Source: a virus. Taken from it: a DNA stretch of 39,148 nucleotides. Below, piece by piece: positions 1 to 39,148 of this stretch. The stretch spans positions 1 to 39,148 of IMG/VR virus record IMGVR_UViG_3300034198_013709. One strand, written 5' to 3'. The notes below the pieces were generated by a model. It was not told where the DNA came from and made no database searches. It worked only from the letters and a program-made list of their open reading frames with translations. The translations under genes were made by a program, and so were the position numbers. Position 1 is the first letter of the stretch. Each line of letters starts with the position of its first letter.

Positions 1-108
1 CGACGCACCAGAAGTTCCTGGGGTCGTAGACGCTAGGTCGTTCTGCAGAGTATAAGGATCAGTCGGGTTCGCACCAACTGGAACAAGAGTGTTAGTAGAC
101 TGTGGCAT
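1..108 (-). CDS. Phage structural protein, N-terminal fragment (runs off the window)
   Basis: An ATG at 108 preceded by GGAG opens a frame that stays open to the window edge (36 codons seen). It begins MPQSTNTLVPVG, which echoes the MPQPPLLVDV start of the upstream fibre-like gene. It lies 9 bases after that gene's stop, in the same direction, so the two are probably co-transcribed. Family is not recognisable from this fragment; a structural role is inferred only from position. Confidence 0.6.
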   Translation of the reverse strand, partial: MPQSTNTLVPVGANPTDPYTLQNDLASTTPGTSGAS

Positions 109-117
109 CCTAGACTC

Positions 118-1680
118 CTACAGGCTCTGTCTGGAGATTACGTAGTTTATATCACCAGTGCAATTTACAGACGTATCAACGGTGAAACTGGAGATACCTC
201 TGCTCGTGACTGCAGCAGTCACGTAAGGTGACGGAACGTCCAGAGTAACTACGTATTCTGAGTCCGGTTGTAGAACCTGAAAGTTTATTGTTTCAGAATT
301 CGAGTTCAAGAATGACACGAATCCAGCCACCGTTGACTCAGACAAGGTGGGGGACCCAGAAATGGTGGAAGCCGTTCTACGGGTGCTGTTTCTTAGGATA
401 CATTGGGTGGTACCACCCAATGAAATGTCTTCTGCATAAGAGAAATACAGGTCCAGTGACCTGTCCCCAACCTGACTTACGGACGCTATTGAACCACAAT
501 GCGTGAACGTCACTCCGCCAGTGGTACTCATGTTGGCTATGACGTCGTTTATCCTTTCAGAGTACGAGAACTTGTAAGAGCAGGTCACGTCATTTGGCAC
601 GTCCGAGACTGGGTCGTAAGACAATTCTACGTCGTTCACCCATTCAGTGTCGTACACCGAGAACAGGGCACAGTTAGAAACTGACACCGAACTGGTGCTG
701 CTGGACCCCTCGAAAGTTCCGCCGGATACCCTGATGTGGTTTACGGTGTCTGCTAGTATCTGGTATCCGCCCAGACCACTGGATACTAGCTCGCAGTTGT
801 TTATACTTATAGACCCGTCCCCAACCAGATTTCCAGCGGCACTGCCACCAGACAGATTAGGCCCTGACACTGACGTTCCACCCGCTGGGGTGGTAACAGA
901 CGACAAGGTTATGCTGTTCCCAGCCGGTCCAGCGTCTAAGGAGGTTATGGTAACCACATTTCCGATTGAAGAAGCCTGAACCAGAGTGCTGAAAGAGTTA
1001 TTAGAATCGTTTATCGCGTTCACCAGTTCCGCTGCTATACCACTGGGGAAGCCGCTACTTACAGAGAAGTTATTGCTGCCCGAAGTCCTATTGCCAGCGG
1101 TTCCAGTGAGGGTTACGCCACTTATCACAACAGTATCGCCAGTTGCCAAGGGGGCGGAATTTATGGTTAGGGTCCCAGAGGCAAATGCATCTGCTCCCAG
1201 AATGCTAATACAGGACGTGCCGTCAGAGGAGTTAACCACCTTCACGTCTGTTATTATGACGCTCTTCGGAGTCGCCAAGGTAGAAGAGCTTATGCGTATT
1301 GTGTCTTTATCCGACACGTTGGTTATAGTGACCCCACCTAACCCGACCAAGCACACACCGTCTTTCTTGATTGAGATTTCCTCTTGGTATTCACCCGGAA
1401 ACACCAATACCAAGGACGGTGCAGAAGCACTTGAAATGTTGGGGATGGCGTCGATTGCATCCTGTATACTGGTGTAAGCGGCACCCTGACCCGCTCTACC
1501 AACGTAGAACAAGCCAGTTATGTTTTTGATCCCCACGAGTTCCCTTAGGAGGACCCCGGAACTTATAATTGCGTCTACAAATTTTAGGGACCCGTCACTG
1601 GAATCCCTAGACAAGGTTAGAGTGTCACCGCTTCCCGGTTGTACCTGTAAAACGTCTACTAAGAGAGGGGGCTGAGGCAT
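118..1680 (-). CDS. Fibre-like structural protein with pectin-lyase-type beta-helix
   Basis: About 520 residues, rich in Ser, Thr, Gly and Val, with almost no Cys and no membrane segment. Near residues 60-140 it has a YTSIQDAIDAI stretch followed by short beta-strand repeats (VFPGEYQE, ISIKKDGVCLVG), typical of right-handed beta-helix pectin-lyase-like folds in tail fibres and spikes. A central repeat-like region (about 170-300) is rich in GTSVSGPNLSGG-style strands. The ATG at 1680 is chosen because it has an upstream GAGGG and the neighbour also starts MPQ; a GTG at 1710 is a longer alternative. It is probably a virion appendage protein. No enzymatic residues can be assigned. Confidence 0.7.
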   Translation of the reverse strand: MPQPPLLVDVLQVQPGSGDTLTLSRDSSDGSLKFVDAIISSGVLLRELVGIKNITGLFYVGRAGQGAAYTSIQDAIDAIPNISSASAPSLVLVFPGEYQEEISIKKDGVCLVGLGGVTITNVSDKDTIRISSSTLATPKSVIITDVKVVNSSDGTSCISILGADAFASGTLTINSAPLATGDTVVISGVTLTGTAGNRTSGSNNFSVSSGFPSGIAAELVNAINDSNNSFSTLVQASSIGNVVTITSLDAGPAGNSITLSSVTTPAGGTSVSGPNLSGGSAAGNLVGDGSISINNCELVSSGLGGYQILADTVNHIRVSGGTFEGSSSTSSVSVSNCALFSVYDTEWVNDVELSYDPVSDVPNDVTCSYKFSYSERINDVIANMSTTGGVTFTHCGSIASVSQVGDRSLDLYFSYAEDISLGGTTQCILRNSTRRTASTISGSPTLSESTVAGFVSFLNSNSETINFQVLQPDSEYVVTLDVPSPYVTAAVTSRGISSFTVDTSVNCTGDINYVISRQSL

Positions 1681-1731
1681 ATTAGGGTTCACCCTCGTTT
1701 GGGGATTCACCCATTTACGGATATAGGCGTC

Positions 1732-2025
1732 CTACCGGAGTTTATACCCGTAAGCCCTCTTGTCCTTCGGGGACCCTGGGGGGATATTCTTGGACAGGAG
1801 GGGGGTGACCCCATCGGTTCCCACCACAGGGGGATCTGTTATTCTATCACCCTTGCCATCCCTAACGGGCGGCATCAGTGACCCCTGACCGGAGAACTGG
1901 ATTCCCTCTACCTCTCCGTTCTCCCATCCAAGACCATCGGGATTCTTGTATCCTTCTTCGTAAGCAATCCTCGTTAGGTACTTGTAGGCGACCCTGAGGG
2001 CACTTATAGGGGAAGGGTTAGACAT
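1732..2025 (-). CDS. Hypothetical protein, 97 aa
   Basis: A short soluble protein starting MSNPSPISALRVAYKYL, with an amphipathic N-terminal helix and a Gly/Pro/Asp-rich C-terminal half. The start at 2025 has AAGAGG 7 bases upstream. A longer reading of this frame runs back into the endolysin gene and is rejected because its extra part is Arg-rich shadow sequence. It sits 11 bases after the endolysin stop and probably shares its mRNA. Family not recognised; the N-terminus resembles small phage proteins that adjoin structural genes. Confidence 0.7.
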   Translation of the reverse strand: MSNPSPISALRVAYKYLTRIAYEEGYKNPDGLGWENGEVEGIQFSGQGSLMPPVRDGKGDRITDPPVVGTDGVTPLLSKNIPPGSPKDKRAYGYKLR

Positions 2026-2036
2026 TTTGTACCTCT

Positions 2037-2837
2037 TTATTTGGCAGGAAGGGAAAGAAGGGTAGCGAAGAAAGATTCGTCCTTCGCGGACACCTTGTTC
2101 TTCGCCAACTCGGGGGTGACCCCAATCGCACCAGAAAGTGCACCCAGAGTCTTGGCACCGATGATCCCATCTAGTTCCCCGATGGAGAACCCGGCGCGTT
2201 GCAGCAGAGCTTGCACGACACGTTCGTAGGTCTGCCACTGTCCCGCGTGCCCGACGAGCAGCGCGCCACACAGGGCACCCTGCTCGTAGCCGAGACGGTC
2301 GTAAGCCCCCGTGAGTTCTCCCCAATAGTCGAGGTGCCACGACTCGCTCGCGCCCTCGTCGGGGGCCTTGATAATAGGCTTCCATCCGAGGGGCTTGCAA
2401 ATTTCCCACATGCGGTCGAGTTGCTTGTTGGCAGGGATGTTCGGGAAGTTCAGCATACCAACGTGGAAGTCAACAGCGCGACCCCCGTTGTGGTTCGACT
2501 TGCCGGGGAGAGCCACGAAGTCGGATTTCATGGTGGCTGCGTTGTAAGCGTGTGCGGTACGCGGAGGCTTGCCCGCCGCAACCCACCTGTCGTACTTTGC
2601 CCGAAGCGCAACCTGCACGGCTACGTCCCGGTGGAGTTCCGTCACGCGGAAGTCCCCGCCCACGCCCATGACGGCGTAATGTAGGGCGAGCAGGGCAGAT
2701 GCGACTTCGGGGGCAGCAACGCCCATTTTGGTTTCTGCGAGGGGGCGCAGGCTGGAACGAGACCCACCCGTCTTCCCGTTTTTATCGTATGAGGACAGGA
2801 TGATCGGGTCCACTTTCACTAAGCACATGGCGGGCAT
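2037..2837 (-). CDS. M15-family peptidoglycan peptidase (endolysin) with C-terminal binding domain
   Basis: 266 residues. The M15 (VanY / D-Ala-D-Ala carboxypeptidase-type) zinc site is visible as SNHNGGRAVDFHVG (His116, Asp123) and SWHLDYWG (His168), the usual HxxxxxxD...HxD pattern. Residues about 185-255 (VQALLQRAGFSIGELDGIIGAKTLGAL) look like a PG_binding_1-type wall-binding repeat. No signal peptide is seen, so it needs a holin or similar for export, or acts as a virion-associated lysin. The start at 2837 has GGAG 7 bases upstream. The gene is clearly richer in G+C and in CGC/GCG codons than its neighbours, suggesting a different origin. Confidence 0.88.
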   Translation of the reverse strand: MPAMCLVKVDPIILSSYDKNGKTGGSRSSLRPLAETKMGVAAPEVASALLALHYAVMGVGGDFRVTELHRDVAVQVALRAKYDRWVAAGKPPRTAHAYNAATMKSDFVALPGKSNHNGGRAVDFHVGMLNFPNIPANKQLDRMWEICKPLGWKPIIKAPDEGASESWHLDYWGELTGAYDRLGYEQGALCGALLVGHAGQWQTYERVVQALLQRAGFSIGELDGIIGAKTLGALSGAIGVTPELAKNKVSAKDESFFATLLSLPAK

Positions 2838-2912
2838 CGTTTTACTCCGGTATACTCTTGATAAGGCGGTTCTCTGCTCTGCGAGACTGGGACATCACAG
2901 GAATAAGATGTT

Positions 2913-2943
2913 ATACACCTTCCCTGAGGAATTTATAAAAGGT
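2913..2943 (+). promoter_or_regulatory. Possible phage promoter, weak match
   Basis: TATAAAAGG at 2934-2942 matches the core of the phage promoter family described in this window, and ATACAC lies 15 bases upstream in place of the usual TTTCAC. The TG extension is missing. It ends 24 bases before a small + strand gene, the only gene it could drive. Confidence 0.4.
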
Positions 2944-2966
2944 ATAACGTGGTTTAGGAGAAACAA

Positions 2967-3122
2967 ATGCTTTATGAATGCCCACTGATATGGTATGGTA
3001 CATGGGAAACCCCAGACGGATTGAAGTTAGCGGGTTTCCACCTTTGGGACAAGCTTGGCAGGTGGGCTGGGGTATACAGGACCGCCACCAGAGCGTTTGC
3101 TGAGTCCAAATCTGTGGCGTAA
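2967..3122 (+). CDS. Small hypothetical protein, 51 aa
   Basis: The frame starts MLYECPLIWYGTWETPDG and ends FAESKSVA. AGGAG lies 7 bases before the ATG, a promoter-like TATAAAAGG lies further upstream, and a strong hairpin follows the stop, so it has a complete transcription unit of its own. It is rich in Trp and Tyr, has no membrane segment, and has no family I recognise. Its isolation on the + strand between - strand genes suggests a recently inserted accessory gene. Confidence 0.7.
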   Translation: MLYECPLIWYGTWETPDGLKLAGFHLWDKLGRWAGVYRTATRAFAESKSVA

Positions 3123-3128
3123 ATACAG

Positions 3129-3167
3129 ATCAACCGCCCCCTCGTTTTTAGTGAGGGGGCGGTTGAT
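3129..3167. terminator. Bidirectional hairpin terminator
   Basis: A 15-bp perfect stem (3129-3143 with 3153-3167) containing CCGCCCCCTC / GAGGGGGCGG and a 9-base loop. It sits between the converging 51-aa gene (+) and the 129-aa gene (-). The flanking AT-rich ends could serve as U-tracts on either strand. Confidence 0.8.
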
Positions 3168-3183
3168 TAAGATTCCAGATTTT

Positions 3184-3573
3184 TCAGTTTACGGTTTCTT
3201 CCCAGAGACCCCTGCCCTGCTCGACCGTGATCCTAGCGGTTCCAGCATCCCGCATGATCTCGATGGTCGCCATGAATTGAAGGTCCGGACCATCTATAGT
3301 CACTGTGGCGGTATCTGAACCTTCTTCACCCGGAACTATCATCCGGGTTTCACCCGATGCGAGAACGTATCGCGCCCTCATGGTTTCTGACATGGAGCGG
3401 ACTGCCCCAATCGCTTCCCTGTGGGTGAGGTCAGGGGAAGGAGGGACGGATAACACGCTGTCGTCGGGCATGACCAGAACGAATCCCAGTGGGGTTTCCT
3501 TGTGAGTATTCTGGTAATCCTTGGTGAGTTCGATCAATTTATAAAAGATCTGCACGGCTGTGTTCTTGTTCAT
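3184..3573 (-). CDS. Hypothetical protein, 129 aa
   Basis: Begins MNKNTAVQIFYKLIELTKDY and reads as a soluble alpha/beta protein ending in beta-rich VTIDGPDLQFMATIEIMR and ITVEQGRGLW. AGGAG precedes the ATG by 8 bases and the phage promoter at 3588-3622 lies directly upstream, giving a very short 5' leader. It is a single-gene unit closed by the hairpin at 3129-3167. No family recognised. Promoter class suggests early or middle expression. Confidence 0.75.
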   Translation of the reverse strand: MNKNTAVQIFYKLIELTKDYQNTHKETPLGFVLVMPDDSVLSVPPSPDLTHREAIGAVRSMSETMRARYVLASGETRMIVPGEEGSDTATVTIDGPDLQFMATIEIMRDAGTARITVEQGRGLWEETVN

Positions 3574-3587
3574 AGCTTTTATCTCCT

Positions 3588-3622
3588 GACCTTTTATACA
3601 AATGCTTCCACGTATGAAATTA
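3588..3622 (-). promoter_or_regulatory. Phage consensus promoter
   Basis: On the - strand: ATAATTTCATACG, then ATTTGTATAAAAGG, with exactly 15 bases between the TTTCAT box and TATAAAA. It matches the twelve-member family in this window. It abuts the CCA end of the tRNA-Leu gene and drives the 129-aa gene. Confidence 0.85.
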
Positions 3623-3624
3623 TA

Positions 3625-3700
3625 TGGTGCCCCGAGTGGGATTCGAACCCACCCTACAGAGATTTTAAGTCTCCTGACTCTGCCGCTGGTCTATCGGGGC
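3625..3700 (-). tRNA. tRNA with UAA anticodon (Leu by anticodon), short variable loop
   Basis: A full cloverleaf of 76 bases with encoded CCA: acceptor GCCCCGA/TCGGGGC, discriminator A, T-arm GTGGG-TTCGAAT-CCCAC, anticodon stem GGAGA/TCTCT and loop CTTAAAA. The anticodon TAA specifies Leu (codon UUA). The variable region is only five bases (GTAGG), whereas bacterial Leu tRNAs have a long variable arm. Charging identity is therefore uncertain. Confidence 0.85.
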
Positions 3701-3807
3701 AATCTGAGATTAGAATACACCGTCGAGATTTGTAATCTATCTCGGTGGTGTGGCTATTCGAAATCACGGGATTGGGCAAACCGCCCTTATAACCGAGGAG
3801 ACCTCCC

Positions 3808-3906
3808 ATGATCAAGTACTTTATCCCGTTCCTGTTCGTTCTTTCCGCCTGTACGGGCGAGAAACCCGAGGACAGCAGCAAGGACAGCGCGGCACAGGCC
3901 GAGTAG
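3808..3906 (+). CDS. Small lipoprotein, 32 aa
   Basis: MIKYFIPFLFVLSACTGEK gives a charged start, hydrophobic core and lipobox L-S-A-C, followed by a short acidic, Ser-rich tail (PEDSSKDSAAQAE). GAGGAG is placed 8 bases before the ATG and a strong hairpin follows the stop. It would be cleaved and lipidated at Cys15, leaving an 18-residue mature peptide in the periplasm. The size and context suit an o-spanin (Rz1-like) or a small envelope/superinfection protein. No partner i-spanin is adjacent, so the function stays open. Confidence 0.7.
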   Translation: MIKYFIPFLFVLSACTGEKPEDSSKDSAAQAE

Positions 3907-3923
3907 TCTAACCTGCTAAAACC

Positions 3924-3967
3924 ACTGACCCCCATAGGGAAGTTTATTCCTCCCTATGGGGGTCAGT
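3924..3967. terminator. Bidirectional hairpin terminator
   Basis: A 17-bp perfect stem (3924-3940 with 3951-3967, core GACCCCCATAGGGA) and 10-base loop follow the lipoprotein gene. It also lies downstream of the tRNA-Arg(TCT) gene on the opposite strand, so it can end transcription from both sides. Confidence 0.8.
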
Positions 3968-3978
3968 CTTGTGTGTGA

Positions 3979-4055
3979 TGGCCTCTCAGGCAGGAGTCGA
4001 ACCTGCGACCCGCAGCTTAGAAGGCTGCTGCTCTATCCTGCTGAGCTACTGAGAG
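3979..4055 (-). tRNA. tRNA-Arg(TCT)
   Basis: 77-base cloverleaf with encoded CCA. Acceptor CTCTCAG/CTGAGAG, anticodon loop CTTCTAA, T-arm GCAGG-TTCGACT-CCTGC. It reads AGA, a codon frequent in the phage baseplate genes. Confidence 0.95.
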
Positions 4056-4057
4056 AA

Positions 4058-4081
4058 AGTCTCTGTCTTTCCAGAGTGTCA
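4058..4081 (-). repeat. 24-bp spacer repeat, copy 1
   Basis: On the - strand TGACACTCTGG-(AA)-AGACAGAGACT, ending two bases before the 5' end of tRNA-Arg(TCT). A near-identical copy (one base different) precedes tRNA-Lys at 5137-5160. The unit can fold as CTCTG/CAGAG. It may be a processing signal or a relic of duplication of a tRNA-plus-leader cassette. Confidence 0.7.
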
Positions 4082-4090
4082 AATCGGAAT

Positions 4091-4144
4091 TGATTGCGGA
4101 GTTACGCGAATGAAGCCTGTTAATTCAGGAACCCTCCGCAATCA
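4091..4144. repeat. Long stem-loop between tRNA genes
   Basis: An 11-bp perfect stem (TGATTGCGGAG at 4091-4101 with CTCCGCAATCA at 4134-4144) encloses 32 bases that hold a second hairpin, CCTG-TTAATT-CAGG. Without a T-arm or anticodon arm it is not a tRNA. It may be a processing site, a small RNA or a tRNA relic. Confidence 0.6.
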
Positions 4145-4169
4145 AAACAGTCCTTACGATTATTGGAAA

Positions 4170-4245
4170 TGGTGGGCGGGGTGGGGATTGAACCCACGAC
4201 CGGTCGGATATAAGCCGACTGCTCTGACCGCTGAGCTACCCGCCC
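4170..4245 (-). tRNA. tRNA-Ile(TAT)
   Basis: 76-base cloverleaf with encoded CCA. Acceptor GGGCGGG/CCCGCCC, anticodon loop CTTATAT, T-arm GTGGG-TTCAATC-CCCAC. Anticodon TAT reads AUA directly without the lysidine-modified CAU tRNA used by most bacteria. AUA is common in the phage late genes. Confidence 0.93.
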
Positions 4246-4322
4246 ATGGGGGTTAGTGGTCATCTTTTGAGCAGATTTAATGGCGTTCCAAATCGGTCTA
4301 GCTAAATCTCAAAATTTCAAAG

Positions 4323-4399
4323 TGGCCTCCCGAGCAGGAATTGAACCTGCGACCCCAGGTTTAGGAAACCTGTGCTCTATCCATCTGAGCTACCGGAAG
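4323..4399 (-). tRNA. tRNA-Arg(CCT)
   Basis: 77-base cloverleaf with encoded CCA. Acceptor CTTCCGG/TCGGGAG has two G-T pairs; anticodon loop TTCCTAA; T-arm GCAGG-TTCAATT-CCTGC. It reads AGG, heavily used in the baseplate genes. Confidence 0.93.
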
Positions 4400-4475
4400 A
4401 ATGCTCCTTTTTACATTCAACGGGGTCTTTGTTTATCCCCCCATCAGGATCGGGAAAGTTCACTTCTGAAGGAAA

Positions 4476-4550
4476 TGGTGGACGAGAAGGGGATCGAACC
4501 CTCAACTTTCGGCTTGCAAAGCCGACACTCTCCCATTGAGTTACTCGCCC
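4476..4550 (-). tRNA. tRNA-Ala(TGC)
   Basis: 75-base cloverleaf with encoded CCA. Acceptor GGGCGAG/CTCGTCC, anticodon loop TTTGCAA, T-arm GAGGG-TTCGATC-CCCTT. The usual Ala identity pair G3-U70 is present in the acceptor stem. Confidence 0.95.
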
Positions 4551-4670
4551 ATTTAGTTTACAGTAGGGGATCCCCTACAAACAGCTTTTCTGGAAGGTTT
4601 TCAGAGAACTTCATTTCCGGGGGGACCGCTAACAGAACCATCGACCCCCACCAAAACCATCCTACCTCGT

Positions 4671-4910
4671 CTAATTTGTTGAGTTCATCCCCGATCTTTG
4701 GGAGACAATTGAAGGATTGCACGGTCTTTTCCCCGATCGCACAAAGGAATACAGGCTTAGGGCCAGAAGGTCACGTTCTGGACCTAAAGACTTCAGCCAC
4801 ACGAAGAGTTGTTCGATCGATTCATCAGTCGGGGTTGTCTCGTACAATCTTGGGAGATTTTCAGGATTGAATTTAGTCGGAGATTTTTGTATTGGGTATC
4901 CAACTTTTAT
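4671..4910 (-). CDS. Possible small protein of about 79 aa with no standard start codon
   Basis: Between tRNA-Ala and tRNA-Leu(CAA) lies an open frame whose translation looks protein-like (TPTDESIEQLFVWLKSLGPE, then LLALSLYSFVRSGKRP). An AGGAG precedes the segment, but the codons placed for initiation are ATA and GTT. The nearest in-frame TTG is at 4847. The longer ATG-started reading runs through the tRNA-Leu gene and cannot be right. It could be a real gene, a decayed one, or chance. If not coding, 4551-4959 holds no other feature I can see. Confidence 0.3.
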   Translation of the reverse strand: MKVGYPIQKSPTKFNPENLPRLYETTPTDESIEQLFVWLKSLGPERDLLALSLYSFVRSGKRPCNPSIVSQRSGMNSTN

Positions 4911-4959
4911 CTCCTGTCTTTCTCTAAAAGACTGCACGGAAGATAGAAGATTTAGGGAG

Positions 4960-5042
4960 TGCCTTGGGTGGGATTTGAACCCACACTCTCTACGAGAATC
5001 CGATTTTGAGTCGGACGCGTCTACCATTCCAGCCACCAAGGC
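4960..5042 (-). tRNA. tRNA-Leu(CAA)
   Basis: Class II tRNA with long variable arm. Acceptor GCCTTGG/CCAAGGC, anticodon stem TCCGA/TCGGA with loop CTCAAAA, T-arm GTGGG-TTCAAAT-CCCAC, discriminator A. CCA is not encoded (CTC follows). It reads UUG. Its normal long arm contrasts with the short-armed UAA tRNA at 3625-3700. Confidence 0.93.
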
Positions 5043-5058
5043 GAATAAAGTTAGAATG

Positions 5059-5134
5059 TGGTGGGACCGCTGGGATTTGAACCCAGGACCAGCGGATTAA
5101 AAGTCCGATGCTCTACCAACTGAGCTACGATCCC
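5059..5134 (-). tRNA. tRNA-Lys(TTT)
   Basis: 76-base cloverleaf with encoded CCA. Acceptor GGGATCG/CGGTCCC, anticodon loop CTTTTAA, T-arm CTGGG-TTCAAAT-CCCAG. The second copy of the 24-bp spacer repeat is directly upstream. Confidence 0.95.
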
Positions 5135-5136
5135 AG

Positions 5137-5160
5137 AGTCTCTGTCTCTCCAGAGTGTCA
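5137..5160 (-). repeat. 24-bp spacer repeat, copy 2
   Basis: Differs from the copy at 4058-4081 by one base and ends two bases before the 5' end of tRNA-Lys. It holds the same CTCTG/CAGAG hairpin. Confidence 0.7.
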
Positions 5161-5196
5161 GATTTTGTTTACTTCGCCCACTCTCTGTGCTTATCA

Positions 5197-5271
5197 TGGT
5201 TGGGGTGGAAGGATTCGAACCTTCGAATAGCGGAGTCAAAGTCCGCTGCCTTACCACTTGGCGACACCCCA
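5197..5271 (-). tRNA. tRNA-Gln(TTG)
   Basis: 75-base cloverleaf with encoded CCA. Acceptor TGGGGTG/CACCCCA, anticodon loop CTTTGAC, T-arm GAAGG-TTCGAAT-CCTTC. The weak first pair U1-A72 is typical of Gln tRNAs. Confidence 0.95.
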
Positions 5272-5292
5272 TCTGCAGGTGGCAGTCTAAAG

Positions 5293-5367
<75 letters not shown>

Positions 5368-5508
5368 ACACGACCGAAATGCAGGTACTCTCCCTGCTGT
5401 CGCACCACTCAAGTCTCAAAGGCTTCCCCAGGTGTCGGGGTCTCCACATCTGACTCAAGCCATCTTTCATAGACGTAAAGTGGTCGTTTCAGAGGGAGGG
5501 GAATTTTT

Positions 5509-5592
5509 TGGTGCGCGGGGAGGGACTCGAACCCTCACGCCTTTCGGCACAGGTTCCTAAGACCTGCGTGTCTACCATTTCACCACCCGCGC
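5509..5592 (-). tRNA. tRNA-Leu(TAG)
   Basis: Class II, 84 bases with encoded CCA. Acceptor GCGCGGG/CCCGCGC, anticodon loop CTTAGGA, long variable arm TGCCGAAAGGCGT, T-arm GAGGG-TTCGAGT-CCCTC. It reads CUA, used in the phage late genes. Confidence 0.95.
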
Positions 5593-5604
5593 ATAAAACA
5601 TTTA

Positions 5605-5679
5605 TGGTAGTCGAGGTGGGACTCGAACCCACAACCCCCGCCTTGTAAAGGCGATGCTCCGCCATTGAGCTACTCGACT
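5605..5679 (-). tRNA. tRNA-Val(TAC)
   Basis: 75-base cloverleaf with encoded CCA. Acceptor AGTCGAG/CTCGACT, anticodon loop TTTACAA, T-arm GTGGG-TTCGAGT-CCCAC. The next tRNA gene is only 3 bases away. Confidence 0.95.
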
Positions 5680-5682
5680 GTA

Positions 5683-5769
5683 CGGAAGCGGTGGGATTCG
5701 AACCCACGGTAGCCTTCCGACTACGACGGTTTTCAAGACCGTTGCCTTAGACCACTCGACCACGCTTCC
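5683..5769 (-). tRNA. tRNA-Ser(TGA)
   Basis: Class II with long variable arm (CGTAGTCGGAAGGCTACC). Acceptor GGAAGCG/CGCTTCC, anticodon loop CTTGAAA, T-arm GTGGG-TTCGAAT-CCCAC, discriminator G. CCA is not encoded. Confidence 0.94.
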
Positions 5770-5787
5770 TGTGTTTAATGAAGAGGG

Positions 5788-5868
5788 TTCCTGTGACCGG
5801 ACTCGAACCAGCGAGGTGACCGACAGAGGTTCAGTTATGCCTCCGTCTACCCCGGAACCAACACAGAG
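5788..5868 (-). tRNA. Aberrant tRNA-like element (identity unassigned)
   Basis: It has a T-arm (GCTGG-TTCGAGT-CCGGT) and an acceptor-like pairing CTCTGTG/CACAGGA with one mismatch, and is followed by CCC rather than CCA. The anticodon region is abnormal: GACGGAGG pairs with CCTCTGTC (8 bp) around the 10-base loop CATAACTGAA. A forced cloverleaf gives an 8-base loop with AAC after U33. It may be a decayed tRNA, a tRNA with an expanded anticodon loop, or a tRNA-like RNA. Confidence 0.45.
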
Positions 5869-5918
5869 AGTCTGACCTCTCCAATATTATCCCACAAGCA
5901 TGAATTTGATTTTTGAAT

Positions 5919-6031
5919 CCCCACCACTCAATCTGCACGGATAACCTTTGCAGGTCAAACTTTCTAACCATGCTAAACGCAGATGTCACCGGTTGCGAGT
6001 GACGCCGATTATCCGGCAATCTGTGGTGGGG
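5919..6031. repeat. Inverted repeat enclosing about 95 bases
   Basis: CCCCACCAC at 5919-5927 pairs with GTGGTGGGG at 6023-6031, bracketing the spacer between the tRNA-like element and tRNA-Asn. Inside is a small GCCG/CGGC hairpin. No coding sequence in it convinces me. It may be a precursor-RNA fold or a tRNA-cluster relic. Confidence 0.45.
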
Positions 6032-6034
6032 AAG

Positions 6035-6111
6035 TGGCTCCCGCTCCCTGACTTGAACAGGGGACCCTCTGATTAACAGTCAGATGCTCTAACCAACTGA
6101 GCTAAGCGGGA
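6035..6111 (-). tRNA. tRNA-Asn(GTT)
   Basis: 77-base cloverleaf with encoded CCA. Acceptor TCCCGCT/AGCGGGA, anticodon loop CTGTTAA, T-arm CCCTG-TTCAAGT-CAGGG, discriminator G. Confidence 0.95.
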
Positions 6112-6118
6112 ATGAAGT

Positions 6119-6162
6119 GGGTTCCCCTGCCCCTCGAAAGGGGGCATAAAGGGTGGGAACCC
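6119..6162. terminator. Two-level hairpin, possible terminator
   Basis: GGGTTCCC (6119-6126) pairs with GGGAACCC (6155-6162) and the inside folds again as CCCCT-CGAA-AGGGG with a stable GNRA-like loop. It lies between the 77-aa gene and tRNA-Asn on the - strand. No clear U-tract follows, so it may act as a processing or stability element instead. Confidence 0.5.
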
Positions 6163-6274
6163 GTTACCCTTCTTCTTTGTCGGGCTTATAACCATTTAGA
6201 AGAAATTCTGGCATCCCCCTGTTTAGAGGAGACGTCCGACAGTTGCGTTGTCAAAGAGTCAACCCTTAGAGGGG

Positions 6275-6508
6275 TTAGTCCCTAGGCTCTTCCAGCCTGT
6301 TCCGTTGACCTTGAGATTGATTCTTGACCCTAGGACGGAGCATCAGGGTGGCCCTTTGAGGACCATCCTTCTGTTGATCCTGAGGATGGAACACCAAGAT
6401 GGTCACCTTTGAGAGGTCCACCATAATCGGAAGATCAGTGCTGCCAATGTAGTACTCGTCACCGTACTTGTCTTCCCTGACTACGAGGGGGATCTCCAAC
6501 TGATTCAT
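6275..6508 (-). CDS. Hypothetical protein, 77 aa
   Basis: Starts MNQLEIPLVVREDKYGDEYY, with a beta-rich first half (VDLSKVTILVFHPQ) and a polar basic tail (RPRVKNQSQGQRNRLEEPRD). AAGG lies 9 bases before the ATG. It sits inside the tRNA cluster, between tRNA-Asn and tRNA-Ser(GGA), in the same direction and is probably on their transcript. Family not recognised. Confidence 0.6.
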   Translation of the reverse strand: MNQLEIPLVVREDKYGDEYYIGSTDLPIMVDLSKVTILVFHPQDQQKDGPQRATLMLRPRVKNQSQGQRNRLEEPRD

Positions 6509-6554
6509 CCGTTCTACCTTGTGTTAGTCTATCAGTTTATTACCATCGCTGGTG

Positions 6555-6643
6555 TGGCGGAGACGGGGAGATTCGAACTCCCGGTACCTTTTGGGTACAC
6601 ACGATTTCCAGTCGTGCACCTTAAACCACTCGGTCACGTCTCC
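6555..6643 (-). tRNA. tRNA-Ser(GGA)
   Basis: Class II, 89 bases with encoded CCA. Acceptor GGAGACG/CGTCTCC, anticodon loop CTGGAAA, long variable arm TGTACCCAAAAGGTACC, T-arm GGGAG-TTCGAAT-CTCCC, discriminator G. First tRNA of the cluster in transcription order. Confidence 0.95.
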
Positions 6644-6687
6644 CTACGTGGGGATTTTACCCATCAAAAAGTCTAGCCTTATTCATT

Positions 6688-7335
6688 CTAAATAGGAGAA
6701 CTAACGGTTTGCGTCAAGATCTCCGGGTAACCCTTGACGAAAGCCTCCAGAAGGAGGGGGAATTCCCGCTTGATCGACTTTGCGGTGCTTCCCATGTCAC
6801 CTTCGTAGACTGACACGTGGTCGGATAGAACAGAGTCTACCATCTTCTGTCTAGCCCAAAAGTGCATAGCTACAATCACCGCAGGAGGGAGGGACAGTAC
6901 CATCTTGGCTTCTTCACTCAATTCATCTTCGGATTCCACGGCGGCAGTGCAGGTCTTCGCAAGCACGTACTCGGCACTGTCATTGTCGATGTTTCGCCAT
7001 GAGGGTACGTAAGATTCAGACCTGCCGTCAAGATCACACAGCTCCAGAGCCATCCTCAAGCACTCCGCAAACGAGTTCCCCACGAGGAAGTCACCAAATT
7101 TGCTCCAAGCGATGGTATCCGAAGAGATCCGCCACACTGGATAAGTGGTGGTGGTGTAATTCCCGTCCTTATATTTCCAAGAACGGGATAAAAGGATGAG
7201 TACGAGGAGTCTGTGTTCCAGCGAAATCTTGATACCCTTATTGGTATAAGAAGGGTTCTCGTTCATCTTGCGAGCAATATCGGTCGTGTTTTCATCAGTG
7301 ATGACATCCCACGGACTGATTTCTTTATGAATCAT
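6688..7335 (-). CDS. Hypothetical protein, 215 aa
   Basis: Starts MIHKEISPWDVITDENTTD. Mostly helical and soluble, with a hydrophobic helix (HRLLVLILLSRSW) and an acidic patch (ESEDELSEEAKMVLSLPPAV). It is driven by the phage promoter at 7350-7386, which overlaps the upstream gene's stop codon. No motif or family is recognised. The promoter class and position at the head of the tRNA cluster suggest that its transcript could continue into the tRNAs. Confidence 0.75.
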   Translation of the reverse strand: MIHKEISPWDVITDENTTDIARKMNENPSYTNKGIKISLEHRLLVLILLSRSWKYKDGNYTTTTYPVWRISSDTIAWSKFGDFLVGNSFAECLRMALELCDLDGRSESYVPSWRNIDNDSAEYVLAKTCTAAVESEDELSEEAKMVLSLPPAVIVAMHFWARQKMVDSVLSDHVSVYEGDMGSTAKSIKREFPLLLEAFVKGYPEILTQTVSSPI

Positions 7336-7349
7336 TTTGTAATCCTCAC

Positions 7350-7386
7350 ATCCTTTTATACAAATGTCAAGAGTTCTGTAATTATT
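7350..7386 (-). promoter_or_regulatory. Phage consensus promoter
   Basis: On the - strand: AATAATTACAG, then CATTTGTATAAAAGGATG, with 15 bases between TTACAG and TATAAAA. The AATAATTA end overlaps the TAA stop codon of the 240-aa gene. It drives the 215-aa gene and perhaps the tRNA cluster beyond. Confidence 0.85.
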
Positions 7387-8104
7387 CCGCTTTCTTCTTT
7401 AGCTTCTTGATCTTCGTGGATTCTTCGGACTCGGACTCTTCCTCCGCTTCTTCATCCTGAGGTGTTGCAGCTTTCTTAGGCTTGAACTGGTGCACCACAC
7501 ATTTGTTCAAGGCGTCTACATTGTGTCTACAGTCATTGGCAATCCCACCTATATAAAGACCAGTATCAGGATCTGAGCACAATCCGGGCCATCCCGGACT
7601 AGATTCCTTCTCGGGAGTTCTTCTGACATTTTGTGGGATGGGGTGCCACAGTCCCTTCACATCCCATCGGATACTAAGGTAAGGCTTCGTGAGGGGATTT
7701 CCCTTCTTCAGGTATCCCGACGCCTTCAGGAATTCGTGGCAGCAGTATCCAGCCTCAACTGCCTGCTTGTGGAGTTCGTCTTCCTCGTTATCGACCATCC
7801 AGTTCAGGTGGCCGCACTTCATAACCCCACTCTTGTAGGACCTCTCTGGAGGAATGCTATCCACTTCTTCGGGTTCAGGAATTTCTTCGATCTGGTCCAC
7901 AGGAGGGGAGGCAAGAATGGGGATAACTACGTCTCCTTTCTCTTGAGATTCGGGTTTCTGCTTGGGCTTTGTTTCTTTCTCCTTTTTAACCGCTTGTACC
8001 TTAGGTGGTGCGACAGGAGCTTTTACCTCTTTCTCTGAGGTCGATGGTGCCGGACTCTTTTTCGCCCAGTTTTCTACGATTTGTTCAAAAGTAAGTTTAG
8101 ACAT
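7382..8104 (-). CDS. Hypothetical protein, 240 aa, with Cys/His core and charged tails
   Basis: Three parts are visible: a Lys/Glu/Pro-rich linker at about 15-90 (many KEKETKPKQKPE-type runs), a folded core with several Cys and His residues (MKCGHLNWM, GYCCHEFLKASGYL, GLCSDPDTGLY, NDCRHNVDALNKCVVH), and an acidic then Lys-rich tail (EEAEEESESEESTKIKK). The Cys/His spacing suggests zinc binding. GGAAGG lies 10 bases before the ATG. It diverges from the baseplate operon at 8163. Family not recognised. Confidence 0.75.
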   Translation of the reverse strand: MSKLTFEQIVENWAKKSPAPSTSEKEVKAPVAPPKVQAVKKEKETKPKQKPESQEKGDVVIPILASPPVDQIEEIPEPEEVDSIPPERSYKSGVMKCGHLNWMVDNEEDELHKQAVEAGYCCHEFLKASGYLKKGNPLTKPYLSIRWDVKGLWHPIPQNVRRTPEKESSPGWPGLCSDPDTGLYIGGIANDCRHNVDALNKCVVHQFKPKKAATPQDEEAEEESESEESTKIKKLKKKAE

Positions 8105-8143
8105 GGTGTTTACCTTCCAAGCGTTAGTCCAGTTATAGGTCTC

Positions 8144-8158
8144 TTCTCCTGAGGAGAA
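8144..8158 (+). promoter_or_regulatory. Hairpin that buries the ribosome binding site of the baseplate operon
   Basis: TTCTCC-TGA-GGAGAA forms a 6-bp stem in which the 3' arm contains the GGAG used to start the GTG at 8163. Folding would hide the site. This suggests translational control of the first baseplate gene. Confidence 0.5.
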
Positions 8159-8162
8159 AAGT

Positions 8163-9323
8163 GTGAGTAAGGAGATACAAGCCGGATTCCCATGCCCTCA
8201 CCTCATCATAGAGGAAAGCGTGGATCTGGACGCAGACCGCAGATCCTTGTACACTTCGGCTCCTGTTTCCAACTCGGGTGGAGTTAGGATTCTGGTGAAC
8301 GACGAGTTATACATTCCTTCCAGTGGTTTGTATACCCAGGCTTCTTTGTATGGTGGCAAAGGACCCTTCAGAGTGGAGAAATGTTCTGGCCTCTCTGGGG
8401 CCAATGGCACTCTGTTCGGGGTTGAAACTTCCGTTGGTAAAACCGAGATCTTTTTACCCGTGGGGGCCAGAATAAGCCTTTCGGACATGGTGAAAGCCCT
8501 GAGGATAAGCGCGATAGCGAACATAGCGTTGGTCTCCATGGACAACGATAGTCTTAGGATAACCGATACCGAAAAGACTGGGACTAGCTCCTTAGTTAAA
8601 GTCCACGGTAGGGGTGCTAATTTGCTGGGGTTTACTCAGATGGGGAAGAGGGGTAACGAGTTGTTCCCACCGTGGGAAGTGGTTTCCAAAAGGGACGTTT
8701 ATCCCGCGTCCTATGCGGCTGGCGTGACTTTGGTCCCAGCCAAGTACCCAAGATTCGTTAGGCCCCTGCAGGGAAACCAGAGCATCAAGGTCACTTATCC
8801 TTGCATGCCAGAGAGGTGCTCTAGGTGCAGAGCTACCTACGTTGAGAACGATTATAAATTTGACCCGACTGGAGAGATAATAACCATTCAGAATGAGAAC
8901 CTTTTGTATCAGGCTTGTTTGAAGGCCATCCTGACCGTAAAGGGCTCTAACCCTTACCATACAGGGTACGGGTCTAGAATTATGAGCAGGATAGGACAAA
9001 AGAGCACCCTCCTGAGTGCTTCCCAGATTAGGGAAGACATAGTACAAGCTTTAAGCAACATACAAGCTCTGCAAAACGGGCAGAGAAAGTACCAGCAGGT
9101 AACCGATAAGGAACGCTTATACAGAGTATCCAGTGTGAACGTGAAAAACACCCAGGACCCCACCACTTTCCTCGTGGACGTGGTGGTGGTTAACGGGTCT
9201 AACCAGCCAGTCTCTATCAATATCACCTACACGGCTCCGGGTGCAATCGCCTTAGCAGGTTCCAACGGGAAGTCTCTAGGCACCGAAGCAGTCGGCGTAC
9301 AACGAATCTTAATCGGTGAGTAA
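8163..9323 (+). CDS. Baseplate wedge protein, gp25-like
   Basis: 386 residues from a GTG start with GAGGAGA upstream. The C-terminal half reads like the GPW/gp25 family of phage and contractile-tail baseplate wedges (NPYHTGYGSRIMSRIGQ followed by IREDIVQALSNIQALQ and VSSVNVKNTQDPTTFLVDVVVV). The N-terminal 200 residues are extra to the usual short gp25 and may be a fused structural domain. CPERCSRCRATY-like Cys residues near 215-223 could bind metal. It is followed 5 bases later by the gpJ-like gene, as in myovirus baseplate operons. Uses many AGG, AGA and ATA codons. Confidence 0.75.
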   Translation: MSKEIQAGFPCPHLIIEESVDLDADRRSLYTSAPVSNSGGVRILVNDELYIPSSGLYTQASLYGGKGPFRVEKCSGLSGANGTLFGVETSVGKTEIFLPVGARISLSDMVKALRISAIANIALVSMDNDSLRITDTEKTGTSSLVKVHGRGANLLGFTQMGKRGNELFPPWEVVSKRDVYPASYAAGVTLVPAKYPRFVRPLQGNQSIKVTYPCMPERCSRCRATYVENDYKFDPTGEIITIQNENLLYQACLKAILTVKGSNPYHTGYGSRIMSRIGQKSTLLSASQIREDIVQALSNIQALQNGQRKYQQVTDKERLYRVSSVNVKNTQDPTTFLVDVVVVNGSNQPVSINITYTAPGAIALAGSNGKSLGTEAVGVQRILIGE

Positions 9324-9328
9324 CCTAC

Positions 9329-12300
9329 ATGTCTGTTACTGTCCCACAGGTATACGGTCCGGATGGCGTCTTGAGGGGCGTTCTGGTGTATTCGACCACT
9401 TTGCAGAGAACCTTCTTCAACGGTGTGTTGCCAGACGATACCATTGAAGTCCAAGTATCCATAAACGGGTCTGGGTTCACCTCTGATAACTCAGTCGTGG
9501 AATGGGGTGACGGTACGTGGACGGTTCCCAATCCCTACTACGAGCCGGATGGTTTAGTCCTTCTTGAGGGGTCTAACTCGGTGCAGCTGAGGGCCATACT
9601 CCCCTCTGGGTCAGTCACCCCCAGTGTGGAAATTCAAGCGACCCTTGTGTCCTCCAGTGGTGTTACGGCTGTTCCCCCCACCAACATCTCCGTGGAGCAG
9701 AAGAACGAATCAATAGTTATAAGCATTGAAAAACCCTCTGTGTCTGCAGGATACTTCCGTGGGGTGAACTTTTATGCCTCCTTGTATGAGGGAGGTGGGG
9801 TAACTGGTTACTCCATGATCAATGTGAACAGAATAACCGATTATGTGACAGTTCAGGAGTCCAACACCTTCGCGGCACAACTGGTAGACATTCCCGTGAA
9901 GGTTGATAACAACGGGGTCCCCGTAGCAGACCCTTTATACTTCCGTATCATAGGAAGGCAAGAGGACGCCAACGAGGTTGTCCTACAGAATGATTACGAC
10001 GAGTCTTATCAGGTTCCGGAGACCGCTAGAACCATCCAACTCCAGACGACCCTAAGTCAGGTCAGGAATGTCGTTCTGTACCAATTCCTCCATAACCGGA
10101 GTTATGGGCCTAATTCCGTACCTTCTACGATTATGAACTCCGCGTTCACCAACACCAGTGCTTCGCAGCCTCTTTATTATGTGGCAACAGCGGTGTACTA
10201 CGACCCTTTGCAGAATCTTGAGTACGAGTCTTCCTTCTCTCAAGAAGTGGTGGGTAAGCCAGCAACCGTCACCACTGCAATAGGGTCCTTCCCGACTGTC
10301 AACAGACAGGATATCCTTCAGGAATTCGTGAAGGCGATTTTCAGGTCAAACCCTCAGATAAGGGTTGAGGCTGGAAGCGTCCTGAGAGACACGGTTATAG
10401 ACCCCTTTACCTCTGAATCCGAGAGACTAAGGTTCTTGCTGGACTTTTACCATCGCGCCCGCACGCCATCCCTATTGCTTCAAATAGACGACCCCACCAA
10501 TTCAGGTGTTAGTGTACCTGTCAGCCAAAGTGCTTATAAGCTCGGTCTCAAAAGTGCCCTCTACATAGACACCGCCGCTGATACCCAAGCTCTGATAGAC
10601 TCAGCCTTTGACGCTTATTCTAGCAACCTCGGGGTTACCAGAAGATCTGGTGTTTCTTCCAGAGGGGAAGTCACCTTCTTCACCTCGACACGCCCTCAGT
10701 CTACCATAGTTATACCTCTCGGTTCTCAGGTATCCGGTGGGGGCGTGACATTTTCCACCAATAGGACTGCTTCTATACCTTATGACCAACTGGCGTCTTA
10801 TTACGATCCGGTTTCTGGTTATTATAGGGTGAATGTGCCCGTAACCGCCAGTATCACTGGCAGCAAAACCAACGTAGGCTCGGGACAGATCAAATCTGTA
10901 GTTTCCAACATAAACGGATCCATAAGGGTAACGAATTCCGCAGCCATGGTGGGTGGTAGGGACGTGGAATCTAATCTGGACATGGTCGTAAGGACCCAGA
11001 ACCGGTTAGCATCCGTAGATTCTGGTACCGCCCGTGGGTACCTGCAAACCGCCGCCGACGTTCCGGGGGTTGTAAAGGCTAACGTGGTATCTGCGGGTGA
11101 CGCTCTCATGCAAAGGGACCTCAATTCAAGTGGGGTTCACAAGGGAGGGAAGGTAGAAATATGGGTTCAGGGCGAGAACATCGCGACCGTCACCGATACG
11201 TTCGCTTTCACCTTCGTTATCTCTCAAGATGTCCACTTCGAGATCGTCGGGGATCCTTCAAGTCTCACCTTCAGAGCGGTGGACTCCAGCCTGAGTGAGA
11301 TAGACCCCATCGTGGAGATGCTGGACAACGCTACCATAGGATACGCGTTCGTGAACGCTTCCACGGGGGACAATTTCGACCTCACCAATGTCAGCATACT
11401 GACTTACAACACTATACAATTGGACACCAGCTTAGTCCAGCCATCGGTTGATCTGACCGACGTGGTTTTGGGTTCTTATCGCAAACGTCTCGGCAACGAA
11501 TTCGTTCTGCCACGCCAACCAGCGTCTTCGATTACTTCTGTGGTCGGTACGGAGAGTGGAACTCTCCCGGTTGACTCTTATCTATTGGTGTTCCCGGACG
11601 ACCCTCTGGACACTGGCAGATCCGCGCTGGCCAAGGATTATCTCAGGGTTGATGGATACGTTGATACTACCACTGGTCAGACCATACCGAGTGGCTCAAC
11701 CATCTCGGTTGTAGACGAGACCCACGTTCTGATAGGTCAGTACCCAGAGTATTTGGACAATCTGGGGGCTAGTTACCTGACCGTGGTGGTGAAGAGTAGC
11801 GACGGTCTGGTGATCTACGCTGGCCCGAATGACCCCAGTGGGGTCCCAGATTATCAGATAACCGTGGGGTCTCAGACCCAGGCTCTGTCCGTCACCAGAA
11901 CCAACAACAGCACCATCCCTAATGGTGGATCCGTTCTGATCTCCTACCAGCACGACGAGAATTTCACGGTCACCTACACCACCAACCTCATAGTCAGTCT
12001 GACTCAGGAATCTGTGGACGCCAACAAACACGCCACCGCAGATGTCATAGTGAAAGAAGCAGTTCCGGTTCCGGTTGACGTAGAATGTACTATTCTTCTG
12101 ATCAGGGGGAGGGATCCCAGCACTGTTGACGCTTCCCTCAGGACTAATATGAGTAACTTCTTCTCCAATCTGAGGATAAGTGACCCGGTTCGTCAGTCGG
12201 ACATAATAGACGTGATAGAAAGAACCACTGGTGTTTCCTACGTCATAATCCCCCTCACCAAACTGGTCAGGCAAATAGGGTCGACCGTAGTTAGGGAGTC

Positions 12301-12799
12301 CCTATCCACTGATACCGCTGCCGAGAGCAGCCTACTGGTGGGACTCACCACCAATTCAGCAGTAGTCTACATTCTAAACCAGGCCTTGTCTTCCGCCACC
12401 GTGGACGGGGGAGGTGTGGAGGGCGAATTCAAAGCGGTGTTCCAAGACGACCTTGCCACCCAGCTTCTGGGATCGGGTGCCCCTATCAACACCCTTGGGA
12501 CTTCGAGTGGTCTGTCCTACGTCATAGGTTCAGACGGTAAGTCCATAGGCGGATACAGTGACGATGCCACTCTCATAGCAGCTGGATACACCACTACGTC
12601 CCAGATAAAAAGCAGGAGGTTAGAACTCACTGCCAACAAAGTTCTGGTGTCCTTCTCTCCAGGCGATAACCCGACTGCCCATACCTACACGGTCACATAC
12701 GTGGTGGGTTCGGATTCTGGAGCTAAGAACATAGAGACTGGAGCGGCTGAATACTGTAAGGTGGGGTCTCTGACTTTCACCTACGACGAGGATCGCTGA
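9329..12799 (+). CDS. Baseplate J-like protein (gp6/gp47 family), 1156 aa
   Basis: The middle section (about residues 345-640) has the hallmarks of Baseplate_J proteins: an early helix with EAGSVLRDTVIDPFTSE, beta-rich domain with VTASITGSKTNVGSGQI, VRVTNSAAMVGGRDVESNLD-type loop, and a helix with RTQNRLASVDSGTARGYLQTA. Residues 1-330 form extra Ig-like beta domains and the last 500 residues more beta-rich repeats, making it much longer than Mu gp47. It forms the outer baseplate wedge linking to fibres. Codon use is rich in ATA, AGG and AGA. The last 19 bases overlap the opposing GIY-YIG gene. Confidence 0.85.
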   Translation: MSVTVPQVYGPDGVLRGVLVYSTTLQRTFFNGVLPDDTIEVQVSINGSGFTSDNSVVEWGDGTWTVPNPYYEPDGLVLLEGSNSVQLRAILPSGSVTPSVEIQATLVSSSGVTAVPPTNISVEQKNESIVISIEKPSVSAGYFRGVNFYASLYEGGGVTGYSMINVNRITDYVTVQESNTFAAQLVDIPVKVDNNGVPVADPLYFRIIGRQEDANEVVLQNDYDESYQVPETARTIQLQTTLSQVRNVVLYQFLHNRSYGPNSVPSTIMNSAFTNTSASQPLYYVATAVYYDPLQNLEYESSFSQEVVGKPATVTTAIGSFPTVNRQDILQEFVKAIFRSNPQIRVEAGSVLRDTVIDPFTSESERLRFLLDFYHRARTPSLLLQIDDPTNSGVSVPVSQSAYKLGLKSALYIDTAADTQALIDSAFDAYSSNLGVTRRSGVSSRGEVTFFTSTRPQSTIVIPLGSQVSGGGVTFSTNRTASIPYDQLASYYDPVSGYYRVNVPVTASITGSKTNVGSGQIKSVVSNINGSIRVTNSAAMVGGRDVESNLDMVVRTQNRLASVDSGTARGYLQTAADVPGVVKANVVSAGDALMQRDLNSSGVHKGGKVEIWVQGENIATVTDTFAFTFVISQDVHFEIVGDPSSLTFRAVDSSLSEIDPIVEMLDNATIGYAFVNASTGDNFDLTNVSILTYNTIQLDTSLVQPSVDLTDVVLGSYRKRLGNEFVLPRQPASSITSVVGTESGTLPVDSYLLVFPDDPLDTGRSALAKDYLRVDGYVDTTTGQTIPSGSTISVVDETHVLIGQYPEYLDNLGASYLTVVVKSSDGLVIYAGPNDPSGVPDYQITVGSQTQALSVTRTNNSTIPNGGSVLISYQHDENFTVTYTTNLIVSLTQESVDANKHATADVIVKEAVPVPVDVECTILLIRGRDPSTVDASLRTNMSNFFSNLRISDPVRQSDIIDVIERTTGVSYVIIPLTKLVRQIGSTVVRESLSTDTAAESSLLVGLTTNSAVVYILNQALSSATVDGGGVEGEFKAVFQDDLATQLLGSGAPINTLGTSSGLSYVIGSDGKSIGGYSDDATLIAAGYTTTSQIKSRRLELTANKVLVSFSPGDNPTAHTYTVTYVVGSDSGAKNIETGAAEYCKVGSLTFTYDEDR

Positions 12800-13158
12800 T
12801 TTACGTCGGGGATTCTAGGATCCCCGACCCCCAACCCGCGACACCAGATAGAATCCTCAGGTGACCACTGGGTTCTGGATATTCCGCGTTTCCCCTTCTT
12901 CAAAGCCCTTTCCGCCTTCAGGGCTTCTGACTGGCCATAATAAGGGCCGTGAATTGCCACCATCAACCATGGTCGATGCTGGGAGGTGTATATCCCCCCG
13001 CCTTTGATTATACCATTGTGCTGTCGTATTCTGCGAATCAGATCGGTGGTGCACCCTACGTAAAAAAATCCCGGTAGGGGTTTCCCTCTCTTCCCATATC
13101 TGATCTGCTGGGACTGAATTACATAGACGTACCATTCTTTTTCACTGTCACTCTTCAT
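12781..13158 (-). CDS. GIY-YIG nuclease domain protein (UPF0213/YhbQ-like)
   Basis: 125 residues. The GIY-YIG signature appears as WYVYVIQS (about 9-16) and FFYVGCTTDLIRRIRQHN (about 31-48, with the catalytic-type Arg), then GGIYTSQHRPWLMV and a Glu in EALKAERALKKGK. This is the compact single-domain form found in Slx1 and YhbQ proteins, which cut branched or single-stranded DNA. No DNA-binding region like that of homing endonucleases is attached. The C-terminal 35 residues are Gly/Arg/Ser-rich. It overlaps both neighbours: the converging baseplate gene end and the upstream sigma-like gene (11 bases). Confidence 0.85.
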   Translation of the reverse strand: MKSDSEKEWYVYVIQSQQIRYGKRGKPLPGFFYVGCTTDLIRRIRQHNGIIKGGGIYTSQHRPWLMVAIHGPYYGQSEALKAERALKKGKRGISRTQWSPEDSIWCRGLGVGDPRIPDVNQRSSS

Positions 13159-14176
13159 CTGAATAGGGCCTGTATTCTTTCACCACATTCCGCACTAGTT
13201 TCAGTACCCTTCCGGGTTCCTTGGCTCCGGATGCCACGAGAATGTCCATTATCTCTGATTTCTTGTTCCCGTCCGAAATCAGCCCGAAACAAGTCTTCCC
13301 GGTCTCTGGGTTTAGTCCCCTTTCTTCGCATTTGTCAACAATAAACCCGTGGATCTCTCTGATCGTGGAGTCCATCTCTACCTTCTCTTGTTGAGAAGGG
13401 TCGACAGTGGCCAGATCTGCCAATGCAACGTCTTCAATCTCTCCATCTTCACCGATGGATCCGACTGATTCGTAACGCCTGATCCTTGAGGACTTTCTGT
13501 TGTAATTGGATAGTATACATCCAGTCACCATGTGAACGTAGTGACCTAGGGATGATTTAGCAGGATCAAACGGACATTTCCCGGTGTTCCTGACCAGTAT
13601 CCCCTGATAAACCTCTTGTAGCACGTCCTCGGGTTCGTAGCCCAAGAACACCACACGTCTTGAGAAACCAGCAAAGAAAAGTCTTCTGACATCCCTGTGG
13701 TACTTGCTCAAGTCTATACCTAACCCCGTACTGGACCGATCCACCACAGTTATGTTCTTGTTCCCCTTTATCTTCTTGGGGCTGAAGACCGACAGGGAGG
13801 TGTCCATCATCCTCCTGTTCGTGGCTTCTTTCAGGAACAGGGACGCTATATCGACCTCGACCGGGTGGTTCTGGTTCCTGAAATAACTGTCAAAAGTGAC
13901 CCTGGGATCCTTTACCCCCTTGGTGACGGACTGAACACCGTTCACCACTGCCATTATCGTTTGCCTAGCAGAGGGATACCTTATGGCACCCGATGGCCAG
14001 TGCACCACGAACCCGTTGGCATCGGCCTCGACCATGTGATTCCCGTGTTCCATCCTAGCATAAAATAAACCTTCCCTGCGTATATACACGGGCACCTCTT
14101 GAACTTTTGTAGTATTTACACGTAAATAGCTTTGAGACTTCCCCCTATCTTTTGTCAAGAAAGGCATATTATTCAT
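13148..14176 (-). CDS. Sigma-70-like protein with region 2
   Basis: About 340 residues. The middle shows a region-2-like block: FLGYEPEDVLQEVYQGILVR (core-binding helix) and FDPAKSSLGHYVHMVTGCILSNYNRKSSR (promoter -10 element helix). A charged linker follows, and the end (SDGNKKSEIMDILVASGA then VLKLVRNVVKEY) could be a helix-turn-helix resembling region 4. The N-terminal 170 residues are unlike known sigma factors. It may direct host RNA polymerase to late promoters. The start is uncertain: ATG codons at 14221, 14176 and 14167 lack good ribosome sites, and 14221 would overlap the divergent gene. Confidence 0.65.
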   Translation of the reverse strand: MNNMPFLTKDRGKSQSYLRVNTTKVQEVPVYIRREGLFYARMEHGNHMVEADANGFVVHWPSGAIRYPSARQTIMAVVNGVQSVTKGVKDPRVTFDSYFRNQNHPVEVDIASLFLKEATNRRMMDTSLSVFSPKKIKGNKNITVVDRSSTGLGIDLSKYHRDVRRLFFAGFSRRVVFLGYEPEDVLQEVYQGILVRNTGKCPFDPAKSSLGHYVHMVTGCILSNYNRKSSRIRRYESVGSIGEDGEIEDVALADLATVDPSQQEKVEMDSTIREIHGFIVDKCEERGLNPETGKTCFGLISDGNKKSEIMDILVASGAKEPGRVLKLVRNVVKEYRPYSDEE

Positions 14177-14219
14177 TAGGCAGTTTATAGGGGTAATATC
14201 CGGGAGGGTCAAACAGACC

Positions 14220-15230
14220 ATGAAACGCCTTTCAACTTATCTGATAAGTGATAGGTCCCTCCCGGTAGAGGGGGACGTAGAAACCGATGTCGTAATGAAC
14301 CATGAGATGGTTGGTAAGATCGTCGAAGTTTCTAAGGAAGCCGGGGGGAGTCTGATAGCCCTCAAGGGTTACAGAGCCGAAGTGACCGGCGTGTTCTTAA
14401 GATTCGGCAAAGTAGTGGGGTACAGAGTCAAGATAAAGGACAAGGTCCACTTCGGTTCTGGCAAGGACTTTTACACCGAACACATAATGCTGGAAGACAT
14501 CCAGCCTCCCACTGCTGTGTCCGAGAACCTTAAAGAAACCCTCTCACACTGGGGGAGACAGAGAGATTACTGGAAAAATGACCCATCCGGACTGGAATCC
14601 ATCTGCTTCAGTTTAGCCTCCATCACCACCAAGTGTGACGTCGTTATGAGTGAAAAAGGATGGGAGTTCACCATCCCAGGCATCATGGGAGGAGAGTCCG
14701 CCTCCGCGCTGTTCCCGTATATTTCACACGATTCCTTCTGGTCCACCTCTGCCATAGTATTCCCAGAGAGGAAGAAGTACGTAGAAAGTGAGGATATAAG
14801 CGACCACTGGGAGAGAGTCTTCACTTGGGCTATGAAGGGAACCGTCCCAGCTTGGGAGTCTAGACTAGCATCTAGGCAGTTAGCTACCAGAAGGGTTTTG
14901 GTCCCGATGAGCAAAAGGATCATGGAAAAAGCCCTAAGTACCAAGTACAGGCTGACCAAACAGGCAGTGGATATGGACTACTCTATAGGGTTCTCTTCCA
15001 TAAGACTCTTGCCTAACACCGTTGGACTCAACGAGCCCCCGACAGACCGCCGCCCTTATACGGTGATATCGGTGCTCCCCAGCGTTGCCAAGGATATGAA
15101 ATACTTAGAACAGGTCGTAATGCACGAGTGCATCCATGCTGTTGTGGGTTCCAACGGTGGGGAACCTCACAATAGCATGTTCAAAGAGATAGCGAAGATT
15201 ATGGGTCTGGAACCCAAGTATAGGGACTAG
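14220..15230 (+). CDS. SprT-like zinc metalloprotease
   Basis: 336 residues. The C-terminus holds VVMHECIHAVVG, an HExxH-type zinc site (HECIH), then EPHNSMFKEIAKIMG with the third-ligand His and conserved Phe, as in the SprT/Spartan family. Spartan-type proteases cut DNA-protein crosslinks; the role of phage versions is unknown. The N-terminal 110 residues look like a small beta-barrel (VGKIVEVS, GYRAEVTGVFLRFGKVVGYRVKI), perhaps for nucleic-acid binding. GGGAGGG lies 10 bases before the ATG. Uses ATA and AGG codons like the late genes. Confidence 0.75.
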   Translation: MKRLSTYLISDRSLPVEGDVETDVVMNHEMVGKIVEVSKEAGGSLIALKGYRAEVTGVFLRFGKVVGYRVKIKDKVHFGSGKDFYTEHIMLEDIQPPTAVSENLKETLSHWGRQRDYWKNDPSGLESICFSLASITTKCDVVMSEKGWEFTIPGIMGGESASALFPYISHDSFWSTSAIVFPERKKYVESEDISDHWERVFTWAMKGTVPAWESRLASRQLATRRVLVPMSKRIMEKALSTKYRLTKQAVDMDYSIGFSSIRLLPNTVGLNEPPTDRRPYTVISVLPSVAKDMKYLEQVVMHECIHAVVGSNGGEPHNSMFKEIAKIMGLEPKYRD

Positions 15231-15619
15231 GGAGACTTCTTGCTTCGGGGAAACTTCTTGGTTTCCTCCTGTCCCCATGGCAATTCTTCGAGAACCAAAT
15301 GCCCCTGCTGGTTAAGGGCCAATTTGGCTTCCGTGATCGCTACCTTCTGTGAAGTGTAGGGGCCGAGTTCGTCGTCAGAAATGAGAACCATCCACCCCTC
15401 CGTCACCTGAAAGATTTCTGCCATATTATCAGGTTCTGAGCCCACGGTGAATGGCCAGTCTTGCACCCTGACGAATATGGACCCACTCCCATCCAATTTG
15501 GGGATGGGAGGAGTTACCAGACTGGTACGACGCCTAACCACTTCCCTCTGGGCTATAGCGAAGTTTATCGGATCGTCCAAAAGGCTGGCTATGACTTCGT
15601 ATCTAGTCTGACTTCCCAT
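15227..15619 (-). CDS. Hypothetical protein, 130 aa
   Basis: Starts MGSQTRYEVIASLLDDPINF. A helical N-terminus is followed by beta-rich GSIFVRVQDWPFTVGS and VTEGWMVLISDDELGPYTSQK, ending in a basic tail (ETKKFPRSKKSP). It overlaps the converging protease gene by 4 bases and follows the glutamine synthetase gene by 18 bases on the same strand, so it may be the last gene of that unit. Family not recognised. Confidence 0.65.
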   Translation of the reverse strand: MGSQTRYEVIASLLDDPINFAIAQREVVRRRTSLVTPPIPKLDGSGSIFVRVQDWPFTVGSEPDNMAEIFQVTEGWMVLISDDELGPYTSQKVAITEAKLALNQQGHLVLEELPWGQEETKKFPRSKKSP

Positions 15620-15637
15620 TTTAAATCTTCCTTTCGT

Positions 15638-16729
15638 TTACCAGAGGTCGTAAGCAGTCTTGAGCATGACGGTCGCCACTCTGTAGGGACAAGCGTTTGC
15701 ATTCGGACGACGGTCTTCCAAGTACCCCTTGCCTTCGATCTTAGCCATAAGGGGGATACGGATAGAAGCCGTGCGATCCGATACACCCCATTTGTACTGA
15801 TCATACCTGCAGGTTTCGTGGCGACCCGTGAGTCGCATTTCAATCCCTTCACCATAAGCAGCAAGGTGTTCCTTGATGTGCTGACCAGCCCGCTCGCACC
15901 ATTCTTCGATGGCTTCCATCCCGTGCTTCTTGCCAGTGGTTATTTCACCATAAATTGCTTCCAAGTTAGAGGCACGCATCTCAGGGGTAGAGAAGTTAGA
16001 ATGACAACCAGCACCGTTCCAATCGCCTGGGACGGGCTTGGGGTCAAGAGTGGCGTGGATGCCATATTTCTCACCGAGACGGTACAGAAGCCAACGGGCG
16101 ATCCAGAGGTGGTCCCCAACCTTGATAGGGTCGAGAGGGCCGATCTGGAATTCCCACTGACCCGGCATAACCTCAGCGTTGATGCCAGAGATCTTGATGC
16201 CAGCTTCAACACAAGCAAGCATATGTTCTTCTATTAATTCCCGCCCGAACACCTCGTCAGCACCTACCCCACAATAGTAGGGTCCCTGAGCAGCAGGGAA
16301 ACGACGGTCTTCCCCGAACCCGAGAGGGCGGGAGCCCTTGAAAAGGGTGTATTCCTGTTCAAGCCCGAACCAGCATTCCAACATGCTCGGATTCTTGCTG
16401 ACCATATCGCGAAGGACCGCACGGTGATTAGAAGGGTGTGGGGTTTTGTCCGCTCTCAGGACTTCGCACATCACCAGATAGTGGTTCCCACCCTTCCTGA
16501 TGGGGTCCTTGAAAATGGAAACAGGAAAGAGGACACAATCTGACTTCTCCCCGGTGGCCTGTCCAGTGCTGGAACCATCGAAGCCCCACTCAGGTAGTAC
16601 AGTGCTACTGGAAATTTCGCCATTTTCACGGAAAACAGGCCTGAAGTGTTCCATCACCTTCGTCTTGGAGCGAAGGGTTTGGGTGGGCTTGGACCCATCG
16701 ATCCAGATATACTCTAAAAAAGTGGTCAT
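15638..16729 (-). CDS. glnA: Glutamine synthetase, type II (eukaryotic-like)
   Basis: 363 residues, the full length of GSII enzymes, which join ammonia to glutamate using ATP in the cytoplasm. Key blocks are intact: WGFDGSS (48-54), metal-site EQEY (124-127), NAEVMPGQWEFQIGP (184-198), NGAGCHSNFST (238-248) with the ATP/metal His, GRHETC (302-307), the catalytic Arg region SDRTASIRIP (317-326) and YLEDRRPNANACPYR (336-350). It should be active. AGGAG lies 8 bases before the ATG. An FmdB-type zinc ribbon gene ends 10 bases upstream, forming an operon. Codons are mostly ATC and CGT/CGC, unlike the flanking late genes. It probably raises glutamine supply for nucleotide synthesis during infection, or bypasses host nitrogen control. 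Confidence 0.95.
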   Translation of the reverse strand: MTTFLEYIWIDGSKPTQTLRSKTKVMEHFRPVFRENGEISSSTVLPEWGFDGSSTGQATGEKSDCVLFPVSIFKDPIRKGGNHYLVMCEVLRADKTPHPSNHRAVLRDMVSKNPSMLECWFGLEQEYTLFKGSRPLGFGEDRRFPAAQGPYYCGVGADEVFGRELIEEHMLACVEAGIKISGINAEVMPGQWEFQIGPLDPIKVGDHLWIARWLLYRLGEKYGIHATLDPKPVPGDWNGAGCHSNFSTPEMRASNLEAIYGEITTGKKHGMEAIEEWCERAGQHIKEHLAAYGEGIEMRLTGRHETCRYDQYKWGVSDRTASIRIPLMAKIEGKGYLEDRRPNANACPYRVATVMLKTAYDLW

Positions 16730-16739
16730 GGTTTTACTC

Positions 16740-16925
16740 CTACTTTGAATAACCGTCTGATGCCCAACCCCCTCCCTTCAGGGAGAAGGACGTTCTCGAC
16801 ACAAGTTTACCCACTTCCTTGGATTCGCACTTCGGACAGGCTTGTTCTTTATCCCTGTCTCCGGATTTGACCAGAACTTCGAACACGTTAGCGCAAATCT
16901 TGCACTTATAATCGTATAAAGGCAT
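16740..16925 (-). CDS. FmdB-type zinc ribbon protein, 61 aa
   Basis: Starts MPLYDYKCKICANVFEVLV and has two CxxC pairs (CKIC and CPKC) about 20 residues apart, then GKLVSRTSFSLKGGGW, the exact layout of the FmdB regulatory family. FmdB proteins are linked to nitrogen and amide metabolism genes in bacteria, which fits its place as first gene before glnA (10-base gap). AGGAGATAAGACCTT precedes the ATG. A regulatory or assembly role towards glutamine synthetase is inference only. Confidence 0.85.
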   Translation of the reverse strand: MPLYDYKCKICANVFEVLVKSGDRDKEQACPKCESKEVGKLVSRTSFSLKGGGWASDGYSK

Positions 16926-16989
16926 AAGGTCTTATCTCCTATATCAGAATTTTACCGATCCCGTATAGGAGAAATCATGGAGAAGTTTC

Positions 16990-17226
16990 TCAGGTGCTCC
17001 AGAGGTGTAACCCGCAGACCGGAATCCAAGAGGAGAATTCAGGCCAGTGCCTGTGGGACAACGCTAATTCGCTGCACTTGCCCCATTTGCAAGTCTCCCC
17101 CTCTTCAATAGGGAAGGCGGGTGTAGAACCAGACTGGTTCTCCCCAGATGGAAGAATAGAGATTATGTTGTTCTCTTGAGTACCTTCTGGCTCTTGGGCC
17201 GGAACCGTTGTATTTCCTGATTGCAT
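16990..17226 (-). CDS. Small putative zinc-binding protein, 78 aa
   Basis: The second half has C-x4-C and VCGLH spaced as in small phage zinc fingers (ETCKWGKCSELALSH then WIPVCGLHLWST). The first half is a polar, Gln/Ser/Pro-rich tail. GGAG sits 9 bases before the ATG. It overlaps the 3' end of the transglycosylase gene by 122 bases in another frame, which is long but possible in phages. An antisense + strand frame at 16977-17111 competes for the same DNA. Confidence 0.5.
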   Translation of the reverse strand: MQSGNTTVPAQEPEGTQENNIISILPSGENQSGSTPAFPIEEGETCKWGKCSELALSHRHWPEFSSWIPVCGLHLWST

Positions 17227-17644
17227 CTTGAGTATCTCCTTTTGTCGAGTAATAAAGCATAGATAAGATATAAGACACCGACTGCAGATTGGTTAGGGGA
17301 TCATAGAGTTCCGACTTGGTACGGATGATACCCTCTTTCTGGAGGACCTTCAGCCAAGATTTGGGACTCACTTGACCCAGACCTATCTCACCGGATGAAC
17401 CAGTGACGTCTGGATCACACGCGGATTCCTTGTACACTGTCAGAGCCAGAAGCCTAGGATTTATCCCCCTCTCTTCAGCAGCCAATTGCACCAAGATATC
17501 GAAATCTTGGGGTGGCTCTGACTTACAATGTTCCGAGTAAGGCTCTGGAGACACGGGGGCGGTTACGCATTCCGAGTCGCCCGTTTCTGTGAAATCAGGA
17601 CCGATATCTGCACAACCGAGTAGGATGACTATCAGGGTGTTCAA
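17105..17644 (-). CDS. Lytic transglycosylase (SLT family) lipoprotein
   Basis: About 179 residues. TVYKESACDPDVTGSSGEIGLGQVSPKSW carries the catalytic Glu and the GxxGLxQ motif of soluble lytic transglycosylases, followed by helix NLQSVSYILSMLYYSTKGD and YNGSGPRARRYS. The N-terminus has a hydrophobic stretch ending L-L-G-C, a lipobox, so the mature enzyme would be anchored in the envelope. The TTG at 17644 with GAGGG upstream is preferred; a TTG at 17704 adds a charged 20-residue lead. It would cut peptidoglycan glycan chains during entry, assembly or lysis. Confidence 0.8.
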   Translation of the reverse strand: MNTLIVILLGCADIGPDFTETGDSECVTAPVSPEPYSEHCKSEPPQDFDILVQLAAEERGINPRLLALTVYKESACDPDVTGSSGEIGLGQVSPKSWLKVLQKEGIIRTKSELYDPLTNLQSVSYILSMLYYSTKGDTQDAIRKYNGSGPRARRYSREQHNLYSSIWGEPVWFYTRLPY

Positions 17645-17726
17645 ATTTCCCTCGTGGTTTATTGGGGATGAGGTGCTCTCTTTCGATTTCCTTGAGATTC
17701 CCAAACCCCCAATACACCCTCTCCCG

Positions 17727-17903
17727 TTATGCAGTTACCCCCGGTATCCTCTTCTCTCTGTCCAGACGAGACTGAATAGCGGCTTTTACGTACTTCTGAT
17801 GGATCTCAGGGAATTGCTTTTGCACGTCTTTTCTGGACGGACATTCTGTCTGAGAGTTGACCCATTCTTCAATCATAAACCTTTGATCTCTGTGCTCGTA
17901 CAA
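17727..17903 (-). CDS. Hypothetical protein, 58 aa
   Basis: A TTG at 17903 with AGGAG 8 bases upstream gives MYEHRDQRFMIEEWVNSQTE..., a charged helical protein. An ATG at 17978 in the same frame would give 83 residues but overlaps the upstream gene by 44 bases and has no ribosome site. It lies between the ChaB-like and transglycosylase genes on the same strand. No family recognised. Confidence 0.55.
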   Translation of the reverse strand: MYEHRDQRFMIEEWVNSQTECPSRKDVQKQFPEIHQKYVKAAIQSRLDREKRIPGVTA

Positions 17904-17934
17904 GACCCTAACTCCTTCAGTATCGAGAATGTAC

Positions 17935-18537
17935 CTACTTCGAGGATGCAAACCTACCCGATCGGAATACGGTTGCATCGCGGATGTTCTTCTCAGCTTC
18001 TTCTACAACTGCATTGAGTTGCCGGGTGGCTTTCTCGATGCCCGTGGCTTCTCCAACAAGCTGTTCCAAATACCGGGGGTCCTCAAAGCCCCCCTCTTCC
18101 TCTATGCGCTGGGTGCTCTCCCGAAAAGCATCTATGAAATCGGATATGGACTTTATGTTTAGCTGAATATTATACATATGTGTAGAAGCAAGATGCTCCT
18201 GTACCCACAAGGCTTTGGTCTTGGCCGAAGCCGAAGCCGCAGTCTTCCCTCGGGATCCCACGAGGGTCTCGGGTTCACCCTTGCGAGAAACCGTATGATA
18301 TGCTGCGACTATTCTAGACGCAGATGGTATCTGGGATGCGGACTTCGTGAGTCCACGTTCATTCATCTGGGAGTATAAAGACGCCCAGGCCCTACTTTCG
18401 TCCTTAGAGTCCTCGTAGACGGAGTTCCATACATGAATGGCTTGTCGTGCCGCTGTATCAGAGACATTTTTATAGGTCTTCTCAAGTTTCTTTTTCATAT
18501 CACCGACGTCGGATTTATTTTCGGCAGAGAATGGCAT
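17935..18537 (-). CDS. ChaB-like N-terminal domain protein, 200 aa
   Basis: Begins MPFSAENKSDVGDMKKKLEK. Residues 1-60 match the pattern of ChaB-like domains found in many phage proteins (ARQAIHVWNSVYED followed by ESRAWASLYSQM). The rest is a long helical region (IKSISDFIDAFRESTQRIEEE and LNAVVEEAEKNIRD) likely to form coiled coils. The ATG at 18537 has AAGG 6 bases upstream; the in-frame ATG at 18543 touches the ribosome site. Such proteins are often virion or head-associated, but the role is unknown. Confidence 0.6.
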   Translation of the reverse strand: MPFSAENKSDVGDMKKKLEKTYKNVSDTAARQAIHVWNSVYEDSKDESRAWASLYSQMNERGLTKSASQIPSASRIVAAYHTVSRKGEPETLVGSRGKTAASASAKTKALWVQEHLASTHMYNIQLNIKSISDFIDAFRESTQRIEEEGGFEDPRYLEQLVGEATGIEKATRQLNAVVEEAEKNIRDATVFRSGRFASSK

Positions 18538-18563
18538 GTTCATCCTTTAAAGACGAACTAACC

Positions 18564-18578
18564 GCCTTATAATAAGGC
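18564..18578. promoter_or_regulatory. Palindromic -10-like site between divergent genes
   Basis: GCCTTATAATAAGGC is a near-perfect palindrome in the 61-bp gap between divergent genes at 18537 and 18599. It contains TATAAT on the + strand and TATTAT on the other. It could serve as a shared promoter core or an operator. Confidence 0.4.
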
Positions 18579-18598
18579 CATTGTGAGGTTTAAAGAAC

Positions 18599-19171
18599 AT
18601 GGCGATTGTTAATTCTTCGGACACAGATACCACCAGTGGTAGAATCTCCGCAGTCATAGGGAATCTCCCGTTCAGATCCCTGAAGAGGGCGGGGGTAGAC
18701 TTGCACGTGTTCGTAGAAGTCGTGCCCTTTGATTCAACTTATGAATTGAGATTAGAGGTGATAAAGGGGGATACAAAGGAATGTGCGAAGTCCAACATTC
18801 GTAGTATTGACCTCTTCAGGTCTCCCGTGAATCTTGAAGAGGCTATCCAGCAAGAACTGACAAATGTGGCTTCTTGCATCTCCCCATTCGTACATGAATG
18901 GGATCCTCGCATAGGAAGCAGTATAACCTTCCACCATGGGGTAGTTAGATACGAGAACTGGCCCTATTGCCCCTTATTCGACAGGAAAGACAAGGAGGAT
19001 CTGGTAATGTTCTCTAAGTTTAAATCTGGGCACACTGAGGGTATGATTTGCCCTGTGTGCAAGAAGGATTTGGTTTGGAGCCAAAACCCGCATCAGGTTT
19101 TAGCGTGGGCTGGGGGGAACCTGTGCTGGGTGCACGATTGGTGCAACGGGAATAATTTCACAGGACTCTGA
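18599..19171 (+). CDS. Hypothetical zinc-binding protein, 190 aa
   Basis: Starts MAIVNSSDTDTTSGRISAV. The first 130 residues are beta-rich (VDLHVFVEVVPF, ELRLEVIKGD). The C-terminus has GMICPVCKKDLVW and NLCWVHDWC, a CxxC...CxxHxxC cluster expected to bind zinc, like RING or treble-clef fingers. The phage promoter for ligA is embedded in the last codons. Family not recognised. The gene's own promoter is probably the palindromic site just upstream. Confidence 0.7.
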   Translation: MAIVNSSDTDTTSGRISAVIGNLPFRSLKRAGVDLHVFVEVVPFDSTYELRLEVIKGDTKECAKSNIRSIDLFRSPVNLEEAIQQELTNVASCISPFVHEWDPRIGSSITFHHGVVRYENWPYCPLFDRKDKEDLVMFSKFKSGHTEGMICPVCKKDLVWSQNPHQVLAWAGGNLCWVHDWCNGNNFTGL

Positions 19172-19188
19172 ATCTGTATAAAAAGGTG
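19151..19188 (+). promoter_or_regulatory. Phage consensus promoter for ligA
   Basis: AATAATTTCAC, then ATCTGTATAAAAAGG, with 15 bases between TTTCAC and TATAAAA. The upstream box lies within the coding end of the 190-aa gene. It drives ligA, 30 bases downstream. Confidence 0.85.
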
Positions 19189-19219
19189 AAAGAAGAACCA
19201 CCAATAAAAGGGAAATAGA

Positions 19220-21139
19220 ATGAATTCCACCATCGACAACCTCGCTGCTCGCCTCGTTGAAGCTAGCAACGCCTATTACAACCATGCCCCCATCGTGACT
19301 GATAGGGAATTTGATGCCCTAGAGTCCGAGCTTCGTCGCTTGGACCCTTCCCACCCCGTGCTGAAAGCCATCGGTTCTCCGGTGGAGGGCAGCGGCTGGA
19401 CCAAGGTCAGCCACCCCTACCCTATGGGGTCTCTGGAAAAGGCACAGGACGCCACTGAACTCACCGAATGGGCAAAGGGGAAGCAAGACTTCTTCATTTC
19501 CGAAAAGATGGACGGGATCTCGATTCTCCTGACTTACGAAGGTGGTTCCCTCGTTCGTGCTTGCACCCGTGGCGACGGGGTTGTGGGTGAAGATATCACC
19601 CGAAACGTAAAGCTCATGCATGGGGTCCCCCATAACGTCCCCGACACCACCACCCTCTACGTTCGTGGTGAAATCGTCTGCACCAAGGCGGATTTCTCCG
19701 CCCACTTTCCGGGCGAATCAAACCCCCGGAACACGGCTTCTGGGACCAGCAAGCGGCAGACGGGCTGGGATAAGTGCCAGCACCTCACTGTTTACGCCTA
19801 CGACCTGAGTCAGGGGTCGGTGATGCCCGCTGAGAAGCAGGGGGAATTTGCTATCCTGCGTAGCTACGGGTTCAAGACCCCGGTTTCTTACTGGGCGGGA
19901 TCGGTTGGGGAAATTTTGGTAGTCTATCAAGCCTACATCAATTATGCACGCGACGTTTCACCCTACGAGATCGACGGACTCGTGGTGGAACTGAACGACC
20001 CCATCGAACAGATTCGGCTTGGTTATACTCCGGATGGTATGCGCCCCAAGGGTGCGATCGCTTTCAAGTTCCCGCATGACTCCAAGCCCACTGTTCTCCT
20101 CGATGTGATCTGGCAGGTGGGTCAATCTGGCCGAGTAACCCCGGTTGCGGTGTTCGAACCCGTGGTGCTTGGCGGGGCCAGCATCACTCACGCTTCCCTG
20201 CACAACATCGCAAACGTGGATCGTCTCGTCACTGAGTCCAAGAGTCTGTTTCTCGCGGCGGGCGAGTCCATCCTCGTTTCTCGAAGGAACGACGTTATCC
20301 CGTACGTCGAGAGCATCCTCACTTCCGGTGGTGTCGGGGAGATTCTGAACACCCCTCACCGTTGTCCGGATTGTGACAGCTCTTTGGTCATGGACGGTGA
20401 ATACCTCATGTGCCCCAACACCGACGAATGCCCCTCCCAGATCCTTGGTGGGATTCGCCGTTGGATCATGAAGACCGGGGTTCTCCACTTCGGTGAAGCC
20501 ATGATCGCAGCCGTGGTGGACGCTGGGATGGTGACCATTCTTGGTGACCTTTACAGGCTCGACCTCAATCAGGTTTCCGACCTGAAGGTAGAAGGTCGCA
20601 AGGTCGGGGGTGCCGCGAAGCGTGCTCTCGGTTCCCTCCACCAGAACAAGAATCTCACCCTCGACACCTTCGTGGGTTCGCTGGGGATCCCGCTCTGTGG
20701 TCGTCGGATGGTGGGGATGCTCATGGAGGGTGGATTCACCACTCTGGAATCCTTGCGACAGGCGACCGTGGCGGAGTTGGCAGCTGTCCCGAACTTCGGA
20801 ACGGTGAAGGCCGTGGCGTTCAGGGACGGTTTCGACGCCCGAACCAATATGATCAACGACCTGCTTCTTGCAGGAGTGACGATCGTAACTCCGGTGGTCC
20901 TGACCCAGACCAGCACCGCACTGCAGGGTGTTAGCGTCTGTTTCACCGGGTTCCGTGACAGCGATCTGGAAGACTCCATCGTGGCGGCAGGTGGTGTAAT
21001 CAAGTCTGGTGTCAGCAAGGGTCTGACCTACCTCGTCACCAAGGACCCCACCTCGACCTCTGGCAAGGCTCAGAAGGCTCGCGACCTTGGTACCAAGGTC
21101 ATCTCTCCGGACGAGATGAAATTGATGGTGGTGAACTAA
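19220..21139 (+). CDS. ligA: NAD-dependent DNA ligase
   Basis: 639 residues, near the usual bacterial LigA length. Seen in order: Ia domain for NAD binding (YYNHAPIVTDREFDALE), the nucleotidyltransferase with active-site Lys96 in KMDG, RGDGVVGEDIT and VRGE, the OB fold (IWQVGQSGRVTPVAVFEPV), the four-Cys zinc finger (CPDCDSSLVMDGEYLMC with a later DECPSQ), helix-hairpin-helix repeats (LGIPLCGRRMVGMLM) and a BRCT domain at about 570-639. It seals nicks using NAD+, and should work in phage replication. T4-like phages usually carry ATP-dependent ligases instead. Codons favour CTC, CGT and ATC, so it belongs with the early regulon, consistent with its promoter. Confidence 0.97.
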   Translation: MNSTIDNLAARLVEASNAYYNHAPIVTDREFDALESELRRLDPSHPVLKAIGSPVEGSGWTKVSHPYPMGSLEKAQDATELTEWAKGKQDFFISEKMDGISILLTYEGGSLVRACTRGDGVVGEDITRNVKLMHGVPHNVPDTTTLYVRGEIVCTKADFSAHFPGESNPRNTASGTSKRQTGWDKCQHLTVYAYDLSQGSVMPAEKQGEFAILRSYGFKTPVSYWAGSVGEILVVYQAYINYARDVSPYEIDGLVVELNDPIEQIRLGYTPDGMRPKGAIAFKFPHDSKPTVLLDVIWQVGQSGRVTPVAVFEPVVLGGASITHASLHNIANVDRLVTESKSLFLAAGESILVSRRNDVIPYVESILTSGGVGEILNTPHRCPDCDSSLVMDGEYLMCPNTDECPSQILGGIRRWIMKTGVLHFGEAMIAAVVDAGMVTILGDLYRLDLNQVSDLKVEGRKVGGAAKRALGSLHQNKNLTLDTFVGSLGIPLCGRRMVGMLMEGGFTTLESLRQATVAELAAVPNFGTVKAVAFRDGFDARTNMINDLLLAGVTIVTPVVLTQTSTALQGVSVCFTGFRDSDLEDSIVAAGGVIKSGVSKGLTYLVTKDPTSTSGKAQKARDLGTKVISPDEMKLMVVN

Positions 21140-21283
21140 ATGTCCAACAATCCCAAAGCAGCAGAAGTGGCAGTCGCCCATGGTGATGTGATAAAGGAAG
21201 CTAAGAAGCTCATAGAAGACCTCAAGTCTCTGGTTCGCAAGATGGAAACCAATCGACAAAAGCTTTCTCAACCAGTGAGTTAA
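21140..21283 (+). CDS. Small helical protein, 47 aa
   Basis: Starts at the base after the ligA stop: MSNNPKAAEVAVAHGDVIKE, then KKLIEDLKSLVRKMETNRQK. It is a charged single helix with heptad-like spacing, probably coiled coil. Tight coupling to ligA suggests co-translation, but no function can be read. Short but convincingly coding. Confidence 0.6.
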   Translation: MSNNPKAAEVAVAHGDVIKEAKKLIEDLKSLVRKMETNRQKLSQPVS

Positions 21284-21317
21284 CCCTCCTATAAAGAATC
21301 CGAAATTAGAGAGGATT

Positions 21318-21737
21318 ATGAGCACACACATGGAACCCATCACCATAACAATAGTCGTACTGGTTTTAGCTTCTTTGGGTACCGGATTCGGTGCTGGTTG
21401 GGGGCTGAAACCGGACGGTGCTGCCAAGGCCATAGAAGCCCAGACTGAGAGCATAAAAGCGGTCCAAGATGGTCAGGTCAAAATCACCGAAATGGTGAAC
21501 CGCCCCATAGTGATAGACGCCGAACTCAAGGCAGGGCTCAGCAAGATCCCAGTTCAGTGCATGAGTGAAATGGGAGGCGACCCCACCTCAGTCCAGTGCC
21601 AATGGGCCACCTGTCTCCAGTTTGGGCAGTCACCCGCCCAAAGACCGGAGTGCAGAGCCATCGAGGAACTCATGATCTCCTCCATGAAAGACGCCAAGTG
21701 CGAGGAAATTAAAAAAGAAGAAATCAAAAAACCATGA
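21318..21737 (+). CDS. Membrane-anchored Cys-rich protein, 139 aa
   Basis: One N-terminal membrane segment (TITIVVLVLASLGTGFGAGWGL, about 8-29), then a helical part (AIEAQTESIKAVQDGQVKI) and a Cys-rich part (IPVQCMSEMG, VQCQWATCLQFGQSPAQRPECRAI) with a Lys/Glu tail. The Cys pairs imply disulfides in the periplasm. The layout fits an i-spanin or a lysis-linked membrane protein, but no family match can be shown. GAGAGGA precedes the ATG. Confidence 0.65.
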   Translation: MSTHMEPITITIVVLVLASLGTGFGAGWGLKPDGAAKAIEAQTESIKAVQDGQVKITEMVNRPIVIDAELKAGLSKIPVQCMSEMGGDPTSVQCQWATCLQFGQSPAQRPECRAIEELMISSMKDAKCEEIKKEEIKKP

Positions 21738-21757
21738 ACCCATGAGTAAAGTGATTC

Positions 21758-21937
21758 ATGACATACCTACCCCGATTGCTAGCACGGTTACCTGATAGGT
21801 TCCAGTGGTTGGTGCACAACATTGTTGGGCACCCATTGTCGGAACTCCTATACCAGATCGGACTCGGTTTGTGGGCGGATTATGTCCATGATTTTACCAT
21901 CCCCGCCGACCACAAACCCGGTACGGGTCGTGGTTAG
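21758..21937 (+). CDS. Small phage protein with HN-GHPLSEL motif, 59 aa
   Basis: Starts MTYLPRLLARLPDRFQWL and has VHNIVGHPLSELLYQIG and YVHDFTIPADH. The HN.V.HPL...HD.T.P arrangement resembles a widespread small phage protein of unknown function, with a weak hydrophobic helix in the middle. It lies between the Cys-rich membrane protein and the sigma factor genes. The ribosome site is weak. Confidence 0.55.
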   Translation: MTYLPRLLARLPDRFQWLVHNIVGHPLSELLYQIGLGLWADYVHDFTIPADHKPGTGRG

Positions 21938-21985
21938 GGGGACTCCAGAAAACGGGTTCCGGACAGACTCCACAGAGTCCTCCGT

Positions 21986-22840
21986 ATGAGTAGGTCGGGT
22001 AAGAAAACCGCCCCGTATAAAGAGTCCTCAGCACAAACCGGGGCCGATTGCATATACGCACAGGAGGCCAAACGTTGGAAACTCCTGACGAGGGAAGAAG
22101 AGAAGGCACTGGCCACCAAGTGCGTGTGGGATTCCGGGAACCAAATCCCGGTACACGTTCGGAACTCAAGAGAAGAATTTTTCAAGAGGAACATGCGGCT
22201 GGTCATATCCATGTCCAAAAAGTATGGGACTGCAACTCCGGGTGTAACTCAGGCAGACCTAATACAGGAAGGTTCCATAGGTCTGATGCGAGCCATCGAG
22301 AAATTCGATCATACGCGTGGGGTCAAATTCAGCACCTACGCCGTCTGGTGGATACGCCAAGCCATGACCAGAACGGTGTACCAGACCAGCAGTCTGGTAA
22401 GGCTCCCAACGAACGTGATTTCAAGCAGATACAAACTAATCCGTATAATGAACTCCCCCGAGTATGCGGGTATTCGGGAGTACGAGACCCGTGCCGGTGT
22501 AATAAACAAGATTTCGGAAGACACGGGCTGGGAAGTCTCCTACATAGAAAAACTTCTGGATGCCCCTTTTGTTAGATCCACGACGGATGACGAAATCCTA
22601 GACACGATCCCAGATTCTCATGCGAACACAGAGACCATGGACTTGGATTTAGACTTCACTTTGGTAAGCGAACGTGTAAACAAAACCTTCAAGGAACAGT
22701 CCGTCCCAGACAGAGACGTGTCCATATTCTGGGATTGGATCACCAATAGTTATTCCTTGTCCGAGATAGGTCTTAAGCATGGTATCACGCGGGAGAGAAC
22801 TAGGCAGGTTGTGCTTAGTCTAATCTCCCGCTGTTCGTGA
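21986..22840 (+). CDS. RpoD-family sigma factor (sigma-70)
   Basis: 284 residues with a near-complete set of sigma regions: 1.2 (CIYAQEAKRWKLLTREEEKALA), 2 (FFKRNMRLVISMSKKYG, DLIQEGSIGLMRAIEKFD, FSTYAVWWIRQAMTR), 3 (LVRLPTNVISSRYK and ISEDTGWEVSYIEKLL) and 4.2 helix-turn-helix (YSLSEIGLKHGITRERTRQVVLS). It lacks region 1.1. It would redirect the host RNA polymerase; the consensus promoter family here, with a 15-bp spacer and TATAAAA, is a natural candidate target, though that link is inference. ATA, AGG and AGA codons are frequent. Confidence 0.93.
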   Translation: MSRSGKKTAPYKESSAQTGADCIYAQEAKRWKLLTREEEKALATKCVWDSGNQIPVHVRNSREEFFKRNMRLVISMSKKYGTATPGVTQADLIQEGSIGLMRAIEKFDHTRGVKFSTYAVWWIRQAMTRTVYQTSSLVRLPTNVISSRYKLIRIMNSPEYAGIREYETRAGVINKISEDTGWEVSYIEKLLDAPFVRSTTDDEILDTIPDSHANTETMDLDLDFTLVSERVNKTFKEQSVPDRDVSIFWDWITNSYSLSEIGLKHGITRERTRQVVLSLISRCS

Positions 22841-22886
22841 TTTCAGCTAATGGTACTCGTATCCGTCACTTTTAGCTGAAATCACG
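22836..22886. terminator. Hairpin between converging genes
   Basis: CGTGATTTCAGCTA (22836-22849) pairs perfectly with TAGCTGAAATCACG (22873-22886). The 14-bp stem contains the sigma stop codon and the last codons of the opposing 95-aa gene. Probable bidirectional terminator built into coding ends. Confidence 0.65.
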
Positions 22887-23134
22887 GCCATATGGTACGC
22901 TAAGATCCCGTAGGCTACTGGAACCTTACGGAATTCCTCCATACCACGTACAGAACCTAAGGCGGTCTGGTACACCGCCAGAAGCCAGCAATAGGCTAGG
23001 TCCAATTCCCTCTTGTTACCATGGATTATAAAACGGGTCCCACCTGCTATCCCATTGTCATACCCAGTGTACTTGATTTCCGACTTTACGATCTTCATTG
23101 TCTTCCTTGCTCCTCTGATTTTGATCTTGGTCAT
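22847..23134 (-). CDS. Hypothetical protein, 95 aa
   Basis: Starts MTKIKIRGARKTMKIVKSEI with AAGGAG 7 bases upstream. A basic N-terminus leads into a helical part (DLAYCWLLAVYQTALGSVRGMEEF and GILAYHMAVISAKSD). Its C-terminal codons lie in the hairpin shared with the sigma gene. No family recognised. Confidence 0.7.
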   Translation of the reverse strand: MTKIKIRGARKTMKIVKSEIKYTGYDNGIAGGTRFIIHGNKRELDLAYCWLLAVYQTALGSVRGMEEFRKVPVAYGILAYHMAVISAKSDGYEYH

Positions 23135-23187
23135 TTATACTCCTTTCTTGTATCTGAATCAATCCCCTGAATACTACCGAAAATCGA

Positions 23188-23271
23188 AAATAAACCGCGA
23201 AAACCGCGAAAAACACGTATACCTTATGGGGGGAACCAAAATACGTATGCCTCGAAAAATACGTATGCCTC
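23188..23271. repeat. Short direct repeats (iteron-like)
   Basis: Tandem CCGCGAAAA units at about 23195-23213, then two copies of ATACGTATGCCTC at 23241-23253 and 23259-23271, 18 bases apart, each containing the palindrome TACGTA. They lie in a 732-bp gene-free gap. Such arrays resemble initiator-binding iterons. Confidence 0.6.
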
Positions 23272-23324
23272 CGGAGAGGTACATACTTTTCGAAAAACGC
23301 ATACATACGGGTACACGCGGAGGC

Positions 23325-23397
23325 GGAAAGAGGGAAAGAAGAGAGAGAAAGAAGAGAGGGAAAGAAGACAGGGGGAAAGAAGGGGAGAGAAGAAAGA
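23325..23397 (+). repeat. Polypurine tract built from GAAAGAAGA units
   Basis: Seventy-three bases with only one pyrimidine (at 23369), made of repeated GGAAAGA / GAGAGAA blocks. The translations across it are low-complexity and not credible genes. Such tracts can form triplex DNA or stall polymerases. Together with the iterons and the fold-back repeat it fills 23135-23866, where I see no gene. Confidence 0.8.
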
Positions 23398-23579
23398 CAA
23401 CCAGAAGCAAATTAAGAACCGAGGGGCTTCCGGAAAATCCATTTAAAGAAACCGATTTCTTGGTGTGCGAGAACCTAATTCCGCTTACAGATATATATAC
23501 GTATATTTGATCTTGTGTTCAAGCGGTTTTGGGGGCACTGCCGTGTGTTGGTTCAGGAATGTATCCTGGGACTTCATTC

Positions 23580-23731
23580 CTGAGACTTTGTTTCCGGACT
23601 GTATTCCAAAGTTAATAAATCTGACCAGATTCCAGAATAATCACCCCGTATTCCCTTCACAGGGACATAGGGTTGGATACTCGGGTGTCGTGTTATTAAT
23701 TCTGAACCCCAGTCCGGGAATAAAGTCTCAG
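23580..23731. repeat. Fold-back repeat element, copy A
   Basis: Long inverted arms (23580-23618 and 23693-23731) share CTGAGACTTT, TTTCCGGACTG and TTAATAA, and enclose a core hairpin near 23643-23672 (CCC.TAT.CCC-TTCACA-GGGACATAGGG). Two more copies lie at 35806-35917 and 36289-36428. It is non-coding and lies just upstream of a consensus promoter. Confidence 0.8.
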
Positions 23732-23769
23732 AACAATTTCTTTTGAATCTTGAGTCTTGTTTCTCTCAA

Positions 23770-23804
23770 GGTATTTCACGAAGACGAAGATTTGTATAAA
23801 AGGT
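23770..23804 (+). promoter_or_regulatory. Phage consensus promoter
   Basis: GTATTTCACG, then ATTTGTATAAAAGG, with 15 bases between TTTCAC and TATAAAA. It drives the operon of the zinc-ribbon, SWIM and phosphatase genes (23867-25797). Confidence 0.85.
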
Positions 23805-23833
23805 TAGAGACAGATAAACCCAACCAATTCCAG

Positions 23834-23857
23834 ACCCCCACTGAGGGGTTCAAGGAG
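23834..23857 (+). promoter_or_regulatory. Leader hairpin before the ribosome site (divergent copy)
   Basis: CCCCC-ACTGA-GGGGTT followed by CAAGGAGACAAAG before the ATG. Stem position, ACTGA loop and CAAGGAG match the leader element found before four other genes in the same regulon, but the stem sequence differs. Confidence 0.55.
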
Positions 23858-23866
23858 ACAAAGACC

Positions 23867-24607
23867 ATGTCCACCACTCGGCACTCCCACCTTATCGCCA
23901 ACCCCCTGAAAATGATGGAGTTCGTCACGGGCGGAAACGCTATCGTGACCTTCAAAAACCGGGACACCGGGAATCGCGCCACCTACAAGGTGATCGCAAT
24001 CGACCCCGTACTGACTGGGCGCACCGACCTGTTCGAGGTCTGGACCTTCACCGGGAGCAACAACCAGCGGAAGACTGACTACACCCTGCTGGGCGTGGTC
24101 ACCGGAACCGGAGACTTTCGATACCGCACTGCCATTGATGACCTCAACGACCTTGAGGCCAAAATGGCTAAGGGGCTGAAGGGTCACTGGGTGGATGGGA
24201 ACCCCGGATTCCTCAAGAGCGTGCGTTCAGCCCTTGAAAAGGGGTACACCCTGTCGAATGCCCAAGAGTTCCGCTTGTTGGGGGCTGTAAACAAGTACGG
24301 GGTGGATACGGGCTGGTACAAAGTGACCGACCCGATCCGTGTTCGGGTGTTCCCGTGGCTCTGGGACATCTTCCGCTTCGGGCGCGACGTCCCGGCCAAT
24401 GTTGAGACTTGGCACGAGGGTGGTTGCTGCCAGTGCTCCCACAAGCTGACCGTTCCCGCCTCGATTGAGATGGGTATGGGTCCTGACTGCGCGGCTCAGT
24501 CTGGGCGTATGGAAGAGTGGGAAGCCCTCGACAAGTTGCTCGGTCGCGACCTCGACAAGTTCCTCCAGCAGACGGGGCGGGTCGAGAAACTCCAGGCCAC
24601 AGCTTGA
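23867..24607 (+). CDS. DUF6011-like zinc-ribbon protein, 246 aa
   Basis: Starts MSTTRHSHLIANPLKMMEFV with AAGGAG upstream. Residues about 15-85 form a beta-rich domain (GNAIVTFKNRDTGNRATYKVIAI), a helical linker follows, and the C-terminal third has EGGCCQCSHKLTVPASIEMGMGPDCAAQ, the CxxC...S...G.GP.C pattern of small zinc domains (DUF6011-like) common in phage and actinobacterial proteins. Probably nucleic-acid binding. First gene of a three-gene unit with the SWIM and phosphatase genes. Codons are host-like (CTC, CGC, ATC). Confidence 0.7.
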   Translation: MSTTRHSHLIANPLKMMEFVTGGNAIVTFKNRDTGNRATYKVIAIDPVLTGRTDLFEVWTFTGSNNQRKTDYTLLGVVTGTGDFRYRTAIDDLNDLEAKMAKGLKGHWVDGNPGFLKSVRSALEKGYTLSNAQEFRLLGAVNKYGVDTGWYKVTDPIRVRVFPWLWDIFRFGRDVPANVETWHEGGCCQCSHKLTVPASIEMGMGPDCAAQSGRMEEWEALDKLLGRDLDKFLQQTGRVEKLQATA

Positions 24608-24629
24608 AATCAATAAATAGGAGACTAAA

Positions 24630-25019
24630 ATGAATTTCCCCGTAGCAGTAACCAATCGCAAGGCTCAGCTTCTGAGCCTTGGTCGGGCGGTCTCGATTCT
24701 GGTGGACACCGGAAACCCAGCGCGGTTGACCCGCTCTGAGAAGACCCCGATGGTTCCCGGATCCCTGCGTGAAAACGCAGACGGTTCCATCACCGGAATG
24801 TGCGAGTCTTCCACCGGAGATGGCACCGTCTATGGGGTTACGATCCATGGGGTGGAACGTGGTCGAATCCGCAGGGTCAGCTGCTCCTGCGAGGACCACC
24901 TCCACCACAATTGGGCGTGCAAGCACGTGTTTCGAGTCGCCAAGGAATTCGTGATCCGTGGTCGCAAGGAATGGGTCCTGCTCGTAAATCTTGAGGAGGT
25001 GTACAATGGGACCCGCTAG
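24630..25019 (+). CDS. SWIM zinc-finger protein, 129 aa
   Basis: The C-terminal half holds VSCSCEDHLHHNWACKHVFRVA, the CxC...CxH arrangement of the SWIM domain, which binds DNA or proteins. The N-terminal half is beta-rich (VAVTNRKAQLLSLGRAVSIL, YGVTIHGVERGRI). AGGAG lies 8 bases before the ATG. The last 14 bases overlap the phosphatase start, so the two are translationally coupled. Confidence 0.8.
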   Translation: MNFPVAVTNRKAQLLSLGRAVSILVDTGNPARLTRSEKTPMVPGSLRENADGSITGMCESSTGDGTVYGVTIHGVERGRIRRVSCSCEDHLHHNWACKHVFRVAKEFVIRGRKEWVLLVNLEEVYNGTR

Positions 25020-25797
25020 ACACGTTATCATTGGGGACATCCACGGGTGCCTCAACGAGTTCAACGAACTCTTGTCGGTTCTGGACCTCACCACCGAAGA
25101 CACTGTGATCTTGGCTGGGGACTTGGTGGACAAGGGATACGACTCCGCTGGGGTGGTCAAGCGCGCCCGTGAATTGCGAGAATCGGGCACCGTCCGTCAG
25201 GTGGTGCTGGTGATGGGGAACCACGAGGAGAAGCACTCCCGGTTCCGCACCAGAATGATCGCGGGTGCAGACGTCACTGCCCTGAAGGGTCACGAAGAAA
25301 TGTCTGAGATCACCCGTGGTCTGACTGTTGAGGATGTGTTTTTCCTGAATTCAGCGATTTTGTTTCACCGTATTCCGGGATACAATTCAATCGTCGTTCA
25401 CGCGGGTATCCCCCTCGGTTTGCAACACTTACCCCCCTCTCCTGAGGGTCTCGCTGAGATCCCCCGCAAGGAACGCGATCGGATGAATCTCATGCTCCGA
25501 ATCAGGTACTTGCGCCCGTCCACGGGCAACATGGTTCCGATGGGTCAAGAACAGGAGGGGGATACTTATTGGGCACACGCTTATGACGGGCGATTCGGAC
25601 ATGTTTTTTTCGGACATGAGCCTTTCATCCCCGGCACTTCGAACAGTGCGTATGAATTCCCCTTCGCGACTGGTCTCGATCACGGTTGCGTATTCGGTGG
25701 CAGTTTGACCGCCATGGTCCTAAGCCCGAACCGTGCCGATCTAGTCTCTGTCAAGGCTCATGCTGCGTATAATAAGTCGTACGCTCAGGAAGTGTAA
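25006..25797 (+). CDS. Calcineurin-like Ser/Thr protein phosphatase (PPP family)
   Basis: 263 residues with the metallophosphatase signature in order: GDIHG (10-14), AGDLVDKG (about 39-46), VMGNHEEK (about 70-77) and VVHAGIPLG (about 130), then WAHAYDGRFGHVFFGHEPF. This resembles lambda phosphatase and ApaH-type enzymes, which remove phosphate from proteins or split diadenosine tetraphosphate. The ATG at 25006 with AGGAGG upstream is chosen over a TTG-like upstream codon. It may reverse host signalling or act on nucleotide alarmones. Confidence 0.88.
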   Translation: MGPARHVIIGDIHGCLNEFNELLSVLDLTTEDTVILAGDLVDKGYDSAGVVKRARELRESGTVRQVVLVMGNHEEKHSRFRTRMIAGADVTALKGHEEMSEITRGLTVEDVFFLNSAILFHRIPGYNSIVVHAGIPLGLQHLPPSPEGLAEIPRKERDRMNLMLRIRYLRPSTGNMVPMGQEQEGDTYWAHAYDGRFGHVFFGHEPFIPGTSNSAYEFPFATGLDHGCVFGGSLTAMVLSPNRADLVSVKAHAAYNKSYAQEV

Positions 25798-25805
25798 GAA
25801 AACTT

Positions 25806-26090
25806 ATCTGCAGTTTGGTAGGGTGGGAAACTCACCCATCTTGAACACCATCCTCCCAGCTGCAGATTCGGTCAATAAATAAAGAAGGATGGGTGGGGCA
25901 CGCAACACAGTGCAATTTCCTTGAGCTTCATGCAGAAGTCCCAAGGGGAGACAAGCGCGATCGTACAGGCCAAAAGGGGGGTTCAAGTCCCCTTTCCCTT
26001 TTAAAGAGGGTTAGGTAACCAGATCGCGGTAGCGGAGGAAGGTGGCTCTTCCACCAAAGCGAGGGCGGCACCGGAGCCACACGGTGCCGC
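25806..26090 (+). ncRNA. Structured intergenic region, possible RNA
   Basis: The 305-bp gap between converging genes folds repeatedly. ATCTGCAG (25806) pairs with CTGCAGAT (25860). AAAGGGG pairs with CCCCTTT around a GGTTCAAGT loop that looks like a tRNA T-arm (about 25973-25996). CGCGATC (about 25957) pairs with GATCGCG (about 26022). GGTGG pairs with CCACC, and GGGCGGCACCG pairs with CGGTGCCGCCC near the end. No protein frame is convincing. Confidence 0.4.
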
Positions 26091-26096
26091 CCGACT
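26062..26096. terminator. GC-rich hairpin at converging gene ends
   Basis: An 11-bp stem GGGCGGCACCG / CGGTGCCGCCC with an 8-base loop, followed on the + strand by CTTTTT a few bases later. It would end the phosphatase-side transcript and may protect the collar mRNA. Confidence 0.6.
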
Positions 26097-26102
26097 TGCT
26101 TT

Positions 26103-26837
26103 TTAGGTCTTGATGATGAAATTCAAGGCCAAGAAGGGGTGCATGTTGGCGTGCGGAAGCCCGCCACCCGTACTGTTGATCGTGAGGGCGTGCGGCAAGT
26201 CCCACACCTTGAGTTCACCGAGGCTGGGGTCAACCGCCGTAGCCGTGTTGGTGCCGTCCGCGAGCACGAGGCCGAGGTTGCCCTGTCCACCCGTAGCGTT
26301 GCTCGTGTGGGTGTGCGCGGGCATCATGGTCGAGTCGAGCGTGACCGTCTCGGCACCGCCCGTCGCGGCGAGCGCACGCGGCGTAAGCCCCGCACCCGCA
26401 CCCGCACCAAGTGGAGAGCGACCACGGAGGTCGGGGAGGTTGAACGTCGTAGAGCCGTCACCGACACCGTAGGTCGTGCCACTAGCGGTGAACAGGTCGG
26501 CGTAGAGCGTGCGGCTGACGGCAGAGCCGTTGCAGAGCAGGTAGCCCGTAGGAGCCGCAGCCCCTGCGAACATGGTGACCGACCCCGCAGGGACGATCGA
26601 ACTCTTGATCTCCGCCGTCACATACCCAAGGTTCACGAACCCACGGATGGTTCCCGTTTCGAAAGAGGCAGCGACCTCTCCGGTGTAGGTGAGGTCGATG
26701 CTACCGTTGACCGGGACGTAGACCGGACCAGCACGACGGTATGCGGTATGTCCATCCGTGGTAGGATAGATGTCCTGGAGTAGCAACTCCGCCGTCGTGG
26801 TTCCCGTGTGCTTAACTCGAACGAAGATTCCGTACAT
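26103..26837 (-). CDS. Tail fibre protein with phage tail collar domain
   Basis: 244 residues. Residues about 75-135 show the collar domain (PAGSVTMFAGAAAPTGYLLCNGSAVSRTLYADLF, then NLPDLRGRSPLG), and the end (PHANMHPFLALNFIIKT) is the typical C-terminus of microcystin-dependent/collar tip proteins. The ATG at 26837 has GAGGG 7 bases upstream; the in-frame ATG at 26843 is too close. It is richer in G+C than neighbouring genes and sits alone inside an early + strand region, which suggests recent import or host-range exchange. Confidence 0.88.
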   Translation of the reverse strand: MYGIFVRVKHTGTTTAELLLQDIYPTTDGHTAYRRAGPVYVPVNGSIDLTYTGEVAASFETGTIRGFVNLGYVTAEIKSSIVPAGSVTMFAGAAAPTGYLLCNGSAVSRTLYADLFTASGTTYGVGDGSTTFNLPDLRGRSPLGAGAGAGLTPRALAATGGAETVTLDSTMMPAHTHTSNATGGQGNLGLVLADGTNTATAVDPSLGELKVWDLPHALTINSTGGGLPHANMHPFLALNFIIKT

Positions 26838-26907
26838 GTGCATTCCCTCTCATGGTGGGAGGCGCGGATAGAACGATTACCGATACCTCCTTTAAAGGAA
26901 TGAACCC

Positions 26908-27228
26908 ATGAATCTCAACCCGCTCGACCTCAACCCGCTCGACCTCAACCGACTCGCCCTCCGGATTGAAAACCTCGTACAGACCTCGACCTACGGGTGG
27001 AATCCTGGAGATTCCCTGGATATGAGGCGTCTTCTCCCGGATCCCCACGACAAGGAGGGTAGATTCCGGCTTCCCCACCCTGACCTGCTACGTGCTGGAG
27101 GTACGAACCTGCACGACTACCAGAGATGGGTCAGGTGGTGTTCAGATCTGGAGCATCTCAAGACCCGGAATCGTCCTATGCACCCCCACCGCGTCATGAG
27201 AGATATGATGCGTGGAAGATTTTATTGA
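26908..27228 (+). CDS. Hypothetical protein, 106 aa, with N-terminal repeat
   Basis: Starts MNLNPLDLNPLDLNRLALRI; the repeat LNPLD is encoded by a 15-base tandem duplication. The rest is Arg/His/Pro-rich and probably helical (GTNLHDYQRWVRWCSDLEHL, then HRVMRDMMRGRFY). AAGGA lies 10 bases before the ATG. It diverges from the collar gene. Family not recognised. Confidence 0.6.
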   Translation: MNLNPLDLNPLDLNRLALRIENLVQTSTYGWNPGDSLDMRRLLPDPHDKEGRFRLPHPDLLRAGGTNLHDYQRWVRWCSDLEHLKTRNRPMHPHRVMRDMMRGRFY

Positions 27229-27249
27229 GTCTTATTTTCTCATTGGGGG

Positions 27250-27327
27250 TCAGAGTTAACCAATTCATTAACCTTATACTTCCTTGACACGGGAAGTATT
27301 GGTTATACTCTTAGGTATTAACTCTGA
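27250..27327. repeat. Nested inverted repeats in promoter region
   Basis: TCAGAGTTAA (27250-27259) pairs with TTAACTCTGA (27318-27327). Inside, AACCAAT pairs with ATTGGTT and ATACTTCC with GGAAGTAT around the loop TTGACACG. It lies 40 bases upstream of the promoter for the MoxR gene. It could be a regulatory site or a terminator of the upstream gene. Confidence 0.6.
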
Positions 27328-27368
27328 GCACCAATCGAATAATAGCCAATAACACTGAATAAACGAGA

Positions 27369-27406
27369 AATAATTTCACGGTTCTTTGCATTTGTATAAA
27401 AGGATG
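27369..27406 (+). promoter_or_regulatory. Phage consensus promoter
   Basis: AATAATTTCACGG, then CATTTGTATAAAAGGATG, spacer 15. Drives the MoxR-type ATPase gene through a leader hairpin. Confidence 0.88.
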
Positions 27407-27451
27407 TGAGGGGAGGATACAGAATCCTCCCCCAATCAACCCCAATCTTCC

Positions 27452-27483
27452 GTTCTCCCACTGAGGGAGACAAGGAGTTTCTC
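27452..27483 (+). promoter_or_regulatory. Conserved leader hairpin with ribosome site
   Basis: GTTCTCCC-ACTGA-GGGAGAC followed by AAGGAGTTTCTC and the ATG. The TCTCCC/GGGAGA stem ends 2 bases before AAGGAG. Near-identical elements precede the genes at 28802, 30755 and 34240. Confidence 0.75.
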
Positions 27484-28644
27484 ATGACCGCTTCTCTCGA
27501 CACTCGCCTCTCCTGTTCCGCTTGCGCCTACAAAGGTCACTCTCTGGTCGACCACATGGCGTCCAGCCACCCCAGTGTAGACACCAGCGGCATGGTCCTT
27601 TTGTCGGACACGTTGACCACGAGCTTCGATGATTCCCGTAAGGGCGTCACCCGTCGTCCTGCGACGGTGAACGAGCTTGAAGCCAACCTGATGGGCCACA
27701 AGGTCCGGGTCAACCACCAGATCCGCGAGGACCAGTGCCTCCCCTCGGTCCCGAACTACGCCTTCCCCACCAAGGGTGCGGCCAAGGGTTGTTTCGAGCG
27801 TGCTCTTCTGGCGTTGGTTCGTCAGAAGCCGGTGTTCATCTGGGGTGGACCCGGAACCGGCAAGGATGCCGTCGTTCACGCCTATTGCTCCATGACCCGC
27901 ACTCCCAGCTTGGTGTTCACGTTCACCCGTGGCACCAACGTGAAGGGCTGGTTCTACAGCCGCTCGATTGGGAAGGAAGGCACCGGTTGGGAGTACGGTG
28001 CTCTCTGGAATGCGCTCGTCCACGGCATCGAGGGTCGTGACGGCAAGCGTTACCCGGCTTTGATTCTGTTCAGCGACGTTGACCGTGGTGACGACGATCA
28101 GCTGGAAGAGTTCCGCTTGGTGCTGGACACCACCAGCAAGCGTATCGTCGGTCCTGACGGCAGCACTTCCAAGATCATGGAGGGAACCCAGTTCGCGTTC
28201 ACCGCGAACTCCAACGGCAACGGTGCCGAAGGGATGTCGAGTCGCCCCATCGACGCTTCGTTGATCGACCGCATGGGTCGCTTCGTGGAGTTCACCGCTC
28301 TGCATTGGGACGACGAAGGGAAGGTCCTCCGCGAGAAGTTCAGCCTGCTGAACGAGCGTTGCCCTGACATCTTCGACCAGCTTGGGGCTTCGGTCGCTGG
28401 GCTTCGGTCGCTGATCAAGGATGGACGGCTCTTCGCAGAAATCAGCCACCGTGGCTTGTGCGAAATCCTGAGCGAGTGTGAGGATCTCGTGTGGTCTGCC
28501 AATGGCAAGGTCCCCACCAACGTCCTGCGTCACGGCTTCAAGGCGTGGCTCGACCGTCTGGACCACGACAATCAGATGATCGCCAAGACGGAGATCAACG
28601 CCCAACTCAAGGGTGGCACCTTCTCCGACGAGGCGGCGGTCTGA
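27484..28644 (+). CDS. MoxR/CobS-type AAA+ ATPase
   Basis: 386 residues. A Cys/His-containing N-terminus (LSCSACAYKGHSLVDHMASSH) looks like a small zinc finger, also present at the N-terminus of CobS-like proteins in phages. Then Walker A GGPGTGKD (about 120-127), Walker B LILFSDVDR (about 194) and sensor 1 FAFTANSNG (about 237). MoxR and CobS ATPases work with VWA partners to remodel or insert metal into target proteins. HExxH and VWA genes lie 2-3 kb downstream under the same promoter class, which supports a chelatase-like or chaperone complex. Host-like codons. Confidence 0.85.
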   Translation: MTASLDTRLSCSACAYKGHSLVDHMASSHPSVDTSGMVLLSDTLTTSFDDSRKGVTRRPATVNELEANLMGHKVRVNHQIREDQCLPSVPNYAFPTKGAAKGCFERALLALVRQKPVFIWGGPGTGKDAVVHAYCSMTRTPSLVFTFTRGTNVKGWFYSRSIGKEGTGWEYGALWNALVHGIEGRDGKRYPALILFSDVDRGDDDQLEEFRLVLDTTSKRIVGPDGSTSKIMEGTQFAFTANSNGNGAEGMSSRPIDASLIDRMGRFVEFTALHWDDEGKVLREKFSLLNERCPDIFDQLGASVAGLRSLIKDGRLFAEISHRGLCEILSECEDLVWSANGKVPTNVLRHGFKAWLDRLDHDNQMIAKTEINAQLKGGTFSDEAAV

Positions 28645-28648
28645 ACCA

Positions 28649-28690
28649 ATCCCCCCCCACTGCCCCCAAAAGGGGTGGTGGGGGGGATTT
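28649..28690 (+). terminator. Hairpin terminator after the ATPase gene
   Basis: An uninterrupted C-run/G-run stem (ATCCCCCCCCAC with GTGGGGGGGAT) with inner CCCC-CAAAA-GGGG, then TTTC. It begins 4 bases after the stop and runs into the next promoter. Confidence 0.75.
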
Positions 28691-28720
28691 CAAAAGCCTC
28701 CACATTTGTATAAAAGGATG
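28684..28720 (+). promoter_or_regulatory. Phage consensus promoter
   Basis: GGATTTCAAAAG, then ACATTTGTATAAAAGGATG, spacer 15 from TTTCAA. Drives the winged-helix/zinc protein gene at 28802 and probably the two genes after it. Confidence 0.87.
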
Positions 28721-28768
28721 TGAGGGTGTGGTACCTAGAATCGTTCCCTCTTTTTCAGTCAACAATCC

Positions 28769-28801
28769 CGTTCTCCCAATGAGGGAGACAAGGAGTTTTT
28801 C
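28769..28801 (+). promoter_or_regulatory. Conserved leader hairpin with ribosome site
   Basis: GTTCTCCC-AATGA-GGGAGAC followed by AAGGAGTTTTTC and the ATG. Same stem, loop length and spacing as at 27452, 30721 and 34206. Confidence 0.75.
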
Positions 28802-29644
28802 ATGCAATTCCCCATCAATTCCTCTGTGGACTCTTGGAAGCCCATCGTCCTGAATGTGATCTCCTCCAATGCGGCGACCACCGAAATCCGGGTCACCGAG
28901 ATTGCGGACGCCATTGAAGCCCTCCCGGCCTTCCCCGGCTGGGCCTCGTGGGGCACGATCACCCAGCGCAACGAGGAGTACCCCGTGGCGCGTCGGGATA
29001 TGGCGTTTGCGGCTTCGCGACTCCGCGACGAGGGGAAAGTCTTCTCTCCGGTCCGTGGTCGCTACACCATGGTGCCTTGTGCGGTTCCGATGGTTGTGAC
29101 TCCGGTGGCTCCGGTGGTTCAGGCTGTGAACCAGCCCGAACAGGCAGTTCAGGCAGTTCAGGCTCCGGTGGTGAAGACGGTCGTGGTTTCGACCGTCCCG
29201 GCCAACGATCCTCTGCTGGTCGAGGACACCGGACTCCGTCGCATGATGATCGCGGGGACCCGGTGCTTCGGTCTCTACCATGATCGCGCACCGACTTGCA
29301 AGACTTGTCCCCTCGCTGGCTTCTGTTACGAGGCTGGGAAAGCCGACTACGGTAACATCGCGGCTCGTCTTGACACCGCCACTCTCGCGGCTTTGGAAGC
29401 TGCAGCAGCCCCCAAGGTGGTTGAGGTTGCACCCACTCCTGCGCCCACCCCCACTCCTGCCCCCACTCCTGTTGCCCCTCAAACGGGGGGAGTTATGTAC
29501 AGCCACCGTGTGGGTGCCGAGTACACTCTGGACACGGCGACATTCAAGCTGTTCTGCTCCGGGTGTCGTGGTCTGATTGATTCTGGTACACAGTTCGCTC
29601 GCGTCCCCAATCACGGGGTCTACCATGTTGGTTGCGTGCAGTAG
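28802..29644 (+). CDS. Protein with winged-helix-like N-terminus and PARP-type zinc finger
   Basis: 280 residues. N-terminal about 80 residues (NVISSNAATTEIRVTEIADAIE, RRDMAFAASRLRDEGKV) read as a winged helix. After a Val/Pro/Gln linker comes a Cys cluster (GTRCFGLYHDRAPTCKTC with PLAGFCYEA), then a Pro/Thr repeat linker (PTPAPTPTPAPTP). The C-terminus ends FKLFCSGCRGLIDSGTQFA...GVYHVGC, a CxxC...HxxC layout like PARP-type zinc fingers that sense DNA ends. Probably DNA-binding. Other PARP-associated modules (WGR, SAP) are encoded nearby. Assignments rest on motif spacing only. Confidence 0.65.
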   Translation: MQFPINSSVDSWKPIVLNVISSNAATTEIRVTEIADAIEALPAFPGWASWGTITQRNEEYPVARRDMAFAASRLRDEGKVFSPVRGRYTMVPCAVPMVVTPVAPVVQAVNQPEQAVQAVQAPVVKTVVVSTVPANDPLLVEDTGLRRMMIAGTRCFGLYHDRAPTCKTCPLAGFCYEAGKADYGNIAARLDTATLAALEAAAAPKVVEVAPTPAPTPTPAPTPVAPQTGGVMYSHRVGAEYTLDTATFKLFCSGCRGLIDSGTQFARVPNHGVYHVGCVQ

Positions 29645-29689
29645 CTCGCCTCTTTCAACGTTTCTCCCCACTCAAGAGGCATAAATAGC

Positions 29690-30136
29690 ATGCGTACGAT
29701 GAATCTCCCCGACAGTTCCGCCATTGATAGCTCCACCCCGGTAGCACAAGTTGCCGAGGCTGCTCTCGGTCTGGTCGCTATCACCGATTCCCTCAACAAG
29801 GAAATCGAGCGATTGAAAGTTCTGATCCGTGCTGGCACCAGCGGCAAAATCACCAATATCGACACCCCGAACGGATCGGTGTCGGTGGTCCGACCTGACC
29901 CGTCTTGGACCCTCAGGGATGGCAAGACTTACAAGGACGTTCAGCGGGAACTGGGGGACAAGTCTTCTATGTTCTTCGCGACCCACATCCAGATCGCCCC
30001 TCACCGGGACCTTGCCAGCCGTTTGACAGCAATTGACGACGTCTATCTCAAGAATACAGTGCTGGATCTGGTGGATCACAATTCCGCCACCCCTCGTGTC
30101 GGGTTCAAGTCCTTTAAGCCCACCGAGGAGGTGTAA
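29690..30136 (+). CDS. Hypothetical protein, 148 aa
   Basis: Starts MRTMNLPDSSAIDSSTPVAQ. A helix (VAITDSLNKEIERLKVLIRAG) precedes a beta segment (NGSVSVVRPDPSWTLRDG) and further helices. AGAGG lies 10 bases before the first ATG. It follows the winged-helix gene by 45 bases and precedes the next gene by 2 bases, so it is the middle of a three-gene unit. Family not recognised. Confidence 0.7.
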   Translation: MRTMNLPDSSAIDSSTPVAQVAEAALGLVAITDSLNKEIERLKVLIRAGTSGKITNIDTPNGSVSVVRPDPSWTLRDGKTYKDVQRELGDKSSMFFATHIQIAPHRDLASRLTAIDDVYLKNTVLDLVDHNSATPRVGFKSFKPTEEV

Positions 30137-30138
30137 AC

Positions 30139-30690
30139 ATGATTACCCTTTACAAATTTATGATCACCAGTCCCGATGGGATGTTGCACCCCAGATGCAA
30201 CGAAAACATTTGGGGTGCAGTGTGGTTTTCCACCCCTGAAGAAGCCATTCAAGGATTTCAAAACTTGGTTGAGGAATGCCTAGCTGAACGGGATTCCATC
30301 GTGAAAGTCGTTCCTCGTGAATTCGTTGTATCCGAACACGCAGCCCGTGGCACCACCGTGATTCTCGATGAAGAGCACGGCTTGGCGACTTGGATCTGGG
30401 ACTCGGGCCTCTCTCATGGGGAACTCGTAAAATATTGGTCCGACCTCCTTTCTGTGGACCACCTGTATTTGAGACTCAAATTACTCCCCGGCATGATTAC
30501 GTGTGTCCTACCAACTGGGTCTCACGGTCTGGTCCTCTCCAAAGACGGGAACTCCGTGATTCGGTGTGGCGGGGGAGTTTGGACTTCCCATCTCTGGAAA
30601 GACAACGATTCTTGGCTCCAAGATGATAAAGGAACCCGAATCCACCACAGGGGATTTCAGGAAAACGGACATTTGTATAAAAGGATGTAA
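30139..30690 (+). CDS. Hypothetical protein, 183 aa
   Basis: Starts MITLYKFMITSPDGMLHPRC, 2 bases after the previous stop and with GAGGAGG upstream of the ATG. Soluble, mixed alpha/beta, Trp- and His-containing (GLATWIWDSGLSHGELVKYW). Its last nine codons (ENGHLYKRM) are the sequence of the next consensus promoter, so the C-terminus is dictated by promoter DNA. Family not recognised. Confidence 0.65.
   Translation: MITLYKFMITSPDGMLHPRCNENIWGAVWFSTPEEAIQGFQNLVEECLAERDSIVKVVPREFVVSEHAARGTTVILDEEHGLATWIWDSGLSHGELVKYWSDLLSVDHLYLRLKLLPGMITCVLPTGSHGLVLSKDGNSVIRCGGGVWTSHLWKDNDSWLQDDKGTRIHHRGFQENGHLYKRM
30652..30689 (+). promoter_or_regulatory. Phage consensus promoter inside a gene end
   Basis: GGGATTTCAGG, then ACATTTGTATAAAAGGATG, spacer 15 from TTTCAG. 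Fully within the 3' coding end of the 183-aa gene. Drives the HExxH-protein gene at 30755. Confidence 0.87.
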
Positions 30691-30720
30691 GGGTCAATCC
30701 TTCTAATTTCCCAATCTTCC

Positions 30721-30754
30721 GTTCTCCCAATGAGGGAGACAAGGAGTTTCTATC
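30721..30754 (+). promoter_or_regulatory. Conserved leader hairpin with ribosome site
   Basis: GTTCTCCC-AATGA-GGGAGAC followed by AAGGAGTTTCTATC and the ATG. Same element as at 27452, 28769 and 34206. Confidence 0.75.
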
Positions 30755-31879
30755 ATGGTCGATCGTAGCAAATGGCTCGCCTCGCAACAGGTAGCTGCCC
30801 ACTCCATTCTGGGCAAGAACGAGATTCCGGTTTCGTCCCAAGGATCTAACTTCTACAACGTTGGTCGCTGGACCTGCCGTGTGGCGCAGTCCAAGATCAC
30901 CGACTCTCTGAAGTTGGGCAACGCGTTTTCTCGCGAAATGGTGATGAACGCCATTCTGGTGGCAAACCGCCAGTACGTCAGCGAGAAGAAGATCGTGATC
31001 GCGTCCACCCCGGAGAAGTTGCCGGGTTGGCTCCACCGTGCCTCGATTGGTGGGGTCTATCATGAGACTTGGCACACCAGATACTCCTGCCAGCGTAACC
31101 TCACGATGGATGAGGTTTACGAGCCGCTTGTTGAGCGTTGGGATCTGGTGCCTGATTGGCGTCCCTATTTGGGGATGGTCCTGATGTGGGGCAACGTGGT
31201 AGAAGACATCCGCATCGAGCGGGTGGGTTGCCGGGAGTATCCGGGTGCCGACTCCGTGATGCCTGACCTCCAAGACCTCATCCTCCGCATGGAAGCCGAA
31301 GGTCGCGAGGCCAGCGACCATCGCAAGAATCCGGGTGCCGACACTCTGGGCACCATCATGTGCATCTTCCGGGATCTTGGTCTTGGCTACCAGTCTTCCC
31401 TCCAAATCCGCACTCTGGAGGACTACAAGACCCGGAACCCCAAGGCGTGGGATCTGGTCACCAATGGTGCGATGCGCCCGTTGCTGGACCGTGCAATCAA
31501 CCTCTCGGCCAAGGACGATCTCGGTCACTGGTGGATTGCGCTGGAGGTTGTGGGGATGCTCTACTCCCTTGGCCACAAGCAGGAGAAGCCCCAGCCCCAG
31601 CAGCCCCAGCAGGGTGGTGGTGCTGAACCCGAGCCTCCTCCCCAGCCTGCTCCCAAGGACTACGTTCCTGACGAAGAACCCCGTAAGGCTCCTTCCGAAG
31701 AAGCTCCTGCTGGGACCAGCGCAGAGGGTGACCGACCCCACCTCTACCGTGTCGGTGACCGTGCCACTCTCAAGGGTGGTGTGTACAAGGGACGGAAGGT
31801 CGAGGTAGTCTTTGCTGGGGTGCCTGACCAGACTGGAAAGCAGGACTTGCAGTTCTCCCTCGTTGAGGACGAGGATTGA
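30755..31879 (+). CDS. HExxH / EDxRIE protein, CobT-like or VWA-partner metallopeptidase-like
   Basis: 374 residues. VYHETWHTRY carries HETWH (about 103-107), and NVVEDIRIERVG (about 147-157) gives the N..ED.R.E motif. Both are seen in the N-terminal part of CobT-like/VWA proteins and in HExxH-type partners of MoxR systems. A Pro/Gln/Glu-rich linker (residues about 275-335) leads to a C-terminal SH3-like barrel (YRVGDRATLKGGVYKGRKVEVVF), a KOW-style fold. In cobaltochelatase and MoxR pairs this part is fused to a VWA domain; here the VWA is the next gene, so the gene looks split. Host-like codons. Confidence 0.65.
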   Translation: MVDRSKWLASQQVAAHSILGKNEIPVSSQGSNFYNVGRWTCRVAQSKITDSLKLGNAFSREMVMNAILVANRQYVSEKKIVIASTPEKLPGWLHRASIGGVYHETWHTRYSCQRNLTMDEVYEPLVERWDLVPDWRPYLGMVLMWGNVVEDIRIERVGCREYPGADSVMPDLQDLILRMEAEGREASDHRKNPGADTLGTIMCIFRDLGLGYQSSLQIRTLEDYKTRNPKAWDLVTNGAMRPLLDRAINLSAKDDLGHWWIALEVVGMLYSLGHKQEKPQPQQPQQGGGAEPEPPPQPAPKDYVPDEEPRKAPSEEAPAGTSAEGDRPHLYRVGDRATLKGGVYKGRKVEVVFAGVPDQTGKQDLQFSLVEDED

Positions 31880-31882
31880 CCA

Positions 31883-31920
31883 AATAATTTCACCAGAGTT
31901 CACATCTGTATAAAAGGATG
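31883..31920 (+). promoter_or_regulatory. Phage consensus promoter
   Basis: AATAATTTCACC, then CATCTGTATAAAAGGATG, spacer 15. Drives the VWA gene; its GGATGGAG tail also supplies the ribosome site. Confidence 0.87.
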
Positions 31921-31930
31921 GAGATTTCCA

Positions 31931-33535
31931 ATGTCCACCGAAATGATCATGATGCGACTCGGCCTTCAGTTGGTCGGGTTGAATACCGACCTCGCCCCCA
32001 TTGAAGAAGACGAGTCCTCCGAAGCCAGCGGTGGAAAGGGCACTGAATCGGACGAAGAAGAAGAGTCCGACGAAGAAGAGACCGAAGAAGAAGAGTCCTC
32101 TGGTGGTTCTTCTGACGAAGAGTCCGAAGACTCGGACGATTCCGAAGAAGACGAGTCGGACGATTCCGAAGACTCGGACGAATCGGACGAATCGGACGAA
32201 TCGGACGAATCGGACGATTCGGACGAATCCGAAGAAGACGAGGAGTCCGAAGAGACCTCTGGTGGTTCTTCTGACGAATCTGAAGACTCTGACGAAGAGT
32301 CGGAAGAAGAGTCCGAAGAGTCGGGCGAAGAGTCGGGAGAATCGGGCGATGAGTCCGAAGAAGACTCCGCTGAATCTGCTGACGTCAGCGATGGTGCTGG
32401 TGACCCCAGCGAGTCCGAAGACAGCGAAGAGTCCGAAGACAGCGACAACGAGTCCGAAGGTGGCACTGGTCCTTCTTCTGACGACGAGTTCGGGGCCAGC
32501 GTCCTAGACGGTCTTGAGTCGGAAGACGTCGGCGTGAAGAGCAGCAACGAGGCCCTCAAAGAGGGTGTCGAGGAATGCCGCGACGAGAACGTTCTGCCCA
32601 ACGAGATGGTCTGGCGTCCTTTCTCCACGAGCGGGGACAAGGTCTTGAAGCCCAAGACGGGTCCCGAGGCCGAACAAAAGGCAGTGCGCGCCCAAAAGGT
32701 GGTCTCCACCATTGTCGCGGCACTCCGCGCCCAGTTTCGTAACAAGTACCTCCGCGCTCGCACCCCCGAAGTAAAGCACGGGGTTCGTCGTGGTCAGGAC
32801 CTTTCTGAACGTCGCTTGGTAGACTCCATGGTGGAAATTCGGTCTGGGGTTGCCCCAAGCCGTCCCTTCATGAAGCTCAAGCCAGCCGACGACGAGAGTC
32901 TCGCGATCGCTGTCGTCGGTGACGAGAGTGGTTCTATGGCCGGTGAACGTGCCAAGAACGCTGCCCTCGCGATGCTGGCGGTTGCCGAGACTTTCGACAG
33001 TCTGGGTTCCCCGATCATGTGCTGTGGCATCCGTGACGGTGACAGTTATCATTACAACACCGATGGTGTTGCAGACACCGGGACCGTGTACCACCGCAAT
33101 CAGTCCGTGACGGTCGACCTGTTCAAGGATTGGGACGAGCCGCTCCGGACATGCCGCGCTCGCTTCGCTGGATACCGCGCCACTGGTGGTACGCCGCTGA
33201 GCGATGGAATCCAGTACGCTCTGGAAGCCATTTCTCGTCGTCAGGAGAAGCACCGGATCATCCTCGTGATGACCGATGGTCAGCCGTCTGACGGTCAGGT
33301 GGTTGCTCGCCAGATTCGCCTCGCCAAGGAAGCTGGCATCACCATCGTGGGTATTGGCATCGGTTACGGCACGGAATTCGTGAACGAGTTGTTCGACACG
33401 GGCATCGTGATCGAGAACCTCAGCCAACTCCCTATCACGCTGGTGAAGACGGTCGATGGAATCGTCTTCCCTAAGCAGGGTGGAAAGAAGGTTGCCCTCG
33501 ACGCGAGCACGGGTCTGGTCCCCAAGCGGTTCTAA
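31931..33535 (+). CDS. VWA-domain protein with long acidic Ser/Asp/Glu region
   Basis: 534 residues. Residues about 24-198 are almost only Ser, Asp, Glu and Gly, including SDESDESDESDESD, and are strongly negative and probably disordered. The VWA fold follows a helical linker: AIAVVGDESGSM (about 325-336) gives the MIDAS DxSGS metal site, GGTPLSDGIQYAL the Thr, and VMTDGQPSDG the Asp. Architecture (acidic region then VWA) matches CobT and MoxR-partner VWA proteins. With the MoxR ATPase and HExxH protein it likely forms an ATP-driven chelatase/chaperone. Promoter and leader class match its partners. Confidence 0.85.
   Translation: MSTEMIMMRLGLQLVGLNTDLAPIEEDESSEASGGKGTESDEEEESDEEETEEEESSGGSSDEESEDSDDSEEDESDDSEDSDESDESDESDESDDSDESEEDEESEETSGGSSDESEDSDEESEEESEESGEESGESGDESEEDSAESADVSDGAGDPSESEDSEESEDSDNESEGGTGPSSDDEFGASVLDGLESEDVGVKSSNEALKEGVEECRDENVLPNEMVWRPFSTSGDKVLKPKTGPEAEQKAVRAQKVVSTIVAALRAQFRNKYLRARTPEVKHGVRRGQDLSERRLVDSMVEIRSGVAPSRPFMKLKPADDESLAIAVVGDESGSMAGERAKNAALAMLAVAETFDSLGSPIMCCGIRDGDSYHYNTDGVADTGTVYHRNQSVTVDLFKDWDEPLRTCRARFAGYRATGGTPLSDGIQYALEAISRRQEKHRIILVMTDGQPSDGQVVARQIRLAKEAGITIVGIGIGYGTEFVNELFDTGIVIENLSQLPITLVKTVDGIVFPKQGGKKVALDASTGLVPKRF
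32060..32500 (+). repeat. Low-complexity coding repeat (GAA/GAC/TCC/TCG codons)
   Basis: Within the VWA gene, in-frame units such as GACGAATCG and GAAGAGTCC repeat many times. The stretch 32180-32220 is four copies of the GAATCGGAC unit. Length is probably variable by slippage. Confidence 0.75.
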
Positions 33536-33565
33536 TCAAAACAACAAATGGGAGACTGAAAGTCA

Positions 33566-33739
33566 ATGCTGAACACCATCCTCGATCGTTTCGTTATCCT
33601 GTGGGATGCACCGAAGGATTGGTCCCTAAATGGGGGCCTAATCTGGCTCGTAGGGATTTTAGTCGTGTTTGCCGGAATGCTGGCATTCTTTTCAGTCTCT
33701 GATCTGGTGTCGAATTTGAACTCTGGTGACGAGGGATAA
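33566..33739 (+). CDS. Small membrane protein, 57 aa
   Basis: Starts MLNTILDRFVILWDAPKDWS, with a single membrane helix (LIWLVGILVVFAGMLAFFSV, about 26-45) and a short polar end. GGGAG lies about 11 bases before the ATG. It follows the VWA gene by 30 bases on the same mRNA. Its TAA stop is part of the next promoter. Family not recognised; could anchor or regulate the VWA protein or act on the membrane. Confidence 0.65.
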   Translation: MLNTILDRFVILWDAPKDWSLNGGLIWLVGILVVFAGMLAFFSVSDLVSNLNSGDEG

Positions 33740-33772
33740 TTTCACGAGACTTCACATTTGTATAAAAGGACA
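33735..33772 (+). promoter_or_regulatory. Phage consensus promoter
   Basis: GATAATTTCACG, then CACATTTGTATAAAAGGAC, spacer 15. It overlaps the TAA of the small membrane protein. Drives the 91-aa gene. Confidence 0.88.
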
Positions 33773-33844
33773 GAGAGGCGAACAAAAGAGCTTCTTCTTC
33801 TAAAACACCCCTCGTGCTCTACTGAGCCAAAGGATTTAAACGAC

Positions 33845-34120
33845 ATGACCACTTCTCCCACTCCCCGCCAACCCCTCGCGCTAGACTCCGATTTCCGTGC
33901 TGCAGCTATTGCGGTGCTTAACCAATACCGTGGCAACGGACACATTTTTTCCGGCGGAACCGGAGTCAGCTGTTACGTCTGGATCGTCGGGCCGAGCAAC
34001 CGTCCCGGTGAGCGGATCCGGGTGCTCTTGGGAGGTTACGACCTCGATCTCAGGGGTGACCTCAGGGCTGCGTTGCGGGCAATCCCCGGTTGTGGTGAAG
34101 TCACCATCAACGTGGACTGA
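33845..34120 (+). CDS. Hypothetical protein, 91 aa
   Basis: Starts MTTSPTPRQPLALDSDFRAA with AAAGGA about 11 bases upstream. Alpha/beta content (AIAVLNQYRGNGHIFSGGTG, then IRVLLGGYDLDLRGDLRAAL). Single-gene unit under its own promoter, followed at once by the next promoter. An upstream in-frame start at 33758 would run through the promoter and is not used. Family not recognised. Confidence 0.7.
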   Translation: MTTSPTPRQPLALDSDFRAAAIAVLNQYRGNGHIFSGGTGVSCYVWIVGPSNRPGERIRVLLGGYDLDLRGDLRAALRAIPGCGEVTINVD

Positions 34121-34127
34121 AAACTGA

Positions 34128-34166
34128 AATAATTTCACGAAAGCTTACATTTGTATAAAAGGATAG
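34128..34166 (+). promoter_or_regulatory. Phage consensus promoter
   Basis: AATAATTTCACG, then TACATTTGTATAAAAGGAT, spacer 15. Drives the SAP-domain gene through a leader hairpin. Confidence 0.88.
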
Positions 34167-34205
34167 AGCGGTGGTAATCATCGCTCCTTCAGTCTCAACC
34201 CACCC

Positions 34206-34239
34206 GTTCTCCCAATAAGGGAGACAAGGAATCTCTACC
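34206..34239 (+). promoter_or_regulatory. Conserved leader hairpin with ribosome site
   Basis: GTTCTCCC-AATAA-GGGAGAC followed by AAGGAATCTCTACC and the ATG. Loop is AATAA in place of AATGA; AAGGAA replaces AAGGAG. Otherwise the same as at 27452, 28769 and 30721. Confidence 0.72.
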
Positions 34240-35109
34240 ATGATCACCAACGCTTCCACTTCTCTCTCCTCCCTCGTCGAGACCCTCTCCACCGCTCGTG
34301 CGGGATTCACCGGCCTCATCGTCCGCAAAGCGGGCGTTGTTCGTGGTGGTCAGGCCAACCCCGTCACCTATGGCGACGATTTGGTCCACGCGGTGATCGT
34401 GTCGGGCTTCCGCTACGGCTCCCTCGTGGAGAGGTCGGTGGTTGCCCTCGACGCCATGACCGACTCCGACATGGATGCCATCGTGGCTCGTGGCTATCAG
34501 GGCTGGGTCCGCGTGTGGACCAAGTCGATGTCTTTGCCCGAACTCGTGAGCGCGTGTCAGGCCGAGGGTGTGGACGCCACGGGCAAGAAGGCCGATCTGA
34601 TTTCGCGCCTTGAGGCGGCGGTTCCGGGTGGTCAGCGTCAGGTGGCGATCACCCGCGCCGACTTGGACGCGGCTCGTGTCTCTTTGCGTGCCGACCTCCA
34701 GTCCACGGTCGATGGGACCAACGAGTCGACCACGGACCACGTTTTCGAGCCTCTGGTTCGGGATGGTCAGACGGTTCGTGGTGCGCGGGTCTACGTCGGC
34801 AATCCCGACCCTCTTCAGAACGCCAGCGAGCCGGGCACCATTTACCTGCAGGGGTTGGTGATCGGTGAGCGGGTGCTGGAGGTTGCCGCCAACGGTCCGG
34901 CTCCTGAAACGAAGAGTGCTCCGGAGACCGTCGCCAAGGCTTCCTTGCGCCGTCGCCTCCCGGTCTCGCGTTACGTCAGCTACCGCTTGACTCCGGGTGG
35001 TGACTGGATCCTGTCTGCTGGTGCGGCTGCGGCTACTGCTGCGGACCAGAACGGTGTCACCACCGATCCGGCTCGTGTTGCGGCAATCCGCGACCTGCTG
35101 GTCGCCTGA
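34240..35109 (+). CDS. SAP-domain protein, 289 aa
   Basis: Residues about 98-125 read MSLPELVSACQAEGVDATGKKADLISRLEA, a SAP motif that binds AT-rich DNA or scaffolds. The N-terminal 90 residues are beta-rich (GLIVRKAGVVRGGQANPVTY). The C-terminal part (RGARVYVGNPDPL, GTIYLQGLVIGERVLE, LPVSRYVSYRLTPGGDW) is beta-rich too. SAP domains often ride on DNA repair or PARP-type proteins. No catalytic domain is seen. Ends at a strong terminator. Codons strongly CGT/CTC/GGT. Confidence 0.75.
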   Translation: MITNASTSLSSLVETLSTARAGFTGLIVRKAGVVRGGQANPVTYGDDLVHAVIVSGFRYGSLVERSVVALDAMTDSDMDAIVARGYQGWVRVWTKSMSLPELVSACQAEGVDATGKKADLISRLEAAVPGGQRQVAITRADLDAARVSLRADLQSTVDGTNESTTDHVFEPLVRDGQTVRGARVYVGNPDPLQNASEPGTIYLQGLVIGERVLEVAANGPAPETKSAPETVAKASLRRRLPVSRYVSYRLTPGGDWILSAGAAAATAADQNGVTTDPARVAAIRDLLVA

Positions 35110-35135
35110 TCTGATTTCTGACTCGGGATCTTATA

Positions 35136-35176
35136 CCCCCCATGGACTCTCTGTTAAAGAGTCCATGGGGGGTTTT
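35136..35176 (+). terminator. Rho-independent terminator
   Basis: A 15-bp stem CCCCCCATGGACTCT / AGAGTCCATGGGGGG, loop CTGTTAA, then TTTT. It lies 27 bases after the SAP gene stop. Confidence 0.9.
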
Positions 35177-35228
35177 CCGCGTTTCTAGACTGTAAAAACA
35201 ACCATCACACAAGAGGATTCTAAAACCA

Positions 35229-35804
35229 ATGAAAATCGCCATGACCGAAAACGCCGCTGGCAACCACTTTGTCGCTGGTCGCAGTGGAACCTTCATCCCG
35301 AACGTGACCCCGGATGAATTTATGACTGCCCTCGCTGAAAGGATGGCATCCGGTGACACCATCCTGAGCGGTGGTTATGCTCCCTTTTGTAAGCACATCT
35401 TCGTGCGGAACTTCACCAACGCGTCTGCAGGTGTGGCTCGTATCACCGATGGGAACCGACACTGGCTCATGACGGGATACGAGGCACGTCGTCCGGAGGA
35501 ACTCCCCGTTCTGGTGCGGTGGTTCCCTCGTGACGCCATGCCTCTAGAGAAGTCCGAATGGCTGGACGTTATTTTGTACTCCGGTGAGCAACTCCTCAAG
35601 GAGGAGGCTCCTACTTCCTCCTTGGAAGAGTGGGGCATCGTCGCCATCCACAGTGCTTCCCACCCTTTCGAGTCGCCCATGATTCCGGTCACCATGATGC
35701 GCAACGCCTTGGGAATCGATGAGGGTGGTTCTGGGGTCCCATTGGACCGTGAAGCCTACCTCAAGGGAGTTAAATACTGGGGCGATCACGCAGTCCTCCG
35801 CTGA
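35229..35804 (+). CDS. DUF3228-family protein, 191 aa
   Basis: Residues about 95-190 match this family: LPVLVRWF, WLDVILYSGEQLLKE, WGIVAIHSASHPFESPM, PVTMMRNALGIDEGGSGVPL and DREAYLKGVKYWGDHAV. The family is widespread in bacteria and plants with no known function. Length is typical. The ribosome site is AAGAGGA before the ATG at 35229. It has terminators on both sides, so it is a separate unit, with no consensus promoter seen just upstream. Host-like codons. Confidence 0.75.
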   Translation: MKIAMTENAAGNHFVAGRSGTFIPNVTPDEFMTALAERMASGDTILSGGYAPFCKHIFVRNFTNASAGVARITDGNRHWLMTGYEARRPEELPVLVRWFPRDAMPLEKSEWLDVILYSGEQLLKEEAPTSSLEEWGIVAIHSASHPFESPMIPVTMMRNALGIDEGGSGVPLDREAYLKGVKYWGDHAVLR

Positions 35805-35805
35805 G

Positions 35806-35917
35806 TTTTATTCCACCGGTATTTCGAGTTAATAAAAGCCGCCACCCTGTACTCTCTTGAAGGAGATACAGGGTGGCGGCTTTTCTTGTATTAACTTTGG
35901 AACCCAGTCCGGAAATA
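35806..35917. repeat. Fold-back repeat element, copy B
   Basis: A degenerate left arm (TTATTCCACCGG..TTCGAGTTAATAAA, 35806-35837) and an intact right arm (TTAACTTTGGAACCCAGTCC then GGAAATA, 35890-35917) enclose a core hairpin with CACCCTGTA...TACAGGGTG. The right arm is identical to that of copy C. Confidence 0.75.
35834..35884 (+). terminator. Strong terminator forming the core of repeat copy B
   Basis: An 18-bp perfect stem AAAAGCCGCCACCCTGTA / TACAGGGTGGCGGCTTTT, loop CTCTCTTGAAGGAGA, ending in TTTT. It closes the DUF3228 gene. Confidence 0.9.
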
Positions 35918-35944
35918 GGCAACCATTTAGAGTGGAGTCTGGTT

Positions 35945-36280
35945 ATGGAAAGAGCCCAAGTTTTCCTATTTATAGGCCTGTCTATTCTGTCTCCAGTGTT
36001 GGTTCTCCTGTGTGTCTCCGGGTATAAAACTTTCAAAGAACTCCGGAGGAGGCACTGGCGGTTGCTGATTCGGACTTCCAAGACCAGCGGTTCCTACCAG
36101 AGTGTGGTACTTCCAGAAGACAAGGGTGTCCGAGTACTCCTGAAGTGGAGACCCACCGACCTTGTTGGGTTCACTGGTGGGGAGTGGACCTACTACAAAG
36201 ACTTTGACAACAGTAAAGACTTTGACAACAGTAGCAAAGTGTCCTGGGTTGATAGACTCAGGAGTTCTAAGAACCCATAA
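35945..36280 (+). CDS. Membrane protein with duplicated peptide, 111 aa
   Basis: The N-terminal membrane helix (VFLFIGLSILSPVLVLLCVS, about 6-25) is followed by an Arg-rich cytoplasmic-type region (KELRRRHWRLLIRTSK), then a beta part and a repeated KDFDNSKDFDNS from an 18-base tandem duplication. GGAG lies 10 bases before the ATG. The gene is flanked on both sides by fold-back repeats (copies B and C), so it could be a cassette moved by or between them. Family not recognised. Confidence 0.6.
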   Translation: MERAQVFLFIGLSILSPVLVLLCVSGYKTFKELRRRHWRLLIRTSKTSGSYQSVVLPEDKGVRVLLKWRPTDLVGFTGGEWTYYKDFDNSKDFDNSSKVSWVDRLRSSKNP

Positions 36281-36288
36281 GAACCCTA

Positions 36289-36428
36289 GGTTATTTCCGG
36301 ACTGGGTTCCAGAATTAATAAATTTGAATTCTAGACAAATCCACCACCCTACGTTCTCTTCACGGGAACATAGGGTGAAATTGTATAAGACGCTTTGATT
36401 AACTTTGGAACCCAGTCCGGAAATAACC
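36289..36428. repeat. Fold-back repeat element, copy C
   Basis: Arms GGTTATTTCCGGACTGGGTTCC (written as two parts: GGTTATTTCCGG, ACTGGGTTCC, 36289-36310, plus AGAATTAATAA) and the reverse complement at 36399-36428 are near perfect. The core hairpin is CACCCTACGTTCTC-TTCAC-GGGAACATAGGGTG. Non-coding. Confidence 0.8.
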
Positions 36429-36482
36429 AGTATAGAGGGGAATCTGTACAATAACGCCAAAACACCTTGAAGCCATCGGATA

Positions 36483-36650
36483 AGCCCATAGACGGGGCCT
36501 ATGGGCTGGTCTCTGGTCATAGGACCGAACTATGGCTTATAATAAATTCCTGGCTCCACCTACGGTTTTCTTGTTTCGGTAGACATCGAGACTGTTTCTC
36601 GATGGTCTCTTGGGTTGTTTTACCCCCTCTCCTAAACTAGTACGAGGGGG
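36483..36650 (+). other. Gene-free stretch with three hairpins
   Basis: AGCCCATAG/CTATGGGCT (36483-36491 with 36499-36507), ATCGAGA/TCTCGAT (36585-36591 with 36597-36603) and CCCCCTC/GAGGGGG (36623-36629 with 36644-36650). Frames here are not credible genes. With repeat copy C this accounts for 36281-36682. These are likely terminators or RNA structures between the membrane gene and the next promoter. Confidence 0.5.
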
Positions 36651-36682
36651 CTAACAAGATATGGGGAGAAGATAAAAGAAGA

Positions 36683-36720
36683 GATAGTTTCAAAAATCCC
36701 CACATTTGTATAAAAGGATG
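36683..36720 (+). promoter_or_regulatory. Phage consensus promoter
   Basis: GATAGTTTCAAAA, then CACATTTGTATAAAAGGATG, spacer 15 from TTTCAA. Drives the 241-aa gene. Confidence 0.87.
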
Positions 36721-36762
36721 TAGAAATTACTTAAATTAAATTAATACTGGAGCTTTGTCTAC

Positions 36763-37488
36763 ATGTACCAAAGCAAAAACCCCTCCGAGATCCTTAAAAC
36801 CCTTTACAACATCTCGTGTGGCAACGGGACTCCAGATGTGGAAGACTACCGTACGTATATGTTGAGGGACCAGAAATCCTCTTCACAACCCCCCACAGAT
36901 GGTAAAAATCGGGAGGGCCAGATACCATACGAACGTATAAACCACGCTGCTGCCCAGTGGAAAGTAACGACTTTCACCATAATCTTGGTGTCCCCAGACA
37001 AATCCCGGTATCATGTTATAGAGAAGACTTCCACGGACAGCCTAGACTTCTATGTGTACGACCGGTCCACGAGGCCATACCCTGATCACAAGTGGAAAGC
37101 TCCGAATAGCACCGACATCTGGTGCTTTGGTACAGGACCAGAGCACCTCTTTTCCATCTGGAACCAGATTAGAAACCAGATCCAGCTGAAGGTGGCGGGG
37201 GGATACAAGTTTGTGGTGCAACAGGATAACGCACAAGACAAGAATTCTCTGGATTGTACTAAGTTCTCCTGTATTGTGTGCTCTGTCGTATACTCTCTTG
37301 TTTTAGCCCACTGTACTGATAGCACCAACGCTTTTGAGGGGTTTTTAAACGAAGTACTCTACATCGGGATTGTAGTACCAACATCTTCGAAGGATTGTAA
37401 CCCAGAAGACGTTGTCTGCACCCTCTTAGACAAGAATTATTCCACAATCGCTCTTGCACCTTACGAGTCTGTAAGTTCTGGTCTCTGA
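36763..37488 (+). CDS. Diverged WGR-protein paralogue, 241 aa
   Basis: Aligns by eye with the next gene across most of its length: NHAAAQWKVTTFTIILVSPD with NTAAHWRKTTFTVILVNKN, IWNQIRNQIQLKVAGGYKF with LIRKLNDKLKDGYSF, and a shared C-terminus (LLDKNYSTIALAPYESVSSG with LMDSQYNILALAPTEGISE). The WGR signature is lost (YDRSTRPYPDHKW takes its place), and extra Cys residues occur (CTKFSCIVCSVVYSLVLAHC). It is a tandem duplicate that has changed role. A hairpin over its stop precedes the next promoter. Confidence 0.75.
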   Translation: MYQSKNPSEILKTLYNISCGNGTPDVEDYRTYMLRDQKSSSQPPTDGKNREGQIPYERINHAAAQWKVTTFTIILVSPDKSRYHVIEKTSTDSLDFYVYDRSTRPYPDHKWKAPNSTDIWCFGTGPEHLFSIWNQIRNQIQLKVAGGYKFVVQQDNAQDKNSLDCTKFSCIVCSVVYSLVLAHCTDSTNAFEGFLNEVLYIGIVVPTSSKDCNPEDVVCTLLDKNYSTIALAPYESVSSGL

Positions 37489-37500
37489 TAGGAGACCAGA
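37477..37500 (+). terminator. Hairpin at gene end
   Basis: TCTGGTCTC pairs with GAGACCAGA around TGATAG, which contains the stop codon of the 241-aa gene. No T-run follows; may attenuate read-through into the next promoter. Confidence 0.6.
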
Positions 37501-37507
37501 CTGACCG

Positions 37508-37545
37508 GATAATTTCACGGAAACCTAGATTTGTATAAAAGGATA
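37508..37545 (+). promoter_or_regulatory. Phage consensus promoter
   Basis: GATAATTTCACGG, then AGATTTGTATAAAAGGATAG, spacer 15. Drives the WGR gene and genes downstream of it. Confidence 0.88.
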
Positions 37546-37562
37546 GGAGACCAAGACAAGAA

Positions 37563-38180
37563 ATGAAAAACGACAACCCCTCAAAACTCGTTATGTCCAG
37601 CGTCCTAGACTCGAACACCTGTGCTCAGGACGTCCTGAACGTGATCTACGCTATCGCTTCGGGTTACGGTGTTAAATTTTCCAGCACGAGTCCGGGTTTC
37701 AAGAAGGGGCACTCGGCACTCATGATGAACACCGCTGCCCACTGGCGGAAAACGACCTTCACTGTAATCTTGGTAAACAAGAACCCTGCGACCAACACAA
37801 ACAAGTTCTGGTCGATCGAGAAGAACTCTATGACCTCCGACAATCTCATCATTCGGTGGGGTCGGATTGGTACGGCTGGTAGTAACCAAGAAGTGGTTAT
37901 CAATCACCCTGAGTACATTCAGAGTGAACATTTAAAGCTCATCAGGAAGCTCAACGACAAGCTCAAGGACGGCTACTCCTTCCACTCCGCAGAGATCCTC
38001 TGCGAGCGGGCTTTCACCGAGGTTGTTCTCGCCCCCCGTGGTGACGTACTCCTCTGTGGCGAGATCGTCCGGTACATCGGTTTGGACGACAAGCACAGTC
38101 CAGAGATGTGTAGTCTCATGGATAGCCAGTATAACATCTTGGCCCTCGCCCCTACAGAGGGTATCTCTGAGATCTTCTAA
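37563..38180 (+). CDS. WGR-domain protein, 205 aa
   Basis: NTNKFWSIEKNSMTSDNLIIRWGRIGTAGSNQ (about 80-110) contains the diagnostic W-G-R with the expected upstream strand, as in PARP and bacterial WGR proteins, which read 5'-phosphate DNA nicks. Before it TAAHWRKTTFTVILV, after it a helix (HLKLIRKLNDKLKDGYSF) and a helix-rich C-terminus. No PARP catalytic domain is attached. Under the same promoter class as the PARP-type zinc finger and SAP genes, so these may act together on nicked DNA. Ribosome site is weak. Confidence 0.8.
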   Translation: MKNDNPSKLVMSSVLDSNTCAQDVLNVIYAIASGYGVKFSSTSPGFKKGHSALMMNTAAHWRKTTFTVILVNKNPATNTNKFWSIEKNSMTSDNLIIRWGRIGTAGSNQEVVINHPEYIQSEHLKLIRKLNDKLKDGYSFHSAEILCERAFTEVVLAPRGDVLLCGEIVRYIGLDDKHSPEMCSLMDSQYNILALAPTEGISEIF

Positions 38181-38200
38181 AATCTGGATACATAATTCCC

Positions 38201-38479
38201 ATGAACGACGCTTCGAATTCTACCGTGAAGGAGTCCTATGTTCTTCTGGATACGAGCACCTGTAAACCACCGCAGTTCTTGACTGTCTCGGGTGAAACGA
38301 CCCCCCATGGGCACCTCGCCGAGAAGTTTCCCTCCGCCAAAGTGGCAGAGAAAGTTCGAAAGATATGGACTCGCATATCCAATCCGTCCCCTTTGGGTCT
38401 TCCCAAGAAAGAATACACGGTGGCTCGCCTGACCGAGATACACATTTATGCCTTGACTTGGGAGGACCCGAAACCTTGA
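38201..38479 (+). CDS. Hypothetical protein, 92 aa
   Basis: Starts MNDASNSTVKESYVLLDTST. Soluble, with a helix (LAEKFPSAKVAEKVRKIWTRI) and a strand-rich end (YTVARLTEIHIYALTW). It follows the WGR gene by 20 bases and overlaps the next start, so it sits in the same mRNA. Family not recognised. Confidence 0.7.
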   Translation: MNDASNSTVKESYVLLDTSTCKPPQFLTVSGETTPHGHLAEKFPSAKVAEKVRKIWTRISNPSPLGLPKKEYTVARLTEIHIYALTWEDPKP

Positions 38480-39148
38480 TAACACCACAACAAAGTCACA
38501 CTGCCCTGTTGGGGTACCTCAATGCGTTGAAATCTCTGGCCCTGCCAGATCGTTCGGGACCACACAACTACAGTTCGATTTATGACTTCGCACTCGACCG
38601 GGGTGTGTTCTTCGACCAGCAAGAACACCATGACTCTCGTGCTTCAGATCTGTTGAAGCAACAGAAAGACATCGTTTCTGCCGCTTCTTCCGGTATGAAG
38701 TTCGAACCCAAACAGTGTTTTTATAACTCCCAGATGCTCGTCCTCAACGACAAATCCGGAGAGCTTGAATACGCAGAGGGTTGGGCCATAGGTTACGGTA
38801 TAATGCCGGTCCACCATGGGTGGGCTGTCTTCCGTGGTTCGATAGTCGTAGACGTAACTTGGCGTGGTGTATTCAAGAAGAAGTCTTTCGTACCACCCGA
38901 AGAACTGGTGTACTTCGGAACTGTCTTCAACAGGGACCTCATCCGTTCCCGGATTATAAACACCGGGTGGGCTGTCTCTGTCATTGACGACTATCAGAAC
39001 GGTTGGCCTGTCTTAAGTTGGCCCCGAATCAACAACCTCGACTACATCACCCCGGAGCACACCCTATGTTCACCCCCACCGTCAACGGCAGCATCCGGTT
39101 CCGTCCCGGCATCACCACCGTCACCGGCCCCGCAGGGTCGGGCAAGAC
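38476..39148 (+). CDS. Hypothetical phage protein (partial at window edge), TTG start
   Basis: The start is TTG at 38476, overlapping the previous stop as TTGA, with GGGAGGA about 9 bases upstream. The translation is protein-like to about 39050: LLKQQKDIVSAASSGMKFEPK, CFYNSQMLVLND, YAEGWAIG, PVHHGWAVFRGSIVVDVTW, which resembles a common phage protein with a Cys-near-Asn and a late VD.TW motif. The frame stays open past the start of the P-loop gene at 39066, so either the overlap is over 80 bases or the true stop lies outside. Function unknown. Confidence 0.65.
   Translation, partial: MITPQQSHTALLGYLNALKSLALPDRSGPHNYSSIYDFALDRGVFFDQQEHHDSRASDLLKQQKDIVSAASSGMKFEPKQCFYNSQMLVLNDKSGELEYAEGWAIGYGIMPVHHGWAVFRGSIVVDVTWRGVFKKKSFVPPEELVYFGTVFNRDLIRSRIINTGWAVSVIDDYQNGWPVLSWPRINNLDYITPEHTLCSPPPSTAASGSVPASPPSPAPQGRAR
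39066..39148 (+). CDS. P-loop NTPase, N-terminal fragment
   Basis: ATG at 39066 with GGAG 9 bases upstream gives MFTPTVNGSIRFRPGITTVTG and then GPAGSGKT, a Walker A motif at about residues 21-28. The window ends there. Such an early Walker A fits phage AAA (NrdR/RecA/terminase-like) or kinase proteins; class cannot be chosen. Confidence 0.6.
   Translation, partial: MFTPTVNGSIRFRPGITTVTGPAGSGK

Follow-up and report, generated by a model that had tools for sequence, protein, structure and literature searches.

The window analysed here is an IMG/VR record in full (39,148 bases) and probably represents part of the genome of a tailed, baseplate-bearing phage. It carries 15 tRNA genes, baseplate genes, a sigma factor gene and a gene for an NAD-dependent DNA ligase, the latter being the nearest replication gene found in the window, 6 kb from the gene block that is the subject of this study. 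The positions of the three genes on which a preliminary description had focused, encoding an AAA+ protein, a protein with an HExxH motif and a protein with a VWA domain, were borne out by the open reading frames. For the AAA gene, the start at 27484 (386 aa) is preferred over the GTG at 27406 chosen by the ORF caller, because it lies downstream of a leader hairpin and a Shine-Dalgarno sequence.

Table 1. Genes, motifs and expression signals in the window
Feature	Position	Strand	Remarks
Baseplate genes	8163-12799
NAD-dependent DNA ligase	19220-21139
Sigma factor	21986-22840
CobS-like MoxR-clade AAA+ protein, 386 aa	27484..28644	+	N-terminal CxxC..H..H finger; phrog_249, AAA_5, viral CobS alignment
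Walker A, GKD	27844-27867	+
Walker B, SD	28072-28077	+
ORF280, conserved partner of the AAA gene	28802..29644	+	Homologues directly after AAA in 6/6 records
ORF148, conserved partner	29690..30136	+	Ends (T)PRVGFK
HExxH protein, 374 aa (CobT N-domain and KOW-like tail)	30755..31879	+	Profile, fold and fusion evidence
HETWH	31061-31075		Residues 103-107
NVVEDIRIE	31193-31219		Residues 147-155
VWA protein, 534 aa (N-terminal conserved segment, acidic linker, VWA)	31931..33535	+	phrog_1576, CobT_C, VWA
Acidic region	31997-32500		Residues 23-190
DESGS of MIDAS	32921-32935		Residues 331-335; TGGTPL at 418, TDG at 448
SAP-domain protein, 289 aa	34240..35109	+
Promoter-like element, AAA	27372..27404	+
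Promoter-like element, ORF280	28686..28718	+
Promoter-like element, HExxH	30653..30685	+
Promoter-like element, VWA	31886..31918	+
Promoter-like element, SAP	34131..34163	+
Leader hairpin and Shine-Dalgarno, AAA	27451..27477	+
Leader hairpin and Shine-Dalgarno, ORF280	28769..28795	+
Leader hairpin and Shine-Dalgarno, HExxH	30720..30746	+
Leader hairpin and Shine-Dalgarno, SAP	34205..34231	+

The preliminary description had read the three genes as a split CobS/CobT-like set, and this identity is now strongly supported at the level of homology. The AAA protein matches phrog_249 ('porphyrin biosynthesis', 1.2e-11) and AAA_5, while sequence comparison shows that the HExxH and VWA proteins match a single phage CobT chain, the HExxH protein its N-terminal part and the VWA protein its C-terminal part. 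In another IMG/VR record of 43 kb, L031, a single ORF of 714 aa (L031:1036-3180) matches both the HExxH protein (40% identity, E=1e-58) and the VWA protein (37% identity, E=4e-79). A profile built from the 374-aa protein and four homologues was aligned by hhalign with the N-domains of ten phage CobT proteins, eight of which match PF06213 CobT; the score was 51.8 (P=8.4e-7), whereas 150 column shuffles gave no score above 25.5 and the reversed profile scored 16.5. In the alignment HExxH falls on HExxH, and N..ED..IER on the equivalent motif. When HExxH alone was masked the match stayed (P=1.9e-5), and when both motifs were masked it was gone (P=0.31), so the profile match leans on these two motifs. 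An assignment of the 374-aa gene to an unrelated family, named beforehand as the outcome that would speak against the split-CobT identity, was thus looked for by this profile comparison, and the CobT N-domain was matched instead. The fusion in L031 and the profile match are independent of one another. An AF2 model of the HExxH protein (pLDDT 72, pTM 0.65) had phage CobT/VWFA proteins as its best matches in BFVD (E=7.6e-6), with gp2 of HHTV-2 in fourth place. The VWA protein matches phrog_1576 (3.4e-38) across profile positions 228-724 of 729, and therefore lacks the N-terminal 227 positions of that family; CobT_C is above the cut-off and the VWA domain is matched as well. Searched alone, the 374-aa protein gave nothing in Pfam, PHROGs, NCBIfam or PADLOC, by tblastn in phages or by patterns in IMG/VR, and its relatives were reached first via the VWA and AAA genes.

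The two parts that the viral CobT family holds in one polypeptide are therefore encoded separately in the window, whose CobT is a split homologue rather than a typical member of that family. Separate HExxH and VWA genes were also found in L005 (of which L007 is a near-duplicate), L023, L024 and L025, records of 113-297 kb in which the HExxH homologues share 44-49% local identity with the window protein; L023 and L025 are close kin, with AAA proteins 90% identical. Record L006 begins within the VWA gene, so that the HExxH gene cannot be judged there. The position of the HExxH-VWA pair relative to the AAA block varies, upstream in some records and downstream in others, and in L023 and L025 its orientation is inverted. 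At the break, the split HExxH protein has a KOW-like tail and the split VWA protein has a short segment of the approximate form MxRLGxxxxGSNxDLxP ahead of its acidic linker, and the fused L031 protein has neither. The label KOW-like refers to weak KOW/CAP-Gly structural matches at HExxH residues 321-374 and to a Pfam KOW match of E=0.2 in one member only. In the window the HExxH and VWA genes are in the same frame with only a TGA between them; stop-codon readthrough from one into the other was considered and rejected, since L005, L023 and L024 have the pair in differing frames and a promoter-like element lies in the gap. A search of bacterial genomes with an AAA profile came back without a relative, and we can therefore offer no link to a host or a prophage. 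A split CobT has already been reported for HHTV-2 (PMC8651126), whose gp2 carries HEVQH and NVLEDNHID.

ORF280 and ORF148 belong to the block. It had been suggested that genes always co-occurring with the three be sought in other phages, and homologues of both ORFs do follow the AAA gene in 6/6 records; among the phage CobS/CobT systems compared, they were seen only alongside the split group. Family searches gave no usable family for either. The model of ORF280, with weak fold matches, suggests a winged-helix-like N-domain, a Cys cluster and a C-terminal Zn-finger-like domain.

The VWA protein has the intact MIDAS site attributed to it earlier, with its three elements DESGS, TGGTPL and TDG, and its acidic region is likewise real: 54% of the residues are D or E, with no R or H and a single K. 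A CobT-type VWA domain with MIDAS after an acidic linker is thus present, as in the viral CobT family.

The claim that the AAA protein has all ATPase motifs did not hold. Its Walker A, GGPGTGKD, ends in Asp instead of the S or T of GK[ST], and its Walker B, LFSD-V-DR, has Ser-Asp in place of the usual Asp-Glu. Sensor 1 (N242), the Arg finger (R263) and sensor 2 (R323) have been kept, as in a CobS/MoxR-clade core. A Walker A ending in GKD and a Walker B of the form FSD[VI]DR occur in all six AAA members of the split group, none of which has the canonical Walker motifs. In contrast, GK[TS] and DE are found in the 15 other viral CobS proteins aligned (one row, from an ICE, was left out of this reading as probably the wrong gene). 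The 21 AAA frames found beside cellular CobT have GKS and DE, although only GKS is an independent result, because these frames were chosen by a pattern that requires DE. The two altered positions are those that contact Mg2+ in P-loop ATPases. Judged by residue type, the split-group AAA proteins appear in effect to have exchanged the residues at the two Mg2+-site positions, and the altered motifs could mean a dead ATPase.

Both motifs of the HExxH protein, HETWH and NVVEDIRIE, were found as described earlier and are conserved in four further homologues, as they are in all split-group members. HETWH lies on a predicted helix (91-110) and E150/D151 on a later one (136-161), so that in sequence and predicted helices the protein follows the zincin pattern of HExxH and a later-helix acidic residue as a possible third ligand. 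The model gave no significant match in the PDB, and no solved peptidase fold was matched. HExxH, followed by N..ED or a close variant, was found in 15 of the 17 CobT proteins of viruses and mobile elements and in none of 30 cellular ones. For the cellular sample, a single bacterial phylum was searched with PF06213 in 150 of its genomes; matches turned up in 40 of them, and the best 30 loci were read. The relation to cellular CobT drawn in the preliminary description thus stands for the homologous domain and fails for HExxH, in place of which the cellular proteins have, for example, SIALK and then EAVEQARVEA. This distribution makes the viral CobT N-domain look like a metallopeptidase rather than a chelatase subunit; two phage proteins, from hairong and the Stenotrophomonas phage, lack HExxH, and catalysis is therefore not universal. 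The annotation of cyanophage cobT as a 'peptidase' has been called a mistake (PMC8651126). The S-PM2, S-CRM01 and Mosig proteins annotated in this way all have HExxH, N..ED and MIDAS, and the remark 'mistakenly annotated as a peptidase' may have things backwards. Such a peptidase reading has a precedent, since Iyer et al. described jumbo phages in which MoxR is paired with a metallopeptidase-VWA protein and suggested that the pair serves in virion assembly (PMC7824862).

From these results, it seems probable that the block encodes a viral CobS/CobT-type remodelling or processing machine with a split CobT and a protease-type subunit, and not a cobaltochelatase. The HExxH and VWA genes travel with the CobS-like AAA+ gene. 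We suppose that the AAA+ protein would form a MoxR-type ring, while the VWA protein would capture a client by its MIDAS site and couple it to the ring by the acidic linker. The HExxH protein, as a zinc metallopeptidase or a zinc-dependent binding subunit, would be carried to that client by binding the VWA protein; the contact may be made by the two parts on either side of the break, the KOW-like tail and the N-terminal VWA segment, which may dock to each other. Such a machine would remodel or process a protein and would insert no cobalt. For this lineage we would tentatively picture a docked two-piece CobT, an AAA+ motor rewired at its Mg2+ site, and ORF280 and ORF148 as obligate partners linking it to nucleic acid.

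Our first guess for the client, plausible though short of probable, is a replication or recombination protein, because cobST in known phages is usually found among such genes: DNA ligase and Pol III alpha in Rhizobium phages, nickie-like phages and SSU5; DnaB, primase and recombinase in the Stenotrophomonas phage; DNA polymerase and primase/helicase in T5S1; gp46/47 and the clamp in OC and S-PM2; and ssb and bet, which adjoin cobST in a genomic island. No replication or recombination genes were found close to cobST in Mosig, S-CRM01 and HHTV-2, and the link of this neighbourhood to a role is suggestive only. A client in virion assembly is a possible second guess, less likely than the first.

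That second guess has a fuller form, in which the MoxR-VWA pair is a chaperone or peptidase for a structural protein, which it would fold, assemble or trim. The jumbo-phage system has the same three domain types (PMC7824862), and the baseplate genes of L006, homologues of those in the window, are no more than 6 kb from the block. However, in most known phages examined the pair lies among replication and recombination genes, and the pair beside ssb and bet is in a genomic island that, as annotated, builds no virion, which leaves this reading possible but not likely. Somewhat more doubtful is a non-catalytic scaffold, in which the HExxH protein would hold structural zinc and the AAA protein would switch with nucleotide without hydrolysis, together forming a regulated binding platform. 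The Walker A GKD and Walker B SD of all members would fit it, as would the two viral CobT proteins that lack HExxH; but HExxH and N..ED are conserved throughout the split group and in distant viral CobT, and sensor 1, the Arg finger and sensor 2 are kept.

The most improbable of the explanations is a helper of cobaltochelatase, with viral CobS and the split CobT joining a host CobN and raising cobalamin during infection. A cobalamin role has been proposed for viral cobST (PMC8651126), the homology to CobS and CobT is real, and a host CobN is possible. Nevertheless, HExxH is kept in viral CobT and absent from the 30 cellular ones, and CobN (PF02514) had no match in seven records, possibly fragments, while the control matched in five genomes. 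RNR (PF02867) was matched in G006 only, one of the seven records, so that a B12-dependent RNR offers no general rationale, and no cobalamin genes lie beside cobST in the known phages examined. The cobalamin interpretation is therefore unlikely, and cobalt insertion, one of the roles named in the preliminary description, went unsupported. The same holds for the other, a MoxR conflict system: bpMoxR stayed below its cut-off and PADLOC returned nothing.

The favoured remodelling or processing machine has several known counterparts. Phage CobS/CobT pairs (phrog_249 and phrog_1576; Rhizobium phage RHEph10, SSU5, ICP2, and the cyanophage 'peptidase' with cobS) share with the window an N-terminal Zn finger in several AAA proteins, the N-domain with HExxH and N..ED, the acidic linker and the VWA domain with MIDAS. 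They differ in that CobT is one protein and in their Walker motifs, GK[TS] and DE instead of GKD and SD. A single-chain CobT, in the order HExxH, N..ED..IE or a close variant, charged linker and MIDAS VWA, is found in Rhizobium phages, SSU5, ICP2, a Roseobacter phage, cyanophages and the Ochrobactrum phage OC. HHTV-2 has HExxH and VWA in two neighbouring genes (gp2 and gp3, PMC8651126), as in the window, but is very distant in sequence, and its AAA gene, gp10, is further off and has GKT and DE. In group 2.2 jumbo phages (PMC7824862) the same three domain types, read as a chaperone and co-chaperone with a peptidase, come as MoxR and a single protein that joins metallopeptidase and VWA, which are separate here. 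The cellular aerobic cobaltochelatase CobN-CobS-CobT has homologous CobS and CobT, but its CobT is without HExxH, the neighbouring AAA has GKS and DE, and its CobN was not found in the viral records. Phage cobS and cobT genes are widespread and often read as vitamin B12 auxiliary genes; the presence of HExxH in viral and not in the sampled cellular CobT argues for another role, probably protein remodelling or processing. The split form provides a stand-alone domain for tests of peptidase activity, and the altered Walker motifs offer a naturally occurring variant in which to study the metal site of an AAA+ protein.

Each gene of the trio had been described as having its own copy of the same promoter. 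A promoter-like element, AATTTCAC-N13-TGTATAAAAGGA, does stand ahead of all three, but it is not specific to them: with 12 copies in the window, on both strands, where none would be expected, it is phage-wide. A leader hairpin, TCTCCC-N5-GGGAGA-CAAGGAG, lies directly upstream of the Shine-Dalgarno sequence of four genes (Table 1) and, as a variant, at one other start (23867); it is absent ahead of the VWA gene. Its folding is only mildly stronger than that of shuffles (z -1.1 to -2.4). The relatives have hairpins of other sequence at the same genes, and across six records 40 hairpin starts were counted against about 3 in mononucleotide block shuffles, not all of them independent, as L023 and L025 are related and two matches in L006 share one hairpin. 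The SAP gene has the leader hairpin in common with the block genes and is conserved near the block in L023, L024 and L025; its product is possibly a further member of the block.

The promoter-like element AATTTCAC-N13-TGTATAAAAGGA, found in 12 copies in the window against none expected, is phage-wide, and may be read by the phage's own sigma factor. Over six records, starts combining a hairpin with a Shine-Dalgarno sequence numbered 40, compared with about 3 in shuffles. Such leader hairpins were observed at the same genes in five related viral records (L005, L006, L023, L024 and L025), the stem sequences varying from phage to phage.

Expression signals and the sigma factor gene (leader hairpins lie shortly 5' of the Shine-Dalgarno sequence; four of the 12 promoter-like sites are given as examples)
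Feature	Position	Gene
Leader hairpin	27451-27477	AAA
Leader hairpin	28769-28795	ORF280
Leader hairpin	30720-30746	HExxH
Leader hairpin	34205-34231	SAP
Leader hairpin, variant	ahead of 23867	
Promoter-like element	27372-27404	
Promoter-like element	31886-31918	
Promoter-like element	37511-37543	
Promoter-like element	7351-7383 (-)	
Sigma factor gene, phage-encoded	21986-22840	

The HExxH and VWA genes of the window share one frame, separated just by a TGA and 17 open codons (31877-31930). This common frame is probably a coincidence, because in three relatives the frames of the two genes differ. In the AAA protein, the residue types of the Mg2+ site are swapped, GKD (27844-27867) and SD (28072-28077), an arrangement kept in six records. 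ORF280 (28802-29644), a conserved partner of the AAA gene, combines a winged-helix-like domain, a C-x10-C-x2-C-x5-C cysteine cluster similar to iron-sulphur motifs, and a C-terminal zinc-finger-like domain.

A CobT homologue bearing HExxH adjoins ssb and bet in a Salmonella genomic island (L016), and other bacteria carry near-identical copies, both on plasmids and in their chromosomes (L046-L053). The phage also encodes a protein of the domain-of-unknown-function family DUF3228 (35229-35804; full-length match, E=5e-64) and, on the minus strand, a single cluster of fourteen tRNA genes (3625-6643).
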